Position numbers and translations under genes: made by a program
Part shown: positions 1 through 64,000 of the stretch, one piece after another
Position numbering within the stretch: the first letter of the stretch is position 1
Layout of the letters: the number at the start of each line of letters is the position of its first letter
Notes under the pieces: model-generated
What the model was told of the DNA's origin: nothing
Databases searched by the model: none
Seen by the model: only the letters and a program-made list of their open reading frames with translations
Assembly (NCBI GenBank): GCA_963922205.1
Contig: CAWUHX010000219.1
Coordinates: 372,001 to 436,000 of the forward strand
DNA from: Romanomermis culicivorax
Lineage: Eukaryota; Nematoda; Enoplea; Mermithida; Mermithidae
DNA length: 64,000 bases
Direction of reading: 5' to 3'

Positions 1-59
1 ACTATATTTTTTCATTTTTTGAAATTCAAGGCAGTTTTTAATATCAAATTTTTTTGCAG

Positions 60-1863
<1,804 letters not shown>

Positions 1864-2566
1864 AAAATGCGAACTTTCGTATCTAGAGAAAATTTTAGTT
1901 TTTTTTTTACTTTCGGGCTGTGATTTTTTCCTTCTACTTTCGTTTTCATTTTCTCTACCATCGATCTTGGCGCCTTTTTGGTTTGGTGTGTATATAATAT
2001 TCGGAGCGTTTCGAATCTGGGAATTTAGTTAAAAAATTTTCGAGATGCTATTTCTTTGCGCGATATAGAGTTATGTAATGACAATATTTTTCTCCAAATG
2101 TTTTTTTTGTAAGCTACGCATATTATTGTATAAGTCAGGTCTTTCAGAGAATCAAAAGAGATTTATCAAAGCACCCCATATAGTGTTTTTTCCCAAATCG
2201 AACTATTCCCTAATATTTGAAAGCAAGCATTATATGCTAAAAATTCGTTTGGATGGTATTACATAGTTTACTGTAGCACACAAATTTTTCTATGGATTTT
2301 ATGGATAGCAGTACTTCTGACTACTACTCCTTCGCCGTTGATGCAGTGTATTGTTGGTCTTTTACCTCCCTTTGGTCAGTTTAGAGGCTTGGAGGGGATG
2401 TCAGGCAAGGGCATAATCCTTCTAATGGTTATGCAGATTAGCCTGAAAATTGACGAGAATTGCGAGGAAGCCAATGCGCAAGGACAATGTACATAAATGG
2501 GCCATTCTTTCATGTTTTTGGTTATTATATTTATTTTCTGGAAAAAGACTGTGGAATTAGTAATAG

Positions 2567-2630
2567 GGTGCAGCCAGGAGTCAAACCTGGGTTACCAGCA
2601 TTCGGGGCTGATGTCCTCACCACTAGACCA
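2567..2630 (-). repeat. tRNA-derived SINE head
   Basis: Read on the minus strand this is a tRNA-like body with TGGTCTAGTGGTGAGGA (A-box region) and GGTTTGACTCCTGG (B-box region). It is the same unit as the two plus-strand copies at 2835-2906 and 3110-3180, in inverted orientation next to them. The imperfect anticodon arm argues against a functional tRNA. Confidence 0.7.
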
Positions 2631-2639
2631 CTAATTTTC

Positions 2640-3186
2640 AAACTTATTTTCACTCCAAAAAAGTCCATATAATTTTCATTTCTAAAAAGTTAGCAACTTC
2701 ATTGGTCGGCAGTTCAAAAAGCAGCAGGTACGCTGCTACTTGCCAAAGGTTGTAGGTTCACAACCACCAAGCATTGGAGTTGTGTACTAAGAAATCGTAG
2801 TCTAGGGGAGCACCTTAATCTGGGTTCACCTCATGGTGTGGTGGTGTCTAGTGGTGAGGACATCAGCCCGATGCTGGTAACCCAGGTTCAACTCCTGGCT
2901 GCACCCTACTTTTTGAACTTATTTTCACTCCAAAAAATCCCATATAATTTCCATTTCTAAAAAGTTAGCAACTTCATTGGTCCGCAGTTCAAAAAGCAGC
3001 AGGTACACTGCTACTTGCCAAAGGTCGTATTTTCATGACCACCAAGCATTGGAGTTGTGTGCTAAGAAATCGTAGCCTAGGGGAGCACCTTAATCAGGGT
3101 TCACCTGGTGGTGTGGTGGTCTAGTGGTGAGGATATCAGCCCGGAATGCTGGTAGCCCAGGTTTGACTCCTGGCTGCACCCTATTT
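2640..3186 (+). repeat. tandem duplication of a tRNA-derived SINE unit (2 x about 275 bp)
   Basis: Two consecutive copies (about 2640-2915 and 2916-3186) both start with AACTTATTTTCACTCC, contain AGTTAGCAACTTCATTGG and CACCAAGCATTGGAG, and end in a tRNA-like segment (2835-2906, 3110-3180) closing with TCCTGGCTGCACC. The second tRNA-like segment can form a 7-bp acceptor stem (GGTGTGG with CTGCACC, using wobbles). The first has a collapsed anticodon loop. A Pol III-transcribed SINE that was tandemly duplicated is the simplest reading. Confidence 0.75.
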
Positions 3187-3189
3187 TTC

Positions 3190-3726
3190 ACAAAAACATG
3201 TCAAGTAGATAGGTCACTATCCAACTGCACAGGACACTTCCGAGAAAAAGTGTACCGCTCAAAAGTTCACTGTCTCATAAGACTTAAGAACCCTCAACTG
3301 AATCCTCTTTTCCTGTGCTGACCACATTTTAGAAAAGGGTAGGGTCATCACTACTGTCTTAAGGAGCTTTTTGCATCTTGTATATGACATATATAATGTA
3401 CTGTAACCTGTTTTTGGTATAGCCACTTTGGCCCTGCTTTGGATGTCCACTATTACTTTTTGACAAATCTGTCCATTTTGTCACTCGATATTACAAAAGA
3501 CTGAAATGTGGGAGGTGCTACTTGAGACTTATGGTGAAATAGTGAGGTGAATTCCAGCCAAAATGTCTGGAAATGTAAATGTTGGAGTGTTTATGAAAAA
3601 TATGAACATTAAATAAAGGTTGAAGTGTTTTGAAAAAGAATATGAAGATTGAACAATTTGAAGTTTTTATGGAAAAAATGAACATGAACAATTGATGCAA
3701 ATGTTAGAAACGTAAATTATAATTGG
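3190..3726. other. intergenic stretch without recognised gene
   Basis: AT-rich DNA between SINEs and the next repeat. I see no supported coding region or structural RNA. Confidence 0.5.
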
Positions 3727-5820
3727 CATATTTTATACAGTATTTGGCTTATGACGATCCTGGGGGGGGGGGGGGCTCGCTGACATTTTCCGACTACCAG
3801 AAATAAAATGATTAGAGACGAACCATTAGTACATGGTAAAATCCCAATACTGCCACCGTTCCAACTGCACCAGGCCACTTTCATGTCCCAACACCGCCAC
3901 CATTCCAACTCTGCCACCATCCCACCTCCGCCACTTTCTTGTCCCAACTTTCGCAATCTTTCAAAAAGTTTATTTTTTGTAACATGTTAAACTTAACCAA
4001 ATGTGCTTATCAGATCTATGAATGAGCAATATTCTAAGATATAAGTGATTTTTCCATCTTCAGAGCAGAATATGCACACATAATAATGCAATGTTTCATT
4101 GTGTCACAAGGTACGAGTGTGAAAATATTTTGGAGAAATATGTTAATTATGTAAATGCATCTTATAATTACATCTGTAACATTAGTGCATAAACCATTCA
4201 TGCTTCATATTTTTCTTCATAAACACTTCATTTTCCACACATTTTGGCTGGAATTCGTTATTGTTTTATAACTCACTGTTCCACAATATTTCTCAAGTAG
4301 CACTTTCCACACTTCTTTCTTATTATGTAATTTTGAGCAGAACAGCATCAGATTCATCAGAAAAAGTAATTACAGGCTTTCAAAGCAAGGTCCGATATGG
4401 CCCTGCAAAAATAAAGTTATGGTACATATTATATACGTCATAGTCAAAAAGAATATGGACCTACTGTTGGCAGGTACAAGGAGTAGTGATGGACCTACCC
4501 TTTTCGAAAAACGTGTTCATTTCGAGAAGGGTCAAGAGGGTATTATCCCTAAAAATTAAGACTGGGACCTCTGTCCGACTTGCCAGTCAGTCTAAGATTT
4601 TTTCCCATTATGAGACAGTCGATCTTAGAGCTGAACGGTTCTTTTTGGTTTTGCATATTTTTGGTGTGCAGTTGGATAGCAACCTATCCACTCAACATCT
4701 ATTTTTGTTAAATGGTACCCGGCATACCCTGAAACTTTTAGCATACAAGCGGGCATGCCCCTTTGCATTTCGTTCTATTTTATCCGTTTTTCCTTATAAC
4801 CCTATGACCAGCCCGTCCTCATTGACCCCCCAATCAGAAAAGCTGCAGCCCAACATTTTTTCTTGGTGTATCCACGAATCTGGTGCCATTTGTTTTTGTT
4901 GTCCCCTTCATCCGTATTTAATATGTTCGCATTTTTCCGTCGCACTCGCCACATAGGATTAACTTGTACGAAAGATTGTGATAAATAAATTATATCAAAG
5001 AAAACCATGCATTTCCGTTCAAAGTCAACAGGGTCCCCCAACCTAACCCTGACAATTGTTTGACAAATGTTTAGAACTTTTCCTCCAGAACAGAAAATAC
5101 AAATCCGGATCATTATGTGCCACAATTATCACTAAATTACACTTTAATCCCTGATTCATAAAATTTTCAATAGGACCAAATCACCCATGATTTGATTACA
5201 CATATTCGAATCAATTGACAACAAGAAATGAAAACAGATACGTATATTTGTATTTGAATGTGAAAAGCACACAGTTATTTTGGTAATATGCTAATGAAGT
5301 GAATTCCCGGTCTGGCGCTCGTTGTTCTATTTTTGGTTATTTCGGTAAAATCGTTTGTATAGTTAAGTACGACTATACAGAGGAAGATTATATAGATATA
5401 CCATGTATTTATTGCTTTAATGATCATATCAGTTTTTGCCATCCTATGAATTAGCAATGTCATGTTGTTAAGTTACAAAAAAAAAACTTTGTTACAAAAA
5501 ACAAACTTTTTGAAAGATTGTGAAAGTTAGGACAAGGAAGTGGCGGAGTTGGGATGGTGGCAGTGTTGGTACGGTGGCAGTGTTGGTTCAGTGGCCGAGT
5601 TGGGGCTTGATCTAGTACACACAGTCTACATGAGAATAATAGTGCAGCGCAGGTTGATTGATGCTTGCTCCAGATATATGAACAAAGGAGCAAGGCTCAT
5701 TGTTTTTATGACTAGTTGATTAGAAGTATGCAGCAAAACTTTTCCAATTCAAGTCCAACTGTTTTCGTTCCAATTTCATTGATTTTATCATGAAATTTCA
5801 TGCAATAACAATATAAAATG
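3727..5820 (+). repeat. long copy of a dispersed repeat, split by a foldback element
   Basis: The outer parts (3727-3850 and 5606-5820) match, in order, one continuous inverted stretch at 7190-7415. Shared landmarks are GGCTTATGACGAT, TTTTCCGACTACCAG, ATGAGAATAATAG, ACTAGTTGAT, GCAGCAAAACTTTTCC and GTTTTCGTTCC. The 7190-7415 copy lacks the middle, so the middle (3853-5605) looks like a later insertion. Confidence 0.6.
3853..5605. repeat. foldback element with arms built of GCCACC-type subrepeats
   Basis: Arm 3853-3990 carries repeated units such as CCAACTCTGCCACCATCCC, then TCTTTCAAAAAGTTT and TTTTTGTAAC. Arm 5478-5605 is the inverted version of the same string. The 1.5 kb centre has no recognisable transposase. 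A 156-codon plus-strand frame at 4486-4956 in the centre shows no family resemblance and I do not call it a gene. Confidence 0.6.
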
Positions 5821-6317
5821 TACAGAATATCCTGTAAAATTCATAGTTTAATTCTAAACCGGTCAAACCCAAGAAGAGAAAGAGTAAGTTAAACATAAAA
5901 ACCGAACAATGCACCCAGATATGTACCATAATGCACTCATGAAAATCAAACAATGCACCCAGAATTCAACAGAAGTTGTCTGATTGGATATTTTTGCTTA
6001 GATTTGTTTGCCGATTTTTGTTTGGCAGCCTCAACTTTGTATAATACTCAATACTGTAAGAGTTTATGCTTTTTGATGACATATTTTTTGAGACACATCT
6101 TTTTTAAGCATTTCATTGACAAATTATTTTACTACTTCTTAAAAATTGTAAGCTTCTGTAAATACAAGCATTATGTATGTAGGTTGTACAGCATCTTATT
6201 TAGAATTCTAGAGAAATACATTTTTTCATGATGTAATGTACATGGTAATGCATTACTGTAAATATATATTGTACACCATGCGAAATTCATTTATTAAATA
6301 TAAATTCATTTCTTAAT

Positions 6318-7133
6318 CTATCGTCTCGAGAGTGTCAGGGATTCGCACCCAAACATTCCTGTAAATTTATGTGAAGTACTTTATTTTGATCGTCCCACAC
6401 CCCAGTAGCCGATATTGACCCAGTTAAGACGCTCTAATTAATTTGCACATCGGCAGCTCGTCCCCTAGAATCTGCACTAATGTACACATTTCACGGCTAC
6501 ACTAATTTCTCATGAAAATCGTAAACACACCTGCACACAGTGGAAGCTAAAAGCCCTGCCAGACACCAGTCTCAAGTGGAACAGTAGCGATGGTTCCTAC
6601 AAAACATGTATACACATAGGAAATAGATACAGAAGCATGCACGGAAGCACAGAGGCATGGTTAGGTCCATTGTAGGAAGTAGGCATAAGAAAAGCACAGA
6701 AAGCATATGGTACCAGGAACGCATTGGAAGGTGTGACTAAACTAGGGAAGCAAAAGAAGCAAGAAGCAGCGATTGCCGAAGAAGATTGTCGGAAACAAGA
6801 CCTCCGGCGAGAGAAGGAAGTGGCCACAGAAGCCCTATTTAAAGAGAAGCAAAGCGTGATTCTGTCAGATTTTGTGATTCTTAGCATTTTATTTGCAAGC
6901 CTGTTTTTGTGAAGCGAGACTTCCGAAAGCAATTAAGCATTTCGTGTCATTTGCAAGCAAGCGTTGTGTGTTTCTTTTTGTTGATGAGCAAGCGATCATC
7001 GATTCTGCGTTTATTTTATCATTGCCATATTTATATTCCGTCCCGTTTGTATGTCGTCCCCCTGGACCATGAACCATCGCCACCATTCTTTAGGATCAAG
7101 TAAAGTATCATTAATTAAGAACTGGTCGTTACA
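6318..7133 (-). repeat. dispersed 0.8 kb repeat, inverted copy of 58393-59210
   Basis: On the minus strand it begins TGTAACGACCAG and ends near the GAGACGA string. It matches the plus-strand copy at 58393-59210 over most of its length (GTACTTCA, TGGGTGYGAATCCC, GCACATGAG-type stretches). A TG start and an internal AATAAA-like signal make a solo LTR possible, but I could not fix a clean CA end or a target duplication. Confidence 0.55.
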
Positions 7134-7189
7134 ATGAAAACCTGTTGTTTCATGTCAGTTCATACGCTACTAGTGTATTCTTGCATGAA

Positions 7190-7415
7190 AATTCATATAT
7201 TCTCGCAAGACAAATTCATTGACATTGGAACGAAAACAATTGGACTTGAATTGGAAAAGTTTTGCTGCATGGTTCTTATCAACTAGTCTTATAAACAACC
7301 AGCTGTGGTCCTTCTAGGTCGCTATTATTCTCATGTATACTGTGCATACTAATGGGTCGTGTCGTCTTTAATTATTTTATTTCTGGTAGTCGGAAAATCG
7401 TCATAAGCCCAGTAT
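7190..7415 (-). repeat. short copy of the 3727-5820 repeat
   Basis: Inverted match to the flanks of 3727-5820 without the inserted foldback. Landmarks are GCAGCAAAACTTTTCC, ACTAGTTGAT and TTTTCCGACTACCAG read on the minus strand. Confidence 0.6.
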
Positions 7416-7583
7416 TTTTACACTAACACCTCGTGACACACTGAAATGACGAAATTTTACTTTGACTCATTTCGTTTTTAATATTTCTATCTATTATGAA
7501 AAATCCGAAAAGACAGTTCAATAGGATTTTAATTTTTAACCAACAACATACAAAAGCAACTGTTAAAAAAGAGAACACCGAAA

Positions 7584-7710
7584 TTAGGAACGAACACTAT
7601 CAACAGTTATATCGAATCCTTGGCCATACCGATAAAATGAATTGTACAATACCAACATTTTATTACTTTCCGACAAAATTTGATATTCCGGTCGATTCAT
7701 GCAGCAGAAT
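7584..7710 (-). CDS. astacin gene exon 11: end of CUB domain and stop
   Basis: After a strong TTTTTTTCAG acceptor it completes the CUB as (R)[18 protein letters not shown], then [14 protein letters not shown], and stops at TAA (7586-7584). Phase agrees with exon 10. An ATTAAA lies about 110 bp downstream on the minus strand. Confidence 0.8.
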
Positions 7711-10700
7711 CTGAAAAAAATCGTTTCAAAATTAAATGTTTTCACGGAATCTGTTCTCCTCCAAATGCTTCCACAAGTAAAACTAGAGGGAAGGTGCTAA
7801 TTCCATATTTTTTGACTTACTGTAAAACTGAATGCCGCAAAGAGTTGGTAGACAGTGAGCTTATGCTTACTGTAGCCAATTACAAAATTTTTGCAGTGAA
7901 AAATTTTTTGAATGATTCCGATGATGGAAGGCCGAAATGATGTGCACCACACTTTCAATTCAAATCAAGATAGCATTCATGCATCTTAGATTTTTTCAAA
8001 CAAATTATATGACGTTGCAAATGATGTGGTTTCACCCCTATTCAGCGAAACACACAACAGCGATTCTCGAAACAGCGAGACTCAAAACACCGATTCTCAA
8101 TTCAGCGAAGCCTCAATACAGCGATTCTCAAAATAGAGAAATATCAGAACAGATTCACAAAATAACTAATTTTCAAAAAAGTTATCTTTAGAATAAAATT
8201 GAGATTGGGCGGGGTAGAAGTTCTGGCACATGGCATTTGGTCCACCTTTTCGATCAGGTGGATTCTGGTTGTCACACATCTTGGCACCAATCGCCAGATT
8301 TCCGACATGGGTTTATAGCATGTGTTTTCACGACATTACAGCTTTTTAATCTGGTTTGTTTATTTTTAACATATCGGCATGCATGTTTCCTGTTTCTTTT
8401 ATCCATTTATTTCTTTGAATATTCTCATTTTGTGCTACTTTTTGTATAATTTTTTCAGGTTGTGTACTCCTTTTGTTCCATTTTTACCTACTTCTTTATT
8501 CATTCCGTCTTATTTGTTTATTTCATTTTATTTCATCTATTTCATTAATTTATTTTTATTGCAATGCAATTAAACCGCCGACAAAACAATTTTAATGGAG
8601 AATCCTTATGATAATTTTTTGCTTTTGTTTTTTTTTCAAACGTTTCGAAAAAATGTTTTCCTCGGAATTTTTTTTTGTGATTTTGAGAAATGTTCGTTCG
8701 TGTATACCTACTGCAACTGCAGCACAAAAGCATGTGGAATTTAGATGGTCAAATGCAACTAAAAATGCACTATCTCAACTAGCAAAAACGATCTTCATTT
8801 ACCTAATTTGCATATTCATCATAAAGAAGATGTGCGCGTTTACTCTAATACATAGAAAGTTTTAGTATTCACTGTATTGAGAATCGCTGTATTGAGACTT
8901 CGGTGTAATGGGAATCGCTGTTTTGAGTCTTGCTATTTTGAGTTTCGCTGTTTGTTGTAGTATGTTTCTGCCGATTTTTCACGATTTTCTAATAGATTTG
9001 TCAATTTGCAAAAACGCCCACAAGTACAACACATCCAACCATGCCGGACCAGGCCCAGCGCGATGGTTACTGTAGAAGACGGTTTTTGTGAATTAGTTAG
9101 TGTTTTTTATTGATTCTTCTCATGCGTATCGTCCATTATATGGGTATTTTCTACTTTACCCGAATTTTTTATTTTTGGGTTAAAATAACTTTTTCTGGCA
9201 TTTTAAAGGTCGCAGATTCCAAAAAAACCAATCATTTTGCGCGGAAACTATTGTTTCAATATGTTTTATTTTTTTAGATATACCCATTTTATTATAATTG
9301 CCATTTTCGCCTGTACATTACTCCCTTCGTTTTTATATTGGTAAGACGTCATGTTTTTGGAAGGGGCGATTTTTAGGTAAGTTTTATAAATAAATGTTTA
9401 GTTAGAAAACCGTTTTATTTGTGTCCAAAAGTGTGTTACCTTGTCTGACTAGTTTTAGTCGGGCATTTCTTGGGAAGGCAGTATTCTGTTCTTGACTTCT
9501 CGCCCCTGGGTGAGGAGTCGCAGGGAAGCACTGGTGTTAAGGTCCATCCCTGGCTATCTCTCCTGCACATCTATTCCCCTTGCCGATTTTACACCCCTTC
9601 TTCCTCCGACCTGACGGACCAAGAAGGCAAGAAATTGGTCAGAGCCGCCCCCAAACGCCCATCAACATCTTCAAATACAACATGTTGTGGGTTTCACTGT
9701 ATTGGGGACACGCCCATGATACGGCCCAAAGGAAATGGAGTAATTTTACGCTGATCCTTTTCTGCAGTGTGCCTTCTTTACACTAAAATTTTCACGAATT
9801 TGATAAACAATAGAAAATTTGCCTATATACCCATTCTCACTTACTGCTGAAGCAATTGCAGAGCATGCATTCAATAGATCATGTTGTAAACTTGGGAAAT
9901 GCTCATATGACTAATCATGGACTTTAGTTTCTGAAGTACATACTTTTTAATTTTGGTGAAACAACTCCATAGCAGTCTAAAGTGGGTATTTCTGTCACAT
10001 GAAATTTTTTTTTTTTTGATATCAACTCGTTTATATCGTTTATGGTTCATGTCGTGTCTTATTCACAAGAATTTTATAAAAAAAGAAACTGTAGTTCCTA
10101 CACTGCAGAATTAGGAAAATTCTAAATTTTTTTAAGTGTTTTCTGATGTTTGTCAATCATATAGCCTTGATTTAACCTCATCCCCGTATTCGATAAATCC
10201 GTCGAATTACGAATTTCCACATAATCCAAACATGTCATCTTCCTGATATCGCAATAAAGGTCCATCAAATTGGTAAATTTCAGCAAAATTCTATCATTAG
10301 AATTTTCGGTCTGTAGAAAAAAAGGACGGATTTGTAAATTTGTCATTACTATGTACACACAATGCACGTAGTTTTTCTTACTTACTTCTATCAGCCAAGC
10401 GCAAAATATTGGCGTTTTGTAACCACGGGGGTAATTCGGTGATGTTAGCCGAGTTATACGATTTTGACTCAATTTTATGCGACTAGATCCACAAACTTTT
10501 TCTATGAAGGTAAAAAGCCAAATTTTGAAATTTTTCCATGAAAAAATATTGAGTATGTATCCGTAGTAGCTCATGGAAAATCATTTGCAAGTATTTTTTT
10601 ACGTGTAGACAGGATAATACAGGTATTCATGAAATCTGACAAAAACTACCTACAGGTAGGAAAAAAACCTCACTACAGCCAATGGGCGTCCCAATATAGC

Positions 10701-13700
10701 CAACTGTCACTTGGAGACTGTCTCAATGATTTGTTTCATTTGCACATCATGCTAGTGCACATGCATGTAGTTTTTGGGCATGTGATTTTCACCCACATTT
10801 TTGTGCATACATGTAACGGAGCTCCGGGGTCTGGGGGGGGGGTTGGAGCACTTTTTTGGGGCTGGGGGTTAGTAATTCCCAAAATTTTGGGGGGAGGGGT
10901 CCCTGAAGGAAAAAAAATTCGATTTTTTCCATGAGAAATGTCCGAAAAAACGGTTTAAAAAGTAGTAATTTTTGTCCAAAAAAATTATAAAATATGTACT
11001 TATGGCGCGAAGCGCCGAGAAAATTGACGTTTTTGACCATTTTTTGTTAAAAAATTGACATTTTTCATGGAATAAATTACATTTTTCAGTATTTTTCCGA
11101 CTAAAACTATGGGGGTCCCTAGGGCTACCATATGGCTAGCCATAGGATTGGAAAATCCTGGGGGGGGGGTCGCCCAATGGCTAGCCATATGGTCGACGAT
11201 TTCTGGGGGGGGGGGTTCCCATAGCACTTCCCCCCCCCAATTACATGTATGTTTTTGTGTGTTATTTTTCTTCTGCAGGGGACCTATGCAAATTTATCTG
11301 TGCATTGCATTTCATGTATAAATATCTGGTCCTCTGGCCAACTATTCATTTGTCTCTTATTCTTCCCCGATTCGTCCCTTTCGTCTTTCTTTACCATCTT
11401 TGTTTATGAATAAATCATGCTAATTGGCCGGCGTAACTGATATCTCCTCTACCTAGTATGTGTGGCCCGCCAGTGGAGGATAAACCTACTGACCCATACA
11501 TGTAATGGGGCTCTGAAGTCTGAGGGGGGGGGGGGGTTGGGCCACCTATGTGGACTGGGGATTGGTGGTTTTCAAAATTATTAGTGGAGGGATCTATGAA
11601 GGAAAAAACTGCACTTTTTTTACGGAAAAAAACCTAAAAATAGTTAAAAAATTGTGACTTTTTTAAGAGACCGTAAAAAGTGTAGTCATGGTGCGAAGTG
11701 CCGAGACAATTGACGTTTTTGACCATGTTTTGTTCAAAAATTGACATTTTTCATTAAAAAATTGACATTTTTCATTAAAAAATTGACATTTTTCAGTATT
11801 ACTTTGCCCAAAAGTATCGGGGTTCCTGCAGCTACCACATGGCTAGCCATAGGATTGAAAAGTCCTGGGAAGGGGGTCGCTCAATGGCTAGCCATATGGT
11901 CGATGATTTCTGGGTAGGGGTTCCCGTAGCATTACCCCCAATTACATGTAAGTACTGACCGACACAACACCCACTACTGCCACTGTACTGCAACAGCCAC
12001 CACCAATTTTATGGGTCTTTATATGTCATAGCATGGGGTATAGATAGACCGCCAGTAGATTAGACCAGAGATCCCATAGGCGTTTTGGCCAACTTTTAAA
12101 GGAAGTTTTGATTTGCTTCTGTAACGAAGCAGAACCATAAGTCCGTTAAAAAAACACAATTTCAGAGCTTGTAGAGGAGCCAAGTTTTATACCCTGTCCA
12201 CGTTGATACAACCTCCAGATCTCTAGAGCTGCCTATATCTGTGATGAACACTCTACATTATCAGACTATTTACCACTAGCTAACACAAAAAGCACATTAG
12301 AAAATAGTGCACAACCATGTCTTTTTACCCTATTTTGAGTTGATTTTATTGTCAAAAAAGACATATCAATTAGGTTAAAGCCTAGAGAACTATGTGATAA
12401 TTCTTGAATTACTATTTTGTGTTTGGATGCCTGTATTTTTAGCTTTTAGTAGAAACTAGCACAAAAGTCGTGGATACTGACAAGAGGATGATCTAGAAAC
12501 TTGTAAACATTTGAATTTCTCATTTTAGTAGTAACATTTACAATGAAGAAAAAATCATTACAAAGTCATACAAGTAGTATTACTATAATTAAGTAGTACA
12601 TTCAATTAGAAAATTAGCATTGATGAAAATTGTCAAAAACCAGATATTAGCCTGTTATTTCCGAAATAATTTTGGTGGCTGTAGTGAGACAGTGCATATA
12701 TTGGAACATTCACATATTGTTTGCTTGGTGGCTATAATGAGACAGTGGTTATAGTAGGACGGTAGCATTGGTGGAATGATGGATGTAGCAAGACAAAATC
12801 AAGATTTAGAGTATAGGATATCTGAAGGATAATTGTCAGACATTTTTTTCTCTCTCTTCTACAATAGTTTTTATTGTAACACTCCCATTTTGCAGGAAAT
12901 TACATCAGAGTGAATATATACCTGAGGGATCCTGGATAAGGGCCATGTGAATACCAGTTTTCGGGGTCAAATAGTGGGGTAGAAAACCATGTATGAGTTG
13001 ATCATGTTTTTTCGTCCAAATTCAGCAACATGTACATCAATTGATGAATCTCGTCAACATTTACCCAAAATCATGATTTAAATTGGCATATTTCCCTTTT
13101 TCATGGAATTAAATGTGCTTAAACTTTCGTTGAAATTCGACTGACCTCAACTTCTGATGTATGAGCGTTGATTCTGCTCATTTTTTCAGTGAACTTTCAA
13201 ATGCCACAACCAAGTGTGTTTTGTGTAACTATTTCTTCCTACCTGAATCAATCTGTTCACAGTGGGCTCCTGTGAAACCAGCTGGGCATAAACAAATATT
13301 ACAATGGTTCGGATGTTGGTATCCGCCATTATGGCATTTGGTGGACATTCGGCATTGATCTTTATATATGAAATAAGATGTATTATTAGTCGGATTGCAC
13401 ATGAAAGTATGATATCTAGATTCTACGAAATGTCCCACACCAAAATAAGTGATTAAAATTTTTTCTATTGATCAATTGAATCATACCAGAGCAATAAATT
13501 CTGTTCATTAGCTTAACATCATTGAACGATAACCGATCCCGTTGTCCAATTGTGTATTGGAAGGCTGATGGTTTGGTCAGGATACTGAATGCTGAGGCTT
13601 GATTTACAAACGTCTAAATTTAGAAAAATATTTTCATACAGGAAGAGGAAGCAGAATTTTTCACATAAATTTGTATGCTAATGGTTGGGACAATGACCAT

Positions 13701-16700
13701 TTCATGTGAAGGATTTTGGGGTAAGGTTGGACCCGAATCAGATAGAAGTATATGATTCCACCCAAATAATGACTCTTTTGCAATGCTGATGGCTTGAGTC
13801 GCAGAATGAGCCTGCCTTTCACAAATTGGAAGAGATTGCATTAATATTTCTATCAAAACTTCCTCTCAGATTCCCAAAGCAAGGTCAAACTAGGCCTCCA
13901 ATTCCTTTCTTACCTTTCTTATTCTAGTGTTTTAGTGGTGCACATAGCTGTTGATCATGCCACATACCCCATACTCGCAACCACTGATTTGTCAATTTGT
14001 TCCGGGTGTTGGGCACCCTGTTGATGGCAAAGTCACATGGGGAAATCGCATGAAAATCGAACAAATGGACGACCAGCGGCGCAGACATTTTTGCATAGAA
14101 GTGGAGCGCCACAGAAAGACCAAAAGATGATAGTGAAATCATTCTTCACTACATTACGTTTTATTATATATTTTTGGAAAGATATTTTGCTGGCGTCCAG
14201 TAAACTATTCCCAGCATATTTGTTTATTATTTGCATAAAAATAATAGTGGTCATTCCACTTTCTCTTTACATTTCGTCGGAATTATTGTTTTACTTATTC
14301 ATTTATTATTTAGATAATATCGATCAACAAAGGCGGAGGGCCAAAGGCCCAGGTGCCAGCTTGCAGTCAGCAAGCCTTGGAAAACCCACTAAGGGTTCTA
14401 TTCAAGTAAGTTTATCCCTGAGGGGATTCCTTGTCTCATCTAGGAGACTGCAGAGCTCTCTGGTGAGGCCCCACATTTGAGTTTAAAGTATCTTTGTTGT
14501 TGTAGGTCTGGGGAACCGGACTGTTGCACTATCACCGAGGCTTGGCCAAGGGATTAGTTCTAACAGGTCAGTTCAGACCAGAAGCATCAATCTTTTTTTA
14601 CGCCTCTTAAGAAAAGACCTGCACAACAAGTGGTGGCTTTTAACTCCTCACCACGGAACTTCATAGTCAGACTAGGAGAAAAGAAAATCCTCCACGTTTC
14701 TACAGAAAGTTAGCAGGATTTAGAATGCCTAACAAAAGGATACCGAGAGGTAATACTTTAAATAGATCACCACCCAGAGTGGCGAGTGCTGGGAACCTTG
14801 TAAATTTGGGAGACGAAGATCAGCAACAGCATGCTGCTCCGGACCCAGTGATCCCAGACCGAGCCTAACTTTTACTGAAGCCACGAGTAGCAGGAAAAGG
14901 TTTCCCCCACACGGGATGGTTCAATTTTTGAACCATCCACGTGTTTTAGTCTGTGCAGTTAGGTAGCACATCTGTCTTGCATGCAGAAGGTCGAGGGTTC
15001 GAGTGCAAGGCCTGTGGTAGGTGGTGGGTGGGTGGTGGAGGGGCTGCTGGAGGAGGTCCAGTCCGAGCTTAGTTGGTGAAGGTAAATGGTAAGTAGGCAA
15101 GTACATATAGGTGAAAGTCCTGGAAAGTCAGTCAGACTCCTTCTAAGGATGACTTTTATTTTCAATTCAAAAAGAGAAGACTAAAATTATGTCACAAAAC
15201 TGCTTTTTTGGCCACATGATAAATACAATGAGTTATGCAGAGTATTATCCAACAAACAAAACCAAAAAGACGAAAAGTAAGTACACAATTCTGTAGTTGT
15301 ACCTGTTGAAGAGATAAGTGTACTGTAATTTAGAAAATGGATGGTAATACTGGTTTAGCTAAAAGTGTGGTATCCTACACAAGTTCCTCACTAAGCATTA
15401 TCCTCCTGACATGCTGGATATGTGGATTCGGGCAAACTGCATTGATTGGCATCCAGGGTCTTTTCTCCTCGAAGGTGGGATGGGTTTTGTAGTAGTGCAT
15501 CTGGCTGTTTATCATGCTGCAGGCCTCACACTTACCACCACCATTACAACCATAAGTTTCGAACCGTCCCCCTGGCTCAGTTAGCACAGTTAGGCAGCAC
15601 ATCAGCCTTGTATATAGGAGGTCAGGGGTTCGAGCCCCTTGCTGAGCACTACTTTTCTGATGCATCAGCAATGTGGATTTGGACATAGCTTCACACTTTC
15701 AAAATTCTAGAACCTGGGTACCCTAAAGACCTGGGTACCCTAAAGACCTAAAGACCTAAAGACCTAAAGACCTGGGTACCCTAAAGACCTTTAGGGTACC
15801 CAGGTACCTGGGTTCTATATGCAAGTATATTTAAAGTCAGTGAATGAATGCACTCCATGAAAATTCTCAGAAAACATAAATTTTGAGGCACGAGCCTTGC
15901 AAAGTGCTACTAAACAAAAGTTTGGAAAAACCTATAACACATTTTCTTCAAACAAATTTTTTTCAGAGAGAAAATTTTTTTTCGTTTGAAGAAAATGAAT
16001 ATTTCAAAATTTCTCACACTTTTAAGCAAATCGTGGTGACCTGGTCACGCATCACAACTATTTGATGAATCCATTTCCAAACTAGATACCTCACTAGGTC
16101 CGGGTTTAACCGTCTCTACTGGCTCATCATCATCAATTTTTATGCCTCTTCAATCTTATATGTACATAATGCATCTCTCCAACTTTTATTGTTTTCTCAT
16201 ATGGTATCATCGACTACAAAGATTTCACACAGGCATAATTTCTCGAAGACTTTTTTATATTTCAGTTTCATGCTTCATTGTTAAAACACATGGATTTTTT
16301 GTTGCTAAAAATATGCTACAATTTTTGAGAGCTATTGAGCAGGTAAATGCACTGAATTAATAAAAAGATACGTTCATTCAGTGTAACTGCACATAAATAC
16401 AAGTAATAGTATATAAATATTCCATTTATACAATATCTTGTTGAGACCCGGGTACCCGGGTTGCACCCGGGTTTCATTCACAAAATTGACCTGAGTACCC
16501 GGGTCTACCCAGGTACCCGAAATACCCGGGTACCCGAAATACTTGGGTACCTGGTGTGAGGCACCACATACAACACTAGTGAAACATCATTATTCTCTCC
16601 AACAATCACCCACACATCCTCAGAAGCCAACGTTACACAGAAGTATCTGATCTATAGCTTTTGCTCTAGAACATAAAATTGCTTCCTTCACTTTCACATC

Positions 16701-19700
16701 TTCCAAAGTCGAATAGGGAATTTTCCTTAGCTTGACATCATGCATGAAAGTCCCTAACATTTTTGGAGTTTTCTAGAAGCAATCTCTGTCTAAACGTCAC
16801 CCATTATTTTTTGTAACATACCAAATACACTTGAGTGCCACATCACAAAAATATTCCTTGGTAAGGGACTCGAACCAACGAACTTCTGCTTACAAGGCAG
16901 ACGAGCCATCAATTGCACTAATCAAGCCACGTGGACAGTTCAGAAACTGTGGTTCTAGTGGTGGTGTGATGTGGAGAGCAGGCAGCATGATGAACAGCCA
17001 GATACCCCATTACATCACCCTTCATTCCTTCAAGGAGTAAGAGCCTCGTAAGGTGGCCTACATGCATAAACTCACATGGCCAGCAAGTCAGAAAAATAAA
17101 GCTTGGTGATAGGCTCGAACTGTCGACCTCATGTCTGAATATAAGGCAGGTGATGTAACAGGTTTGCAAGCCGAGCCACATGAATGCTTTGGAAATTTTG
17201 GTTGTAGTGGTGATGGGTTTAGTCTTACACCAATGTTTTGGCTTGGGGTTAGTGTTTATGACGGTAAATTAATAAAATGTCATGATAGGAAAATTGTAGA
17301 AAAGGTCCAGAGTTTTGACCAGCAACAGTTACCAATTTTTCGGGGTAGTCCTCAACTCTAGGTGATCCTGTTGGAGTTGCATCAATGATTGTTTTCGATT
17401 ATAACAATATAGAAGCGAAAAAGTCCTAGAATATTTGTCAGCAACCATCACCAAATTCTAGGATATTATCAGCTATAATCACAAATTTTCCCAATTATTC
17501 AGAGATAGGCCGTGATTGCTCACTGTCAGTGATCATTATACCGACAGTCGCCAATTAATCCTGAAAATTGACAACGAAATTTGCATGACAAGAAAATTTT
17601 TTTTCTCTGTCACTTCAGGTACAACTATAAATTCATTTTTCTGTGTGGAAAGATCTTCTACACTTTTTTCGAAAAATGTTGTCATTGTTTTCATTTTAAT
17701 TTTTTTAAAGTTTGAACGATTTTTCATAAAATCTTTCCGCAACTATTATTGATTCCAAAAATTCATTTTTGAAAATCAGCGACTTTCACAGATTAAATCC
17801 CTATGAATCGGCAACTGTTCCAGATTTTGACAACTGTTAATTTATTCCTCAAACTATGCGACTGTCGCCAAATTACCTTCATTATGAATCATTTGTCCTG
17901 AATTCTGACTAGCTACAAGAATCCAACTGGTGAATTTTGGATCAATGATTAACATTCACAGGGCACAACTTCTGAAGCATGTCTCACTTTTCCACTATAG
18001 TGCATAATGGATCCAAAATCGTAAGGCACGTCGTGATTGTCGATTTCATCGATGTTGTCTTCATAGAACTGTTCCCAATTGTGAGGATCGATGTTGTTCA
18101 ACAACACTTCTACATGCTTATTCCTATCATTTCTGGACGTTTCGTGCCAGAAGCCTAGCGCATGAGCTACTTCGTGTGCAATAACTCCAACCTGTAAAAA
18201 AACATCAGCAATTGGTTTTGAGTAAAAAACTAGTGACTTTAAGACTGCAGTTGCGAATTTTGAAACTGCACATTCAACAGCGCATGTGATAAATCATAGT
18301 GAGTAAAGCAATGTTACATTGCGAATTTCTTTTTGTGGAGTTTCTTTACAAAAAAATTTGCATAAATGTGGTAGACCATGCAAAGCTTACCCATACCTGA
18401 TCTCAAAAGCCATCACAGATGACGTCCTGGAAAAATATGCTTTTTATAGGCCATCCTAGAAATGGCAGAAAACTTGTATGGCCAATTGATATTACTGCAT
18501 CTGGTCTAGACCTATCTTATAGCATAACCACTTGATCGTAGCGGGTTCTTGGAAGAGGATTAAGGAAGCAAGGCCTCGCCGTATGCTTAGGTTTAGGGCA
18601 CAAGCCTCAGCCTAAATGTGCTAGCCTAAGCCTAAGCCTCAGCCTAGCCCTAAGCCTAAGCCTAGTGATAAGCCTAAGCCTAAGCCTAGGTCTAAGCCTA
18701 AGCCTAGGTCTAAGCCCAAGCCTAATCCTAATCCTAAGCCTAAGCCTAATCCTAACCCTAAGCCTCACCCATTAATTTCTTTCTAACAACCGACTATGCT
18801 CAAGTGTGTATAACATTATATGATGGATGTGAAACTCCTTAATACAGAATAATCATATACCTATTACAGGTTGTGGAGTTCTAAACTTCCTAAACTTACA
18901 TCCAACTCTTTAATTCTAGCTTGTTCTATGGAATGTGACTGTGTTCTCAAATGCTGCAAATGCCAGAAAAAGCTTTTTTAAGATTTTGAAAATATTGTTT
19001 GCATATTCCATCTCAGTTGCACAGTATTTTTTCTCCAAATATAGGTTGGCTTTTCTGTTTTTTTTTTGGTATATTAATACAAATTTATGTGTAAAAAAGG
19101 CCCTATTAGGAAAATTGTTTGTGTAGGGTCAGTCCATTCACTGTAAATAGTAATGCGGGCCTGTACAGGGAAAATGGTTAGGCATATACTCCTATCAAAG
19201 CATAGGATATGATGGGTGGAGTCTATTCTGTGTCATGTGACTGTGAGTGCGAACAGGTTGGGATCGGGGTTGAACACTCTCATGCTCAGACCAATTTTGA
19301 CCAACAGATTGTGACATTTAGTTCTAATCTACAGTCTACAGTGTAATTTGTACATTGTAATTTAAACTTACAATTTTTCTTAATTTCGAATCTAATTTGG
19401 AATAAACAGTAAGTCCTGTGAATGAAGTGGACAGCTTTCTTAATCTATCTTCAAATCAACAAATTCGTTTACTTAATGGAGGGGGTCGAACCTGGAAGGC
19501 TAATCGAAACTGAAATAAAAAACTGACAATTTGTGTGATTCAACAAATTTTTTTACCTTAACGAATTTTTTTATGAAGTCGTCCCTGAATTGTTGAATAC
19601 AAGTTTGTGAGCTGTGAGATGATCTAGCAAATCTGGCAACAGAATTTCACGAATTTAAAATTGTAGTTAAAATCTTTTAAACACTGTATTGTCATTGTGC

Positions 19701-22700
19701 AATAAATGGGCCGTTCAGGATGTGCTACAAAAATGGACTCTCACATGCAACAGATATAAAATCTTGCTGAATTGGAAGTTTTCTTTTCAAATTAAAACTA
19801 TATCATTGGAAAGCTTTTGAAAAATACTACAAACTTTATGTAAAGCAAAAGCATTTTCATGAAATTTGTCGAGGAAAATTTGACAGGGAAGCTAACTTTC
19901 AGCACACAAAAACGCAAATCTTTTGGCCACAATAACGGCTGATTAAATAAATATTAGAATTTAGTTTTCAGTTTCTATATACAACAGTTCTTCCATGTTG
20001 AAATACGATCGTTTTTGACAATTTTAATGTCTTGAGCCCCAGCTATACTTAGCTATTTAGTGCCAGGAATTCTATTGTCTGCTGGCTCGGGCTGGTCGGT
20101 GTGAGCTGGTGCAAGTGGGCACAATAACATAATGTTAGCTGCTATGCTTCATCTGTTGCTGTCCAGCAAGTATCACTTAGAAATTTGAATTTTATTCTTT
20201 TGAATTATTAAATTTTTGTTATCGTTATCATTGTCACAATTTTTATTATTTTGATTTTATTTTTAAGTTTTTTTGGTGCAAAAATAAAGATTTTTTTATT
20301 TTTTATTGACAATGTCAGCAATCAATACTTTTTTTCATCATACGTTACGACATCTATGCTGGCTAGTGGCAGTTCAGGAAATTTCGATTGAGTTGAAAAT
20401 AGCCGAATCAGTGCAGGCTGGCATGCACAATGCAAAATATAGCAGCTCTCTACCAGCACCTGCAGAGTATAGTAACGCCTTAACTGTAGCAGTATTGCTT
20501 TTCAAAGCTCCGCCCAAAAGCTGAGTAAAAGCCTTGCATAAAATGTACAATGTTTAAAAATATCTGTCTCACTTTAGGCTTAGAATCGATCCCACGTAGT
20601 GTTCCCTGATTCCCATTAGTTCACATGTGCAGTCACACCACACAAAAAACGGTCCACCCACATCCTATTCTTCAACATGTGGATATGCTCAACCATACAC
20701 CCTATACGAGCTAGCATTACTACTGCTAAGGACTGTCAAATATATTATGAATTTTGCAATTTCAGAATTTGAACTTGGAGTCCAAGCACCGTTTTTTTTC
20801 CTCGAAGATTTTTTCCACATGAGAACCGGACCCAAAATTTTTTTCCTCATTTTCCAAAAATTTTCCTCATTTTAAAAACGTTTATAATGTGGCTATGGAT
20901 GCTCTTTTATGCATTTTAGGAGCATACCCAAGCATATCGTTGTATTTGGAGTCAGAAACCTGCAAAAATGAGGAAAAAAATTGAGAAAATTCTGGTAATG
21001 TTAGTTAAAAATGAGCTCATGAAGAATATGTTGGTTTTCTACAGAAGCAGGTGAAGCATGTTAACGATAGAGTTCTTAGGAATTTATCTACAAACTCAAA
21101 ACAGGTAAAGCTGAAACAAATATTAGATTATACGATTTTTCCAGCAGGTACATTAATATCTGGAATGAACTTTCAGCCGAAGTTCTTAGTTCTTCCAATT
21201 TACACACATTCAAAACGAAAATCTCTAAGATTGATTTTTCTGATTATCTCGGGGGAGCACGTTAGCCTGTTACAAAATATGTAACCTACGCTTCCTATTA
21301 CCGTCATTAACTTGTTTACTGTAGCACATATTTTCGCTGCGATATTGTATTTGTCGTTCTGAAGTAGCCGTCGATTGAGTTTTCGGAACTTTTCTTCATT
21401 TTCTTATTTCATTTTAATCGTTTGTTCTCGCCTTTTAACCTTTTATTTTTCTTTTCTTGTGTTCTATTTCGCCTGACAGGTAATAAATATTCTTCATTCA
21501 TTCATTCAAAAGTTCAGGTTGCAAACGTTTAAAAAATTCCAAGCATCGAGAGAAAAAATTGAGAGAATTGATGAAAAATCTCAATTTTGAGCACATAATG
21601 GACTGTTAACGATTAGAAAATTAAACGAGCTAACTTGATTAGTGGAAACTGTTGAGCATTAATTAGTAAGTCGGAGTAGATATGCTAACGGCCGCGCTTG
21701 ATAGAAAATAGTTAACATTATACCCATGACTGGCGCAAAGCGTCGGAAAATTTTGAGATTTTGACCCTTTTAAGTCCACCAGAACGCATCTTTCCGGGTT
21801 TGAATTCCCCAAAATTTTTTCCTCAATGAGAACCATACCCAAAATTTTTTTCCTCATTTCAAATTTTTTTTCCTCAAAACACCCCATTTGAGGAAAAAAA
21901 ACGGTGAGTCCAAGTCCTAGTGGATAGCGCTGTTGACTCACAAACTCAAAGCTCAGAGTTAAAACCCCACTCCAGTCGAAATTTGGTAAAAGTTGTAGAA
22001 AGCTTGAGGAAGGTAGAGGGATTACTGCTGAAACGTTTATCCGTATTGTTCTGTTGCATATGTTGTATTGCTGTGTTATATCGCGTGTCATATTGTGTGT
22101 TAAAATGAAGCATTTCACCATTTTTATGTGGTTACAGGCCAAAAAGCAGACAGAAAAAATGAGCTAGAAAATCTAAACATTACTTTCATACAACTGAGTT
22201 TAGGATCGAAGCTGATCCCAATTTCTTGGGGTTCGTCGTACGGGTATCGACCCACATTAGACGTACAACCCATGTACGGAGTGAATATGAGTCCATTCTT
22301 GTTACCCATTAGTATAGGTTGGTAGGCGAATCGGAGGCATGTAACGCTAGACCACTGATCCAACGCCTGTTTAATAATCTGACGCTGATCTTTGGCTGAA
22401 AATTTTTCACAGCAGATAGTTAAATTCTAAAAAATCAACGACTAATTACTGTATGCCCGAGAAAATGTGTAGTTAATTTGATGGCTCGAATTCCAATAGT
22501 ATTGCATATTTGCCGTAAACTTTCTTTTGCGACGAATTCTTTTCTGACCTTGTTTGGCTAGATTGTCGTACATTCGTTGAGCTTGATCTACAGTAAGCCT
22601 GATGTCTCCTGGAATTATCATTCTTATGTATCATTATAAGGATCTGGAAAATCTGTCAGAATGACTATGTGTGATACTCGAACATGACTTTTTCATGTCA

Positions 22701-25700
22701 TCTAAAATTTAGAAGGTTTTCACCCACACCCAAAAGTTTTCTGAAAAACTAGTCATCGATTCTAATGGGTATTCAGAATTTCAGATTTTTCGTGCATCCA
22801 TAGACTAACTCACCCTGAAACAGGCCTTCTTCGTCCAAAATATCCAAATCACCATAGTTGTTGGTCACTGGGCTTATCTTGTTATTATTGTGACTTTGTT
22901 GCCCCTAAAAAAATCGAATCTTAGAGGGTTCCATGTCCGAGCTATAATGTTTGCAGTGCATCGGCTGGTAAACCAAGAGCCACATTCCACAGACTAGCTT
23001 CTGCCTGACAAGGCAGGACTTGTTCAGGTACCTACCTCATGAACAGAATAGGCCCACCTCCTCATTCGCTGCACCATAACACCAAGATGTTAACTGGGGC
23101 TCAGTGCACCCCAACAAGAAATGTCCCAATGCCTACAAAGTTTATCAATCTAGCCCAAAAGGATGGACTGTGTCTCACTACAGCCACCATCCCACAATAG
23201 CCACTGTCCTACTATAGCCATGGTCGCACTATAGCCACCAAAGTATATATAGGCATCCCACTATAGTCACTAATCAAAGCACATGTGATTGTCCTACTAT
23301 AGCCATTGTCTCCCAACAACAATGAGCTAACATTTGGTTTTTCAATATTTTTATCAATGCCAATGTGCTAATTTGGGGTACTACTTAAGGTTTAGGTCTA
23401 AAACAGCGGTTCCTAAAACAGCGTTTCCTAAAACAGCGTTTCCTAAAACAGCGGATTCCTAAAACAGCGTTTCCTAAAACAGCGGATTCCTAAAACAGCG
23501 TTTCCTAAAACAGCGGATTCCTAAAACAGTGTTTCCTAAAACAGCGTTTTCCTAAAACAGCGTTTCCTAAAACAGCGTTTTCCTAAAACAGCAGTTCCTA
23601 GTATATGATATATGGGCACAATTTGTCATTTAGTTTCTTTACACTAGATCGCTGTTGAAAAAGTTTATTTTGCTCAGATTGTGCTTTTATAAATGAAGAG
23701 TGTCTGTTTTTGTTACATAATAAACAAACATTGACTAACCATTAACTTAGTAAATATGTAGTCATTTGCATATATCCACTATCCTTGCAATCGTTCTCCA
23801 ACTACGTGTCTTATCCGTATGCAAATGCATGGGGGTTTAATCATTGCGAAATTCGCTATTTTTCATTCACAATGGAAAAAGTATCAATTGATGCGAAGCA
23901 AAATTTTAGTAGCTTTTTATTTTTTTGAGCAAAAAATGCAGATTTTTGTAGACTTTTGAAAGAAAACTGTTTTTTCAAATGAAAACGTTTGTAGATGCTT
24001 AAACGTTTAAAATAAACACCAAAAAAGCAATGTGCATGGTTTTTGGCGCAAAATGAGAGCACATAACGATAACATTCAATTTTGTACTACAACAATTCGG
24101 CGCAAAATGAGAAAACAATAACACTCAATTTTTTATTACAACAATTCGGCCCAAAATGAGAGCACATAACAATAACATTCAATTTTTTACTACAATAGGA
24201 AAACGCTGTTTTAGGAATCCGCTGTTTTAGGAAACGCTGTTTTAGGAATCCGCTGTTTCAGGAAACGCTGTTTTAGGAATCCGCTGTTTTAGGAAACGCT
24301 GTTTTAGGAATTCGCTGTTTTAGGAACTGCTGTTTTAGGAATCCGCTGTTTTAGGAAACGCTGTTTTAGGAAACACTCTTTTAGGAAACACTGTTTTAGG
24401 AAAGGCTGTTTTAGGAATAGGCCCTACTTAATTGGCAGTACTACCTGTATGAATATGCAACCATTTTTTTGCCTACAGCATCCTTGTTCAAATCTACTAG
24501 TGGTTCATCCATACCCCATTCTACGACATATAAACACCACTAAAATTGTTGGTGGCTGTTGACCGACAGTGGCTGTAGTGAGACAGTTGCTAAATGGCAG
24601 CTGGCTATAGTTGGATGTCTATTGATAATCTGGTGGCTGCAGTGAGATACTGGCTGTAGTGGAATGGAGGCTGTTGGGAGACAGTGGCTGTAGTAAAAGG
24701 ACCCAAAGGATGAAAGGCTGTAAATGCCTGGGCTAGCTTCCAGAAAAATTCTGGCCATACCGAAGATCAAATCTGATTTCTGAGACTCGTAGATAGAGGC
24801 CGTAACCATTAGAACATAACAGCCCGTGATTGGACAATTGATGATGAAGATAAGACTACAAAGGTGGAGATAAGATGGTGAAGATAAGACTACAAAAAAA
24901 GTTATATATGCAAATTCGGTTTAAACATGATCACAGGATCTACCATTCTGGTAACCATGAGAAATAAACCATTACATTAGTTTCATATTGAAGATTGATT
25001 TGACGAACATACAACTGTCTATATACAACATGAATCTGCCATCCTCTGAAATTTCAGTTTTCTGATCCGATGTCTGTAAAAGGCTGAAAAAATTACAGTA
25101 AGGTAAGAGTACTGATTCAATGCATCAATTGATACCTTCAGCTGTCAAGCAAGATTAGCAGCAAATATGGTCAAAAATACATATTTATTTCCAAAAGTGT
25201 TGCTGTGGAATTCAGTAGACTGCAACCTCATATCTGCTCTGGTTATGGCAATTTAGCATGTGGGTCATTCTTTGGACCAATATCTTATAAGATAACTATA
25301 TGAAAAAATTTGAGTCAAGCAGAACTAAGTATAGAAAGATGTAAGCCCCTGCAGATATGTGATACATTTCATACTGTTCGACAAAACTGCTCGGATTCAC
25401 AGAGACAAAGCTTTGAAAGTCACTTCTGAGTCTTGAAATTGACACTGTTACTATATGAGCCCGCCTGAGGGGTGTAGAAGATATAGCTAAAGCTATAAGT
25501 ATAGTGCCAACAAAAAAAGCTCAAAGGGAAAGAGTTATACGAGCCCAGAGGTCCCCAAGGTCGAAAATTTAGGTAGGGGTAAAATCTTAAATTTTAAGGG
25601 TAGTACTTGAAATATGCCGTGACCTTCAGAATAGTCACACTTTGAGGACTGTTGTGCCATCTGATTCCTGCACATTTGAAGAATCGGGCACAACATCCAT

Positions 25701-28700
25701 TCGGAAACATTGTTTCAACCAGCATCTTCAGCAGTATGGACTTATCCCATCACTGATTAGGCTTTGAACAGTGCTTCCAATTGAAAGTCCTGATGCTGAA
25801 TATGGCTTTAGTATTATTAATCCCATTACACTATGAACTACGAGTTTGAAACCAAGTACCACTCCTGATCCACATTAACAGACCTCACATGTCTCAACTC
25901 ATAGCAGGAAAGTATGCCACAGCTTGGGTAACCATATGCGCACAGAAGACCCAACGCAGAAGCGGGGAAAAGGAAAGGAGAGCATGAAGAGGCAGAATTT
26001 TTAGAACATAATGTTTTTCTTCCCAAGGGGCGATTTTTTTATTAATCTCATATACATAACGCATTATTTCATCTCCCAATTATATTTATAATGATTTCCT
26101 ACAAGTAGTATATATTAATGTGCTGATATCCTTTCCTAAAAATCGCTATATGGCACAGAAGTTGCATACTTTCCCATTATCATTTGCTCAGTAAATATGT
26201 CAAAAAGAGCAGAGAGTAATTCCTCAGAATCACACATTCTGCAATTTTTCTCGAATTAGTATAACCTACTGGAGAGAGGATGAAGTCTACCAAAATTTTT
26301 TGCTATAGTGAGCTGTTTTTATGAGGGTAGTAAATGAATTTCCAAATCTAAGAGGGGGGTAATACCCCCCCATACCCCCCATGGGGTGCTCTGTACGAGC
26401 CCCTACAGAGGGTACACAAAAAATACCTACGAAGAGAACAAAGGCGTAAAAGTATACCATCTTAATTGTGTGGGGGGACACATAAGATGATCCATGTTCA
26501 TATAATATGAGGGGTGATATACGGGCTAGAAAGTACTCCCAAAGCTTTAATGTGTGAAATTCCATCTCAATATAGAGAGTAGGCCTGATTGAGGCCAAAA
26601 CTGCTAAAATTTTACCATAAAAACTGAATCTAAATTAGGACAGCAAAAATCATGTCCTGAAACAATGAAAAACGTGCCCCAAAAACAATGCTTAAGCATA
26701 GGGAATCAATGAAAAACATGTCTGGAATAAGTAAAAATCATGTCCCAAACAAAAATTTTTGTAAAAAGTTGTAAAAAATGAGTAAACCGGTGGAAGCATA
26801 ACTTTTTGTGCATTGAACTGTAAGAAAAGTTTGATGTTGAACTGTTACCATTACCAGTTTACATGTTATTTTAACAAAATTTTAAAACAAAAATTTGTTT
26901 GGGACTTGACTTTTACTTATTCAGGACATGTCTTTGGTTGAGTCCCTATGCTTAAGCATTGTTTTTGCTAACTCATTTTGCTGTCTATTTTTTGGCCTGT
27001 ACAACCACATAAAAATGGTGAAATGCTTTATTATAACACACGATATAACACAACAATAGTGCTCTTGTCTCACAAACTCAAAGCTCACTGTTCAAACCTC
27101 ACTCCAGTCGAAATTTGGGGAAAAGTTGTAGAAAGCCTGAGGAAGGTAGTAGGATTACTTCCGAAATATCGCTCTTGCATATTGTCCTGTTACATACATT
27201 GTATTGTTGTGTTATATCATGTGCTATATCGTGTGTTATAATAAAGCGTTTCACCATTTTTATGCAGTTGTACAGGCCAAAATGCAGACGGCAAAATGGC
27301 TGCAATTAACATTCAGACAATTTTCATTGTTTTTGGGACACGTTTTGCATTGTTTGAGGACATGATTTTTGTTTTCCAGGATTTTTTGATTCAGTTTTTA
27401 TAGAAAAACTCTAGAATTTTTCCCTCAAAGACACTAGCTCATCAATTTTAACATCTGAGTTGGGCCAAAGGTGTACTTTCTACATTGAGGTGGAATTTTA
27501 TACATTACGCTTAGGGCCTACTTTCTACATCGACCTGGAAAAGCTTCGGCATGCTTTCTACGTTGAGGTAAAATTTTACTTGTTAAAGCTTCAGGAGTAC
27601 TTTCTACATCAAGGTGAAATTTGACAAATTAAAGCTTCGGGCGTACTTTCTACATCCCCTGTACCACCCTCCACAATTAAGGTGGTACGCTTTGATATCT
27701 ACGTTTTGTGCATTCGTATATTTTTGTATACCCTGTATGGGTAGAGCTTCACACGACAAAAATTTCGTACCCAGGTACCCATTTATTCATTACCAGGGTA
27801 CCCGGGTACCCGAATTACCCGGGTTTACCCAGGTGCATGTTAAAATGAGTTGTAATATTAATGTACATATATAATATTAGACAGATACACTGTGAAAATA
27901 GAATGATGCATTACACACACTCCGTAGTCCCTACTAACTGGTTGTGTTGTTGTATACAATAGGCTGCATATGTAGGTGTATTGCGAATATAATGCTAGAG
28001 ATGATGATTGATACACATCATGGACACACCTATGCTGCAAAATACTACACATCACATCACGATAGCACAATATTCTTGATGAGACAAAGAAAAATTTGCA
28101 TACCTCTAGGGTTTTTTTTGACCTACGAGTCACAAGCCAAGTGGCTTGTTGACCTTAAATTTTACAAAACTTTTTTTTGCTAGGTTATTTTTTAAAGAAA
28201 TGTATATATTGAGCATCACGGCAATCGATCAAAAAAGAGATGTCATTCAACATTTATTCAATAACATTTTAGAGCCGTTAATTCATTAAAATTCAGGAAA
28301 CATTTGAAATTTTTGAGTTTGATCGAAGTCTAATCTTCAAGAATGTGGAAAAAATTTTCCAGCAAACTATCCAAGAACATAATGACTTTGAATTACATGA
28401 GAAATTGACGGTTAAGTCGTCTATGATGACAAGTGAGAGCCCTAAAGAGCTATTAATCTTTCCTGCCTGAAACGCCGGAAACTTTTTTTGGGTATTGACA
28501 TTCTGCGTTACTGGAAAATCAATTTCCCAACCACTTATTTGAAGAATTAGTTACGAATTTTCTGTTCAAAGGTCGTAATTTCTGGAATTTTATGTTTGAA
28601 AAATTTTAAAACCATTAATTTATTCACACACTCTAATGAACTTGGCTAAAAAGATATGAGTATTGAGTAAGAAGAGTAGAAGTTTCCGAAAACTACTTCC

Positions 28701-31700
28701 ATGAAGCTTTTGGATTGCTTTTACGTTGAGAAAGGAATAATCACTTCAAAAAGTTTGACGTATTGATCTTTCTCAAAAAATGTGTCAAGGGAAAAATGTG
28801 AATCTTCATTAAATATCAAGATGGAATATTGATGATTACCAATTAAAACATGAGATAATACGTTTAAGATGATTAAAACTATTAAAGATTAAATGATAAA
28901 TGAAGGTAGACATGTTAGAAGCAGCGCCTGAGCTAGGAAATAAATAATAATGCTGAAAATTTTGAGATTATGACCTTCTAAAATGCACCAAAATCATACA
29001 TGTAACGGAGCTCCGAGGTCTGGGGGGGGTGGTTGGAGCACTTTTTGGGGGCCGGGGGTCAGTAATTCCCAAAATTTTGGAGGGAGGGGTCCCTGAAGGA
29101 AAAAAAAATCGATTTTTTCCATGAAAAATGTCGGAAAACGGTTTAAAAAGTAGTAATTTTTGTCTAAAAAATGATAAGATTATGTACTTATGGCGCGAAG
29201 CGCCGAAAAAATTGACGTTCTTGACCATTTTTTGTTCAAAAATTGACATTTTTCATAGAAAAAATGGCATTTTTCAGTATTTTTCCGACTAAAACTATGG
29301 GGGTCCCAAGGGCTACCATATGGCTAGCCATAGGATTGGAAAATTCTGGGGGGCGGTCGCCCAATGGCTAGCCATATGGTCGACGATTTCTGGGGGGGGG
29401 GGGGGGTTCCCATAGCACTTCCCCCCCCCCCCAATTACATGTATGACCAAAATACATCTTTTCTGTATCCGATATGATCAAACACATGACTCAAAAAATT
29501 CTGACAAGCCATTCTTGCTTGTTAGACTGAAATTCTACAAGCCATTTTGTCAGTCCAACAAGCCACGGCTTGTAAAAGGCTAAAAAAAACTATGCATACA
29601 CCTACCTGGGTAACGGTTTTCATTTTGTACCCGGGTAATTCGGGTACCCGGTGTGAAGTTCTACGTATGGGCCTGTTATACTTGCACCTACCTGACTGTA
29701 GGGTAACACATTCAGCTGAAGAGATACGAAAATTCACCTTTCTGTAGTAATTCCCATTTGTTACAAATCTATGCCAATACAAAATGATACATAAGCATTT
29801 TTTGTAATATATTTATGATTTCTCTATTTTTGCTTAAAACCGGGCGTGTTCGTTCAGCCATATAGACGCATAGTTCAGTTTTTGTTTTTAATTTTGATGA
29901 CGTGCCAAAAATCTAATTGATGAAAAATCTGTCTTCTGCTGCATTTGGTTACAACTTTCATTTGTGAATCTTTTGCGGAAAAATTTTCTAGTTTCGTATT
30001 GATGAAGATGCGAGATTACTTATGAAGATATATAAGTGAAATACCGTATATTACAGCAGAGAAGAAGCCAAGACGACTTTTTCGAGTAATAAAATACTAT
30101 AAAATGCAAAAACAAAACAATTTAACACCAAAAACTATAAAATACTAACAACATTATAAAATGCCAAAAATCCATAACAGGCAAAAAACTAGCGATGCCA
30201 ACTGCTTTGCCAGTGCTAACCTAACGTGCTTTTTTTATCTGTAATTCTGTACACTTTTATACTGTTCTCAATGTTGCCTTTTTATAAATGTGCAATATTC
30301 ACTATCCTGATTTTTGCACATTAACATTTTTGAATGTGGTGCAATAATAAGTTCTGAATAATAGCTAATTCAAATCATTCTGCTGTTAACTGGAAATTTT
30401 AAACATTTTGAAGACCAACTTAAAATACAACTAAAAAAGAGTACTTGTAGGTTATACTCTCTCCGCACGCCTAAGCATAAGCCTGAGCCTAAGCATAGGT
30501 CTAAACTTAAGACTAAGCCTATGCCTAAGCCTGAGCCTAAGCCTAAGCCTAAACCTAAGCCTAAGCCTAAGCCTAATCCTACTTCTAAGCCTAAGCCTAA
30601 GACTAAGCCTATGCCTAGCCTGGGCCTAAGCCTAAGCCTAAGCCTAATCCTAATTCGTCTCAGTCCAAGCCTAAGACTAAGCCTATGCCTAAGCCTGAGC
30701 CTAAGCCTAAGCCTAAGCGTAAGCATAAGCATAAGCATAAGCATAAGCATAAGCCTAAGCCTAAGCCTAAGCCTAAGCCTAAGCCTAAGCCTAAGTCTAA
30801 GCCTAAGCCTAAGCCTAAGCCTAAGCCTAGGCCTAGAATCGAAGACAGTTCACCGATCATTAGATGGCCCAAATCTTGTGGGCATTGAAAAAATTCATGT
30901 TCGTATATAAGAAGTGATTATCATGAAAAAGATAACAAATTCCATAGCTAAATATATGATTTTCATTCAACAATAAGTGATTTGCTCTTAAAAATCTGTC
31001 ATGTTCACATTAAAATTGATCAGTTTTATAACTTATGACCTTTTTAAATACAAAAAAAATCATTTTTACAAAAGAAAGAATCAAGAAATAGAATCAAGTC
31101 AGGAATTTTCGAAAGAGGTTGGAATTCTCTGGGAGGTCAGCTAGTATTCTGCTGACAGCCAACCTAAATTCTGTCCAGAGTGCTTATTTGAGACCATGGC
31201 TGAAATGGAATAGTGGCTGAAGGGCCACAGGACCTATCGTTTTCTGTCAAACATTGCTCGATAATTTTCATGTGCCCCAGTTGCCAGTGTATCAGGCGAA
31301 AATTTACTTATTTTTGTTTGCCTGCTAGAAAAAGGTTGTTGCCTGAAAAACTCGAAATGCTAGCATATTTGTCCAAAAATTTGAATACCGAGAGAGAGTT
31401 CTTTAATAACCCTGCATTATTTGGTTATTTACTTGCATATTATGATGAAAATGAATCGATTTTAACATCATGTGGTATTTTTTGTATTGTGTATATTGTG
31501 CATATGTACGTATTGTGCATATAATATTCAAATAATAAAATAACTATTAAAAATATGCAAAAAAAAATTTTCTGACACCAAAAAATGCAATTCTGACTCA
31601 ATAAAATGAGCAAAAAAGCTATCCTAACACCATAAAATGGACAGAAAAAGTTATTCCGACTCAATAAAATGGAGAAAAAAATATATTCTGATCCCATAAA

Positions 31701-34117
31701 ATAGACAAAAAAGCTATTTCGACTCCATAAAATTGGCAAAAAAACAATTCTGACTCCATAAAATGGACGAAAACGCTATTTTAATTCCATGATATGAACA
31801 AAAAAATATTCTGGCAGCAAAAAATGGACAAATAAACTTATTCTGGCGCAATAAAATTAGATAAAAAAATATTCTTACTCAATAAGACAGACAAAAAGCT
31901 TTCTGAGCTCAAAAAATAAGTAAAAAGCTATTCCGGCTCGATATAATGGACAAAAGAGCTATTCTGTATCCATGAAATGAACAGAAAATCTATTATGGCT
32001 CCAATAAATGGACAGAGAAAATTTTCTGACCCCGAAAAACTGTAAAAAAGCTATTCTGACTTCATATGATGGACAAAAAGACTTTTCCTGACCCATTAAA
32101 ATGAAAAAAATAGTCTAGCCCCATAAAATAGACAAAAAACCTTTTTTGACTCCAAAAATGGACAAAAAATCTCATTCTGACTCATTAAAATGAACAAAAA
32201 AACTTATTTTGACGCAATAAAATAGACAAAAAAGCTTTTATAACTCCGAAAAGTGAGTACAAAGGCTATTGTGATGCCATAAAAAGGACAAATAAACAAT
32301 TGTGACTTCATAAAGTAGACAGAAATGGTTATTCTGACTCATAAAACGGACAAAAAGCGCTATTCTGACACAACAAAATGGACAAAAAAGATTTTCTTAC
32401 TTCATCAAATGGACAAAACAAACTATTCTGACTTCATAGAATAGACAAAAAAGTCTATTCTGACTTCGTGAAACTGACAAAAAAGATTTTCTGACTCCAA
32501 AACATGAGTAGAAAAGCCATTCTGATTCCATAAAATAGATACCCCTAACAACTTGACCAACCCTATACCCAAATCCCCCCTAACGTGGAAAACTTAAAAA
32601 ATTGGCAAAAAAGTGTTTTTTTTGCCTTTTTTTGGGAAAATTTTTGACTTTTTTTCGAACCCCCGCCCAAAAAAAATTCGGGTTTACACACCCCCATATG
32701 GTCGGGCCCTTACAGGTATGCTTCGTAGAATGGACAAAGAAGCAATTCCCTTATTTTAAGTTTTAACTTTTTTGTTCATAAAATAAGGAAAATTTATTCT
32801 AAGGAATAAATCATAAAAAAAGAGTCTCAGAAATCACATGCACTGTACCTGAATTGATTGTATATCGGTATCCCGAATGTATCCTTATGCCGAATAATCT
32901 AATAATCCTCGGTATCCTGAAAACTTGCAATTTTATTCTTTATTTCATCACTTTGACTGATTACACATTTTTTGTCTACGTTGTACACTCTCATTTTGCC
33001 TAAAAATTTGTGTTGAGGGCTGATGTTTAGGCTTAGGCTTACATTCAGGCTTAGACTTAAGCTTAAGCTTAAGCTTAGGCTTAGACCTAGGTTTAGGCTT
33101 GGACTTAGGTTTAGGCTTAGGCTTAAGCTTAGGCTTAACCTTAGGCTTAGGCTCAGGCTTAGACTTAAGCTTAGGCTTAGGCTTAGGCTTAGGCTCAGGC
33201 TTAAGCTTAGGCTCAGGCTTAAGCGTAGGCTAAGGCTAAAACTAAGGCTTAAGCTTAAGCTTAGGCTTAGACTTAGGTTTAGGCTTGGGCTTAGGTTTAG
33301 GCTTAAGCTTAGGCTTAGGCTTAGGCTTAGGCTTAGGCTTAGGCTTAAGCTTAGGCTAAGGCTAAGGCTTAAGCTTAAGCTTAGGCTTAGACTTAGGTTT
33401 AGGCTTGGGCTTAGGATTAGACTCAGGCTTAAGCTTAGGCTTAGGCTCAGGCTTAGGCTTTGACTTAAGCTTAGGCTTAGGCTTAGGCTTAGGCTTAAGC
33501 TTAGGCTTAGGCTTAGGCTTAGGCTTAGGTTCAGGCTTAGACTCAGGCTTAGGTGTAGGCTTAGGCTCAGGCTTAAGCATAAGCTCTGACATTATTCAGA
33601 GTACCCAAACGTTCTGTCTACAGAGAAATTTTTTTAATTGTATAACACTCTACGGGATACTGAAACATTCAGGATACGGATACATACGGGATACCGAGTC
33701 ATTCGGTACACCGATAAGAATAAATCTTCTTTCGAAGTATATTTTTTTCTCTCCAACTTACCTACCACGTTTGTCGCTCCATTTTGACCTTGATTATTGT
33801 TGCCCGACAATCCATACTTTTCTTTCAATAATTTTTTCAAACGACCCATAATTTCCCGGACTTGTCGTTGCTCTTGTACAATTTCCAGACGTTTTTTGTC
33901 GTAATAGGCCGTCAACGCATCGTCTAAACTTTTCGAATTACGCTCCGAATTTGCATATTCCGTCGTAAATGTATGCTTTATATCCTAAAAATCCAAAAAT
34001 TAACATATTAAAATGATAGGTAAAATTTAAACTTACCTTCAATAGTAAACTTTTCGAATAGACTATAACAGTTATCAGGGACCAAATTATGTAGAAAACG
34101 AGATTATTTTTTGACAT
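7584..34117 (-). CDS. secreted astacin metalloprotease with EGF and CUB domains (NAS-type), 11-exon model
   Basis: Zinc endopeptidase of the astacin family (M12A), secreted and matured by prodomain removal. Exons (minus strand): 34117-34037, 33984-33766, 22904-22814, 22608-22450, 22395-22184, 18191-17970, 13613-13487, 13422-13243, 10495-10386, 10310-10177, 7710-7584. All splice phases agree, giving about 553 codons. Approximate residues: signal peptide 1-21; prodomain to about 160, ending in RIRRKRKF, a furin-like site; zinc motif [12 protein letters not shown] 260-271; Met-turn SIMHY 315-319; [10 protein letters not shown] before the domain end; EGF-like module with [19 protein letters not shown] about 371-430; CUB about 431-552 with [18 protein letters not shown] and RFCC. 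Known for the family: three His bind Zn and Glu is catalytic; all are present. Least certain: the exon 2 donor (GTAGGT at 33765, or GTAAGT at 33761, which would break phase), the exon 6 donor, and possible further exons. The start is the ATG at 34117, followed by a hydrophobic leader. Confidence 0.85.
8046..8957. repeat. foldback element with AACAGCGATTCTC subrepeat arms
   Basis: Left arm 8046-8140 is a run of units like CAGCGATTCTCAAAA. Right arm 8869-8957 is the inverted run (AGAATCGCTGTATTGAG and similar). The 0.7 kb centre shows no transposase. Confidence 0.7.
8960..10100. other. gap between foldback element and CUB exons; no gene seen
   Basis: Intron 10 sequence of the astacin gene. A GC-richer block at 9440-9740 looks like an old repeat but matches nothing else in the window. 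Confidence 0.4.
10177..10310 (-). CDS. astacin gene exon 10: middle of CUB domain
   Basis: Encodes [20 protein letters not shown] and [11 protein letters not shown]. Acceptor TTTCTACAG. It is 134 nt, the same size and phase as the plus-strand exon at 60-193, which supports a paralogous pair. Confidence 0.85.
10386..10495 (-). CDS. astacin gene exon 9: first part of CUB domain
   Basis: Encodes [11 protein letters not shown] and [20 protein letters not shown], with the SPNYP and CxW signatures of CUB domains. Donor GAA|GTAAGT; 110 nt. Confidence 0.85.
10810..11247 (+). mobile_element. MITE, CATGTAA family, copy 1
   Basis: 438 bp bounded by TA dinucleotides with terminal inverted repeats CATGTAACGG and CCAATTACATG. 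It contains G-runs, TTATGGCGCGAAGCGCCGA and palindromes around ATGGCTAGCCAT. Two more copies lie at 11499-11948 and 28999-29441. It has no coding capacity and fits a non-autonomous TA-inserting DNA transposon. Confidence 0.8.
11499..11948 (+). mobile_element. MITE, CATGTAA family, copy 2
   Basis: 450 bp, same ends and order as copies 1 and 3 but more diverged (CATGTAATGG start). The inner TTGACATTTTTCATTAAAAAA unit is duplicated. Flanked by TA. Confidence 0.75.
11955..12790. repeat. foldback element with CCACTATAGC-type subrepeat arms
   Basis: Left arm 11957-12010 (CACTACTGCCACTGTACTGC) pairs with right arm 12668-12790 (GGTGGCTGTAGTGAGACAGTG-like units). It is the same subrepeat family as the outer arms at 23140-24710. 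Confidence 0.55.
12800..13240. other. intron 8 sequence, nothing recognised
   Basis: Between the foldback element and the EGF exon, just downstream of the exon 8 donor. No further feature is supported. Confidence 0.4.
13243..13422 (-). CDS. astacin gene exon 8: EGF-like module
   Basis: Cysteine pattern with [12 protein letters not shown] and [15 protein letters not shown], a standard EGF-like fold after an astacin domain. 180 nt, phase 1 in and out. Confidence 0.85.
13487..13613 (-). CDS. astacin gene exon 7: C-terminal part of catalytic domain
   Basis: Encodes [20 protein letters not shown] followed by YCS, the canonical end of an astacin domain. Acceptor AAATTTAG; donor G|GTATGA. 127 nt. 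Confidence 0.85.
13630..14459. other. intron 6 sequence next to exon 7, nothing recognised
   Basis: Mixed sequence upstream of the exon 7 acceptor. The 147-codon plus-strand frame at 14037-14480 has no family features and is not called. Confidence 0.4.
14800..14945 (+). repeat. partial SINE-A copy followed by a perfect hairpin
   Basis: GACCGAGCCTAACTTTTACTG and GCAGGAAAAGG match the tail of the SINE units at 56548-56960. At 14914-14938 a perfect inverted repeat of 11 bp (GGATGGTTCAA / TTGAACCATCC) surrounds a 3-nt loop. Confidence 0.6.
14950..15025 (+). repeat. tRNA-like SINE head
   Basis: Contains GTTAGGTAGCACATCTGTCTTGCATGC (in the A-box to anticodon region) and GGGTTCGAGTGC (B box). No closed acceptor stem, so a SINE remnant rather than a tRNA gene. 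Confidence 0.5.
15560..15650 (+). repeat. tRNA-like SINE head
   Basis: CTGGCTCAGTTAGCACAG (A-box region) and AGGGGTTCGAGCCCCTT (T-arm with B box) are clear. The anticodon arm is disturbed. Confidence 0.55.
15712..15812. repeat. GGTACCC / AAAGACCT short tandem and inverted repeat
   Basis: ACCTGGGTACCCTAAAG units repeat directly and then reverse (CTTTAGGGTACCCAGGT). Related to the ACCCGGGTA strings at 16441-16560, 27760-27838 and 29606-29660. Confidence 0.7.
16441..16560. repeat. ACCCGGGTA palindromic repeat cluster
   Basis: Multiple ACCCGGGTACCCG and TACCCGAAATACCCGG units, closing with GGTGTGAGGCACC. With 15712-15812 it bounds about 0.85 kb in inverted fashion. Confidence 0.65.
16846..16925 (-). 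repeat. tRNA-like SINE head (TGT loop)
   Basis: Minus strand reads GGCTTGATTAGTGCAATTGA, CTGCCTTGTAAGCAG (4-bp stem and 7-nt loop with TGT at anticodon positions) and TGGTTCGAGTCCC. A close relative at 17105-17180 lacks the stem. Confidence 0.55.
17105..17180 (-). repeat. tRNA-like SINE head, degenerate
   Basis: Minus strand CTGCCTTATATTCAG and CAGTTCGAGCC mirror the 16846-16925 unit with a broken anticodon arm. Confidence 0.45.
17200..17950. other. intron 6 sequence, nothing recognised
   Basis: Unique AT-rich sequence just downstream of the zinc-site exon. Confidence 0.4.
17970..18191 (-). CDS. astacin gene exon 6: zinc site and Met-turn
   Basis: Begins [20 protein letters not shown] (zinc-binding His residues and catalytic Glu) and contains DFGSIMHY (Met-turn). 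Acceptor TTTTTACAG. The exact donor near 17970-17955 is unclear: GAA|GTT or GTT|GTG both keep phase 0. Confidence 0.9.
18595..18780 (-). repeat. interstitial telomere-type array (TTAGGC)n, degenerate
   Basis: Plus strand shows CCTAAG repeats with variants such as CCTAGG and CCTAAT, equal to TTAGGC on the minus strand, the nematode telomere unit. Confidence 0.9.
18800..20600. other. intron 5 sequence, nothing recognised
   Basis: AT-rich intron with no coding or repeat match elsewhere in the window. Confidence 0.4.
20755..21000. repeat. TTTTTTCCTCATTT repeat cluster
   Basis: Several AAAATTTTTTTCCTCAT units and an inverted AATGAGGAAAAAAATTG. A second cluster with GAGAACC and ACCCAAAATTTTTTTCCTC occurs at 21800-21905. 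Confidence 0.45.
21905..22140 (+). repeat. tRNA-derived SINE-B
   Basis: TAGTGGATAGCGC (A-box-like) and CAGAGTTAAAACCCC (B-box-like), then CACTCCAGTCGAAATTTGG and a tail with GCATTTCACCATTTTTATG. The same body occurs at 27040-27300. It lies about 40 bp inside intron 5, next to exon 5. Confidence 0.65.
22184..22395 (-). CDS. astacin gene exon 5: N-terminal half of catalytic domain
   Basis: Encodes [15 protein letters not shown] and [16 protein letters not shown], both typical of astacins ahead of the zinc motif. Acceptor TTTTCAG; donor AAA|GTAATG at 22183. A SINE begins only about 40 bp into the next intron. Confidence 0.85.
22450..22608 (-). CDS. astacin gene exon 4: end of prodomain, furin-like site, mature N-terminus
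   Basis: Encodes [13 protein letters not shown], then RIRRKRKF, then the start of the mature protease ([17 protein letters not shown]). 159 nt between an ATTCCAG acceptor and a GTAATT donor. Confidence 0.8.
22814..22904 (-). CDS. astacin gene exon 3: prodomain
   Basis: Acceptor TTTTTTTAG|GGG, 91 nt, encoding a polar acidic stretch ending in [10 protein letters not shown] with donor CAGG|GTGAG. Only the phase-0 entry is open throughout. Confidence 0.65.
22975..23105 (+). repeat. dispersed repeat, also at 61883-61996
   Basis: Shared strings are AGCTTCTGCCTGACA, CAGGACTTGTT, ATAGACCCAC-like and ACCAAGATRTTAACTGG. Confidence 0.6.
23140..24710. repeat. nested foldback: two sets of inverted subrepeat arms
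   Basis: Outer arms 23165-23330 and 24541-24700 consist of CTATAGCCACTGTCC-type units. Inner arms 23401-23608 and 24196-24420 consist of about 15-bp units CCTAAAACAGCGTTT / CGGATT, inverted on the right. The centre holds three tandem copies (24040-24195) of a unit with CGGCGCAAAATGAGAGC. No transposase. Confidence 0.75.
24720..26290. other. intron 2 sequence, nothing recognised
   Basis: Long unique stretch between two foldback elements. No supported exon or RNA gene. Confidence 0.4.
26393..27745. repeat. foldback element with ACTTTCTACATC arms, hosting a SINE-B
   Basis: Left arm 26393-26600 (TAGAAAGTACTCCCAAAGC) and right arm 27490-27745 (GTACTTTCTACATCAAGGTG units) are inverted. Further inside, TGCTTAAGCATAGGG (about 26690) pairs with CCCTATGCTTAAGCA (about 26945). 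The same family recurs at 48600-49560. Confidence 0.65.
26985..27300 (+). repeat. SINE-B copy with an extra inverted tail
   Basis: The body at 27040-27290 matches 21905-22140. The preceding 26985-27045 is an inverted copy of its own tail (GGCCTGTACAACCACATAAAA-type), so the unit sits inside a small inverted repeat. Confidence 0.6.
27760..29660. repeat. segment bounded by inverted ACCCGGGTA / CTTCACAC ends
   Basis: Left end has AGAGCTTCACACG and ACCCGGGTACCCG (27748-27838). Right end has GGGTACCCGGTGTGAAG and TTCTACGTATGGG (29606-29675), the inverted match. A MITE copy lies within it. It could be a 1.9 kb non-autonomous element. Confidence 0.45.
28999..29441 (+). mobile_element. MITE, CATGTAA family, copy 3
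   Basis: 443 bp, closest to copy 1. TA-flanked terminal inverted repeats CATGTAACGG and CCAATTACATG, with the same internal palindromes. Confidence 0.8.
30466..30836 (-). repeat. interstitial telomere-type array (TTAGGC on minus strand)
   Basis: About 370 bp of CCTAAG repeats with variants. It encodes long Lys-Pro or Leu-Gly frames that are repeat artefacts. Confidence 0.92.
31560..32545. repeat. degenerate satellite of about 31-33 bp units
   Basis: Roughly 30 units around AAAATGGACAAAAAAGC followed by TATTCTGACTCCAT. It lies between two telomere-type arrays of opposite orientation. Confidence 0.85.
32865..33715 (+). repeat. telomere-type array (TTAGGC, plus strand) inside inverted arms
   Basis: Array 33022-33586 is TTAGGC with AGGCTTAAGC variants. 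It is flanked by inverted arms: CGGTATCCCGAATGTATCC near 32868 and GGATACATACGGGATACCG near 33680. The orientation is opposite to the arrays at 18595 and 30466. Confidence 0.8.
33766..33984 (-). CDS. astacin gene exon 2: prodomain
   Basis: It follows a TTTTTAG acceptor and encodes a charged, helix-prone prodomain segment ([20 protein letters not shown]) followed by an Asn/Gln/Gly-rich linker. The donor GTG|GTAGGT keeps phase 0 into exon 3. The stronger donor 4 nt downstream (GTAAGT) would need an unseen extra exon. Confidence 0.7.
34037..34117 (-). CDS. astacin gene exon 1: start codon and signal peptide
   Basis: ATG at 34117-34115, then a hydrophobic leader ([15 protein letters not shown]) and a canonical AAG|GTAAGT donor at 34036. 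Exon length is 81 nt, phase 0. Confidence 0.75.
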
Positions 34118-34584
34118 ATTCTAAAAATGAAATGGAAAATCGCAAGAATTGTCTATTCACTTTTCGACGGAAACTTTTAAAGAATAATTTTGGAACATTT
34201 TTCACCAATAAATGATAATAAATTGTCGCGTTTTTATTTTCTCATTCTTTTTCCCGCTCCGCATTTAGTATATGAATCGACTATACTGAAACGTTTCTTT
34301 AGGAAAACGCCTATTTGTGAAGAAGAAGGAACCGGTTTTTCTTTGGTCTCGAGATTATTTAGGCGCTTATGCGTTATTTTTTAAGTAAAAGTCAGACGAT
34401 AATGGCTCCAAAAATGACAGAAATGACGTCATTTTCTTCGGGTAGAATATGCCACTTCTTAAACGATTGTGCGTTGACTCAGTCGCCCCGTCATTTCAGC
34501 CGCAATACCATTTGAGCCAGCATGTCATTTAAGCTATAATGTCATTTCTGCCAGCCCTATGACCGATGAAAAAGCCGAAATACT
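34118..34584. other. presumed 5' flank of the astacin gene
   Basis: About 0.5 kb between the astacin start codon and the telomere-type repeat plus LTR. I could not single out a promoter element. Confidence 0.35.
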
Positions 34585-34610
34585 TAGGCCTGAGCCTAGG
34601 CCTAAGCCTA
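34585..34610 (-). repeat. left remnant of the telomere-type array split by the LTR element
   Basis: GGCCTGAGCCTAGGCCTAAG followed by CCTA, ending exactly at the LTR. The array resumes with CCTAAG at 48337. The 4-bp CCTA on both sides fits a target duplication. Confidence 0.8.
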
Positions 34611-35190
34611 TGTTGTATTTGTAATTTTGGCCGGGCGTTGATGAATCGTGGGCAGGATTGGGATTCCAAGGTTGCGTCCTTAATGTACGTGTTTCCCACA
34701 CCCACGTTTACCCGATAACCTAATTACTTGTACTTAAACCCCAACACTAAAATATCCCTCCAATTAAAGAAAGTCAGATTTCCTTAATTGTCTCCCTTAT
34801 TGTGCAAGATCGAAAGGCGAGAGTTTTTCTACCTTTTAATATTACGCAATAAAACACAAAACACTTACGTGCACAAAGCGAAGACGGGCGAGAAGAATAA
34901 TAACACAATAATCTACTCCCACGCACTGGGATGAAACGAGAAAAGGGAGCTGCGTGGTGGGAGGCGGCTAATAATAAACTAGTGGTGGCCAGCGGGGCGC
35001 ACAACTAGTACATATAACAAATAAAAATATAACAACAATGATGAATGAGAGAGACCAGCGCACGTGTACCAACGTGCGCTACAGTAAGACAGCTGCTAGT
35101 GGTCCGTGTTGCTCTCTCCACTTGCCACCTGCAGGCCTCATACGCGCTTTGACAATAATGACGAAAATCGCCGGAAAACACACTACAACA
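34611..35190 (-). repeat. 3' LTR
   Basis: 580 bp with TGTTGTA / TACAACA ends. Partner of 47757-48336, with about 96% identity by eye. Confidence 0.95.
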
Positions 35191-35203
35191 CCCCTCCCCC
35201 CTT
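35191..35203 (-). promoter_or_regulatory. polypurine tract
   Basis: Minus strand AAGGGGGGAGGGG directly abuts the 3' LTR, as expected for the plus-strand primer of LTR elements. Confidence 0.85.
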
Positions 35204-35764
35204 GCAGTAGATCGCCTTAAGCGATCGTCAAGAAATAACGAAAAAAAACATGCAAGGGGAAGGGAACCGCCACTACAGGCTGACACCGGGGTTGCTGATT
35301 GTTCTTCGGTATCACACAGTGGGGCCGGTGGAGTTGTTGGGGTTGTTTGAGCCGATTTTGGAGGCGGCGCATAGGGTGAGACCTCCCGACGCGAGTGCAA
35401 TTAGGGGGGACGTAGGTTCAGCGATGCTGCAGCTTGCGTGGTCACTCCGTCCGTACCGATATACTGGAGCACACCAGCATACAATGCCATACGGATGGGA
35501 GGGTGAGGTCGGCCACTATGAGGGCTGCGACAACAGTGGAATCCGGCGGCAGAGGCAAGGACAAAGAATGGTGCAAGTGGGGGCATGTGGCCGGCCACAG
35601 GCGGTCACCTTACTGTGTGGTCTTAGCATCGGCTGCACGTGTGCTGGAAGTACTAGTACACAAAAATAAAGCACGAAAGAGATTAGAAAATAAACAACCG
35701 GAATAAGGCGAGGTTAATAAAACAAAATACAAAGGAAACAAAATTACTCTACAAAAGCTTCCTT
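35204..35764 (-). other. retrotransposon 3' untranslated region
   Basis: Between the end of the third frame and the PPT. GATCGC and GCGATC (35210-35226) form a short inverted repeat. Plus-strand frames here, for example at 35250-35669, have no recognisable features. Confidence 0.5.
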
Positions 35765-38700
35765 TTAATGGCGGCGTCGTTGGCGAGTATCGGAGGCAGA
35801 TCGGTAGTTTCGATGAGAATCCCAGCAATCACACTCGTTTTGTGGGTATCGGTTGTTATGGTAGCCATGTGGATCGCGAGGGTCATCGTGGCCATCAAAA
35901 CGAATGTTATGGGAGCCACGGTTTCGACCGTAATCGGTGTTATCGCGGCGGCGTGAGAACGAGATATGCGTTTGCGATTGAAGCGGGGACAGCGGATTTA
36001 CGCCTCGAGGGGGCAATTGTGTGGCGATCAATGACGGACGATGGGAAGGCAGCCCTGTTGGTGGCAATGGTCACGGTGGCAACAGATTTCACCGGACAGA
36101 GAAATCGTGCCGACGCAACAGGGGTGCGGGGCGATCTGTTTCGCTATGGTACTGCAAATAAATTCGCTGAATGTCGGCAATTTCCGGCGGTTGGGGAAAC
36201 AGGGCATAGCGCAGATAAGCCATCCAGCTGTGGATCAAACGGACAGCGGTGTTATAGGCTTGCAGCAAACACGAGGGGTTATCCAAACAGCGGACAGCCT
36301 CGACGACGCCGAGCTCCTCAGCCCACAGGCCAGCGACCCATCGTAATATCAGTGCGGCCACGTCATGCGAGACGGGCGGTTGTTGTTCTCGATACGCCGG
36401 GCAGTAGTGTTCTGGAAAGTATTAATACAAAGCGAGCGAGGCGTTCGTTGCATAGATATGCACGGCCATGGTGATGCGAATACCAAGGCGGCCGAAAAAG
36501 TTGATCAAAACCATTTCGTGCAATGTACGTGGCATGAAAAATTCAATGGCCGGGTCGACACGTGGCGGATAGCGGGGCGTCACTAGCGTAACACAATGCC
36601 ACGAATCGGTGGTTTGGAAATGTGTGTAGTTAGGCAATCGAGTAACTTCGCTAGGCAACCATGGCTCGATAGTTGGCGTGGAACTTGGTGGCGGAGGGAC
36701 TCCGAGGACCAGCCGAGTTGCGATAGCCAATTGCGGTTGGGCCTGCGCGGTACTCTGAACCAATGTCGGGGCCGTAGGCGGCAGCGACCCGGTGTGAGTA
36801 ACCGTAGTTGTCATAGCGGATGTCGGTGCCGTGGGAGGCTGTGACGTTACCGCAGGCGGAATCGAAGTTGCGGTGGACGTGGCGGGTTCCACGTCCATAG
36901 GCGGCGGCATAAGCGGAGCCTTGAACACGTCTTTCGGCGGGTTCTTCAAGGCTTCCAGACGTCGTGTAATTTCAGCATGTCGATGCAATGGACTAATATA
37001 ATCCGTCAACTTTGGTGGTGATCGGCGAAAACCGCGGCGATATGCATCTTCGTAGAAACCAGTCGTGTGCACCTGGGGTGTTTGCTGGCTTTGAGTACAG
37101 TGCGGCGGTATATCATCATGGTGTTCTTGGTGACGGCTATCGCGGCTGGTTGTTTGACTTTGCTGAGTTTCTCTACGGTGGGGATCATCATGAGAGTGAG
37201 ACTCGTGGCATGAGCAGTGACTGTCTGCGTGGCGAGCAAGCGGCAGTTGCGTTGCCGGTGCTGCTGTTTTGGTTGTCCTAATTTTAGGTTTTGGCATTGA
37301 AGTGGCCTGAAAAGGTTTGTAGGCTTCTTCCTGGGCTTTCTGCTTATCACGTTGTTCCCAGCGATGGGTTAGGCGTTCGCTAGGCGTTTGGCCGGGCTCA
37401 GCATGCGAAGTACTGGGTGGCGGTGTACGCCTTGCGCTAGGTTCGTCCGTTGTTCGCGTTTTGTGGGATTTTCGGTATGCGGATTCTTCCTGAAGGTGTT
37501 GTTTGCGCTTCATGGAATGTTCGTAACAGCCAGGTTTTCGAATAGGTTTTCCATGGCGATCTAGAGCCGGCGCGGACGTGCTGGGGGCCTGTGGGGTTTG
37601 AACATCCACAGGTGCCGTTGGCGGCACTAGAGTCGTGGTGGGGGGCGGTTGCGGTGCCGGTGGCGGTTGTGAAACGATCGGCGGTGGTAAAGGGACTTGC
37701 GGTTTCATGGCAGTTTGAATCATAACAGGAGCCGTTTGAGCGACTTGCGGAACGGGGTCAACCAACGTCGTTTGGGGCAACAATATGTGTTGTATCTCTT
37801 CTTTCAGCGCTGCGGGGTAGTCTTGCCAATGGTGCTCAGGGAACAACATCCGGGGCAGCAGCGGCGGAAAATGATACGCGGTGAGCGCTGCGACCAAAGC
37901 GTCGTATTGAGTAGCTGAAATGAATTGTTGCGAAAAACGTACAGGAACACTATACCTGGCAGCGGCAACGGTGGCTATTATCGGAGGGCCAGGCAAAACT
38001 GCCGGTGTCGCCAAAAAAATTCGCGGATCCACAGCGGGTGCCGTTGGAGGTATGGTAGCAGCAGGTTCTATGGGGGCAACGTCCATAGACGTGGATTGAT
38101 CTACGGTGCTTTCTTCGGGAATATCTGTCAACATTTGATCCGAGGTCATGGTTTCGGAGTCTATTGCGGTCAGTTGGATGGGGGGAGATTCGTCCATCGG
38201 TGTCGGGGCAATCTTGGAGATTTCGTTGAGCGTGAGTTTCAAGAAATCAGAGATCTGCATAGCAGTTGCCATAACGTCAGATGGCGCGGCGGGCATAGGA
38301 AGGGCTGACGCGTCGGTTGATGGCGGCAGCTTCGCTATGTTGAGGTCGAAAATTGGTGTATCTAACAGCTCTTCATCGGCAGGTTCAACTTCAACCTCAA
38401 TGGGGCGCTCGAGCAGTTCCTCGGCAGTGAGCGTGTGCGCCCAAGCCGTAGTCGGCATGGGGTACGTGTACACAGGGGCAGGGAAGGAAAATCGATTTTG
38501 AAAGTCAATGATTGCCATAAACGATGAATAAACATGGAAACGGCTGTGCGGATTGGTGGTGTAGTCGGATTCGTTGATTTCAATTTCTTCAACGGTCGTT
38601 TCCATATGGAATTCCTCCTTGAATATGATCGGTCGTAGCCCGAACCGATTGCAGACATACGTGCCGGGATCACTGGCGAAAGACGGTTCGTGTTCGGGGA

Positions 38701-40326
38701 TGCGATTCATCCAATTGGTAAGGCGCGATTTTGGATTGCCGTTGTTGCAGTACCACATACATTCGTTGAACGCGGCGCGTATTTCAGGTGTCATCGGTTG
38801 AGCGTGGCCAAGCAGCAAATCCTTGACAAAGACGTATTCTTCCCCTGAGCACGGCGATGCTAAGAGCGCGGCCAACGGCATAAAAGAGGTTAGCCGTGGG
38901 AACCAATCTCTGTCCACCTGTAAAAAATTAAGAATGGTGGAGGAGTGATAACAATAATGAGTACCGTAATAGGTGCGCTCACGCAAGGGCTGATCAGGGG
39001 CAATGCGTTCGATCCAGACATCGTCAACCTCCTGACGAAGCGGCGGTAACGCGGGGTCATCGTATTGCATTCGATCCCGAATTGCCAATTTGTAGATCGG
39101 GGAAACCGGAAAGTTGAGCAGTTCGATAATCCTATCCGTTAGGTTACTCTTCATGGCTGAGGTAACAGCTGCTTGAAGGTGCTTGGGGTCGTCAAAGATT
39201 GATCTGAGAGCCGGGTCCTCGTCGTCGGAAACGTCCGGCGATTTATTCCACTCGTCCTTTCGTTTCTTCTTCTTTTTCTTTGGTGCTTTCGGGGCGGTGA
39301 GCAGTTTTGGATGGGTTGTACGCGTCAACACTTTGATGTCGCGAAAACCCTTGGTTACCGTCCCTAAACAAAAAGACCGACCATGGTCGGACGCTGTGCA
39401 ATCGAACATAAAAAATTTATAAGCTGAGAGAACTTCATCTCGCATAATGGCGGGTAAGGCAATTTGCAATATCGTGGGGTATACTCGATCGGCGTAGTCG
39501 GGGGTAAAACATCCGACAACGGGACCTTGTGAAAAGCGGTAATAACGGATTCGGTAAGGTGGTCAACTTCGGCGGCGTCCAGCGAGTCGTGGGGAAACAA
39601 CGCAGGGGCGTTGTAAACCTCATGGATGAAACCATAGTGACCAAAAGCCAAAAACAACAATAGCGGGCAGTACGCGTCAAGGGCCGCATAGGCAGGGACG
39701 TCGGATTGCAAGAACGACGTCGTCGGATTGTTGAAGAAACGCAGGGCTGCTGGGAAGCGTAGCCTGAGCTTGGAAACGTCGAGCGCCCACATGGCGGAAA
39801 CGGTTGCTTTTAATGTACGTTTTTCGGGGAAAAAACCAATTGGTCGCACCAGCTCGTATAACCGTGGGGATATGTCGATGTTTAGGATAACGCGGTATGC
39901 GTCGAAATGGATGGCTTTTACGACGGCGTCTTTTTTTTTCTTTTGTCGATCGGTTCGGAATGGGGTACCTAGAAGGGCGTATATTCCGGCCCAGTCGTCG
40001 GCTCCATCAAAGGAAACTACGATGGTGTGTTCACCATCAACTAGGGAGAATAGTGCGGTCCTGTCTTCCCGGGTTGCCGTGAACGTTTTGAAAAGGAACA
40101 TCATGCCATTCGGGAACGCAAGTTGAACGTACCGCGGGTAGCTAGACGCCGTAGGATCGGCTGGCATGGAAACGGTGAACTGGAAATTTTTCATATCGGC
40201 GGCCATGATCGATTCTGTGTCGAAACCGATGAGCGTATAGCCAGGGAAGTTTGGTGTGGGTTGGGCGGCCAAGGCCGGCGAAGCTTAAATCGTTTTGGTG
40301 GGGCTGCTGCTCGGCCCAACGTACAT
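35765..40326 (-). pseudogene. retrotransposon ORF3: DEDDy 3'-5' exonuclease-like domain plus long Pro-rich and basic region
   Basis: The frame starts at ATG 40326 and reads, with interruptions, to TAA at 35765 (about 1,520 codons). N-terminal motifs are those of a DnaQ-like DEDDy exonuclease: GFDTES (Asp and Glu of motif I, 40213-40221), FDGADDW (motif II, about 39990-40010) and YAALDAYC (motif III, Tyr-x3-Asp, about 39670-39690), with spacing normal for WRN/mut-7-type domains. After it come a Lys-rich patch, a Cys/Tyr-rich region, long Pro/Thr/Ala stretches, a His-rich segment, and a C-terminus rich in Arg, Asp and His. Interruptions: TAA at about 40285, a one-base slip at the G-run 39500-39504, TAA at 36422, and TGA at 36089 and about 36074. 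Frames on both sides of each join smoothly. It occupies the place of env, but I see no signal peptide or membrane anchor. The exonuclease role is inferred from motifs. Confidence 0.75.
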
Positions 40327-40330
40327 ATCA

Positions 40331-40408
40331 TTAGTTGACGTTAATTGTTTCATGATACGGTGGGGGCTCGTCGGCCGTGGCAGTGGATCTGGTTGACGGA
40401 GTTGTCAT
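40331..40408 (-). CDS. possible 25-codon upstream frame with PPPY motif
   Basis: ATG at 40408, reading MTTPSTRSTATADEPPPYHE and a few more residues to TAA at 40331, four bases before the ORF3 ATG. PPxY is a known late-domain/WW-binding motif in retroviral Gag. Whether this one is translated is unknown. Confidence 0.3.
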   Translation of the reverse strand: MTTPSTRSTATADEPPPYHETINVN

Positions 40409-40920
40409 GTTGAAAAATAATTTTTGAAGAGTGGCTGGAAAATGCAACTATTGCGGATGGAAGCGAAAAGTATAAATGAAATAGTAAAAGAATAAGCCGC
40501 TGAAAGGTGAAGAAAGTGCAAAGTAAGAAGATGTAACACTACAGTTAGGAAAAGCAACACTAACATTACTATGTTATTGGGGACTAAAATCAACCTTTCC
40601 CAATTAATCCTATGAGAGTGATAGTGGCCAGGGTCGGGCGGTAATAAACCGAATGGCCTCGCGCTAAACAGAACCTAACATTAAAGAAGAAACCCCCTCC
40701 TATAGCAAAAGTGTGGGGACCGGGGCAAAGTGTAATGTGACGGTGTAAAAGCGATCGAGTTTGGGGTATTGGACGGTGCGGAAAAGATTGTTTGGAGCGG
40801 TATGATCTGCATCGCTGTCTTGTCAACAAGGTCGCCATTATCTAAATTAAACAAAGGTAAAGGTTATTTACAACTCGGCGTGATAAGCGCAGTATCACAA
40901 AAGAAAAATTTCAACGCAAA
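40409..40920 (-). other. retrotransposon spacer between integrase and ORF3
   Basis: About 0.5 kb without a supported frame. A splice acceptor or internal promoter for ORF3 would be expected here but I cannot point to one. Confidence 0.4.
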
Positions 40921-42210
40921 CTATTGTCGGTGTGAGGTGTTGGGCATACACGGTCCACCTTCTTCGTGTTCAAACGCGTCTTTTGCGGGTTGCGGACTGA
41001 AGGGTTTTAAACGCATTATGGAGATGGTTTGCGGGCAGCCGGCTGCATCAAGTGAGTCGATGGTTACAACGTTTTCGGTTGCACGGGAAGTGTCCGAGAT
41101 CAGAAAAGGTCCAATGTCGGGTTGGATTTTGTTGGCCTTGCGTGTATTGGTTAAAAGAACAAGGTTGTTGACGGCGAAGTCACATTTTGGGGCTTTGCAG
41201 TCGAAATATTCCTTGCTGACAGCAGGGGCTGTATCGAGGTTAGCTTTAATCGTTTCGTGCATCTTGAGTTGCGCTTGCGTAAGAATATGTTGATAAGCGT
41301 CCTAGTTCAATGGCAATGTGAGTCCGTGGGCGCAATCATAGTCGAAGTTGATGCGCGGTTCATATCCTCCTAATAAACTGAAGGGCCAATGGCATGTAAC
41401 TGTATGTGGCGTGGCGTTATAGGCGAACACAGCATATGGCAAGTAGCACTCCCAGTTGTCTGGATTGTTGGCGGTATATTTTTTCAATTGGGCGATCAAT
41501 GTTTGATTGAAACATTCGACCATTCCATTGCACTGGGGATGATATGCCGTCGTTTTAACCTTGTGGATTTTGAGAAGTTAGCAAATATCTTGCATAAGTT
41601 TTGACCTAAAGCATCCACCTTGAGGACGAGTGGGCTACCCTGCGTGAGGACGACGTTGTTGATGAAGCATTCCACAATTGTCGAGGCTTTTTGGTCCGGT
41701 ATCGGGTGTGCAGACACAAATTTCGTGAAGTAATCCTGAAAAACAATAACGTATGGGCGTTTCTCACCTACCGGGGAAATATTGACAATGTCGGTTGCCA
41801 CGATTTCAAAAGGATGTGTTGGTTGAATTGGTAACAGCGGTGGGGGCGGTGACGTTCGCGGCGTCGTTAGCTGACAAATTTTGCAAGTTTTGATCCAGTC
41901 TCGGACGTTTTCTTCCATACGGGGCCACCAGAAATGAGCTTTAATCGCTGCTAGGGTGTGGTGTGATCCTTGGTGATTCAAAATTTTCGCGCCGTGGAAT
42001 TGATGAAGTGTTTGGTCGACCATGGATGTGGGTACGACCAATTGCTTGACATGTTTAAGTTGGCGATACAAAAGTTGGTCTTTGACGAAGAAAATCGGTG
42101 GATGTTTGGCGGCATTGTCCGTTCTGAGGGTGGCGATGATTTTTGCAATGGCTGGATCCACGGCTTGGGCTTTTAAGACTTCTTTGTGAGTGGCGATCGT
42201 TATGGCCTCG
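40921..42210 (-). pseudogene. retrotransposon integrase, frameshifted
   Basis: N-terminal HHCC zinc finger ([13 protein letters not shown] ... CKICQ, about 41870-41995), catalytic core with VATDIV (first Asp, about 41790) and KVDALGQNL (second Asp), then after a frameshift near 41540 [17 protein letters not shown], which holds the catalytic Glu. A stop TAG at about 41302 precedes the C-terminal domain (FAVNNLVLL, IGPFLISD). A further frameshift near 42205 separates it from RNase H. It would insert cDNA into the genome if intact. Confidence 0.88.
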
Positions 42211-42994
42211 GCCGGGGCGGTTCATGGTTGGTGGTTACTGGCATTAAATTCGAGAGTGTGGGTTGACTGATGGTCTTTTTTGTCATTGCACGAGTGACGG
42301 CGTTGATTTCGGCGTTGACTTCCGTGGGCAGTGAGGCTGCTGCTGGGAGTATCTCCAGTACTGTTAAGGCGGTGGCCGTAGTTGCACCAGCAGGTAGGAA
42401 ATTCTCACGGAAAATCTTTGCAGTTAAATTTTCGGTGTTCGGAATCGGCCTTTTGTCGGGGTCATCCTTTCTGGACAAAAAATCGGCACAAGCGTTGTCT
42501 TTACCTTTGACGTACTCAACCTTGTAATCGTAATCTTGAAGGCTGATCGCGAAATGTTGGAGGCGCAAGTTTCGGTGCTTTTCATCTTTGAGCCATTCAA
42601 GGGGTTTGTGATCAGTGCGGACAATAACTTTTTGGCCATACACATAGTGGTGGTACATCCGGAAGCCATTGACAATGGCGAGGCATTCACGCTCAGTTGT
42701 ACTGTAGTGGGTTTCGGCATCGGTGAGTACGCGGCTATTGTAGGCGATGACCCATTGATCATTTCCGTTTTCTTGATACAAAATCGCTCCAATGGCGGTC
42801 ATACTGGCGTCGGTTTGAATTAGGAACTGAGCTTTACCATCGTAAACCGGGTAGCGGAGAAAAGGCGATGAGGTGAGGGCTTTCTTGATGCCTTCAAACG
42901 TGGCGTGATGTTCCTCCGTGGTGATATATTGAGCGTCTTTCCGTAGGAGTCCGTATAAAGGACTGGACAAGGTTGCCAAATTCGGGATGAATCA
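42200..42994 (-). pseudogene. retrotransposon RNase H domain
   Basis: Contains [29 protein letters not shown] and [11 protein letters not shown], the RNase H core acidic motifs of Ty3/Gypsy Pol. It is in the same frame as RT, separated from it by TGA at 42992-42994 (QWCK stop FIPNL). Confidence 0.9.
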
Positions 42995-44254
42995 TTTGCA
43001 CCATTGGACTAGACCTAAAAAACTTTGCATACCTTTTTTGGTTTTTGGAAATTCATAGTTGGCGATGGCTTTGACTTTCTCCGGATGGGCTGCAATTCCG
43101 CGGGCACTAAGAAGGTGTCCCAAAAACTTGACTTGCAGCGGCAGGAATTCACATTTGTCGGGCCGAAGCGTAAGGTTGGCCACGCGGAGGGCGTCGAAAA
43201 CGATTTGTAAATGTTCCAAATGTTCTTCAAACGAGTTCGAAAATATGATAATATCGTCGATGTAAAGGAGGCAAATCTTCCAAATATACGGGTGGAGAAT
43301 TCTTTCCATTAGGCGTTGGAATTCCGCGGGCGCGTTCTTCAAACCAAATGGCAAAACTTTGAATCGAAACAAACCTTCTTGGCAGATGAAGGTTGTTTTG
43401 TCGCGGGAATCCGCATCGAGGGGTACCTGCCTGTACCCTGCTTTGAGATCAAGCGTGGTGAAGAATTTCGCTTGTCCCATCGCGTCCAAATAATCCTCAA
43501 TGCGCGGGATCGGGAATTTGTTGTTGGGTGTGACCTCCTTTATTCCAGGGTAGTCCACAACGGGTCTCTATGAGCCATCTTTTTTCTTTACTAGGAACAG
43601 CGGTGCGGCCCAGGGCAAGCGGGATGGTTCAATAAAATTGTTGTCAAGCATTTCTTGAATATGGCGGCGTACGATCCATCTTTGCTCCATCGCGGCGTGG
43701 TAATAATGGCGGGATACAGGCTTTGCGGTGCCGGTGTCAATGCTGACGGTTAATTGGCTAGTGATAGTTGGTTTATCACCAGGGAGGCTGAAAACATCAT
43801 GGTTTTGTCGAAGCATACTGAGGGCCTTTCCTTTTTGAGTGGCAGGAACGTAAGTTTTTTCAGTCATTTTGTTCAGGGCGAACTCTAACCTTTGTTGCAC
43901 GGTGTGAAAAGGGAACGATTTATCGAGTGCCGCAGGCTCGTGGTCTGTCAAATCGCGGTCGGCGGCAGCGGTTGCTATCTGGCAGTTGGCATAGGTTTCG
44001 GAGTACTCTAGCATGTGTTTTGTTATCGCGATTAGCTGATTTGGTCGAAGTTTGATACTTTTTGGCGTATTATTGATGAAGAGTAGTGGGCAGTGACCAT
44101 TGGTGATGTTGACAACTGCGGTTTCAACTGGGAGTTCTGTGGCTACCCTGTTAGTGGCTAGGGGTCGGAATAGTCGCCGATGTGGTGGGGAACACGGTAC
44201 TTCTGACCCATTGTTGGCAATGGGGTGAAACCGAAATGGAAGCTTGGGCGACAA
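42992..44254 (-). pseudogene. retrotransposon reverse transcriptase
   Basis: RT fingers and palm are recognisable: [14 protein letters not shown], then TAG at 43568-43570, then RPVVDYPGIKEV, FFTTLDLKAGYRQV, FGLKNAPAEFQRLM, LLYIDDIIIFS (catalytic YIDD, about 43250) and LGHLLSARGI. The stop replaces what is normally Trp after DGS. An upstream frameshift near 44160-44250 joins it to the protease frame. Family placement (Ty3/Gypsy) rests on the domain order and these motifs. Confidence 0.92.
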
Positions 44255-44960
44255 GGAAAATTGATTCGGCGAGCTCGGTAACCTCCAGCCGCCGGGGGGG
44301 GCGATTGGTGTGGACTAGGTTGAGCCTGCCGTATCGGTTGTTCAGCTTCGATTTCTTCAGGCTGGCTGAAAATATCAGATTTATCATCAGGGAAACTCAC
44401 TCGCTCGTCCTCGGGGATTTCCTCCAAGACATTGTCATTGGTGGCGTTTAGGAACAACTCCGTTTGAGAGCGGGCCGAGGCGATTACTTTTAGCGGCAGT
44501 TTTACATCTTGTATTTCTATGTAGTTATCTTTGAAATTCAACACGGCGTGGATGTCTGGGTGTGCGAGAAAGTCGGTGCCCATGATACATTGGTCGTTTT
44601 CATCGTCGTCGAGAATTATGCATTTGATCATGTGCTCTCCGAACGGGGATTCCATTGTAAGGACTACTCGGACGTGGGGGTTGACAACGGCGCCATCGGC
44701 TACTTTAATTTTTCCACAGATTGGGAGTTGGAGCGATTGCTTGTCGAAAGCATGTTTGACTAATCCTGAGGACAAAACGGAGCATTGGGCACCGGTGTCA
44801 ATGAGTGCGTGTGCCTTAACGGCTCCTATCTTGATTGGAATTTGGAAGGCTCTTGTGGAGGCGTATTTGCGGACAAAGGATTTTGAGGATGGCGTGAGGT
44901 TATCAATTTGACAGATGGACGAACAAATATGGCACGGGTTTTGAAAAGCGTCCTGTTGCT
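44158..44960 (-). pseudogene. retrotransposon aspartic protease
   Basis: ALIDTGAQCSVL holds the retropepsin DTGA active site (44789-44800). IMGTDFLAHPDI is the ILG-type flap partner region. Upstream the frame reads through NPCHICSSICQIDNL. It is +1 relative to the gag frame, so a programmed shift or a mutation lies around 44900-45000. The downstream Pro/Gln-rich linker ends at TGA/TAG near 44158. Confidence 0.85.
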
Positions 44961-45688
44961 TTCCAACAGACTATGCCGGGGCTGACAATTGGTGCGGTGG
45001 AAGTGATTTCTTTAGACAGGATGACCATATTGGCAGCTGAAGTCGATTGATTAGTAGCGCGTGTTTCGAGAGCGGACGTTGGCGCGGCATTCAATGGGGG
45101 TAGCGCGGGTAGGGCTAGTTGTAGCTCTGAGGATTGAGAACTGGCGCACGAGGAATCTGTCGGTGTTGTGATGTATGAAGCGGGTACAGCGTTGTAGTGA
45201 ATATGTTGTTCCCATGGCGCCGGGAATTGATGGTTCGGATAAACAGCGTAGGTATTCTGAACAAAATCATTTGGGCGCTGTATAGAATTACCTTCATAAA
45301 AATGGTTTCGCGCGCTGCGGGCGTAGGTTGTGCCTCGTTGGGGCGGTCCTCCGGGGCGGGGTCTCCAATCGTGCTGGCCGCGAATATCGTTCCAGTTGGT
45401 TCGAAAATCGGTTTGCCGTGAGTGGGCCGCGTAGGTTGGGTGGTTCGGTTCTTGTCGAATTAGCTGTTGAGCATTTTGCCGTTTGAGCCAGACGCAATCT
45501 TCAGTGTTGTGGGTGCGGGATTTGTGAGCGTCGCACCAAAGACCTGTAGGCTCGGTCGTGCACGTGCGGTCTTGGCTGGCGGATCGATCGAAACGATTTG
45601 CATATGATTCTCGGTTTTGGGATTGGTGGCGTGGACTTTGTTGTCGGTTGAGGGGTAACGTTTCCTCGGGACGTTGGGGTGATTTTCA
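44903..45688 (-). pseudogene. gag nucleocapsid-like segment behind an in-frame TGA
   Basis: The gag frame continues after TGA at 45686-45688 without another stop to 44903. It encodes a zinc-knuckle-like WCDAHKSRTHNTEDC and a Tyr/Asn/Pro-rich tail. A single C-to-T change (CGA to TGA) would explain the stop; readthrough is the alternative. Confidence 0.7.
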
Positions 45689-47620
45689 TTCTTTGTAGTC
45701 GTGATCGTATCTCTGAATCAATTGCTCTAAAAGCATCTCCGTACGCGGTGGCTGTGGTGGAGGTGGTTCTATCGCTTGCAATTGGAAAGAGACAAATTTA
45801 GCGGGTGGTGGTGCCGAATTTTGGAGTCTGCCGTCCGTAGAAAGAGAGCAGTCGCGGTAGCAGTTTTGAGGGCGGTCCATACTGTGGTGGCGTTCAAAAC
45901 GGCAGTCACAAGGCTGCGGGGACTTCAGGGGTTGTGCTTCCAAATTGGCTTGGTTCACGAGAATAGGTCGTTCCGCGGTACCAATTTCTGCTTTGGTTGC
46001 GTTGAGGACACTACGGGCTTTAGCTACGGCATTGGCCATTTGTTGGACATTCGTGAAGTCTTTTGCTTGTTCGCCAATTGTTAATTGATAGAAAACAGGC
46101 ATTCTTGTCAAAAAGGTGTCAATTACTTGTTTGTGCGGAAAGGTTTGATCTTCATTCTGATACAGTAATTGTACATAAGTCATTACCTTGCTCAAGAACG
46201 CCGTGGGTTCCTCTCCAACTTCTGGGGTGATTGACGCGAGTTCACATTTGAGGGTCATCTGATTACAATCCGGAGCCAGTTGGAACATGAGCAAATTATT
46301 GGCGTCTTCGTACCGGGTCATATCTTGGATCATATCGCTCGGCGTGTCGCGGGTGAGTCGGCGTAGTGCGCTCATCTTTACATGGTTGGAGGCGTCATAG
46401 CCAAACTCGTTTTCCAGGCGGATGAAGAAGCGTAGCAGACATTTGTTTGTCGCGGCGCCGTCGATAACCAATGGGTGCATGTTGTCAACAATTGTTTTGA
46501 TTGGGCTATCTTCTTCACGGTGAGATGTGCACGGCATGTCGTACCGCGGCTGCGGGTGGTTGTAATAATCGTCCAGTGGGTAGTCTGAGAAGCCAAAATG
46601 GTTTGCCGCGGGCGGTTGGCATCTTTGAAGCGCAGAACGGTGTAATTCTTTGTCTCCGCATGCGGTGCAGGAAAATTTGTTATTGTACAGGGTGTCCGTT
46701 GACGGGGCTTTAGGTTTGACCTGATTTGGTAGTCGGCCGAAGACTTGAGCCGGTTCAGTTTCATGGAGAGTTTCGTTTGGGATATAGATGTCTCTCGTGT
46801 CCTTGCCGTGAAACCGTGTGGACACCGGCGGCAGTCTTGGTGTGGGCGGATTGCGCGCATTAGTTGCGGCGGCAGTTGTAGAAATCAACTGTTGCATTTG
46901 CTCGGCGAGTGCGGCAAAGCTCGCATTTGTGGCTTTGGTTTGTTCTTGGATTTCGCGTTGAATGCGTAGTTGCTGGGCTTGAAATTGATCGGAAATGGCG
47001 CCCATGATTTGATCAATTGTTTGTACCATAGGAACATTGTTGGTGATGTGCACAGCGGCGGTGCTGAGTTGATCCAACGCGTCTTGTGCTTCAATTCGAA
47101 AATTTTGAACTTCATTTGCATTTGCGATGGCTTTGCTGCTGCGGTGATTGCTTGTTGAGTTGCGGGTGGTGGCTGGGGCCTGCGGTGGATCGATATTGAC
47201 AAAGGATTCGGAGGAATCGGTTCTGGCGATGGTTTGATCATTGCTATTTTTGGCTGCGGTGCTTGGCGGCGGTGCTTGTGGTACAGCCGGCGCATTAGGG
47301 CAAGTTACGGCGGCGATGAGAGGATTTTGATTTAGCGATTGCAGAGGTTGTGGATCGATTATGGCTGTGGTTGGGGGAATGAACAGTACTTGCGGTTGTG
47401 CTGTCCCGTCCCGCGCAGGAGTACTGAAAGTAGCTAAGGGCGGATTATGGGGCCGGAGGCTTACGGTGGGTACCGCTGTTGATTGCACAATATTTGATGG
47501 TCGCGGCAGTAACATTTGGTCAAAACTCAGGGCGCGGCGGGCGGCTGTGGCGGCATTCGGGGAACTAGATCGCGACCGAAGGCCTGTGAGATCCAGCGGT
47601 GTATGGCTTACTTTTGGCAT
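45686..47620 (-). CDS. retrotransposon Gag polyprotein
   Basis: 644 codons from ATG at 47620 ([13 protein letters not shown]). A reading frame is open further upstream but has no ATG. The N-terminal half is Pro/Thr/Ala-rich with a Cys patch ([10 protein letters not shown]). The C-terminal half ([33 protein letters not shown]) looks like a Ty3-type capsid. It forms the virus-like particle that packages element RNA. It ends at TGA 45686, beyond which the nucleocapsid-like part follows in the same frame. Confidence 0.8.
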
Positions 47621-47737
47621 CTTTTTTCGTATGGTATAATAATTTTTTTTGTAACCTTGAGCGCAGCTGCGGCGGGGTCGAATTTTGGAATCTTTGGGCT
47701 TTTCGGATGCAACCCAACGGCGGGGAAAGAAAGTGTA

Positions 47738-47755
47738 CAATCCAAGCGGTCACCA
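47738..47755 (-). promoter_or_regulatory. primer-binding site
   Basis: One base inside the 5' LTR, the minus strand reads TGGTGACCGCTTGGATTG. It begins with TGG, complementary to a tRNA CCA end. I could not identify which tRNA. Confidence 0.8.
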
Positions 47756-47756
47756 G

Positions 47757-48336
47757 TGTTGTATTTGTAATTTTGGCCGGGCGTTGATGAATCATGGGCA
47801 GGATTGGGATTCTGAGGTTGCGTCCTTAATGTACGTGTTTCCCACACCCATGTTTACCCGATAACCTAATTACTTGTACTTAAACCCCAACACTAAAATA
47901 TCCCTCCAATTAAAGAAAGTCTGATTTCCTTAATTGTCTCCCTTATTGCGCAAGATCGTAAGGCGAGAGTTTTTCTACCTTTTAAGATTACGCAATAAAA
48001 CACAAAACACTTACGTGCACAAGGTGAAGACGGGCGAGAAAAATAATAACACAATAATCTACTCCCACGCACTGGGATGAAATGAGAAAAGGGAGCTGGG
48101 TGGTGGGAGGCGGCTAATAATATACTAGTGGTGGCCAGCGGGGCGCACAACTAGTACATATAACGAATAAAAATATAACAACAATGATGAATGAGAGAGA
48201 CCAGCGCATGCGTACCGATGTGGGCTACAGTAAGACAGCTGCTAGTGGTCCGCGTTGCTCTCTCCACTCGCCACCTGCGGGCCTCATACGCGCTTTGACA
48301 ATAATGACGAAAATCGGGGGAAAACACACTACAACA
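47757..48336 (-). repeat. 5' LTR
   Basis: 580 bp, TGTTGTA / TACAACA ends, same length as 34611-35190. It would hold the element promoter. The minus strand has an AT-rich TTATATTTTTATTCG run as a possible TATA region. Confidence 0.95.
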
Positions 48337-48524
48337 CCTAAGCCTAAGCCTAAGCCTAAGCCTAAGCCTAAGCCTAAGCCTAAGCCTAAGCCTAAGCCTA
48401 TGCCTAAGCTTAAGCCTAAGCCTAAGCCTAAGCCTAAGCCTAAGCCAAAGCCTAAGCCTAAACTACAGCCTATCCTGAGCCTAAGTTTGCCCAAGCCTAA
48501 GGCTCAGGCTAAGCCTAAAGAGTC
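48337..48524 (-). repeat. right part of the split telomere-type array
   Basis: About 190 bp of CCTAAG units starting exactly at the LTR edge; continues the remnant at 34585-34610. Confidence 0.92.
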
Positions 48525-48599
48525 AATTATACCTGCCTCTTCCAATGGAATGGGACAGAACTGAATACAATCGACAGAATGTAACTGAATGAATGGGGA

Positions 48600-49560
48600 A
48601 TTTTCGTCCCATTCAATTCGGTTGGGAAATATATGGGCCCGTACAAGGAGTGCACAAAAGGTACTCGGGTGCCTTGACTCTGTGGGGCGATACAGGGGGT
48701 GTAGAAAGTATGGTCGACGATGTCATATGATCAAATATTATATAATGTGCGGGGCGATACAGAGGTTGTAGAAAGTAAAGTTGACCATGTAATGCATTCC
48801 AAATTCATTAAACATACCGGGCAATATGGGGGAGTAGAAATTATGCCAAAAGCTTTAACATGTAAAATTTGGCTTCCTCTGTGTGGAAAGTACGCTCGAA
48901 GCTTCAATGAACGAGTAGAAATCAACGTTAATGAGGAAATTATGCTTCTGGTAACCCAGATGTTAAAATTGATGGGGTAATATCTCCCAAAAAATTTTAA
49001 TGCAACCCTTGGAATCTAACGATCTAGTGGTTTTACTCTCATCTTTGGAAAATTTTCACCATAAATTTTGTTCTGGACACAATTTTCACGTATTCTGGAC
49101 ACGTTTTTCAACGATTCCACATGTTCAAGCATTGTTTTGGGGACCTGTTCGGGACACGATTCTTCCGTGTGTTTTTTAATAAAACGTGTCATGTGTGCAC
49201 AAAAATTCTGTGCCAACAAAAATTTTTGTAAAAATTTTGTAAAAAATTAGTAAACCATTAGATTGTTAGATTCTGAGAGTTATATTAAAATTTTTTGCAA
49301 GATATAACAACATATTTCAATGTCGAAGACATTAAAATACTTTCCACGTTGAGGTCATTTTTCACTTGTTGAAGCTCCAAGTGTACTTTCTAAATGGAAG
49401 TTGAATTTTAAATGTTAAAGCCCAATGTTTAACAAATTTGGATGGTACTACCTTATTGACTATACTTTCTACACCCCCTGTATGGCCCAACACATTGTAT
49501 AAATTTGGATTACATTACTTCATCGACCATACTTTCTACAGCCCCAGGTACATTTTCAGA
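48600..49560. repeat. foldback element with TAGAAAGTA / TACTTTCTA arms
   Basis: Left arm has GGGGTGTAGAAAGTATGGTC and GTAGAAAGTAAAG; right arm has TATACTTTCTACACCCCC and CATACTTTCTACAGCCCC. Same family as 26393-27745. Confidence 0.65.
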
Positions 49561-49868
49561 TGATGAATTTGTAAAAAAAAGCAAAGTTTGAGCAGAAATT
49601 TTTGGTTTGGGTCGTCATCAGACGTGCACAGCAAGAATTTTCCAGGTGAAAGGGTCTTCGGACTTCTCATCAAGAAGGGGGTAGGGGTGGGTGAGCAACA
49701 AAAACAAAAGAGTTCCACAAGCATGCTTTTCATACAAAATATGCATCAAAAATATCAAAAAAACAATCTTTGAAAAAGTTCAGGGAGGGGCGTTTGATGA
49801 TTTTTTCAGGCCAGGGAGAAGTGTTCAGGGCCCCAGGTAGGAGGATTTACTTCCCCTGACCCTCCTCT

Positions 49869-50920
49869 ATGTGCATGTCGATCCATTACATCCACGCCAA
49901 CTACCCTCAAGGTGAATATGTGTTTTGGCCAGATCAAGCGAGTGCACAGTATGCCAAAATCGTTTGGAATCCCTTGCAGGTCGAAAATGTGAAATTTGTG
50001 GAAAAGTCTTTAATCCCTGCCTGTGTTTCTGAAGTCATTGAGGGTTTTTGGTCTTATCTGAAGTCCTTGGTCTGCACCCAAGGTTGGCAAGCAAAAACTA
50101 TGCAACAACTGATAACTTGTATAAAGTACTGTTTAAAGAAAATTGATAACTACAGTCGAACACAGTTAATGAACACTCTGGATATTGAGCATTTACGCTT
50201 AATAAACACACTGTAGCACAGTCCCAACTCAATTTTTCTTATATGTTGATAATACGGTTAATGAGCACATGGTTAACGGATAATGAACACACCTGGTAGA
50301 ATCTCTGCATATCTTGATACACGTTAAATTCTACGTTTAATGAACACATGTTGACGGATATTGAACACGCTTTAATCTACGCTTAGTAAACACGATGTGT
50401 GCAGATAATATGTACACTTTATCGATTACAGAAACTTCCAGAAACTTCTAGAAACATCTTAATGCAACACAACGTCTTGTCTTGTTGTCTTGGTGCTATT
50501 GTACATTGCTTTTTTTCTTGTGTCAAGTGTGTCATGCCGCCTGTCAAAAAGAATGTTGTTTCGCTTGAAACAAAGCTTAAGATTATCAACGATTGTCAGA
50601 AATTTTCTGTTTTCAAAGGAATCCTCTGATGAAATACTTGCCTCCGTAAATTCTATTGATGATTTTATGGATACAAGTCATATTGCTTCGTTGAAACAGT
50701 CTAAAATAACGTCATTTATTAAATGATGATAAGTGATTCATGTTGATGTAAAATTTATGTTGAATTTTATGGAGTTCTGATAATGAACACTTACGGATAG
50801 TAAACACTTTTATTTCAGTCCGCTCGGGATGTTCATTAACCATGTTCGACTGTATATTGTACAGAAGTTGGCTGTACAACAAATAGAGTCATTGAAGCTT
50901 GTAATTAGCCCTATATTATA
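49869..50920 (+). pseudogene. mariner/Tc1-like transposase remnant, split by a pogo-like element
   Basis: C-terminal part of a DDE transposase: YVFWPDQASAQYAK, then EGFWSYLKSLV and QGWQAKTMQQLITCIKYCL. The FWPD...HYA, FW and GWxAKT signatures are those of mariner/Tc1 relatives. The frame is interrupted at 50151 by another element. Joining across it with one TA restores a continuous frame (KIDN then YIVQKLAVQQIESLK) to TAG near 50920. No N-terminal catalytic part was found upstream. Confidence 0.75.
50153..50852 (+). mobile_element. pogo/Tigger-like deletion derivative, TA target duplication
   Basis: 700 bp with terminal inverted repeats CAGTCGAACA...GTTAATGAACA (left) and the reverse complement at the right end, flanked by TA on both sides. 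Inside, 50534-50726 encodes a CENP-B/pogo-type N-terminus (MPPVKKNVVSLETKLKIIND) and, after a frame break, a tail ending SLKQSKITSFIK, like Tigger C-termini. The DDE core is missing. Several internal GATATTGAACAC-like units repeat the end sequence. Confidence 0.75.
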
Positions 50921-51078
50921 GGGTTTTTCTTGCTCTTCAACTTTATACATTGATTGTCCTATGATAAAGATTGGAATTGTAAAAAACGACCTTCTATATT
51001 TGTCCTGATTTTTATCAGACACCCTTTAATAAATATTATCAAATAAAATTAAATAAAATTATAGCAGAATATTCAATC

Positions 51079-51084
51079 TTTATT
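51079..51084 (-). terminator. poly(A) signal AATAAA of the 1,664-codon gene
   Basis: Minus strand AATAAA starts about 32 bases after the stop codon, at a normal place for a eukaryotic 3' end. Confidence 0.6.
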
Positions 51085-51115
51085 CAAAATCTAAAATAAA
51101 CACACACAAAAACTG

Positions 51116-54100
51116 CTATGGATATTTTGAAGCCAATTCGCTTAATTCGGCAATATCTCGAGCATTTTTAATTTCATTCAACCTTAACATGAAATTCCAT
51201 TCTTGATATTTACTCTTTATAACCAACGATTGAAGTTTCGACCAATGGAAAAAATTTTCAATGAATATTGTACACAAGTTTTTCATGTCATAGGATGCTA
51301 TCACAGCTACGTTTGTCAAAATCAACGATTTATGATTAACATGGTAAAATTCTAAATGATCAATTGTTGCATTTATGTATAATATTTGAAACCATTCTAT
51401 GTTGCTTTGCGTAATAAATAAAAGATTATAATTTTCGTTATAAGTTATGATAGTGGGTTCTAATTTGTTCTGCAAATAACGTTCAATAGGATCATAGAAT
51501 TTTGATGTATTGGTCATCAAACTGATATTTTTAGCGAATTGACTATAATTGATTGCAGCAGGTAATATTTCATAGATTTCCAGTTTACTGTAACTTTGTA
51601 TTTTGATATTTTTGTAAGATTTGAATGCATCAACAATCAAAATTTCGCCGATTCTGTTCACAAGGATTCCATCTTGATTTTCTTCTGAAACAATAATTAT
51701 TAAATGATTCGCTTGAGTTTCAGCATTCAAATACAAGTTGCTATAATTTTGCAATTGATTTATTATAAGATTGAAGTCTATAGTCAACTTAGCTAAATGG
51801 ATATGCAAAGTTATAGGTGGGAATTTCAAGGCACCAGATTGAATACTTGCATTCATGAGTAGGAGATTTTTACTTTTATCATTTAAAATCAAATTTGATT
51901 TGTGATCTAATGTGTTATGCATTACATGTAAATTATTGTTGTCTATGTTCCCATGAGTGAAAATCATTGATTCATTATCCAAGCTAGAATAGATGATAAA
52001 AGATATTGATAATTGCTTAATTTTATCCGAATAGAGTCTAATTATTTCTTCCATAGTTTTAATACTGTACATGGTCATAATCGGTATTGTATTGTTTATC
52101 AATATTGAGCAGTTATCTGCAAAAGTTACTTCAAAATTTGCCAACCTGTTACTATGTATTTTAATTATTTCCTCCAATTTGGTAAATTGAAGACCAATTG
52201 AATATGTTTCATTATCAATTTTATAAAAATTAAGTTTCTGTAAATTTAATAGACTGTCCATAATGTATAATGTATGATGAGACTTCGCTATTTTCATATG
52301 AATTCTAGAATGTTCATCAATTTCTACCAAGTAAATAAACTTCCCATTCTCAGCTTGATTGTCCAATTCAGCATTACCTTGCAAAACAAATGTTAAATTG
52401 TAGAAGCAATCATCATTTTTTGGTATTCTAATGATATCTGGATGACTGGAATTGCCACCCTGACTTTGAACTCTTCTCATTCGGCAAGAGCAATTTATTA
52501 AATCAGTGGCATTTTTCCCAAATATGAATTCTTCGAAATTGAGGAATGTGATATTTCTTCCTTCAATGGGCCATTCAATACTTCCACTCATCGAAATATC
52601 CAGCGTATCAAAGCCTTCACCACCATCCAATATGCCCTGTATGCGGGAACTTTGCAGGATGAATTTGTCGTCCAAGATACCTCCTTGAACAAATTTCAAA
52701 CCTTGCTCAAAATAGAAGACATTGGCTTTGTTTGGAAAACCAAAAACAGTGTCTACTCCAGCAGCACCAAGTTGAAAAAAGACAGACTTCATATTCGAAG
52801 GGTCATGTTTTTGTACAGCAAATGTCTTATGGCACACATAAGTGAAGGCTTCATGACTTTCCTTACCCAGATGGGCTAAATCTCGAAATGCTTGCACTTT
52901 ATTACCAGTTAAATACTCTTTGGATATGGTGAAAAAACTACTGATGTTGATGAAAAACTTTTCCACTTTATCCAACCATGTTTCGGGCAAAATTTCATCA
53001 TTTTCAAAATGTAAGGGACATTCAATGTTGTACCCATTCGGACCTAGAGGAGATGCTCGACTGACTTTGACCAATGCCTTTTCCCTAAAGTCGATATAGG
53101 CCGTAGGCCGCATTTTCATTTCACGATTCCGAAGTTCACCAGCTCTTACAACAATAGTATCAAATGTATTGTGCGAAACCAGCCACAATATTCCATTTTT
53201 CATAATTTCTTGATTAGCCAACTTTTCGTCCATTAAGTGTTTGATATTTGCAGCAGGATCCAAGTGCAATAAAGCCCTCATTGACTCGTCCATACTTTCT
53301 CGATCATCAAGTTTGATAATGTGATCAATGCGTTGAATTTGTTCAATTGCTTGATATACATTCAAACCTATGATGATCGCTGCACCAAGGATTGAACCAA
53401 TGGGAGTTGCAATTGCAGCAATACCAGCTGATGCTAGACTCTCGATGCCTATTGTCACTGCATCTATCGCCAAAAAAGCTCCATCTACAGCCATAGCTAC
53501 TTCGGATGACTTATCATTGCTATTTTTTACATAATTTATTGTATTAGATATGAAATCTTCTAGAATGTACAGCGAGATTGCTCTCCCAACACCGAAACTG
53601 AGTACTTTTGTAGCATAGCCGGAAAATGCAGCACTTTTGGCCAGTAATGCTTCACTCTTCTGGGCTAATAGTTCGCCAATTTTGGGAGAAAATATTGTAG
53701 TAGCTAAAAAGCCTGCATCTTTCGCAACTGCTATTTTCTTTCCGTGAACTGTATCTGTGATTAAATCTCGCAACATATAGCCCATCATGGCAAAATTAGC
53801 CAAATTAGCGATATCTTTCAAAGCAATTAGTTCTTGTACAGTCTTTTTGGGCATGTCTTCGACATATTCCAATTGCTCCTTTTTCCTTAAAATATCGAGG
53901 CACATTTGCACGCCATGTCGCTTCCTTCGAACGATGTTACATTCACGTAATAAGTCATCTTGAGTGAATAATATACCTTGCAAACGATCTCCATTATTGA
54001 TTATAATGTTCATATGTTGGTGATCCTCCTTTGCCCATTTTAGCATATCCAACATGGCTTCTGAGCCGATATCCATGTTTTCTTCTTCGTTGTTAAATTT

Positions 54101-56110
54101 AAAATTGACCGTGACATACACATTCTTCGGTAGTTCCCTTGTTGGCAAAATTTCGTTATCCAAAAAAGAGGCATCTTCTTCTGCGTTCTTCAGAAATGTA
54201 TATTGGGTAGTGGACAATCTATTTTTCAATGGTAAAACATTTTTAGCATAGCGCTCATTGACGAACAATCCATCCAATACTGCTTGGAAACACAATGTCG
54301 GTGATTGGGGTATATTCAGCAAATGTTTGAATGTTTGCATAAAAGCTGTCAAACGTTCGGTGAACACATCAGGTGATACCCTTAGCAGATCTGGTGATAG
54401 GTAGTCAATTTTTTGCAAATCGTACCCACTGCTCGCTGCATCAAAATTCGACCTTTGAACATCAATGGATCTTTTAATTTTAATATATCCGTCATTGTCT
54501 TGAACGACTTCTTGGAAAATATTGACTATATTTGTATCACAATGAACACGTGTTCTAGGATAGAATCGGCCTTTAGCATTTTGAAAATTCAGAATAACGA
54601 ATTTTTTCTTCGGCGACTGCAGAAGATAGGACGTGGCTGATTGTTGCAGTGTTGTTTTGGGACGCATCTCATAAATTTCGTATCCATTGTCTTTGACGGA
54701 AGCGAAATAACCCAAGAAAAATCTACTCAAGTACATTACAGCGGGCTCTTCATACACTAAAGCTGATGGTTGTAAAGAATCGAGTAAACTTTCCACAAAG
54801 GATCCCAACGAATAATAATCTTTGGCCAACATTTTTTGTACTAATGCATTTCTATTCGGCATTATTTCTTCGCTAATTAAACAATCATCATCCAGCAAGT
54901 CGATTGACATCAACAAAAAAGAGTCCATGGGCGACTTTTTCAATTGGCATTCTGCTAGTGCTTGAGATGGTGGCTTTTCTGTCGAGAATGAAATCACAAT
55001 TTGCTGTTGCTTCAATATATCCAATGGTTCAAAAATCAACATGTAGGAAGTCAATTCTTCGATGTTCGAATTGTAATCTTGAATGTTTTCGTCTCCAGGT
55101 AAGTATTGTATTAACCGAATTTGATCAGCTACAGGATTGATGCCATTCAAGCCCAAAAGTAGCCCCAGTGTGAATCCAGATTCACGTGCTTCACTTTTGT
55201 CATCTGGATATCCGAGGACGGCTGTCGTTAAAGTGTAAATATGGCTCGTTTTTTCCAGTAAATTTCTGACGGCATCACGATCGCCACGATTCCCATTATC
55301 ATAGATGGCCTTGAAGCTTTGGCTTATTACGTCTGACCATTCTTCACCACATGCAAAAATTATCCCATCGAGCAAGGCTAATGTATTATGTTCAAAATTT
55401 ACTTTCAGTGTGTCTGAAATCGAATTTATTTTCCCAATAAGGCCGAGCATTTTGACGTTCCTCATCATTATTTTCTCGGCATATATCTCCCGGATAGTAA
55501 ACAATCTACTCGAGCCAGTCTTGCTTTTCTGAAGAATGTATTCTTTGATGTCCATTTTATACTCTAATAATGTATCACGTTGACTCTTCAAGTAATCATC
55601 TACAACTCTTCTATCGTGAAGCCCATAGTCCATATCGACCATATATTTCGAAAGAAATGCGGCAAATGTTGTCGATGTATCAATTTTGTGGAGTTTCAAC
55701 TCGTCTTCGTAGATATCATAAACCCATTTTTTCAATTCATTAAAATTTATTAGGAGACCCAGTTGCTCATATTCACTATTTGTCATTAGTCGCGGAACAT
55801 CGGTTTCAAATTTTCCCAAGTAAAATGTTCGCACACGCATTTTTTTGTCCTTAGTCAATATGATCATTTTTACCATTTTAAATTCGTTGTACCAGGCAAA
55901 AAATGATCGATCGATTTTGAATTTGTCTCGTCCCTGTTTTGAAGCAAAAATTGTCGCCAAACCCAGATAAACGTGTACAAAAAATGATGCATCATAATGG
56001 CCGATCTTGGTATTCTCTAATAAAAATTCGCTGAATAGTACATCAAATGATGGTACATTAGTATCTCCACCATAAAGTAAAGAGCCTGCCAGCAGATGCA
56101 ATCTATCCAT
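51116..56110 (-). CDS. intronless 1,664-residue protein with hydrophobic segment and RTX-like patch; toxin-like layout
   Basis: One uninterrupted frame from ATG 56110 to the stop at 51116. Seen: no signal peptide; a mostly helical, charged N-terminal 700 residues without a motif I can name; a Gly/Ala/Ile-rich hydrophobic stretch at about 893-925 (SAGIAAIATPIGSILGAAII); then a soluble part with ECPLHF; then at about 1140-1175 repeats such as NVFYFEQGLKFVQGG and LDGGEGFDTLDIS, like hemolysin-type Ca-binding/adhesin units; a CSC motif at about 1205; and a 450-residue Asn/Ile/Leu-rich tail in which KLEEIIKIHS and TMEEIIRLYS (about 45 residues apart) look like repeats. The order hydrophobic translocation-like segment then RTX-like patch recalls large bacterial pore-forming/translocating toxins (TcdA/TcdB-pore type). 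That likeness and a horizontal origin are inference. The poly(A) signal and clean frame suggest a working nuclear gene. Function unknown. Confidence 0.7.
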   Translation of the reverse strand: MDRLHLLAGSLLYGGDTNVPSFDVLFSEFLLENTKIGHYDASFFVHVYLGLATIFASKQGRDKFKIDRSFFAWYNEFKMVKMIILTKDKKMRVRTFYLGKFETDVPRLMTNSEYEQLGLLINFNELKKWVYDIYEDELKLHKIDTSTTFAAFLSKYMVDMDYGLHDRRVVDDYLKSQRDTLLEYKMDIKEYILQKSKTGSSRLFTIREIYAEKIMMRNVKMLGLIGKINSISDTLKVNFEHNTLALLDGIIFACGEEWSDVISQSFKAIYDNGNRGDRDAVRNLLEKTSHIYTLTTAVLGYPDDKSEARESGFTLGLLLGLNGINPVADQIRLIQYLPGDENIQDYNSNIEELTSYMLIFEPLDILKQQQIVISFSTEKPPSQALAECQLKKSPMDSFLLMSIDLLDDDCLISEEIMPNRNALVQKMLAKDYYSLGSFVESLLDSLQPSALVYEEPAVMYLSRFFLGYFASVKDNGYEIYEMRPKTTLQQSATSYLLQSPKKKFVILNFQNAKGRFYPRTRVHCDTNIVNIFQEVVQDNDGYIKIKRSIDVQRSNFDAASSGYDLQKIDYLSPDLLRVSPDVFTERLTAFMQTFKHLLNIPQSPTLCFQAVLDGLFVNERYAKNVLPLKNRLSTTQYTFLKNAEEDASFLDNEILPTRELPKNVYVTVNFKFNNEEENMDIGSEAMLDMLKWAKEDHQHMNIIINNGDRLQGILFTQDDLLRECNIVRRKRHGVQMCLDILRKKEQLEYVEDMPKKTVQELIALKDIANLANFAMMGYMLRDLITDTVHGKKIAVAKDAGFLATTIFSPKIGELLAQKSEALLAKSAAFSGYATKVLSFGVGRAISLYILEDFISNTINYVKNSNDKSSEVAMAVDGAFLAIDAVTIGIESLASAGIAAIATPIGSILGAAIIIGLNVYQAIEQIQRIDHIIKLDDRESMDESMRALLHLDPAANIKHLMDEKLANQEIMKNGILWLVSHNTFDTIVVRAGELRNREMKMRPTAYIDFREKALVKVSRASPLGPNGYNIECPLHFENDEILPETWLDKVEKFFINISSFFTISKEYLTGNKVQAFRDLAHLGKESHEAFTYVCHKTFAVQKHDPSNMKSVFFQLGAAGVDTVFGFPNKANVFYFEQGLKFVQGGILDDKFILQSSRIQGILDGGEGFDTLDISMSGSIEWPIEGRNITFLNFEEFIFGKNATDLINCSCRMRRVQSQGGNSSHPDIIRIPKNDDCFYNLTFVLQGNAELDNQAENGKFIYLVEIDEHSRIHMKIAKSHHTLYIMDSLLNLQKLNFYKIDNETYSIGLQFTKLEEIIKIHSNRLANFEVTFADNCSILINNTIPIMTMYSIKTMEEIIRLYSDKIKQLSISFIIYSSLDNESMIFTHGNIDNNNLHVMHNTLDHKSNLILNDKSKNLLLMNASIQSGALKFPPITLHIHLAKLTIDFNLIINQLQNYSNLYLNAETQANHLIIIVSEENQDGILVNRIGEILIVDAFKSYKNIKIQSYSKLEIYEILPAAINYSQFAKNISLMTNTSKFYDPIERYLQNKLEPTIITYNENYNLLFITQSNIEWFQILYINATIDHLEFYHVNHKSLILTNVAVIASYDMKNLCTIFIENFFHWSKLQSLVIKSKYQEWNFMLRLNEIKNARDIAELSELASKYP

Positions 56111-56623
56111 TGTATCTCACACAATGCCTTAGTAGAACAAAGAATATAAAATAACAATCCTTTGATAAATATTCACTTGCTTTGTCACATGAGAAAATGC
56201 ATCAGCGGATTTTGTTTGTATAACTTGAATACATGTTCACAATACTACCTCTGATATGAAAATGACATGACAAGTAGCAGCATGCAAGAACTGTAAAACA
56301 TGATTGTTCCATGAGCAGAAATTGAAGAACAATTTTACATAGACATGTTCAAGCTTTAAGTTATCTAAATAGCTTTGTGAATGAGACATTTAAATTCTGC
56401 ATGCTGCTCAGGATTCAGATGACGCATTCATACTTTTTTCTACTTGTCCCAATCACTCTTGTCCCTCTGTGAATTTTCATCCCTACTTTTTTCTGGATAT
56501 AATTTGAGATAGATAAAAATTCAACTTTATACAGTAAGGACCGAGTTGTTCCTGTTGAGAGTGGTCACAGCAACCACCTCAACTACGAATTGTTGCAAAA
56601 AAAAAGAGAGCACCTTTCCCGTT

Positions 56624-56696
56624 GCTCGGTTGGCTCAGTTGGTTAGAGCGTGCGGACGGTAGCCGCAAGGTCCTGGGTTCAAGTCCCAAACCGAGC
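56624..56696 (+). tRNA. tRNA-like head of SINE-A unit 1 (GGT loop)
   Basis: 73 nt, acceptor GCTCGGT / ACCGAGC fully paired, D-arm with TGGCTCAGTTGG (A box), anticodon stem TGCGG / CCGCA with loop ACGGTAG (GGT at 34-36), and T-arm GGTTCAAGTCC (B box) with one stem mismatch. Position 33 is C, not the near-universal T. Since it heads a repeated unit, a SINE promoter is more likely than a working tRNA-Thr gene. Confidence 0.55.
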
Positions 56697-56854
56697 CTAA
56701 CTTTTATTGAAGCCCTGAGTGGCGGGAAGAGGTTGCCTCCACACTGGTGGCCCTTGATGGTCCGTCAAACTCGACGGCGGAGGGATGTTGAGAGTGGTCA
56801 CAGCAACCACCTCAACTACAAATTGTTGCAAAAAAAGAGAGCACCTTTCCCGTT

Positions 56855-56927
56855 GCTCGGTTGGCTCAGTTGGTTAGAGCGTGCGGACGGTAGCCGCATG
56901 GTCCTGGGTTCAAGTCCCAGACCGAGC
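56855..56927 (+). tRNA. tRNA-like head of SINE-A unit 2 (GGT loop)
   Basis: Same as unit 1 with a perfectly paired T stem (CTGGG / CCCAG). C at position 33 again. Structure complete; functional status uncertain. Confidence 0.55.
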
Positions 56928-56984
56928 CTAACTTTTACTGAAGCCCTGAGTAGCAGGAAAAGATTGCCTCAACATTCCAAAAAA

Positions 56985-57095
56985 CATACGGTGAATCCTC
57001 CTCTATAAGTCACCCTTGAGTTGAAGTCACATCTGAAATTAGTAGGATTCCCCTACAGGTCACCCTTGAGTATATGTCGCCCCAGAAATTAATAG
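56985..57095 (+). repeat. AAGTCACCCTTGAGT repeat, also at 58265-58320 and 60540-60600
   Basis: TATAAGTCACCCTTGAGT and AGTATATGTCGCCCC units; relatives CTATAAGTCACCCTCAAGT (58280) and GTTGCCCTCAAGTATAAGTC (60571). They may be ends of an unclassified element. Confidence 0.45.
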
Positions 57096-57099
57096 TATC

Positions 57100-58390
57100 A
57101 CATGTCAATCAACTCAGCAACACCACGTGATTCCTTTTTATGTTGGTATTTCATCATTTTTGATCGTTTTGTTATTTTTGTCATTTTGTCTTCATTTCTG
57201 TACCTACATTTGTCTTATCGACAGTGAGTTCCTCAAAGAGCACTCCTTGCTCACAGCTATTTTCGTCACATCACATGCCTTTGAGTCAACAAATCGAGTG
57301 GTTGATAGCTGTGGGAATTTCTGCTAAAGACATTCATATGTTTTGCATAGGTACTAAGTCGCCATAAATGCTGAGCATATTCCAATTGGCCACTTTCCTA
57401 TGTGCACAGTGCCCTGCCCTGGAAAAATAACTTTTGCAGGCATTGGCCTGGGCATCATCAACCCTGTCCCAAGTTTGCTGTGTATATGCTCAAGTATACG
57501 CTCAAGTGTACATAATTGTGTGTTGCTCTGTTTTATCATCTTTTTTGGACCAATCACTTTTTGCTGTTGGCCTTTTTCTGAGCTCTCTTGCTCCATTCTT
57601 TTCAGTTGTTATTGGACCTTTTAGTGTCCATCTGCGCTCTTCTTAGTGCTCTTTGCATCATCCGTAATTTGCATATTTTTCTTTTGATCACTTATTCCAT
57701 CAACTGTCAATCGCCTACCCATTGATTTTATATTTCCAATAAATCGTACGTCATAGCTCAAGCTCGTGCCTCTTCTCTCTGCCATAGCAGTCCACCATGT
57801 CGGCCCCTGTCTTACACTAGCCATCTGTCTCAACCCGTTTTTACCTGATTGTACCCATAGCCATTTCCCCCTACAAGACTAGGTAAGTTCCAGGCCATGT
57901 TAGTAGTTAGGTCGATTAAGGGTGTTTCCTCCATAGTCGGTACTCCTCCACAGCTCCCACTCTTCTATCAGCAACACCCCTCCCTGAGGTTGGTCAAGAG
58001 GGATCTTTGGTTCACAACCAGTATCTTAATGCCCAGGTCCTCCCACAGATGACCTTATCAATCGTCCACACTCACTGGACCAATGTTCACCCCCAACCTG
58101 GTGGGATTATCCTTACCTACAGTAATAAACCCCTAAAGCACTGCCACAGTACCTATAGTTCCTTTTACAGCCAGTACTCACCAGGTTAGGTTAAAAGGGG
58201 AGCCAACACCACAGTCCCAGGCCCCACAACCCTATTTAGTGTGACATGGCTTCCATTTTATGTGACTATGGCATTGAGCTATAAGTCACCCTCAAGTATA
58301 AGTTGCATCTGATCTGTGCAATGCAGGTTTACAACCTGAGATCTCATATGGTCCTGAATACAAAGTATAATGCAATCCTTTCTTTTTAGT
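57100..58390. other. intergenic stretch, nothing recognised
   Basis: No coding region or structural RNA supported on either strand. Confidence 0.4.
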
Positions 58391-58392
58391 TG

Positions 58393-59210
58393 TGTAACGA
58401 CCAGATTTAGTGAAGCACTTTACTTTAACCAAATGGATGTTACGGCAACAAAACGGCGCTGGGGAGATGGGTGATTCAACAATACGGGGGCGATATGATA
58501 CTAATCCACGGCTGCTTTGAGACGTCGACAACAATACAAAAAACGCAGTCTCGATTTAAAAATATAATGAACAGGCCTCGGTTTAAATGCTTTCGTAAAA
58601 ATGGCCACTTGCAAATATAAAAACGGGGGCGAGTGCGGTTTGAAAAACGACGAATTCAATAATCCAAAAAACTTACAAAATCATGCTTTGCTTCTCTTTT
58701 TATATGACGTTTTTGGCCACTCCCTGGGCGTCGCGGGAGGTCGTGCTTCTGTCCATCTTCTTCCACCAATTGTTGCTTCCTGCTTCGCTTTCCATGCTTA
58801 CTTAATCACGCCCTTTAATGCTTTTCTAGTACAGTATGCTTTTCGTGTATTGCTTGCTTCCTAGGGTGGGCTTAGCCACACCTTTGTGCTTCTGTGCATG
58901 CTTCCTGTGTCTGTTTCTCTGAATACACATGTTTTGTGGGGCCATCGCTACCGTTGCACATGAGACTACTGTCTGGCGGGGGCTTTTACGTATTTTACTG
59001 TGTGCAGGTGTTGTTTACGATTTTTACGGGGGATTACAGTAGCCATGGAATGTGTAGTTTAGTGTAGGTTCTAGGGGACCAGCCGCCGTTTGTGCAAATT
59101 AATTGGGTTATCTTAATTGGGCTACCGGGGTGTGAGCAGATCAAAATAAAGTACTTCACGTAATTTTATAGGAAAGTTTGGGTGTGAATCCCAGACACCC
59201 TTGAGACGAT
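58393..59210 (+). repeat. dispersed 0.8 kb repeat, plus-strand copy
   Basis: Starts TGTAACGACCAG and contains AATAAAGTACTTCACG and GGGTGTGAATCCCAGACACCC near the end. Inverted relative at 6318-7133. Possible solo LTR. Confidence 0.55.
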
Positions 59211-59339
59211 AAAATAGGAAAATGAATAATATATAATAAATGTTTATCACATACAGTATGCTATATATTTACAGTACTGCTTTAGCAGGTATGTTACAGT
59301 TGATAATCTAAATAAAATTGACCTGATTCTAGGGGCCCA

Positions 59340-60535
59340 TTGTATTAAACGTACTAGTTACAAGCTACAAGTTACAAATTACAATTGAAAAAAGCTACCA
59401 GTTGTACAAGTTGGCATTGGATATAAATTTTTTGTCTACAAGCAAAAACCTACTAGTTCAGAGTCAATTTTGCAAGTCATACAAGTATGTTTCAATTTTT
59501 GGACTTTTAATCCACAATTTTAGTTTTTCAAGGTTACAAGCCTTACAAGGATAGACAACAAGCATTCTTTATGAATGTATTTTTTGTGAATACATTTTTA
59601 TAGGGCGATTTTACATGTTGTACAAGCATATAATAAGTGTACGGAAAAGCATTGCATAACATTTTTTACAGTTGTACACTTGTAACAGTGGTGTCAACAA
59701 TTTTTATAACAATTAAAATTAATTCGCGGTACGAAATACTTGTTGTCGATGTGCGTTATTATTTTCTTCTGTAAAAAATTGTCTTCAGAATCGCTTCTTT
59801 CAGTAGAAATATCCATAGTAGCCCATATACTGAAAACCATACATGCACTGGACAAAATTTTTTTTGGGAGAGGGCAAATGCCAGTAATGTTCCTATACAA
59901 AGTATATGGCGAATTTTTTTGTTGGGGTTGTACACCCCCGTACCAAATCCCCCCATCATCCCTCTGCGTTCATGTATGGGGAAACACTTGTAGAACTTGT
60001 TTGATTTTTTAATCCCCATTTTACTAAGAGTTAAATATCACAACGAATTAATTCATAAAAATTTATGAAGTTCATATGTCTTTGAGGAAAAATGACTGCT
60101 GCATCCATTACAACTGAATTCAAAAAAACAAAATGTTGAAGGAAAGAAGAAATTAAGTGAAACTAATTATTTATCAGTGAAATTTGACTAGTAATTCTAT
60201 TGCACATTAAAACCTCACAAGTCTTTATACTATTGTAGCATTCCTTTGTGCAAAGCCCAACTTGTAGGACTTGTAAATTCAACAAAAACTATGTTTTCAA
60301 ATGTTTAACTACATCTGTAACTGACTTGTAGCTACAAATAGTTTTATGGGATGCTGCTCTTGTAAAACTTCCCTTGTAGGACTTCTAATCATTTCAAGTA
60401 ATTTTACGCAATACCATCTTGTAAATTAAAGTTGTTGCACTTGTAAAAATTTCACTTGTAGGACTTGTACCTGTAGCTTGTAACTTGTAATTTCTGGCTG
60501 GTAGGACTTGTAATGACTTGTGCAACAAGTCACAG
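59340..60535. repeat. foldback element with TTGTAGGACTTGTAA-type arms
   Basis: Left arm near 59355 (AGTTACAAGCTACAAGTTAC and CTAGTT units) is inverted at 60190-60535 (TGTAGCTTGTAACTTGTAAT, CTTGTAGGACTTGTA repeated). The centre has no transposase. Confidence 0.65.
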
Positions 60536-60607
60536 GGGTGTTTTATATATAAGTGGTCCTCGAGTACAAGTTGCCCTCAAGTATAAGTCACTATTTTAGA
60601 TTTTCTG

Positions 60608-61614
60608 TTAACCCTTAATGTCCTATATATATATATACAGCATAGTAAAAATATATAACCTCGTTAATTGCAGCATATGTCATCGAATATGCAATTAAAA
60701 ACAGTGTCATTTTCTGCGGTGTATTTGCAACCTTTTGCACTCCAAGAACAGCTGCAGATTGTGTTTGGTATACTGTGTAAATTTTTTGTCTGATGCTATA
60801 TTTTTCGGTTTTTTTATTTTTCAGGCGGATTTTAACTAGGAATTTCTCTAATGCAGTCGAAAAGTATATCCATTTTTCATTGGAATGCTTTTCATGGCAT
60901 TGAATTACCCAGCATTGCGTATTTTTGAGAATTTTTTGAAAAGCGAGCGTTCTCTTGCTTTTCAGCTTGATTTATTTTGATGTGTTTTACACAATGCCAG
61001 AACCAAAAGCATGGGAAATTATTTACGATTTATCAATGTCAAGTAGTGATTTGGAGGTAGGTGTGCATGTAGATCTAGCATCATTCGACAACAAATATTT
61101 CATTTTACGTCAATTCAATGAAACCTAGCGAAAACTTGGCTTCAGAGTCCATCCAAAAATCTGCGAGATCAAGGCCTAGAATCTGAAGAAACATTAAAAT
61201 TCTTATTTTTCTATTCTTATTATGAAGAAACATTAAAATTCTTATTCAGTCTAATCACTGATATGCAAAAAAATATTCGAAAAGTCAATCAATTGCGCAA
61301 TAAAATGTATGAAAAAAACAAAAAGGGCCAATAGCACCTTAACAGGCACCCACATCTGAGGATAATTCTATTCCAAGATCAAAATGTGGTCTATGTGGTA
61401 AGGCGACCAAAAAACTACAAAATGCTGCCACAAGTGCCACTTAACAGTTTGCATTGCACATTCAAGGATAACGTGTCCAGATTGTTAAGATTAGTGTGTA
61501 TTTTATGTTAAATTTTATGTCTGTTATCCTTTAGAGTTAATAAACAGAAGTTTTCATGCAGATTCCTGGTACAAAAGTATTTTCAGAAATGACAAACAAT
61601 TAACATTGGGTTGA
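60608..61614 (+). mobile_element. piggyBac-like deletion remnant
   Basis: The left end reads TTAACCCTTAATG, the TTAA plus CCC form typical of piggyBac. The right end AACATTGGGTTGA is a decayed counterpart. Near the right side (61370-61490) two frames give SKCGLCGKATKKLQ and CCHKCHLTVCIAHSRITC, then PDC and a stop, a Cys-rich C-terminus as in piggyBac transposases. A start near 60994 (MPEPKAWEIIYDLSMSSSD) resembles an acidic N-terminus. The catalytic core is absent. Confidence 0.6.
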
Positions 61615-61882
61615 TTCGACCCCAACCAGAATGTTAAGATGCCGAGAATCATCTAGCACAGTATGAAGGAAAAACAACTTTTTGAATAGACTCGACGAGC
61701 CTTCTTTAACTTTGAATAAAACTTTTTCATTCATAGAAAAAGCTTGTGTTTGTACACCCGTTCCCCTTTTCCTATGGCCAGACAGGCAGGCTTTACAAGA
61801 ATCTATGGTCGTAAAAATGCCCACCTTATATGAGAGGTACTCCTTCAGTGCTTTTTGCTGTTTAATGGAGGCCACATTCAAC

Positions 61883-61996
61883 AGGCAAGCTTCTGCCTGA
61901 CATGCCAGGACTTGTTGGTCTACTTATTCATAAAGTGGAAATAGACCCACTTTCTCATTTGCTTGCTGCCTTATCACCAAGATATTAACTGGAATA
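61883..61996 (+). repeat. second copy of the 22975-23105 repeat
   Basis: AAGCTTCTGCCTGACA, CAGGACTTGTTGG and ACCAAGATATTAACTGG match the first copy. Confidence 0.6.
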
Positions 61997-61999
61997 GAT

Positions 62000-64000
62000 G
62001 GATTCTGATTAGAAGAATTCCAAACACTGCTACAGAATTTATTTATCCCAAAAAATGAAAGGGAGTGTCTGCCTAGGCCAGCTACTAAATATATCCAGGG
62101 ATATCTGCGATCGAACCTGCAGTCTGTTTTTTTTTATTTTTCTGCACAGAGATGAAAAAGAGTACAACTGTGTCTGTACATTTTTGTGCACGATGTTAGT
62201 TTTACTGTACAAAAAAAGGAAACGCAAATTAGAAAAGCCTCTAAAATCGCCATTTCACCAATCACGAGCAGGGATCGTTTCAGATTTGGTTGGAGCTGGC
62301 CTTTGGTGTTGCCTGAAAAGAATCCTCTCATCGCAGGCATCGGACGCAATGTTTATTAAGTCTCCTCCACTCCATTTTAATATTTTATGCGTTCAAAACT
62401 ACATAAGATAGCTTTGTCACTACCCGGGGGATGTGTAGGGATAGGACATACAGTAAGAAGATCGCAAGAATTAATTATTACTTTATTACAATTAATTACA
62501 TGATTAATTTTAGAGGTTAACTGTGCGCTTGCGTCAGCCTTGGGTTGTAGGGTTTAGGTTCGGTTTGGCTGGGTTGAAGAGATAGATTGTTTTCTAAAGG
62601 TTGAAGGTTCAGGTTGAGGTTGGCTGATATACTCGGTTGGAGTATGGCTAAAATAGGTTACTGACTTAGGTTACAGTAAATTGGGTAAATTTGGTTGGAA
62701 GCTCACAGAATGTTGAGTGAGCCACGATGAATGACTAATGTAATCAACTGCTCTTCTTCCAACTGAAGAGGGTTCCTTATCTTCATTCATTTCTCTGTTT
62801 TGGTTCTATTTTAGGTTGTCTATTTTCGGTTATAGTTAGTAACAGGATGAAGGTTTTGCTGGGAGTCCTCACGTAGGAGAATCTGAGAATCCAGTGCTGT
62901 TCTCTAAGTGTTTCTATTTCTGGCTGTTTTTCCATTAGGTTTTCAAGTGACACCTTTATGTTTAGGTTGTCAATGTGACTATTCTATGTTGATGGAAATT
63001 AACTGATGTTCGCTTATGAACAATTCAGTTAAGATGCAATGCACAAAAAATAAAAAGGGAAATAAAATGAAATAGGTACAGTAAGAACGAAATATGACAT
63101 AGTAAGAATGGAATATGATACAGTAATGCTAAACTTCATCACTAAGGTCGCTATCTGTGACAGCTTGCTGCGTCAGCGTTAATTTATCCTATAAGAATCA
63201 ATTTCAAAACATATGACTCTAGTGCAATTTTCAGCTCCGTGTATGGGCTGTACTAATAGTGCACTAATCGAGTTTTGATCTGTTGCCTATGAGTCCAAAA
63301 TTTCTGGGGTTATATCAAGAAATTACAATGTTTATTACCAAAAATGATAAAAATACGTGATTATTCATAATCAAGTCTGAGATACCACAGGGTGCATGTT
63401 CACGATACATCTCAAAAATGTTTTTCTTTCTTTTCGGAAAAATTTTCAGAGTAATGTGTTGTTGATAGAAAAAATTACACATGCTGAAATCATGTTAAAA
63501 ATGCATTTATATTCTGGTTTTTGGTGCCCCAATCGTTTTTGTAGTTATTTACAAATTACAAATTGCAAAAAAATATACAATTTGTCTGGTTGATAAGATG
63601 AAAGAAGTACAGTATGAACTAACCTTGTTTAGTGGGAAACTGGTAAATATATGCTGTTACCATGATTTATGACATACAGATGAGATTTATATCTTTTTGG
63701 TTAGACTACAAAGGACAAACAGTGTCTGAGAAATGTTTGTGATTTGTTTGATCCATGACTGGTGAGTGTGTGAGAAATGTTTGTGTTGTGTTTGTGGAGT
63801 GTTTGAGAGTATTTTTACATCTTCGAATCTTTCTCAAATAAAGCTCAAACGATCCTTAAATAACTGGGAATAAATCTGTCAATTGTGGTCAGCTGGTGAT
63901 AAGTGATTATCGTTTGAAGTATTATCAAATTCTTGAACCTTTGGATGATTGAACTTTGTGTATTGAGTGGAATGGTAAACCAAACACAAGACAAGGTGAA
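62000..64000. other. window end: no gene seen, some G/T-rich simple sequence
   Basis: 62520-62720 is rich in GGTT-type motifs and 63720-63820 in GTTTGTG-type motifs. Small frames elsewhere show no family features. Confidence 0.4.

What the first reader, a model, noticed from the sequence alone, without database searches (positions are those of the whole stretch)
35765..40326. A Ty3/Gypsy element that carries a DEDDy 3'-5' exonuclease in the env position
Seen: after integrase, on the same strand, a frame of about 1,520 codons (interrupted by mutations) with GFDTES, FDGADDW and YAALDAYC in the right order and spacing for a DEDDy exonuclease, then a long Pro-rich and basic region. Known: this fold occurs in WRN, mut-7 and DNA-polymerase proofreading domains. 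Extra ORFs in LTR elements are usually env-like; a proofreading-type nuclease there would be unusual. Inference: it may trim cDNA ends, counter host small-RNA pathways, or edit reverse-transcription products.
Basis: partly seen in the sequence, partly recalled or inferred. Interest (0 to 1): 0.88.

Follow-up and report, generated by a model that had tools for sequence, protein, structure and literature searches.

The report
Nematode retrotransposon carrying an exonuclease gene
A mosquito-parasitic nematode carries retrovirus-like jumping genes whose third gene, where an envelope gene would sit, appears to code for a conserved nucleic-acid-trimming enzyme; a similar arrangement was known in rotifers, but here it is abundant and looks kept by selection.

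Summary
Window 34611-48336 (minus strand) is a Ty3/Gypsy LTR element (LTRs 95.7% identical). Between integrase and 3' LTR lies a decayed third ORF whose N-terminal ~240 residues look like a DEDDy 3'-5' exonuclease. Direct profile searches with this family find no DEDD nuclease over threshold; the assignment rests on motifs in register, a bridging family C (23% identical; Pfam PF01612 E=0.0066, below cut-off) and profile-profile comparison with RNase D above all 60 shuffles. Of 129 scored copies, 45 lie in frames of at least 1,600 residues. A family C element with 99.7% identical LTRs has the same layout; a third family (B) has a clear PF01612 ORF behind an integrase-like frame. Open copies show dN/dS 0.06-0.11 on the exonuclease; four of five catalytic residues are invariant in 30 A and 8 C loci, though decayed gene models lose them. 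Bdelloid rotifer LTR elements already carry DEDDy ORF3s (PMC5408684), so the kind is known; nematode host, very long ORF3 and selection evidence are new as far as my searches reach. Function is inferred: a 3'-end nuclease acting in trans, possibly against RdRP/Dicer silencing.

The parts
34607..34610 (.). candidate target-site duplication CCTA (left)
   Evidence: CCTA directly outside both LTR ends; it lies in a CCTAAG repeat, so it could also be repeat register
34611..35190 (-). 3' LTR, TGTTGTA...TACAACA
   Evidence: blastn pair of 582 bp, 95.7% identity, with 47757-48338; the last 2 bp (CC) lie outside the TG...CA ends
35191..35203 (-). polypurine tract AAGGGGGGAGGGG next to the 3' LTR
   Evidence: read from sequence
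36422..39562 (-). ORF3 continuation: long Pro-rich tail in another frame (further decayed frames go on to about 35765)
   Evidence: (5 long relatives)
39364..40284 (-). ORF3, stop-to-stop frame with the exonuclease domain
   Evidence: 72 relatives; 120 relatives; 129 scored genome copies
39517..40248 (-). DEDDy-type exonuclease domain; proposed catalytic D22 (40221-40219), E24 (40215-40213), D97 (39996-39994), Y199 (39690-39688), D203 (39678-39676), numbered from 40284
   Evidence: alignment with families A and C and with RNase D
40406..40408 (-). possible ORF3 start codon; the frame is broken, and sequence is missing, between here and 40284 in this copy
   Evidence: sequence; N-terminus resembles gene models P0008 and P0018; integrase-to-domain distance 676 nt here against about 1,200-1,240 nt in most loci
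40921..41301 (-). integrase C-terminal region
   Evidence: found upstream of the exonuclease in 29 of 30 loci, the window's own included
41496..42221 (-). integrase zinc-binding domain and core
   Evidence: Pfam PF17921 5.6e-18, PF00665 2.8e-8
42200..42991 (-). RNase H
   Evidence: Pfam PF17917 4e-34
42992..43567 (-). reverse transcriptase
   Evidence: Pfam PF00078 6.3e-34
44158..44970 (-). aspartic protease
   Evidence: Pfam PF13650 1.9e-8
44903..47749 (-). gag-like frames
   Evidence: position; 45686-47749 resembles the family C gag region (1.3e-26); no Pfam match
47742..47755 (-). primer-binding site TGGTGACCGCTTGG, one base after the 5' LTR
   Evidence: read from sequence; the tRNA was not identified
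47757..48336 (-). 5' LTR
48337..48340 (.). candidate target-site duplication CCTA (right)

Best explanation
The element is one decayed copy of a large Ty3/Gypsy retrotransposon family of the mermithid nematode Romanomermis culicivorax. Its third ORF, between integrase and 3' LTR, codes for a protein with an RNase D-like DEDDy 3'-5' exonuclease domain followed by a long, less constrained, Pro-rich tail. Shown: anatomy, many open copies, same layout in a related complete element, signs of purifying selection on the domain, retention of the catalytic residues in the best-scoring copies. Inferred: the protein is an active two-metal 3'-5' exonuclease, made separately from Gag-Pol and acting in trans. 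Most likely role (about 0.35): it trims or destroys RNA 3' ends to the element's benefit, the likeliest target being host RdRP/Dicer silencing RNAs and their templates; end-processing of the element's own RNA, primer or cDNA is nearly as likely (about 0.3). The confidence given is for the identity and an active enzyme, not for the role.
For: LTR element with PR, RT, RNase H, IN. 129 genome copies scored of 3,471 first-look candidates; 45 of 129 lie in frames of 1,600 residues or more (two of these with a stop inside the match), 55 in frames of 1,500 or more. Integrase C-terminus upstream in 29 of 30 loci. Family C: gag, PR, RT, RH, IN by similarity to the window's parts, then ORF3, LTRs 602 bp 99.67% identical with CTGT outside both ends; RT 65% identical to the window's; ORF3 domain homologous (phmmer 5.2e-16 for the window frame, 1.2e-27 and 4e-29 for an open copy, in a database of two sequences), PF01612 at 0.0066 (16.7 bits, cut-off 23.6). 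hhalign A+C profile against RNase D: probability 78%, score 41.9, above 60 of 60 shuffles and the reversed profile. dN/dS of the exonuclease 0.109 (22 stop-free of 30 loci) and 0.057 (13 loci), against 0.128 for part of the tail in the same 13; and 0.064 against 0.184 for the integrase C-terminus in another set of 13 loci. D22, E24, D97, Y199 in 30 of 30 A and 8 of 8 C loci; D203 in 25 of 30 and 8 of 8. Basal nematodes are reported to silence transposons with RdRP/Dicer small RNAs and DNA methylation, shown in Trichinella, with the methylation machinery present in R. culicivorax (PMC4323106, passages).
Against: The window's family gives no Pfam or PDB match to DEDD nucleases over threshold; weak DUF4350 matches in 8 of 10 copies. 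Family C alone (two sequences) gives no signal against RNase D above shuffles (19.5 against 19.4). No usable structure. The loci compared are the best-scoring ones; among gene models the residues are kept less often: D22 21 of 27, E24 23 of 28, D97 40 of 53, Y199 43 of 43, D203 40 of 44 (gaps left out). dN/dS in family C is higher (0.236, 7 loci, few changes). No activity, expression or small-RNA data.
Confidence: 0.8

Rival explanations
1. RNA/cDNA end processing: the exonuclease is a replication helper that trims 3' ends of element RNA, the tRNA primer or cDNA before integration.
For: RNase D-like profile similarity; exonuclease more constrained than the integrase C-terminus (0.064 against 0.184); the rotifer authors suggest 3'-end processing (PMC5408684, passages).
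Against: It is a separate downstream ORF, not part of Pol, so delivery to the particle is not explained; most Ty3/Gypsy elements do without it (established knowledge).
Confidence: 0.3
2. Reverse-transcription proofreading: the domain edits cDNA during synthesis.
For: DEDDy domains proofread in DNA polymerase I (established knowledge).
Against: Not fused to RT; the comparison profile was RNase D-type, with two of 16 sequences from polymerase-type exonucleases, so closeness to polymerase proofreading domains was not tested apart; fidelity was not tested.
Confidence: 0.08
3. The DEDD fold is kept as a non-catalytic RNA-binding or structural scaffold in a particle or envelope-like protein.
For: Catalytically inactive DEDD derivatives such as Maelstrom and EXD1 exist (PMC5408684, passages); a long tail is attached; hydropathy is borderline, not clearly free of membrane segments.
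Against: D, E, D, Y invariant in 30 A and 8 C loci at 23% domain identity.
Confidence: 0.1
4. Motif mimicry: the three motifs occur by chance in an unrelated protein.
For: No direct Pfam or PDB hit over threshold for the family itself.
Against: Homology to family C, which touches PF01612; profile-profile score above all shuffles; motifs align in order and register.
Confidence: 0.04

Closest known systems
DEDDy ORF3 of bdelloid rotifer LTR retrotransposons (Juno, Vesta) and Athena elements, PMC5408684
   Same: RNase D-like DEDDy exonuclease as ORF3 downstream of pol in LTR elements; acquired at least twice there
   Different: Rotifer, not nematode; the motif is noted there as DEED, here DEDD; ORF3 here lies in frames of about 1,400 (family C) to 1,670 (family A) residues; here many open copies and signs of purifying selection on the domain (their neutrality test was on env-like and GDSL ORFs). 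Common descent of the two was not tested.
Pfam PF01612 / RNase D
   Same: ExoI DxE, hairpin, ExoII D and ExoIII YxxxD align in register; family B passes the curated cut-off
   Different: Window family too divergent for a Pfam match; a long tail follows the domain
Yeast Ty3 (Ty3-G Gag-Pol, PDB 7q5b, 4ol8)
   Same: PR-RT-RH-IN order; best PDB matches of the family C RT-RH stretch (1e-82, 4e-81)
   Different: Ty3 has no third ORF (established knowledge)
env-bearing Metaviridae (gypsy/errantivirus type)
   Same: third ORF between IN and 3' LTR
   Different: no Pfam env match; hydropathy borderline

Membership tests
Ty3/Gypsy LTR retrotransposon | LTR pair with TG...CA ends, PBS, PPT, short target-site duplication | tested here: met
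   family C copy. Both insertions lie in repeats, so the duplications are candidates
Ty3/Gypsy LTR retrotransposon | pol order PR-RT-RH-IN | tested here: met
   family C by similarity and PDB match
Ty3/Gypsy LTR retrotransposon | RT placement in a named clade | not tested
   only best PDB match to Ty3; no tree made
DEDDy exonuclease (PF01612-like) | Asp-Glu in ExoI, Asp in ExoII, Tyr-Asp in ExoIII, right order | tested here: met
DEDDy exonuclease (PF01612-like) | match to the family profile over its cut-off | tested here: not met
   window family none or 0.092; family C 16.7 bits against 23.6; family B met, 41.7 bits
DEDDy exonuclease (PF01612-like) | profile-profile similarity above controls | tested here: met
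   A+C and A; C alone against RNase D not
DEDDy exonuclease (PF01612-like) | RNase H-like fold of the domain | tested here: inconclusive
   models with pLDDT 45 and 52, not searched
DEDDy exonuclease (PF01612-like) | metal-dependent 3'-5' exonuclease activity | not testable with these tools
   needs a bench assay
rotifer-type DEDDy ORF3 elements | DEDDy ORF downstream of pol, before the 3' LTR | tested here: met
   window and family C
rotifer-type DEDDy ORF3 elements | common descent with Juno/Vesta ORF3 | not tested
   rotifer sequences were not in hand; none came up or 37
env-bearing element | fusion glycoprotein with membrane segment | tested here: inconclusive
   no Pfam env hit; best 19-residue hydropathy means 1.63-1.79 are borderline and were taken on a decayed A copy, 1,265 of 1,396 residues of C and one B ORF

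The most novel reading that the evidence does not exclude
The ORF3 exonuclease is a transposon-encoded silencing suppressor that degrades RdRP products, siRNAs or their templates in an animal lineage that controls transposons by Dicer/RdRP small RNAs and DNA methylation, which would explain why several Gypsy-type lineages of this genome carry such an ORF and are so abundant.
Probability: 0.22. Interest if true: 0.85.

Novelty: new variant of a known kind. Interest (0 to 1): 0.58.

Why it matters
It suggests that a nuclease in the env position is not a rotifer oddity: in a nematode it occurs in two related Gypsy families with full layout and behind an integrase-like frame in a third repeated family, in many open copies, and the nuclease domain is more constrained than the two other parts compared (its tail and the integrase C-terminus). 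That makes the function of such accessory enzymes testable in an animal lineage whose transposon silencing differs from the piRNA standard.

Tried and rejected
Direct searches: Pfam, NCBIfam and PDB with the window sequence and family alignments gave no DEDD match over threshold. IMG/VR scan: 115 pattern stretches, 0 relatives. Protein searches listed only R. culicivorax (72, 5 and 120 proteins; a few names are cut off in print), so there is no outside relative for dating the capture. First hhalign against enterobacterial RNase D alone failed (probability 0.8%, both profiles narrow); broadened with ten plasmid-borne relatives out of 40 listed rows it worked. Family A or C against family B alone is not significant (probability 4.6% and 2.7%), so descent of B from A/C is not claimed; LTRs of family B were not looked for. 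AlphaFold models rejected for low confidence; no fold search was run. One search used the wrong (C-terminal) part of RNase D by mistake and was set aside. PMC3985635 (passages) added nothing on this point. The test from the integrase side (do copies with this integrase lack the ORF?) could not be run. Counts of CpG changes against one copy are meaningless for three shifted loci (over 500 mismatches) and are not used.

Selections to know: the 30 A, 30 B and 8 C loci are the best-scoring copies the tool returned, not random; the A set holds the window's own copy and two that look like duplicates of each other (L094, L095). One search used 22 stop-free of 30 (the window's degraded copy among them); one search used 13 of 30 (A) and 15 of 30 (B); one search used 7 of 8 C loci (one with a stop left out) and 13 A loci chosen, not the same set as. 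One search kept 20 of 30 B loci because two motif strings were required, and used 82 rows for family A, 61 of them pieces of 128 proteins. Open-frame counts were typed from the table.
Full report
What is there. The window is G000:C219:372001-436000 of a 359,112,060-base, 595-contig genome; these numbers equal those of the Romanomermis culicivorax v2 assembly (359.1 Mb, 595 scaffolds; PMC10879605, passages), and the protein relatives listed are from that species. On the minus strand, 34611-48336 is an LTR element of 13,726 bp: LTRs 95.7% identical with TGTTGTA/TACAACA ends, CCTA on both outer flanks (inside a CCTAAG repeat), a PBS one base after the 5' LTR and a polypurine tract before the 3' LTR. 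[quoted passage not shown] This copy is broken: gag-pol and ORF3 run through several frames.

The third ORF. Downstream of integrase a frame (39364-40284) carries FDTES, FDGADDW and YAALDAY, and continues in another frame (36422-39562) as a Pro-rich tail. The genome search scored 129 copies of the exonuclease frame out of 3,471 candidates; 45 of 129 lie in frames of at least 1,600 residues, two of these with a stop inside the match. In 29 of 30 loci looked at (the window's own included) the integrase C-terminus lies upstream, mostly about 1,200-1,240 nt from the domain; the window copy has 676 nt, so it seems to have lost sequence there.

Is it a DEDDy exonuclease? The family itself is too divergent for direct searches: no Pfam, NCBIfam or PDB match to a DEDD nuclease over threshold, one of 25 members at E=0.092 to PF01612, and weak DUF4350 matches instead in eight of ten copies. 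Searching the genome with PF01612 (116 matches at E up to 1) uncovered two bridges. Family C is a full Gypsy element: one frame resembling the window's gag, PR, RT and RH, the next its IN (L155), then a 1,396-residue ORF3 frame (L152). Its RT is 65% identical to the window's; its LTRs are 99.67% identical over 602 bp with CTGT outside both ends, within a tandem repeat. Its ORF3 domain is homologous to the window's (5.2e-16) at 61 of 265 identical residues and touches PF01612 at E=0.0066, below the curated cut-off. Family B is a 608-residue ORF that passes PF01612 clearly (1.4e-10, 41.7 bits) and follows a frame with a CCHC knuckle, RNase H and a sub-threshold integrase zinc-binding match (24.4 bits, cut-off 25.5) plus an integrase-like motif (recalled); its LTRs were not looked for. 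A profile of A plus C matches an RNase D profile (16 sequences, two of them annotated as exonuclease/DNA polymerase) with probability 78% and score 41.9; 60 column shuffles reached at most 26.3 and the reversed profile 13.9. Family A alone scores 33.2 against a shuffle maximum of 24.2; family C alone (two sequences) 19.5 against 19.4, i.e. no signal on its own. With family B added to the RNase D profile the scores are 47.1 (A+C), 36.8 (A) and 29.7 (C) against shuffle maxima of 18.9, 19.4 and 20.9. The D, E, D and Y residues are kept in 30 of 30 A and 8 of 8 C loci, the last D in 25 of 30 and 8 of 8. AlphaFold gave no usable model.

Selection. NG86 dN/dS over the exonuclease is 0.109 for 22 stop-free of 30 loci (231 pairs) and 0.057 for 13 loci with long open frames, against 0.128 for the part of the tail at hand; in another set of 13 loci the integrase C-terminus has 0.184 and the exonuclease 0.064. 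Family B (15 of 30 loci): 0.084 for the exonuclease, 0.250 for its tail. Family C (7 of 8): 0.236 with few changes. Since stop-free copies were chosen and the copies share history, these are indications, but the excess of silent change (pS 0.34 against pN 0.05) is hard to get without selection for protein function. Against: among gene models, many of them decayed, catalytic residues are lost more often, mostly Asp to Asn (D22 kept in 21 of 27, E24 in 23 of 28, D97 in 40 of 53, Y199 in 43 of 43, D203 in 40 of 44).

How it most likely works. Shown: element, ORF3, domain by comparison, conservation. Inferred: an active 3'-5' exonuclease made separately from Gag-Pol. The RNase D-like character points to RNA 3' ends. 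Two roles are close: attacking the host's small-RNA silencing (about 0.35) and processing ends of the element's own RNA, primer or cDNA (about 0.3). Basal nematodes are reported to make anti-transposon small RNAs with RdRP and Dicer and to methylate transposon DNA, with data mainly from Trichinella; R. culicivorax has the methylation machinery and the highest methylation reported among nematodes (PMC4323106 and PMC8821070, passages). Proofreading is possible but unlikely, as the domain is not tied to RT.

Known or new. Bdelloid rotifer LTR elements carry DEDDy ORF3s, acquired at least twice, and share them with Athena elements (PMC5408684, passages); later papers mention the exonuclease as an accessory domain or ORF3 of LTR elements (PMC6338049, PMC5718144, passages). 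Eight answered word searches listed no paper whose title or shown start of abstract reports such an ORF in a nematode; only open-licence papers are held, and of the nematode-related papers listed I read passages of three. So: a new variant of a known kind, with a new host phylum, a very long ORF3, several families in one genome and signs of selection.

Noticed in passing
L154:1317-6845 (family B): The frame upstream of the 608-residue exonuclease ORF holds a CCHC knuckle, an RNase H match and a sub-threshold integrase zinc-binding match but no RT match: this copy may be a non-autonomous element that still keeps an open exonuclease ORF.
   Followed up: partly
window 40284 region; gene models P0020, P0031, P0040, P0056, P0061, P0065: Six public gene models join pieces of pol straight to exonuclease residue 1-5, as if a shared splice acceptor lay there; it may be a predictor's artefact or a spliced ORF3 message.
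   Followed up: partly
window 34581-34610 and 48337-48490: The element sits inside CCTAAG repeats, i.e. (TTAGGC)n, the nematode telomere-type repeat (name recalled).
   Followed up: no
codons of D96 and D97 (window 39999-39994): These Asp codons lie in CpG context; in gene models D becomes N in 12 of 52 and 11 of 53. Most stop-free copies have CpG O/E of 1.3-1.6, but two stop-free (1.09, 1.11) and two stop-bearing ones (0.97, 0.98) are lower; it would fit methylation-driven decay.
   Followed up: partly
G000:C158:182213, 187991, 193769: Three PF01612 fragments exactly 5,778 bp apart, which looks like a tandem array holding an exonuclease piece.
   Followed up: no
window 3110-3181, 56624-56697, 56855-56928: A tRNA-Ser and two tRNA-Thr genes; none ends in the sequence complementary to the PBS.
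   Followed up: partly
window 30421-30890 and 32911-33605: Degenerate hexamer-type repeat arrays in opposite orientation, and a 31-bp-period array at 31567-32506.
   Followed up: no
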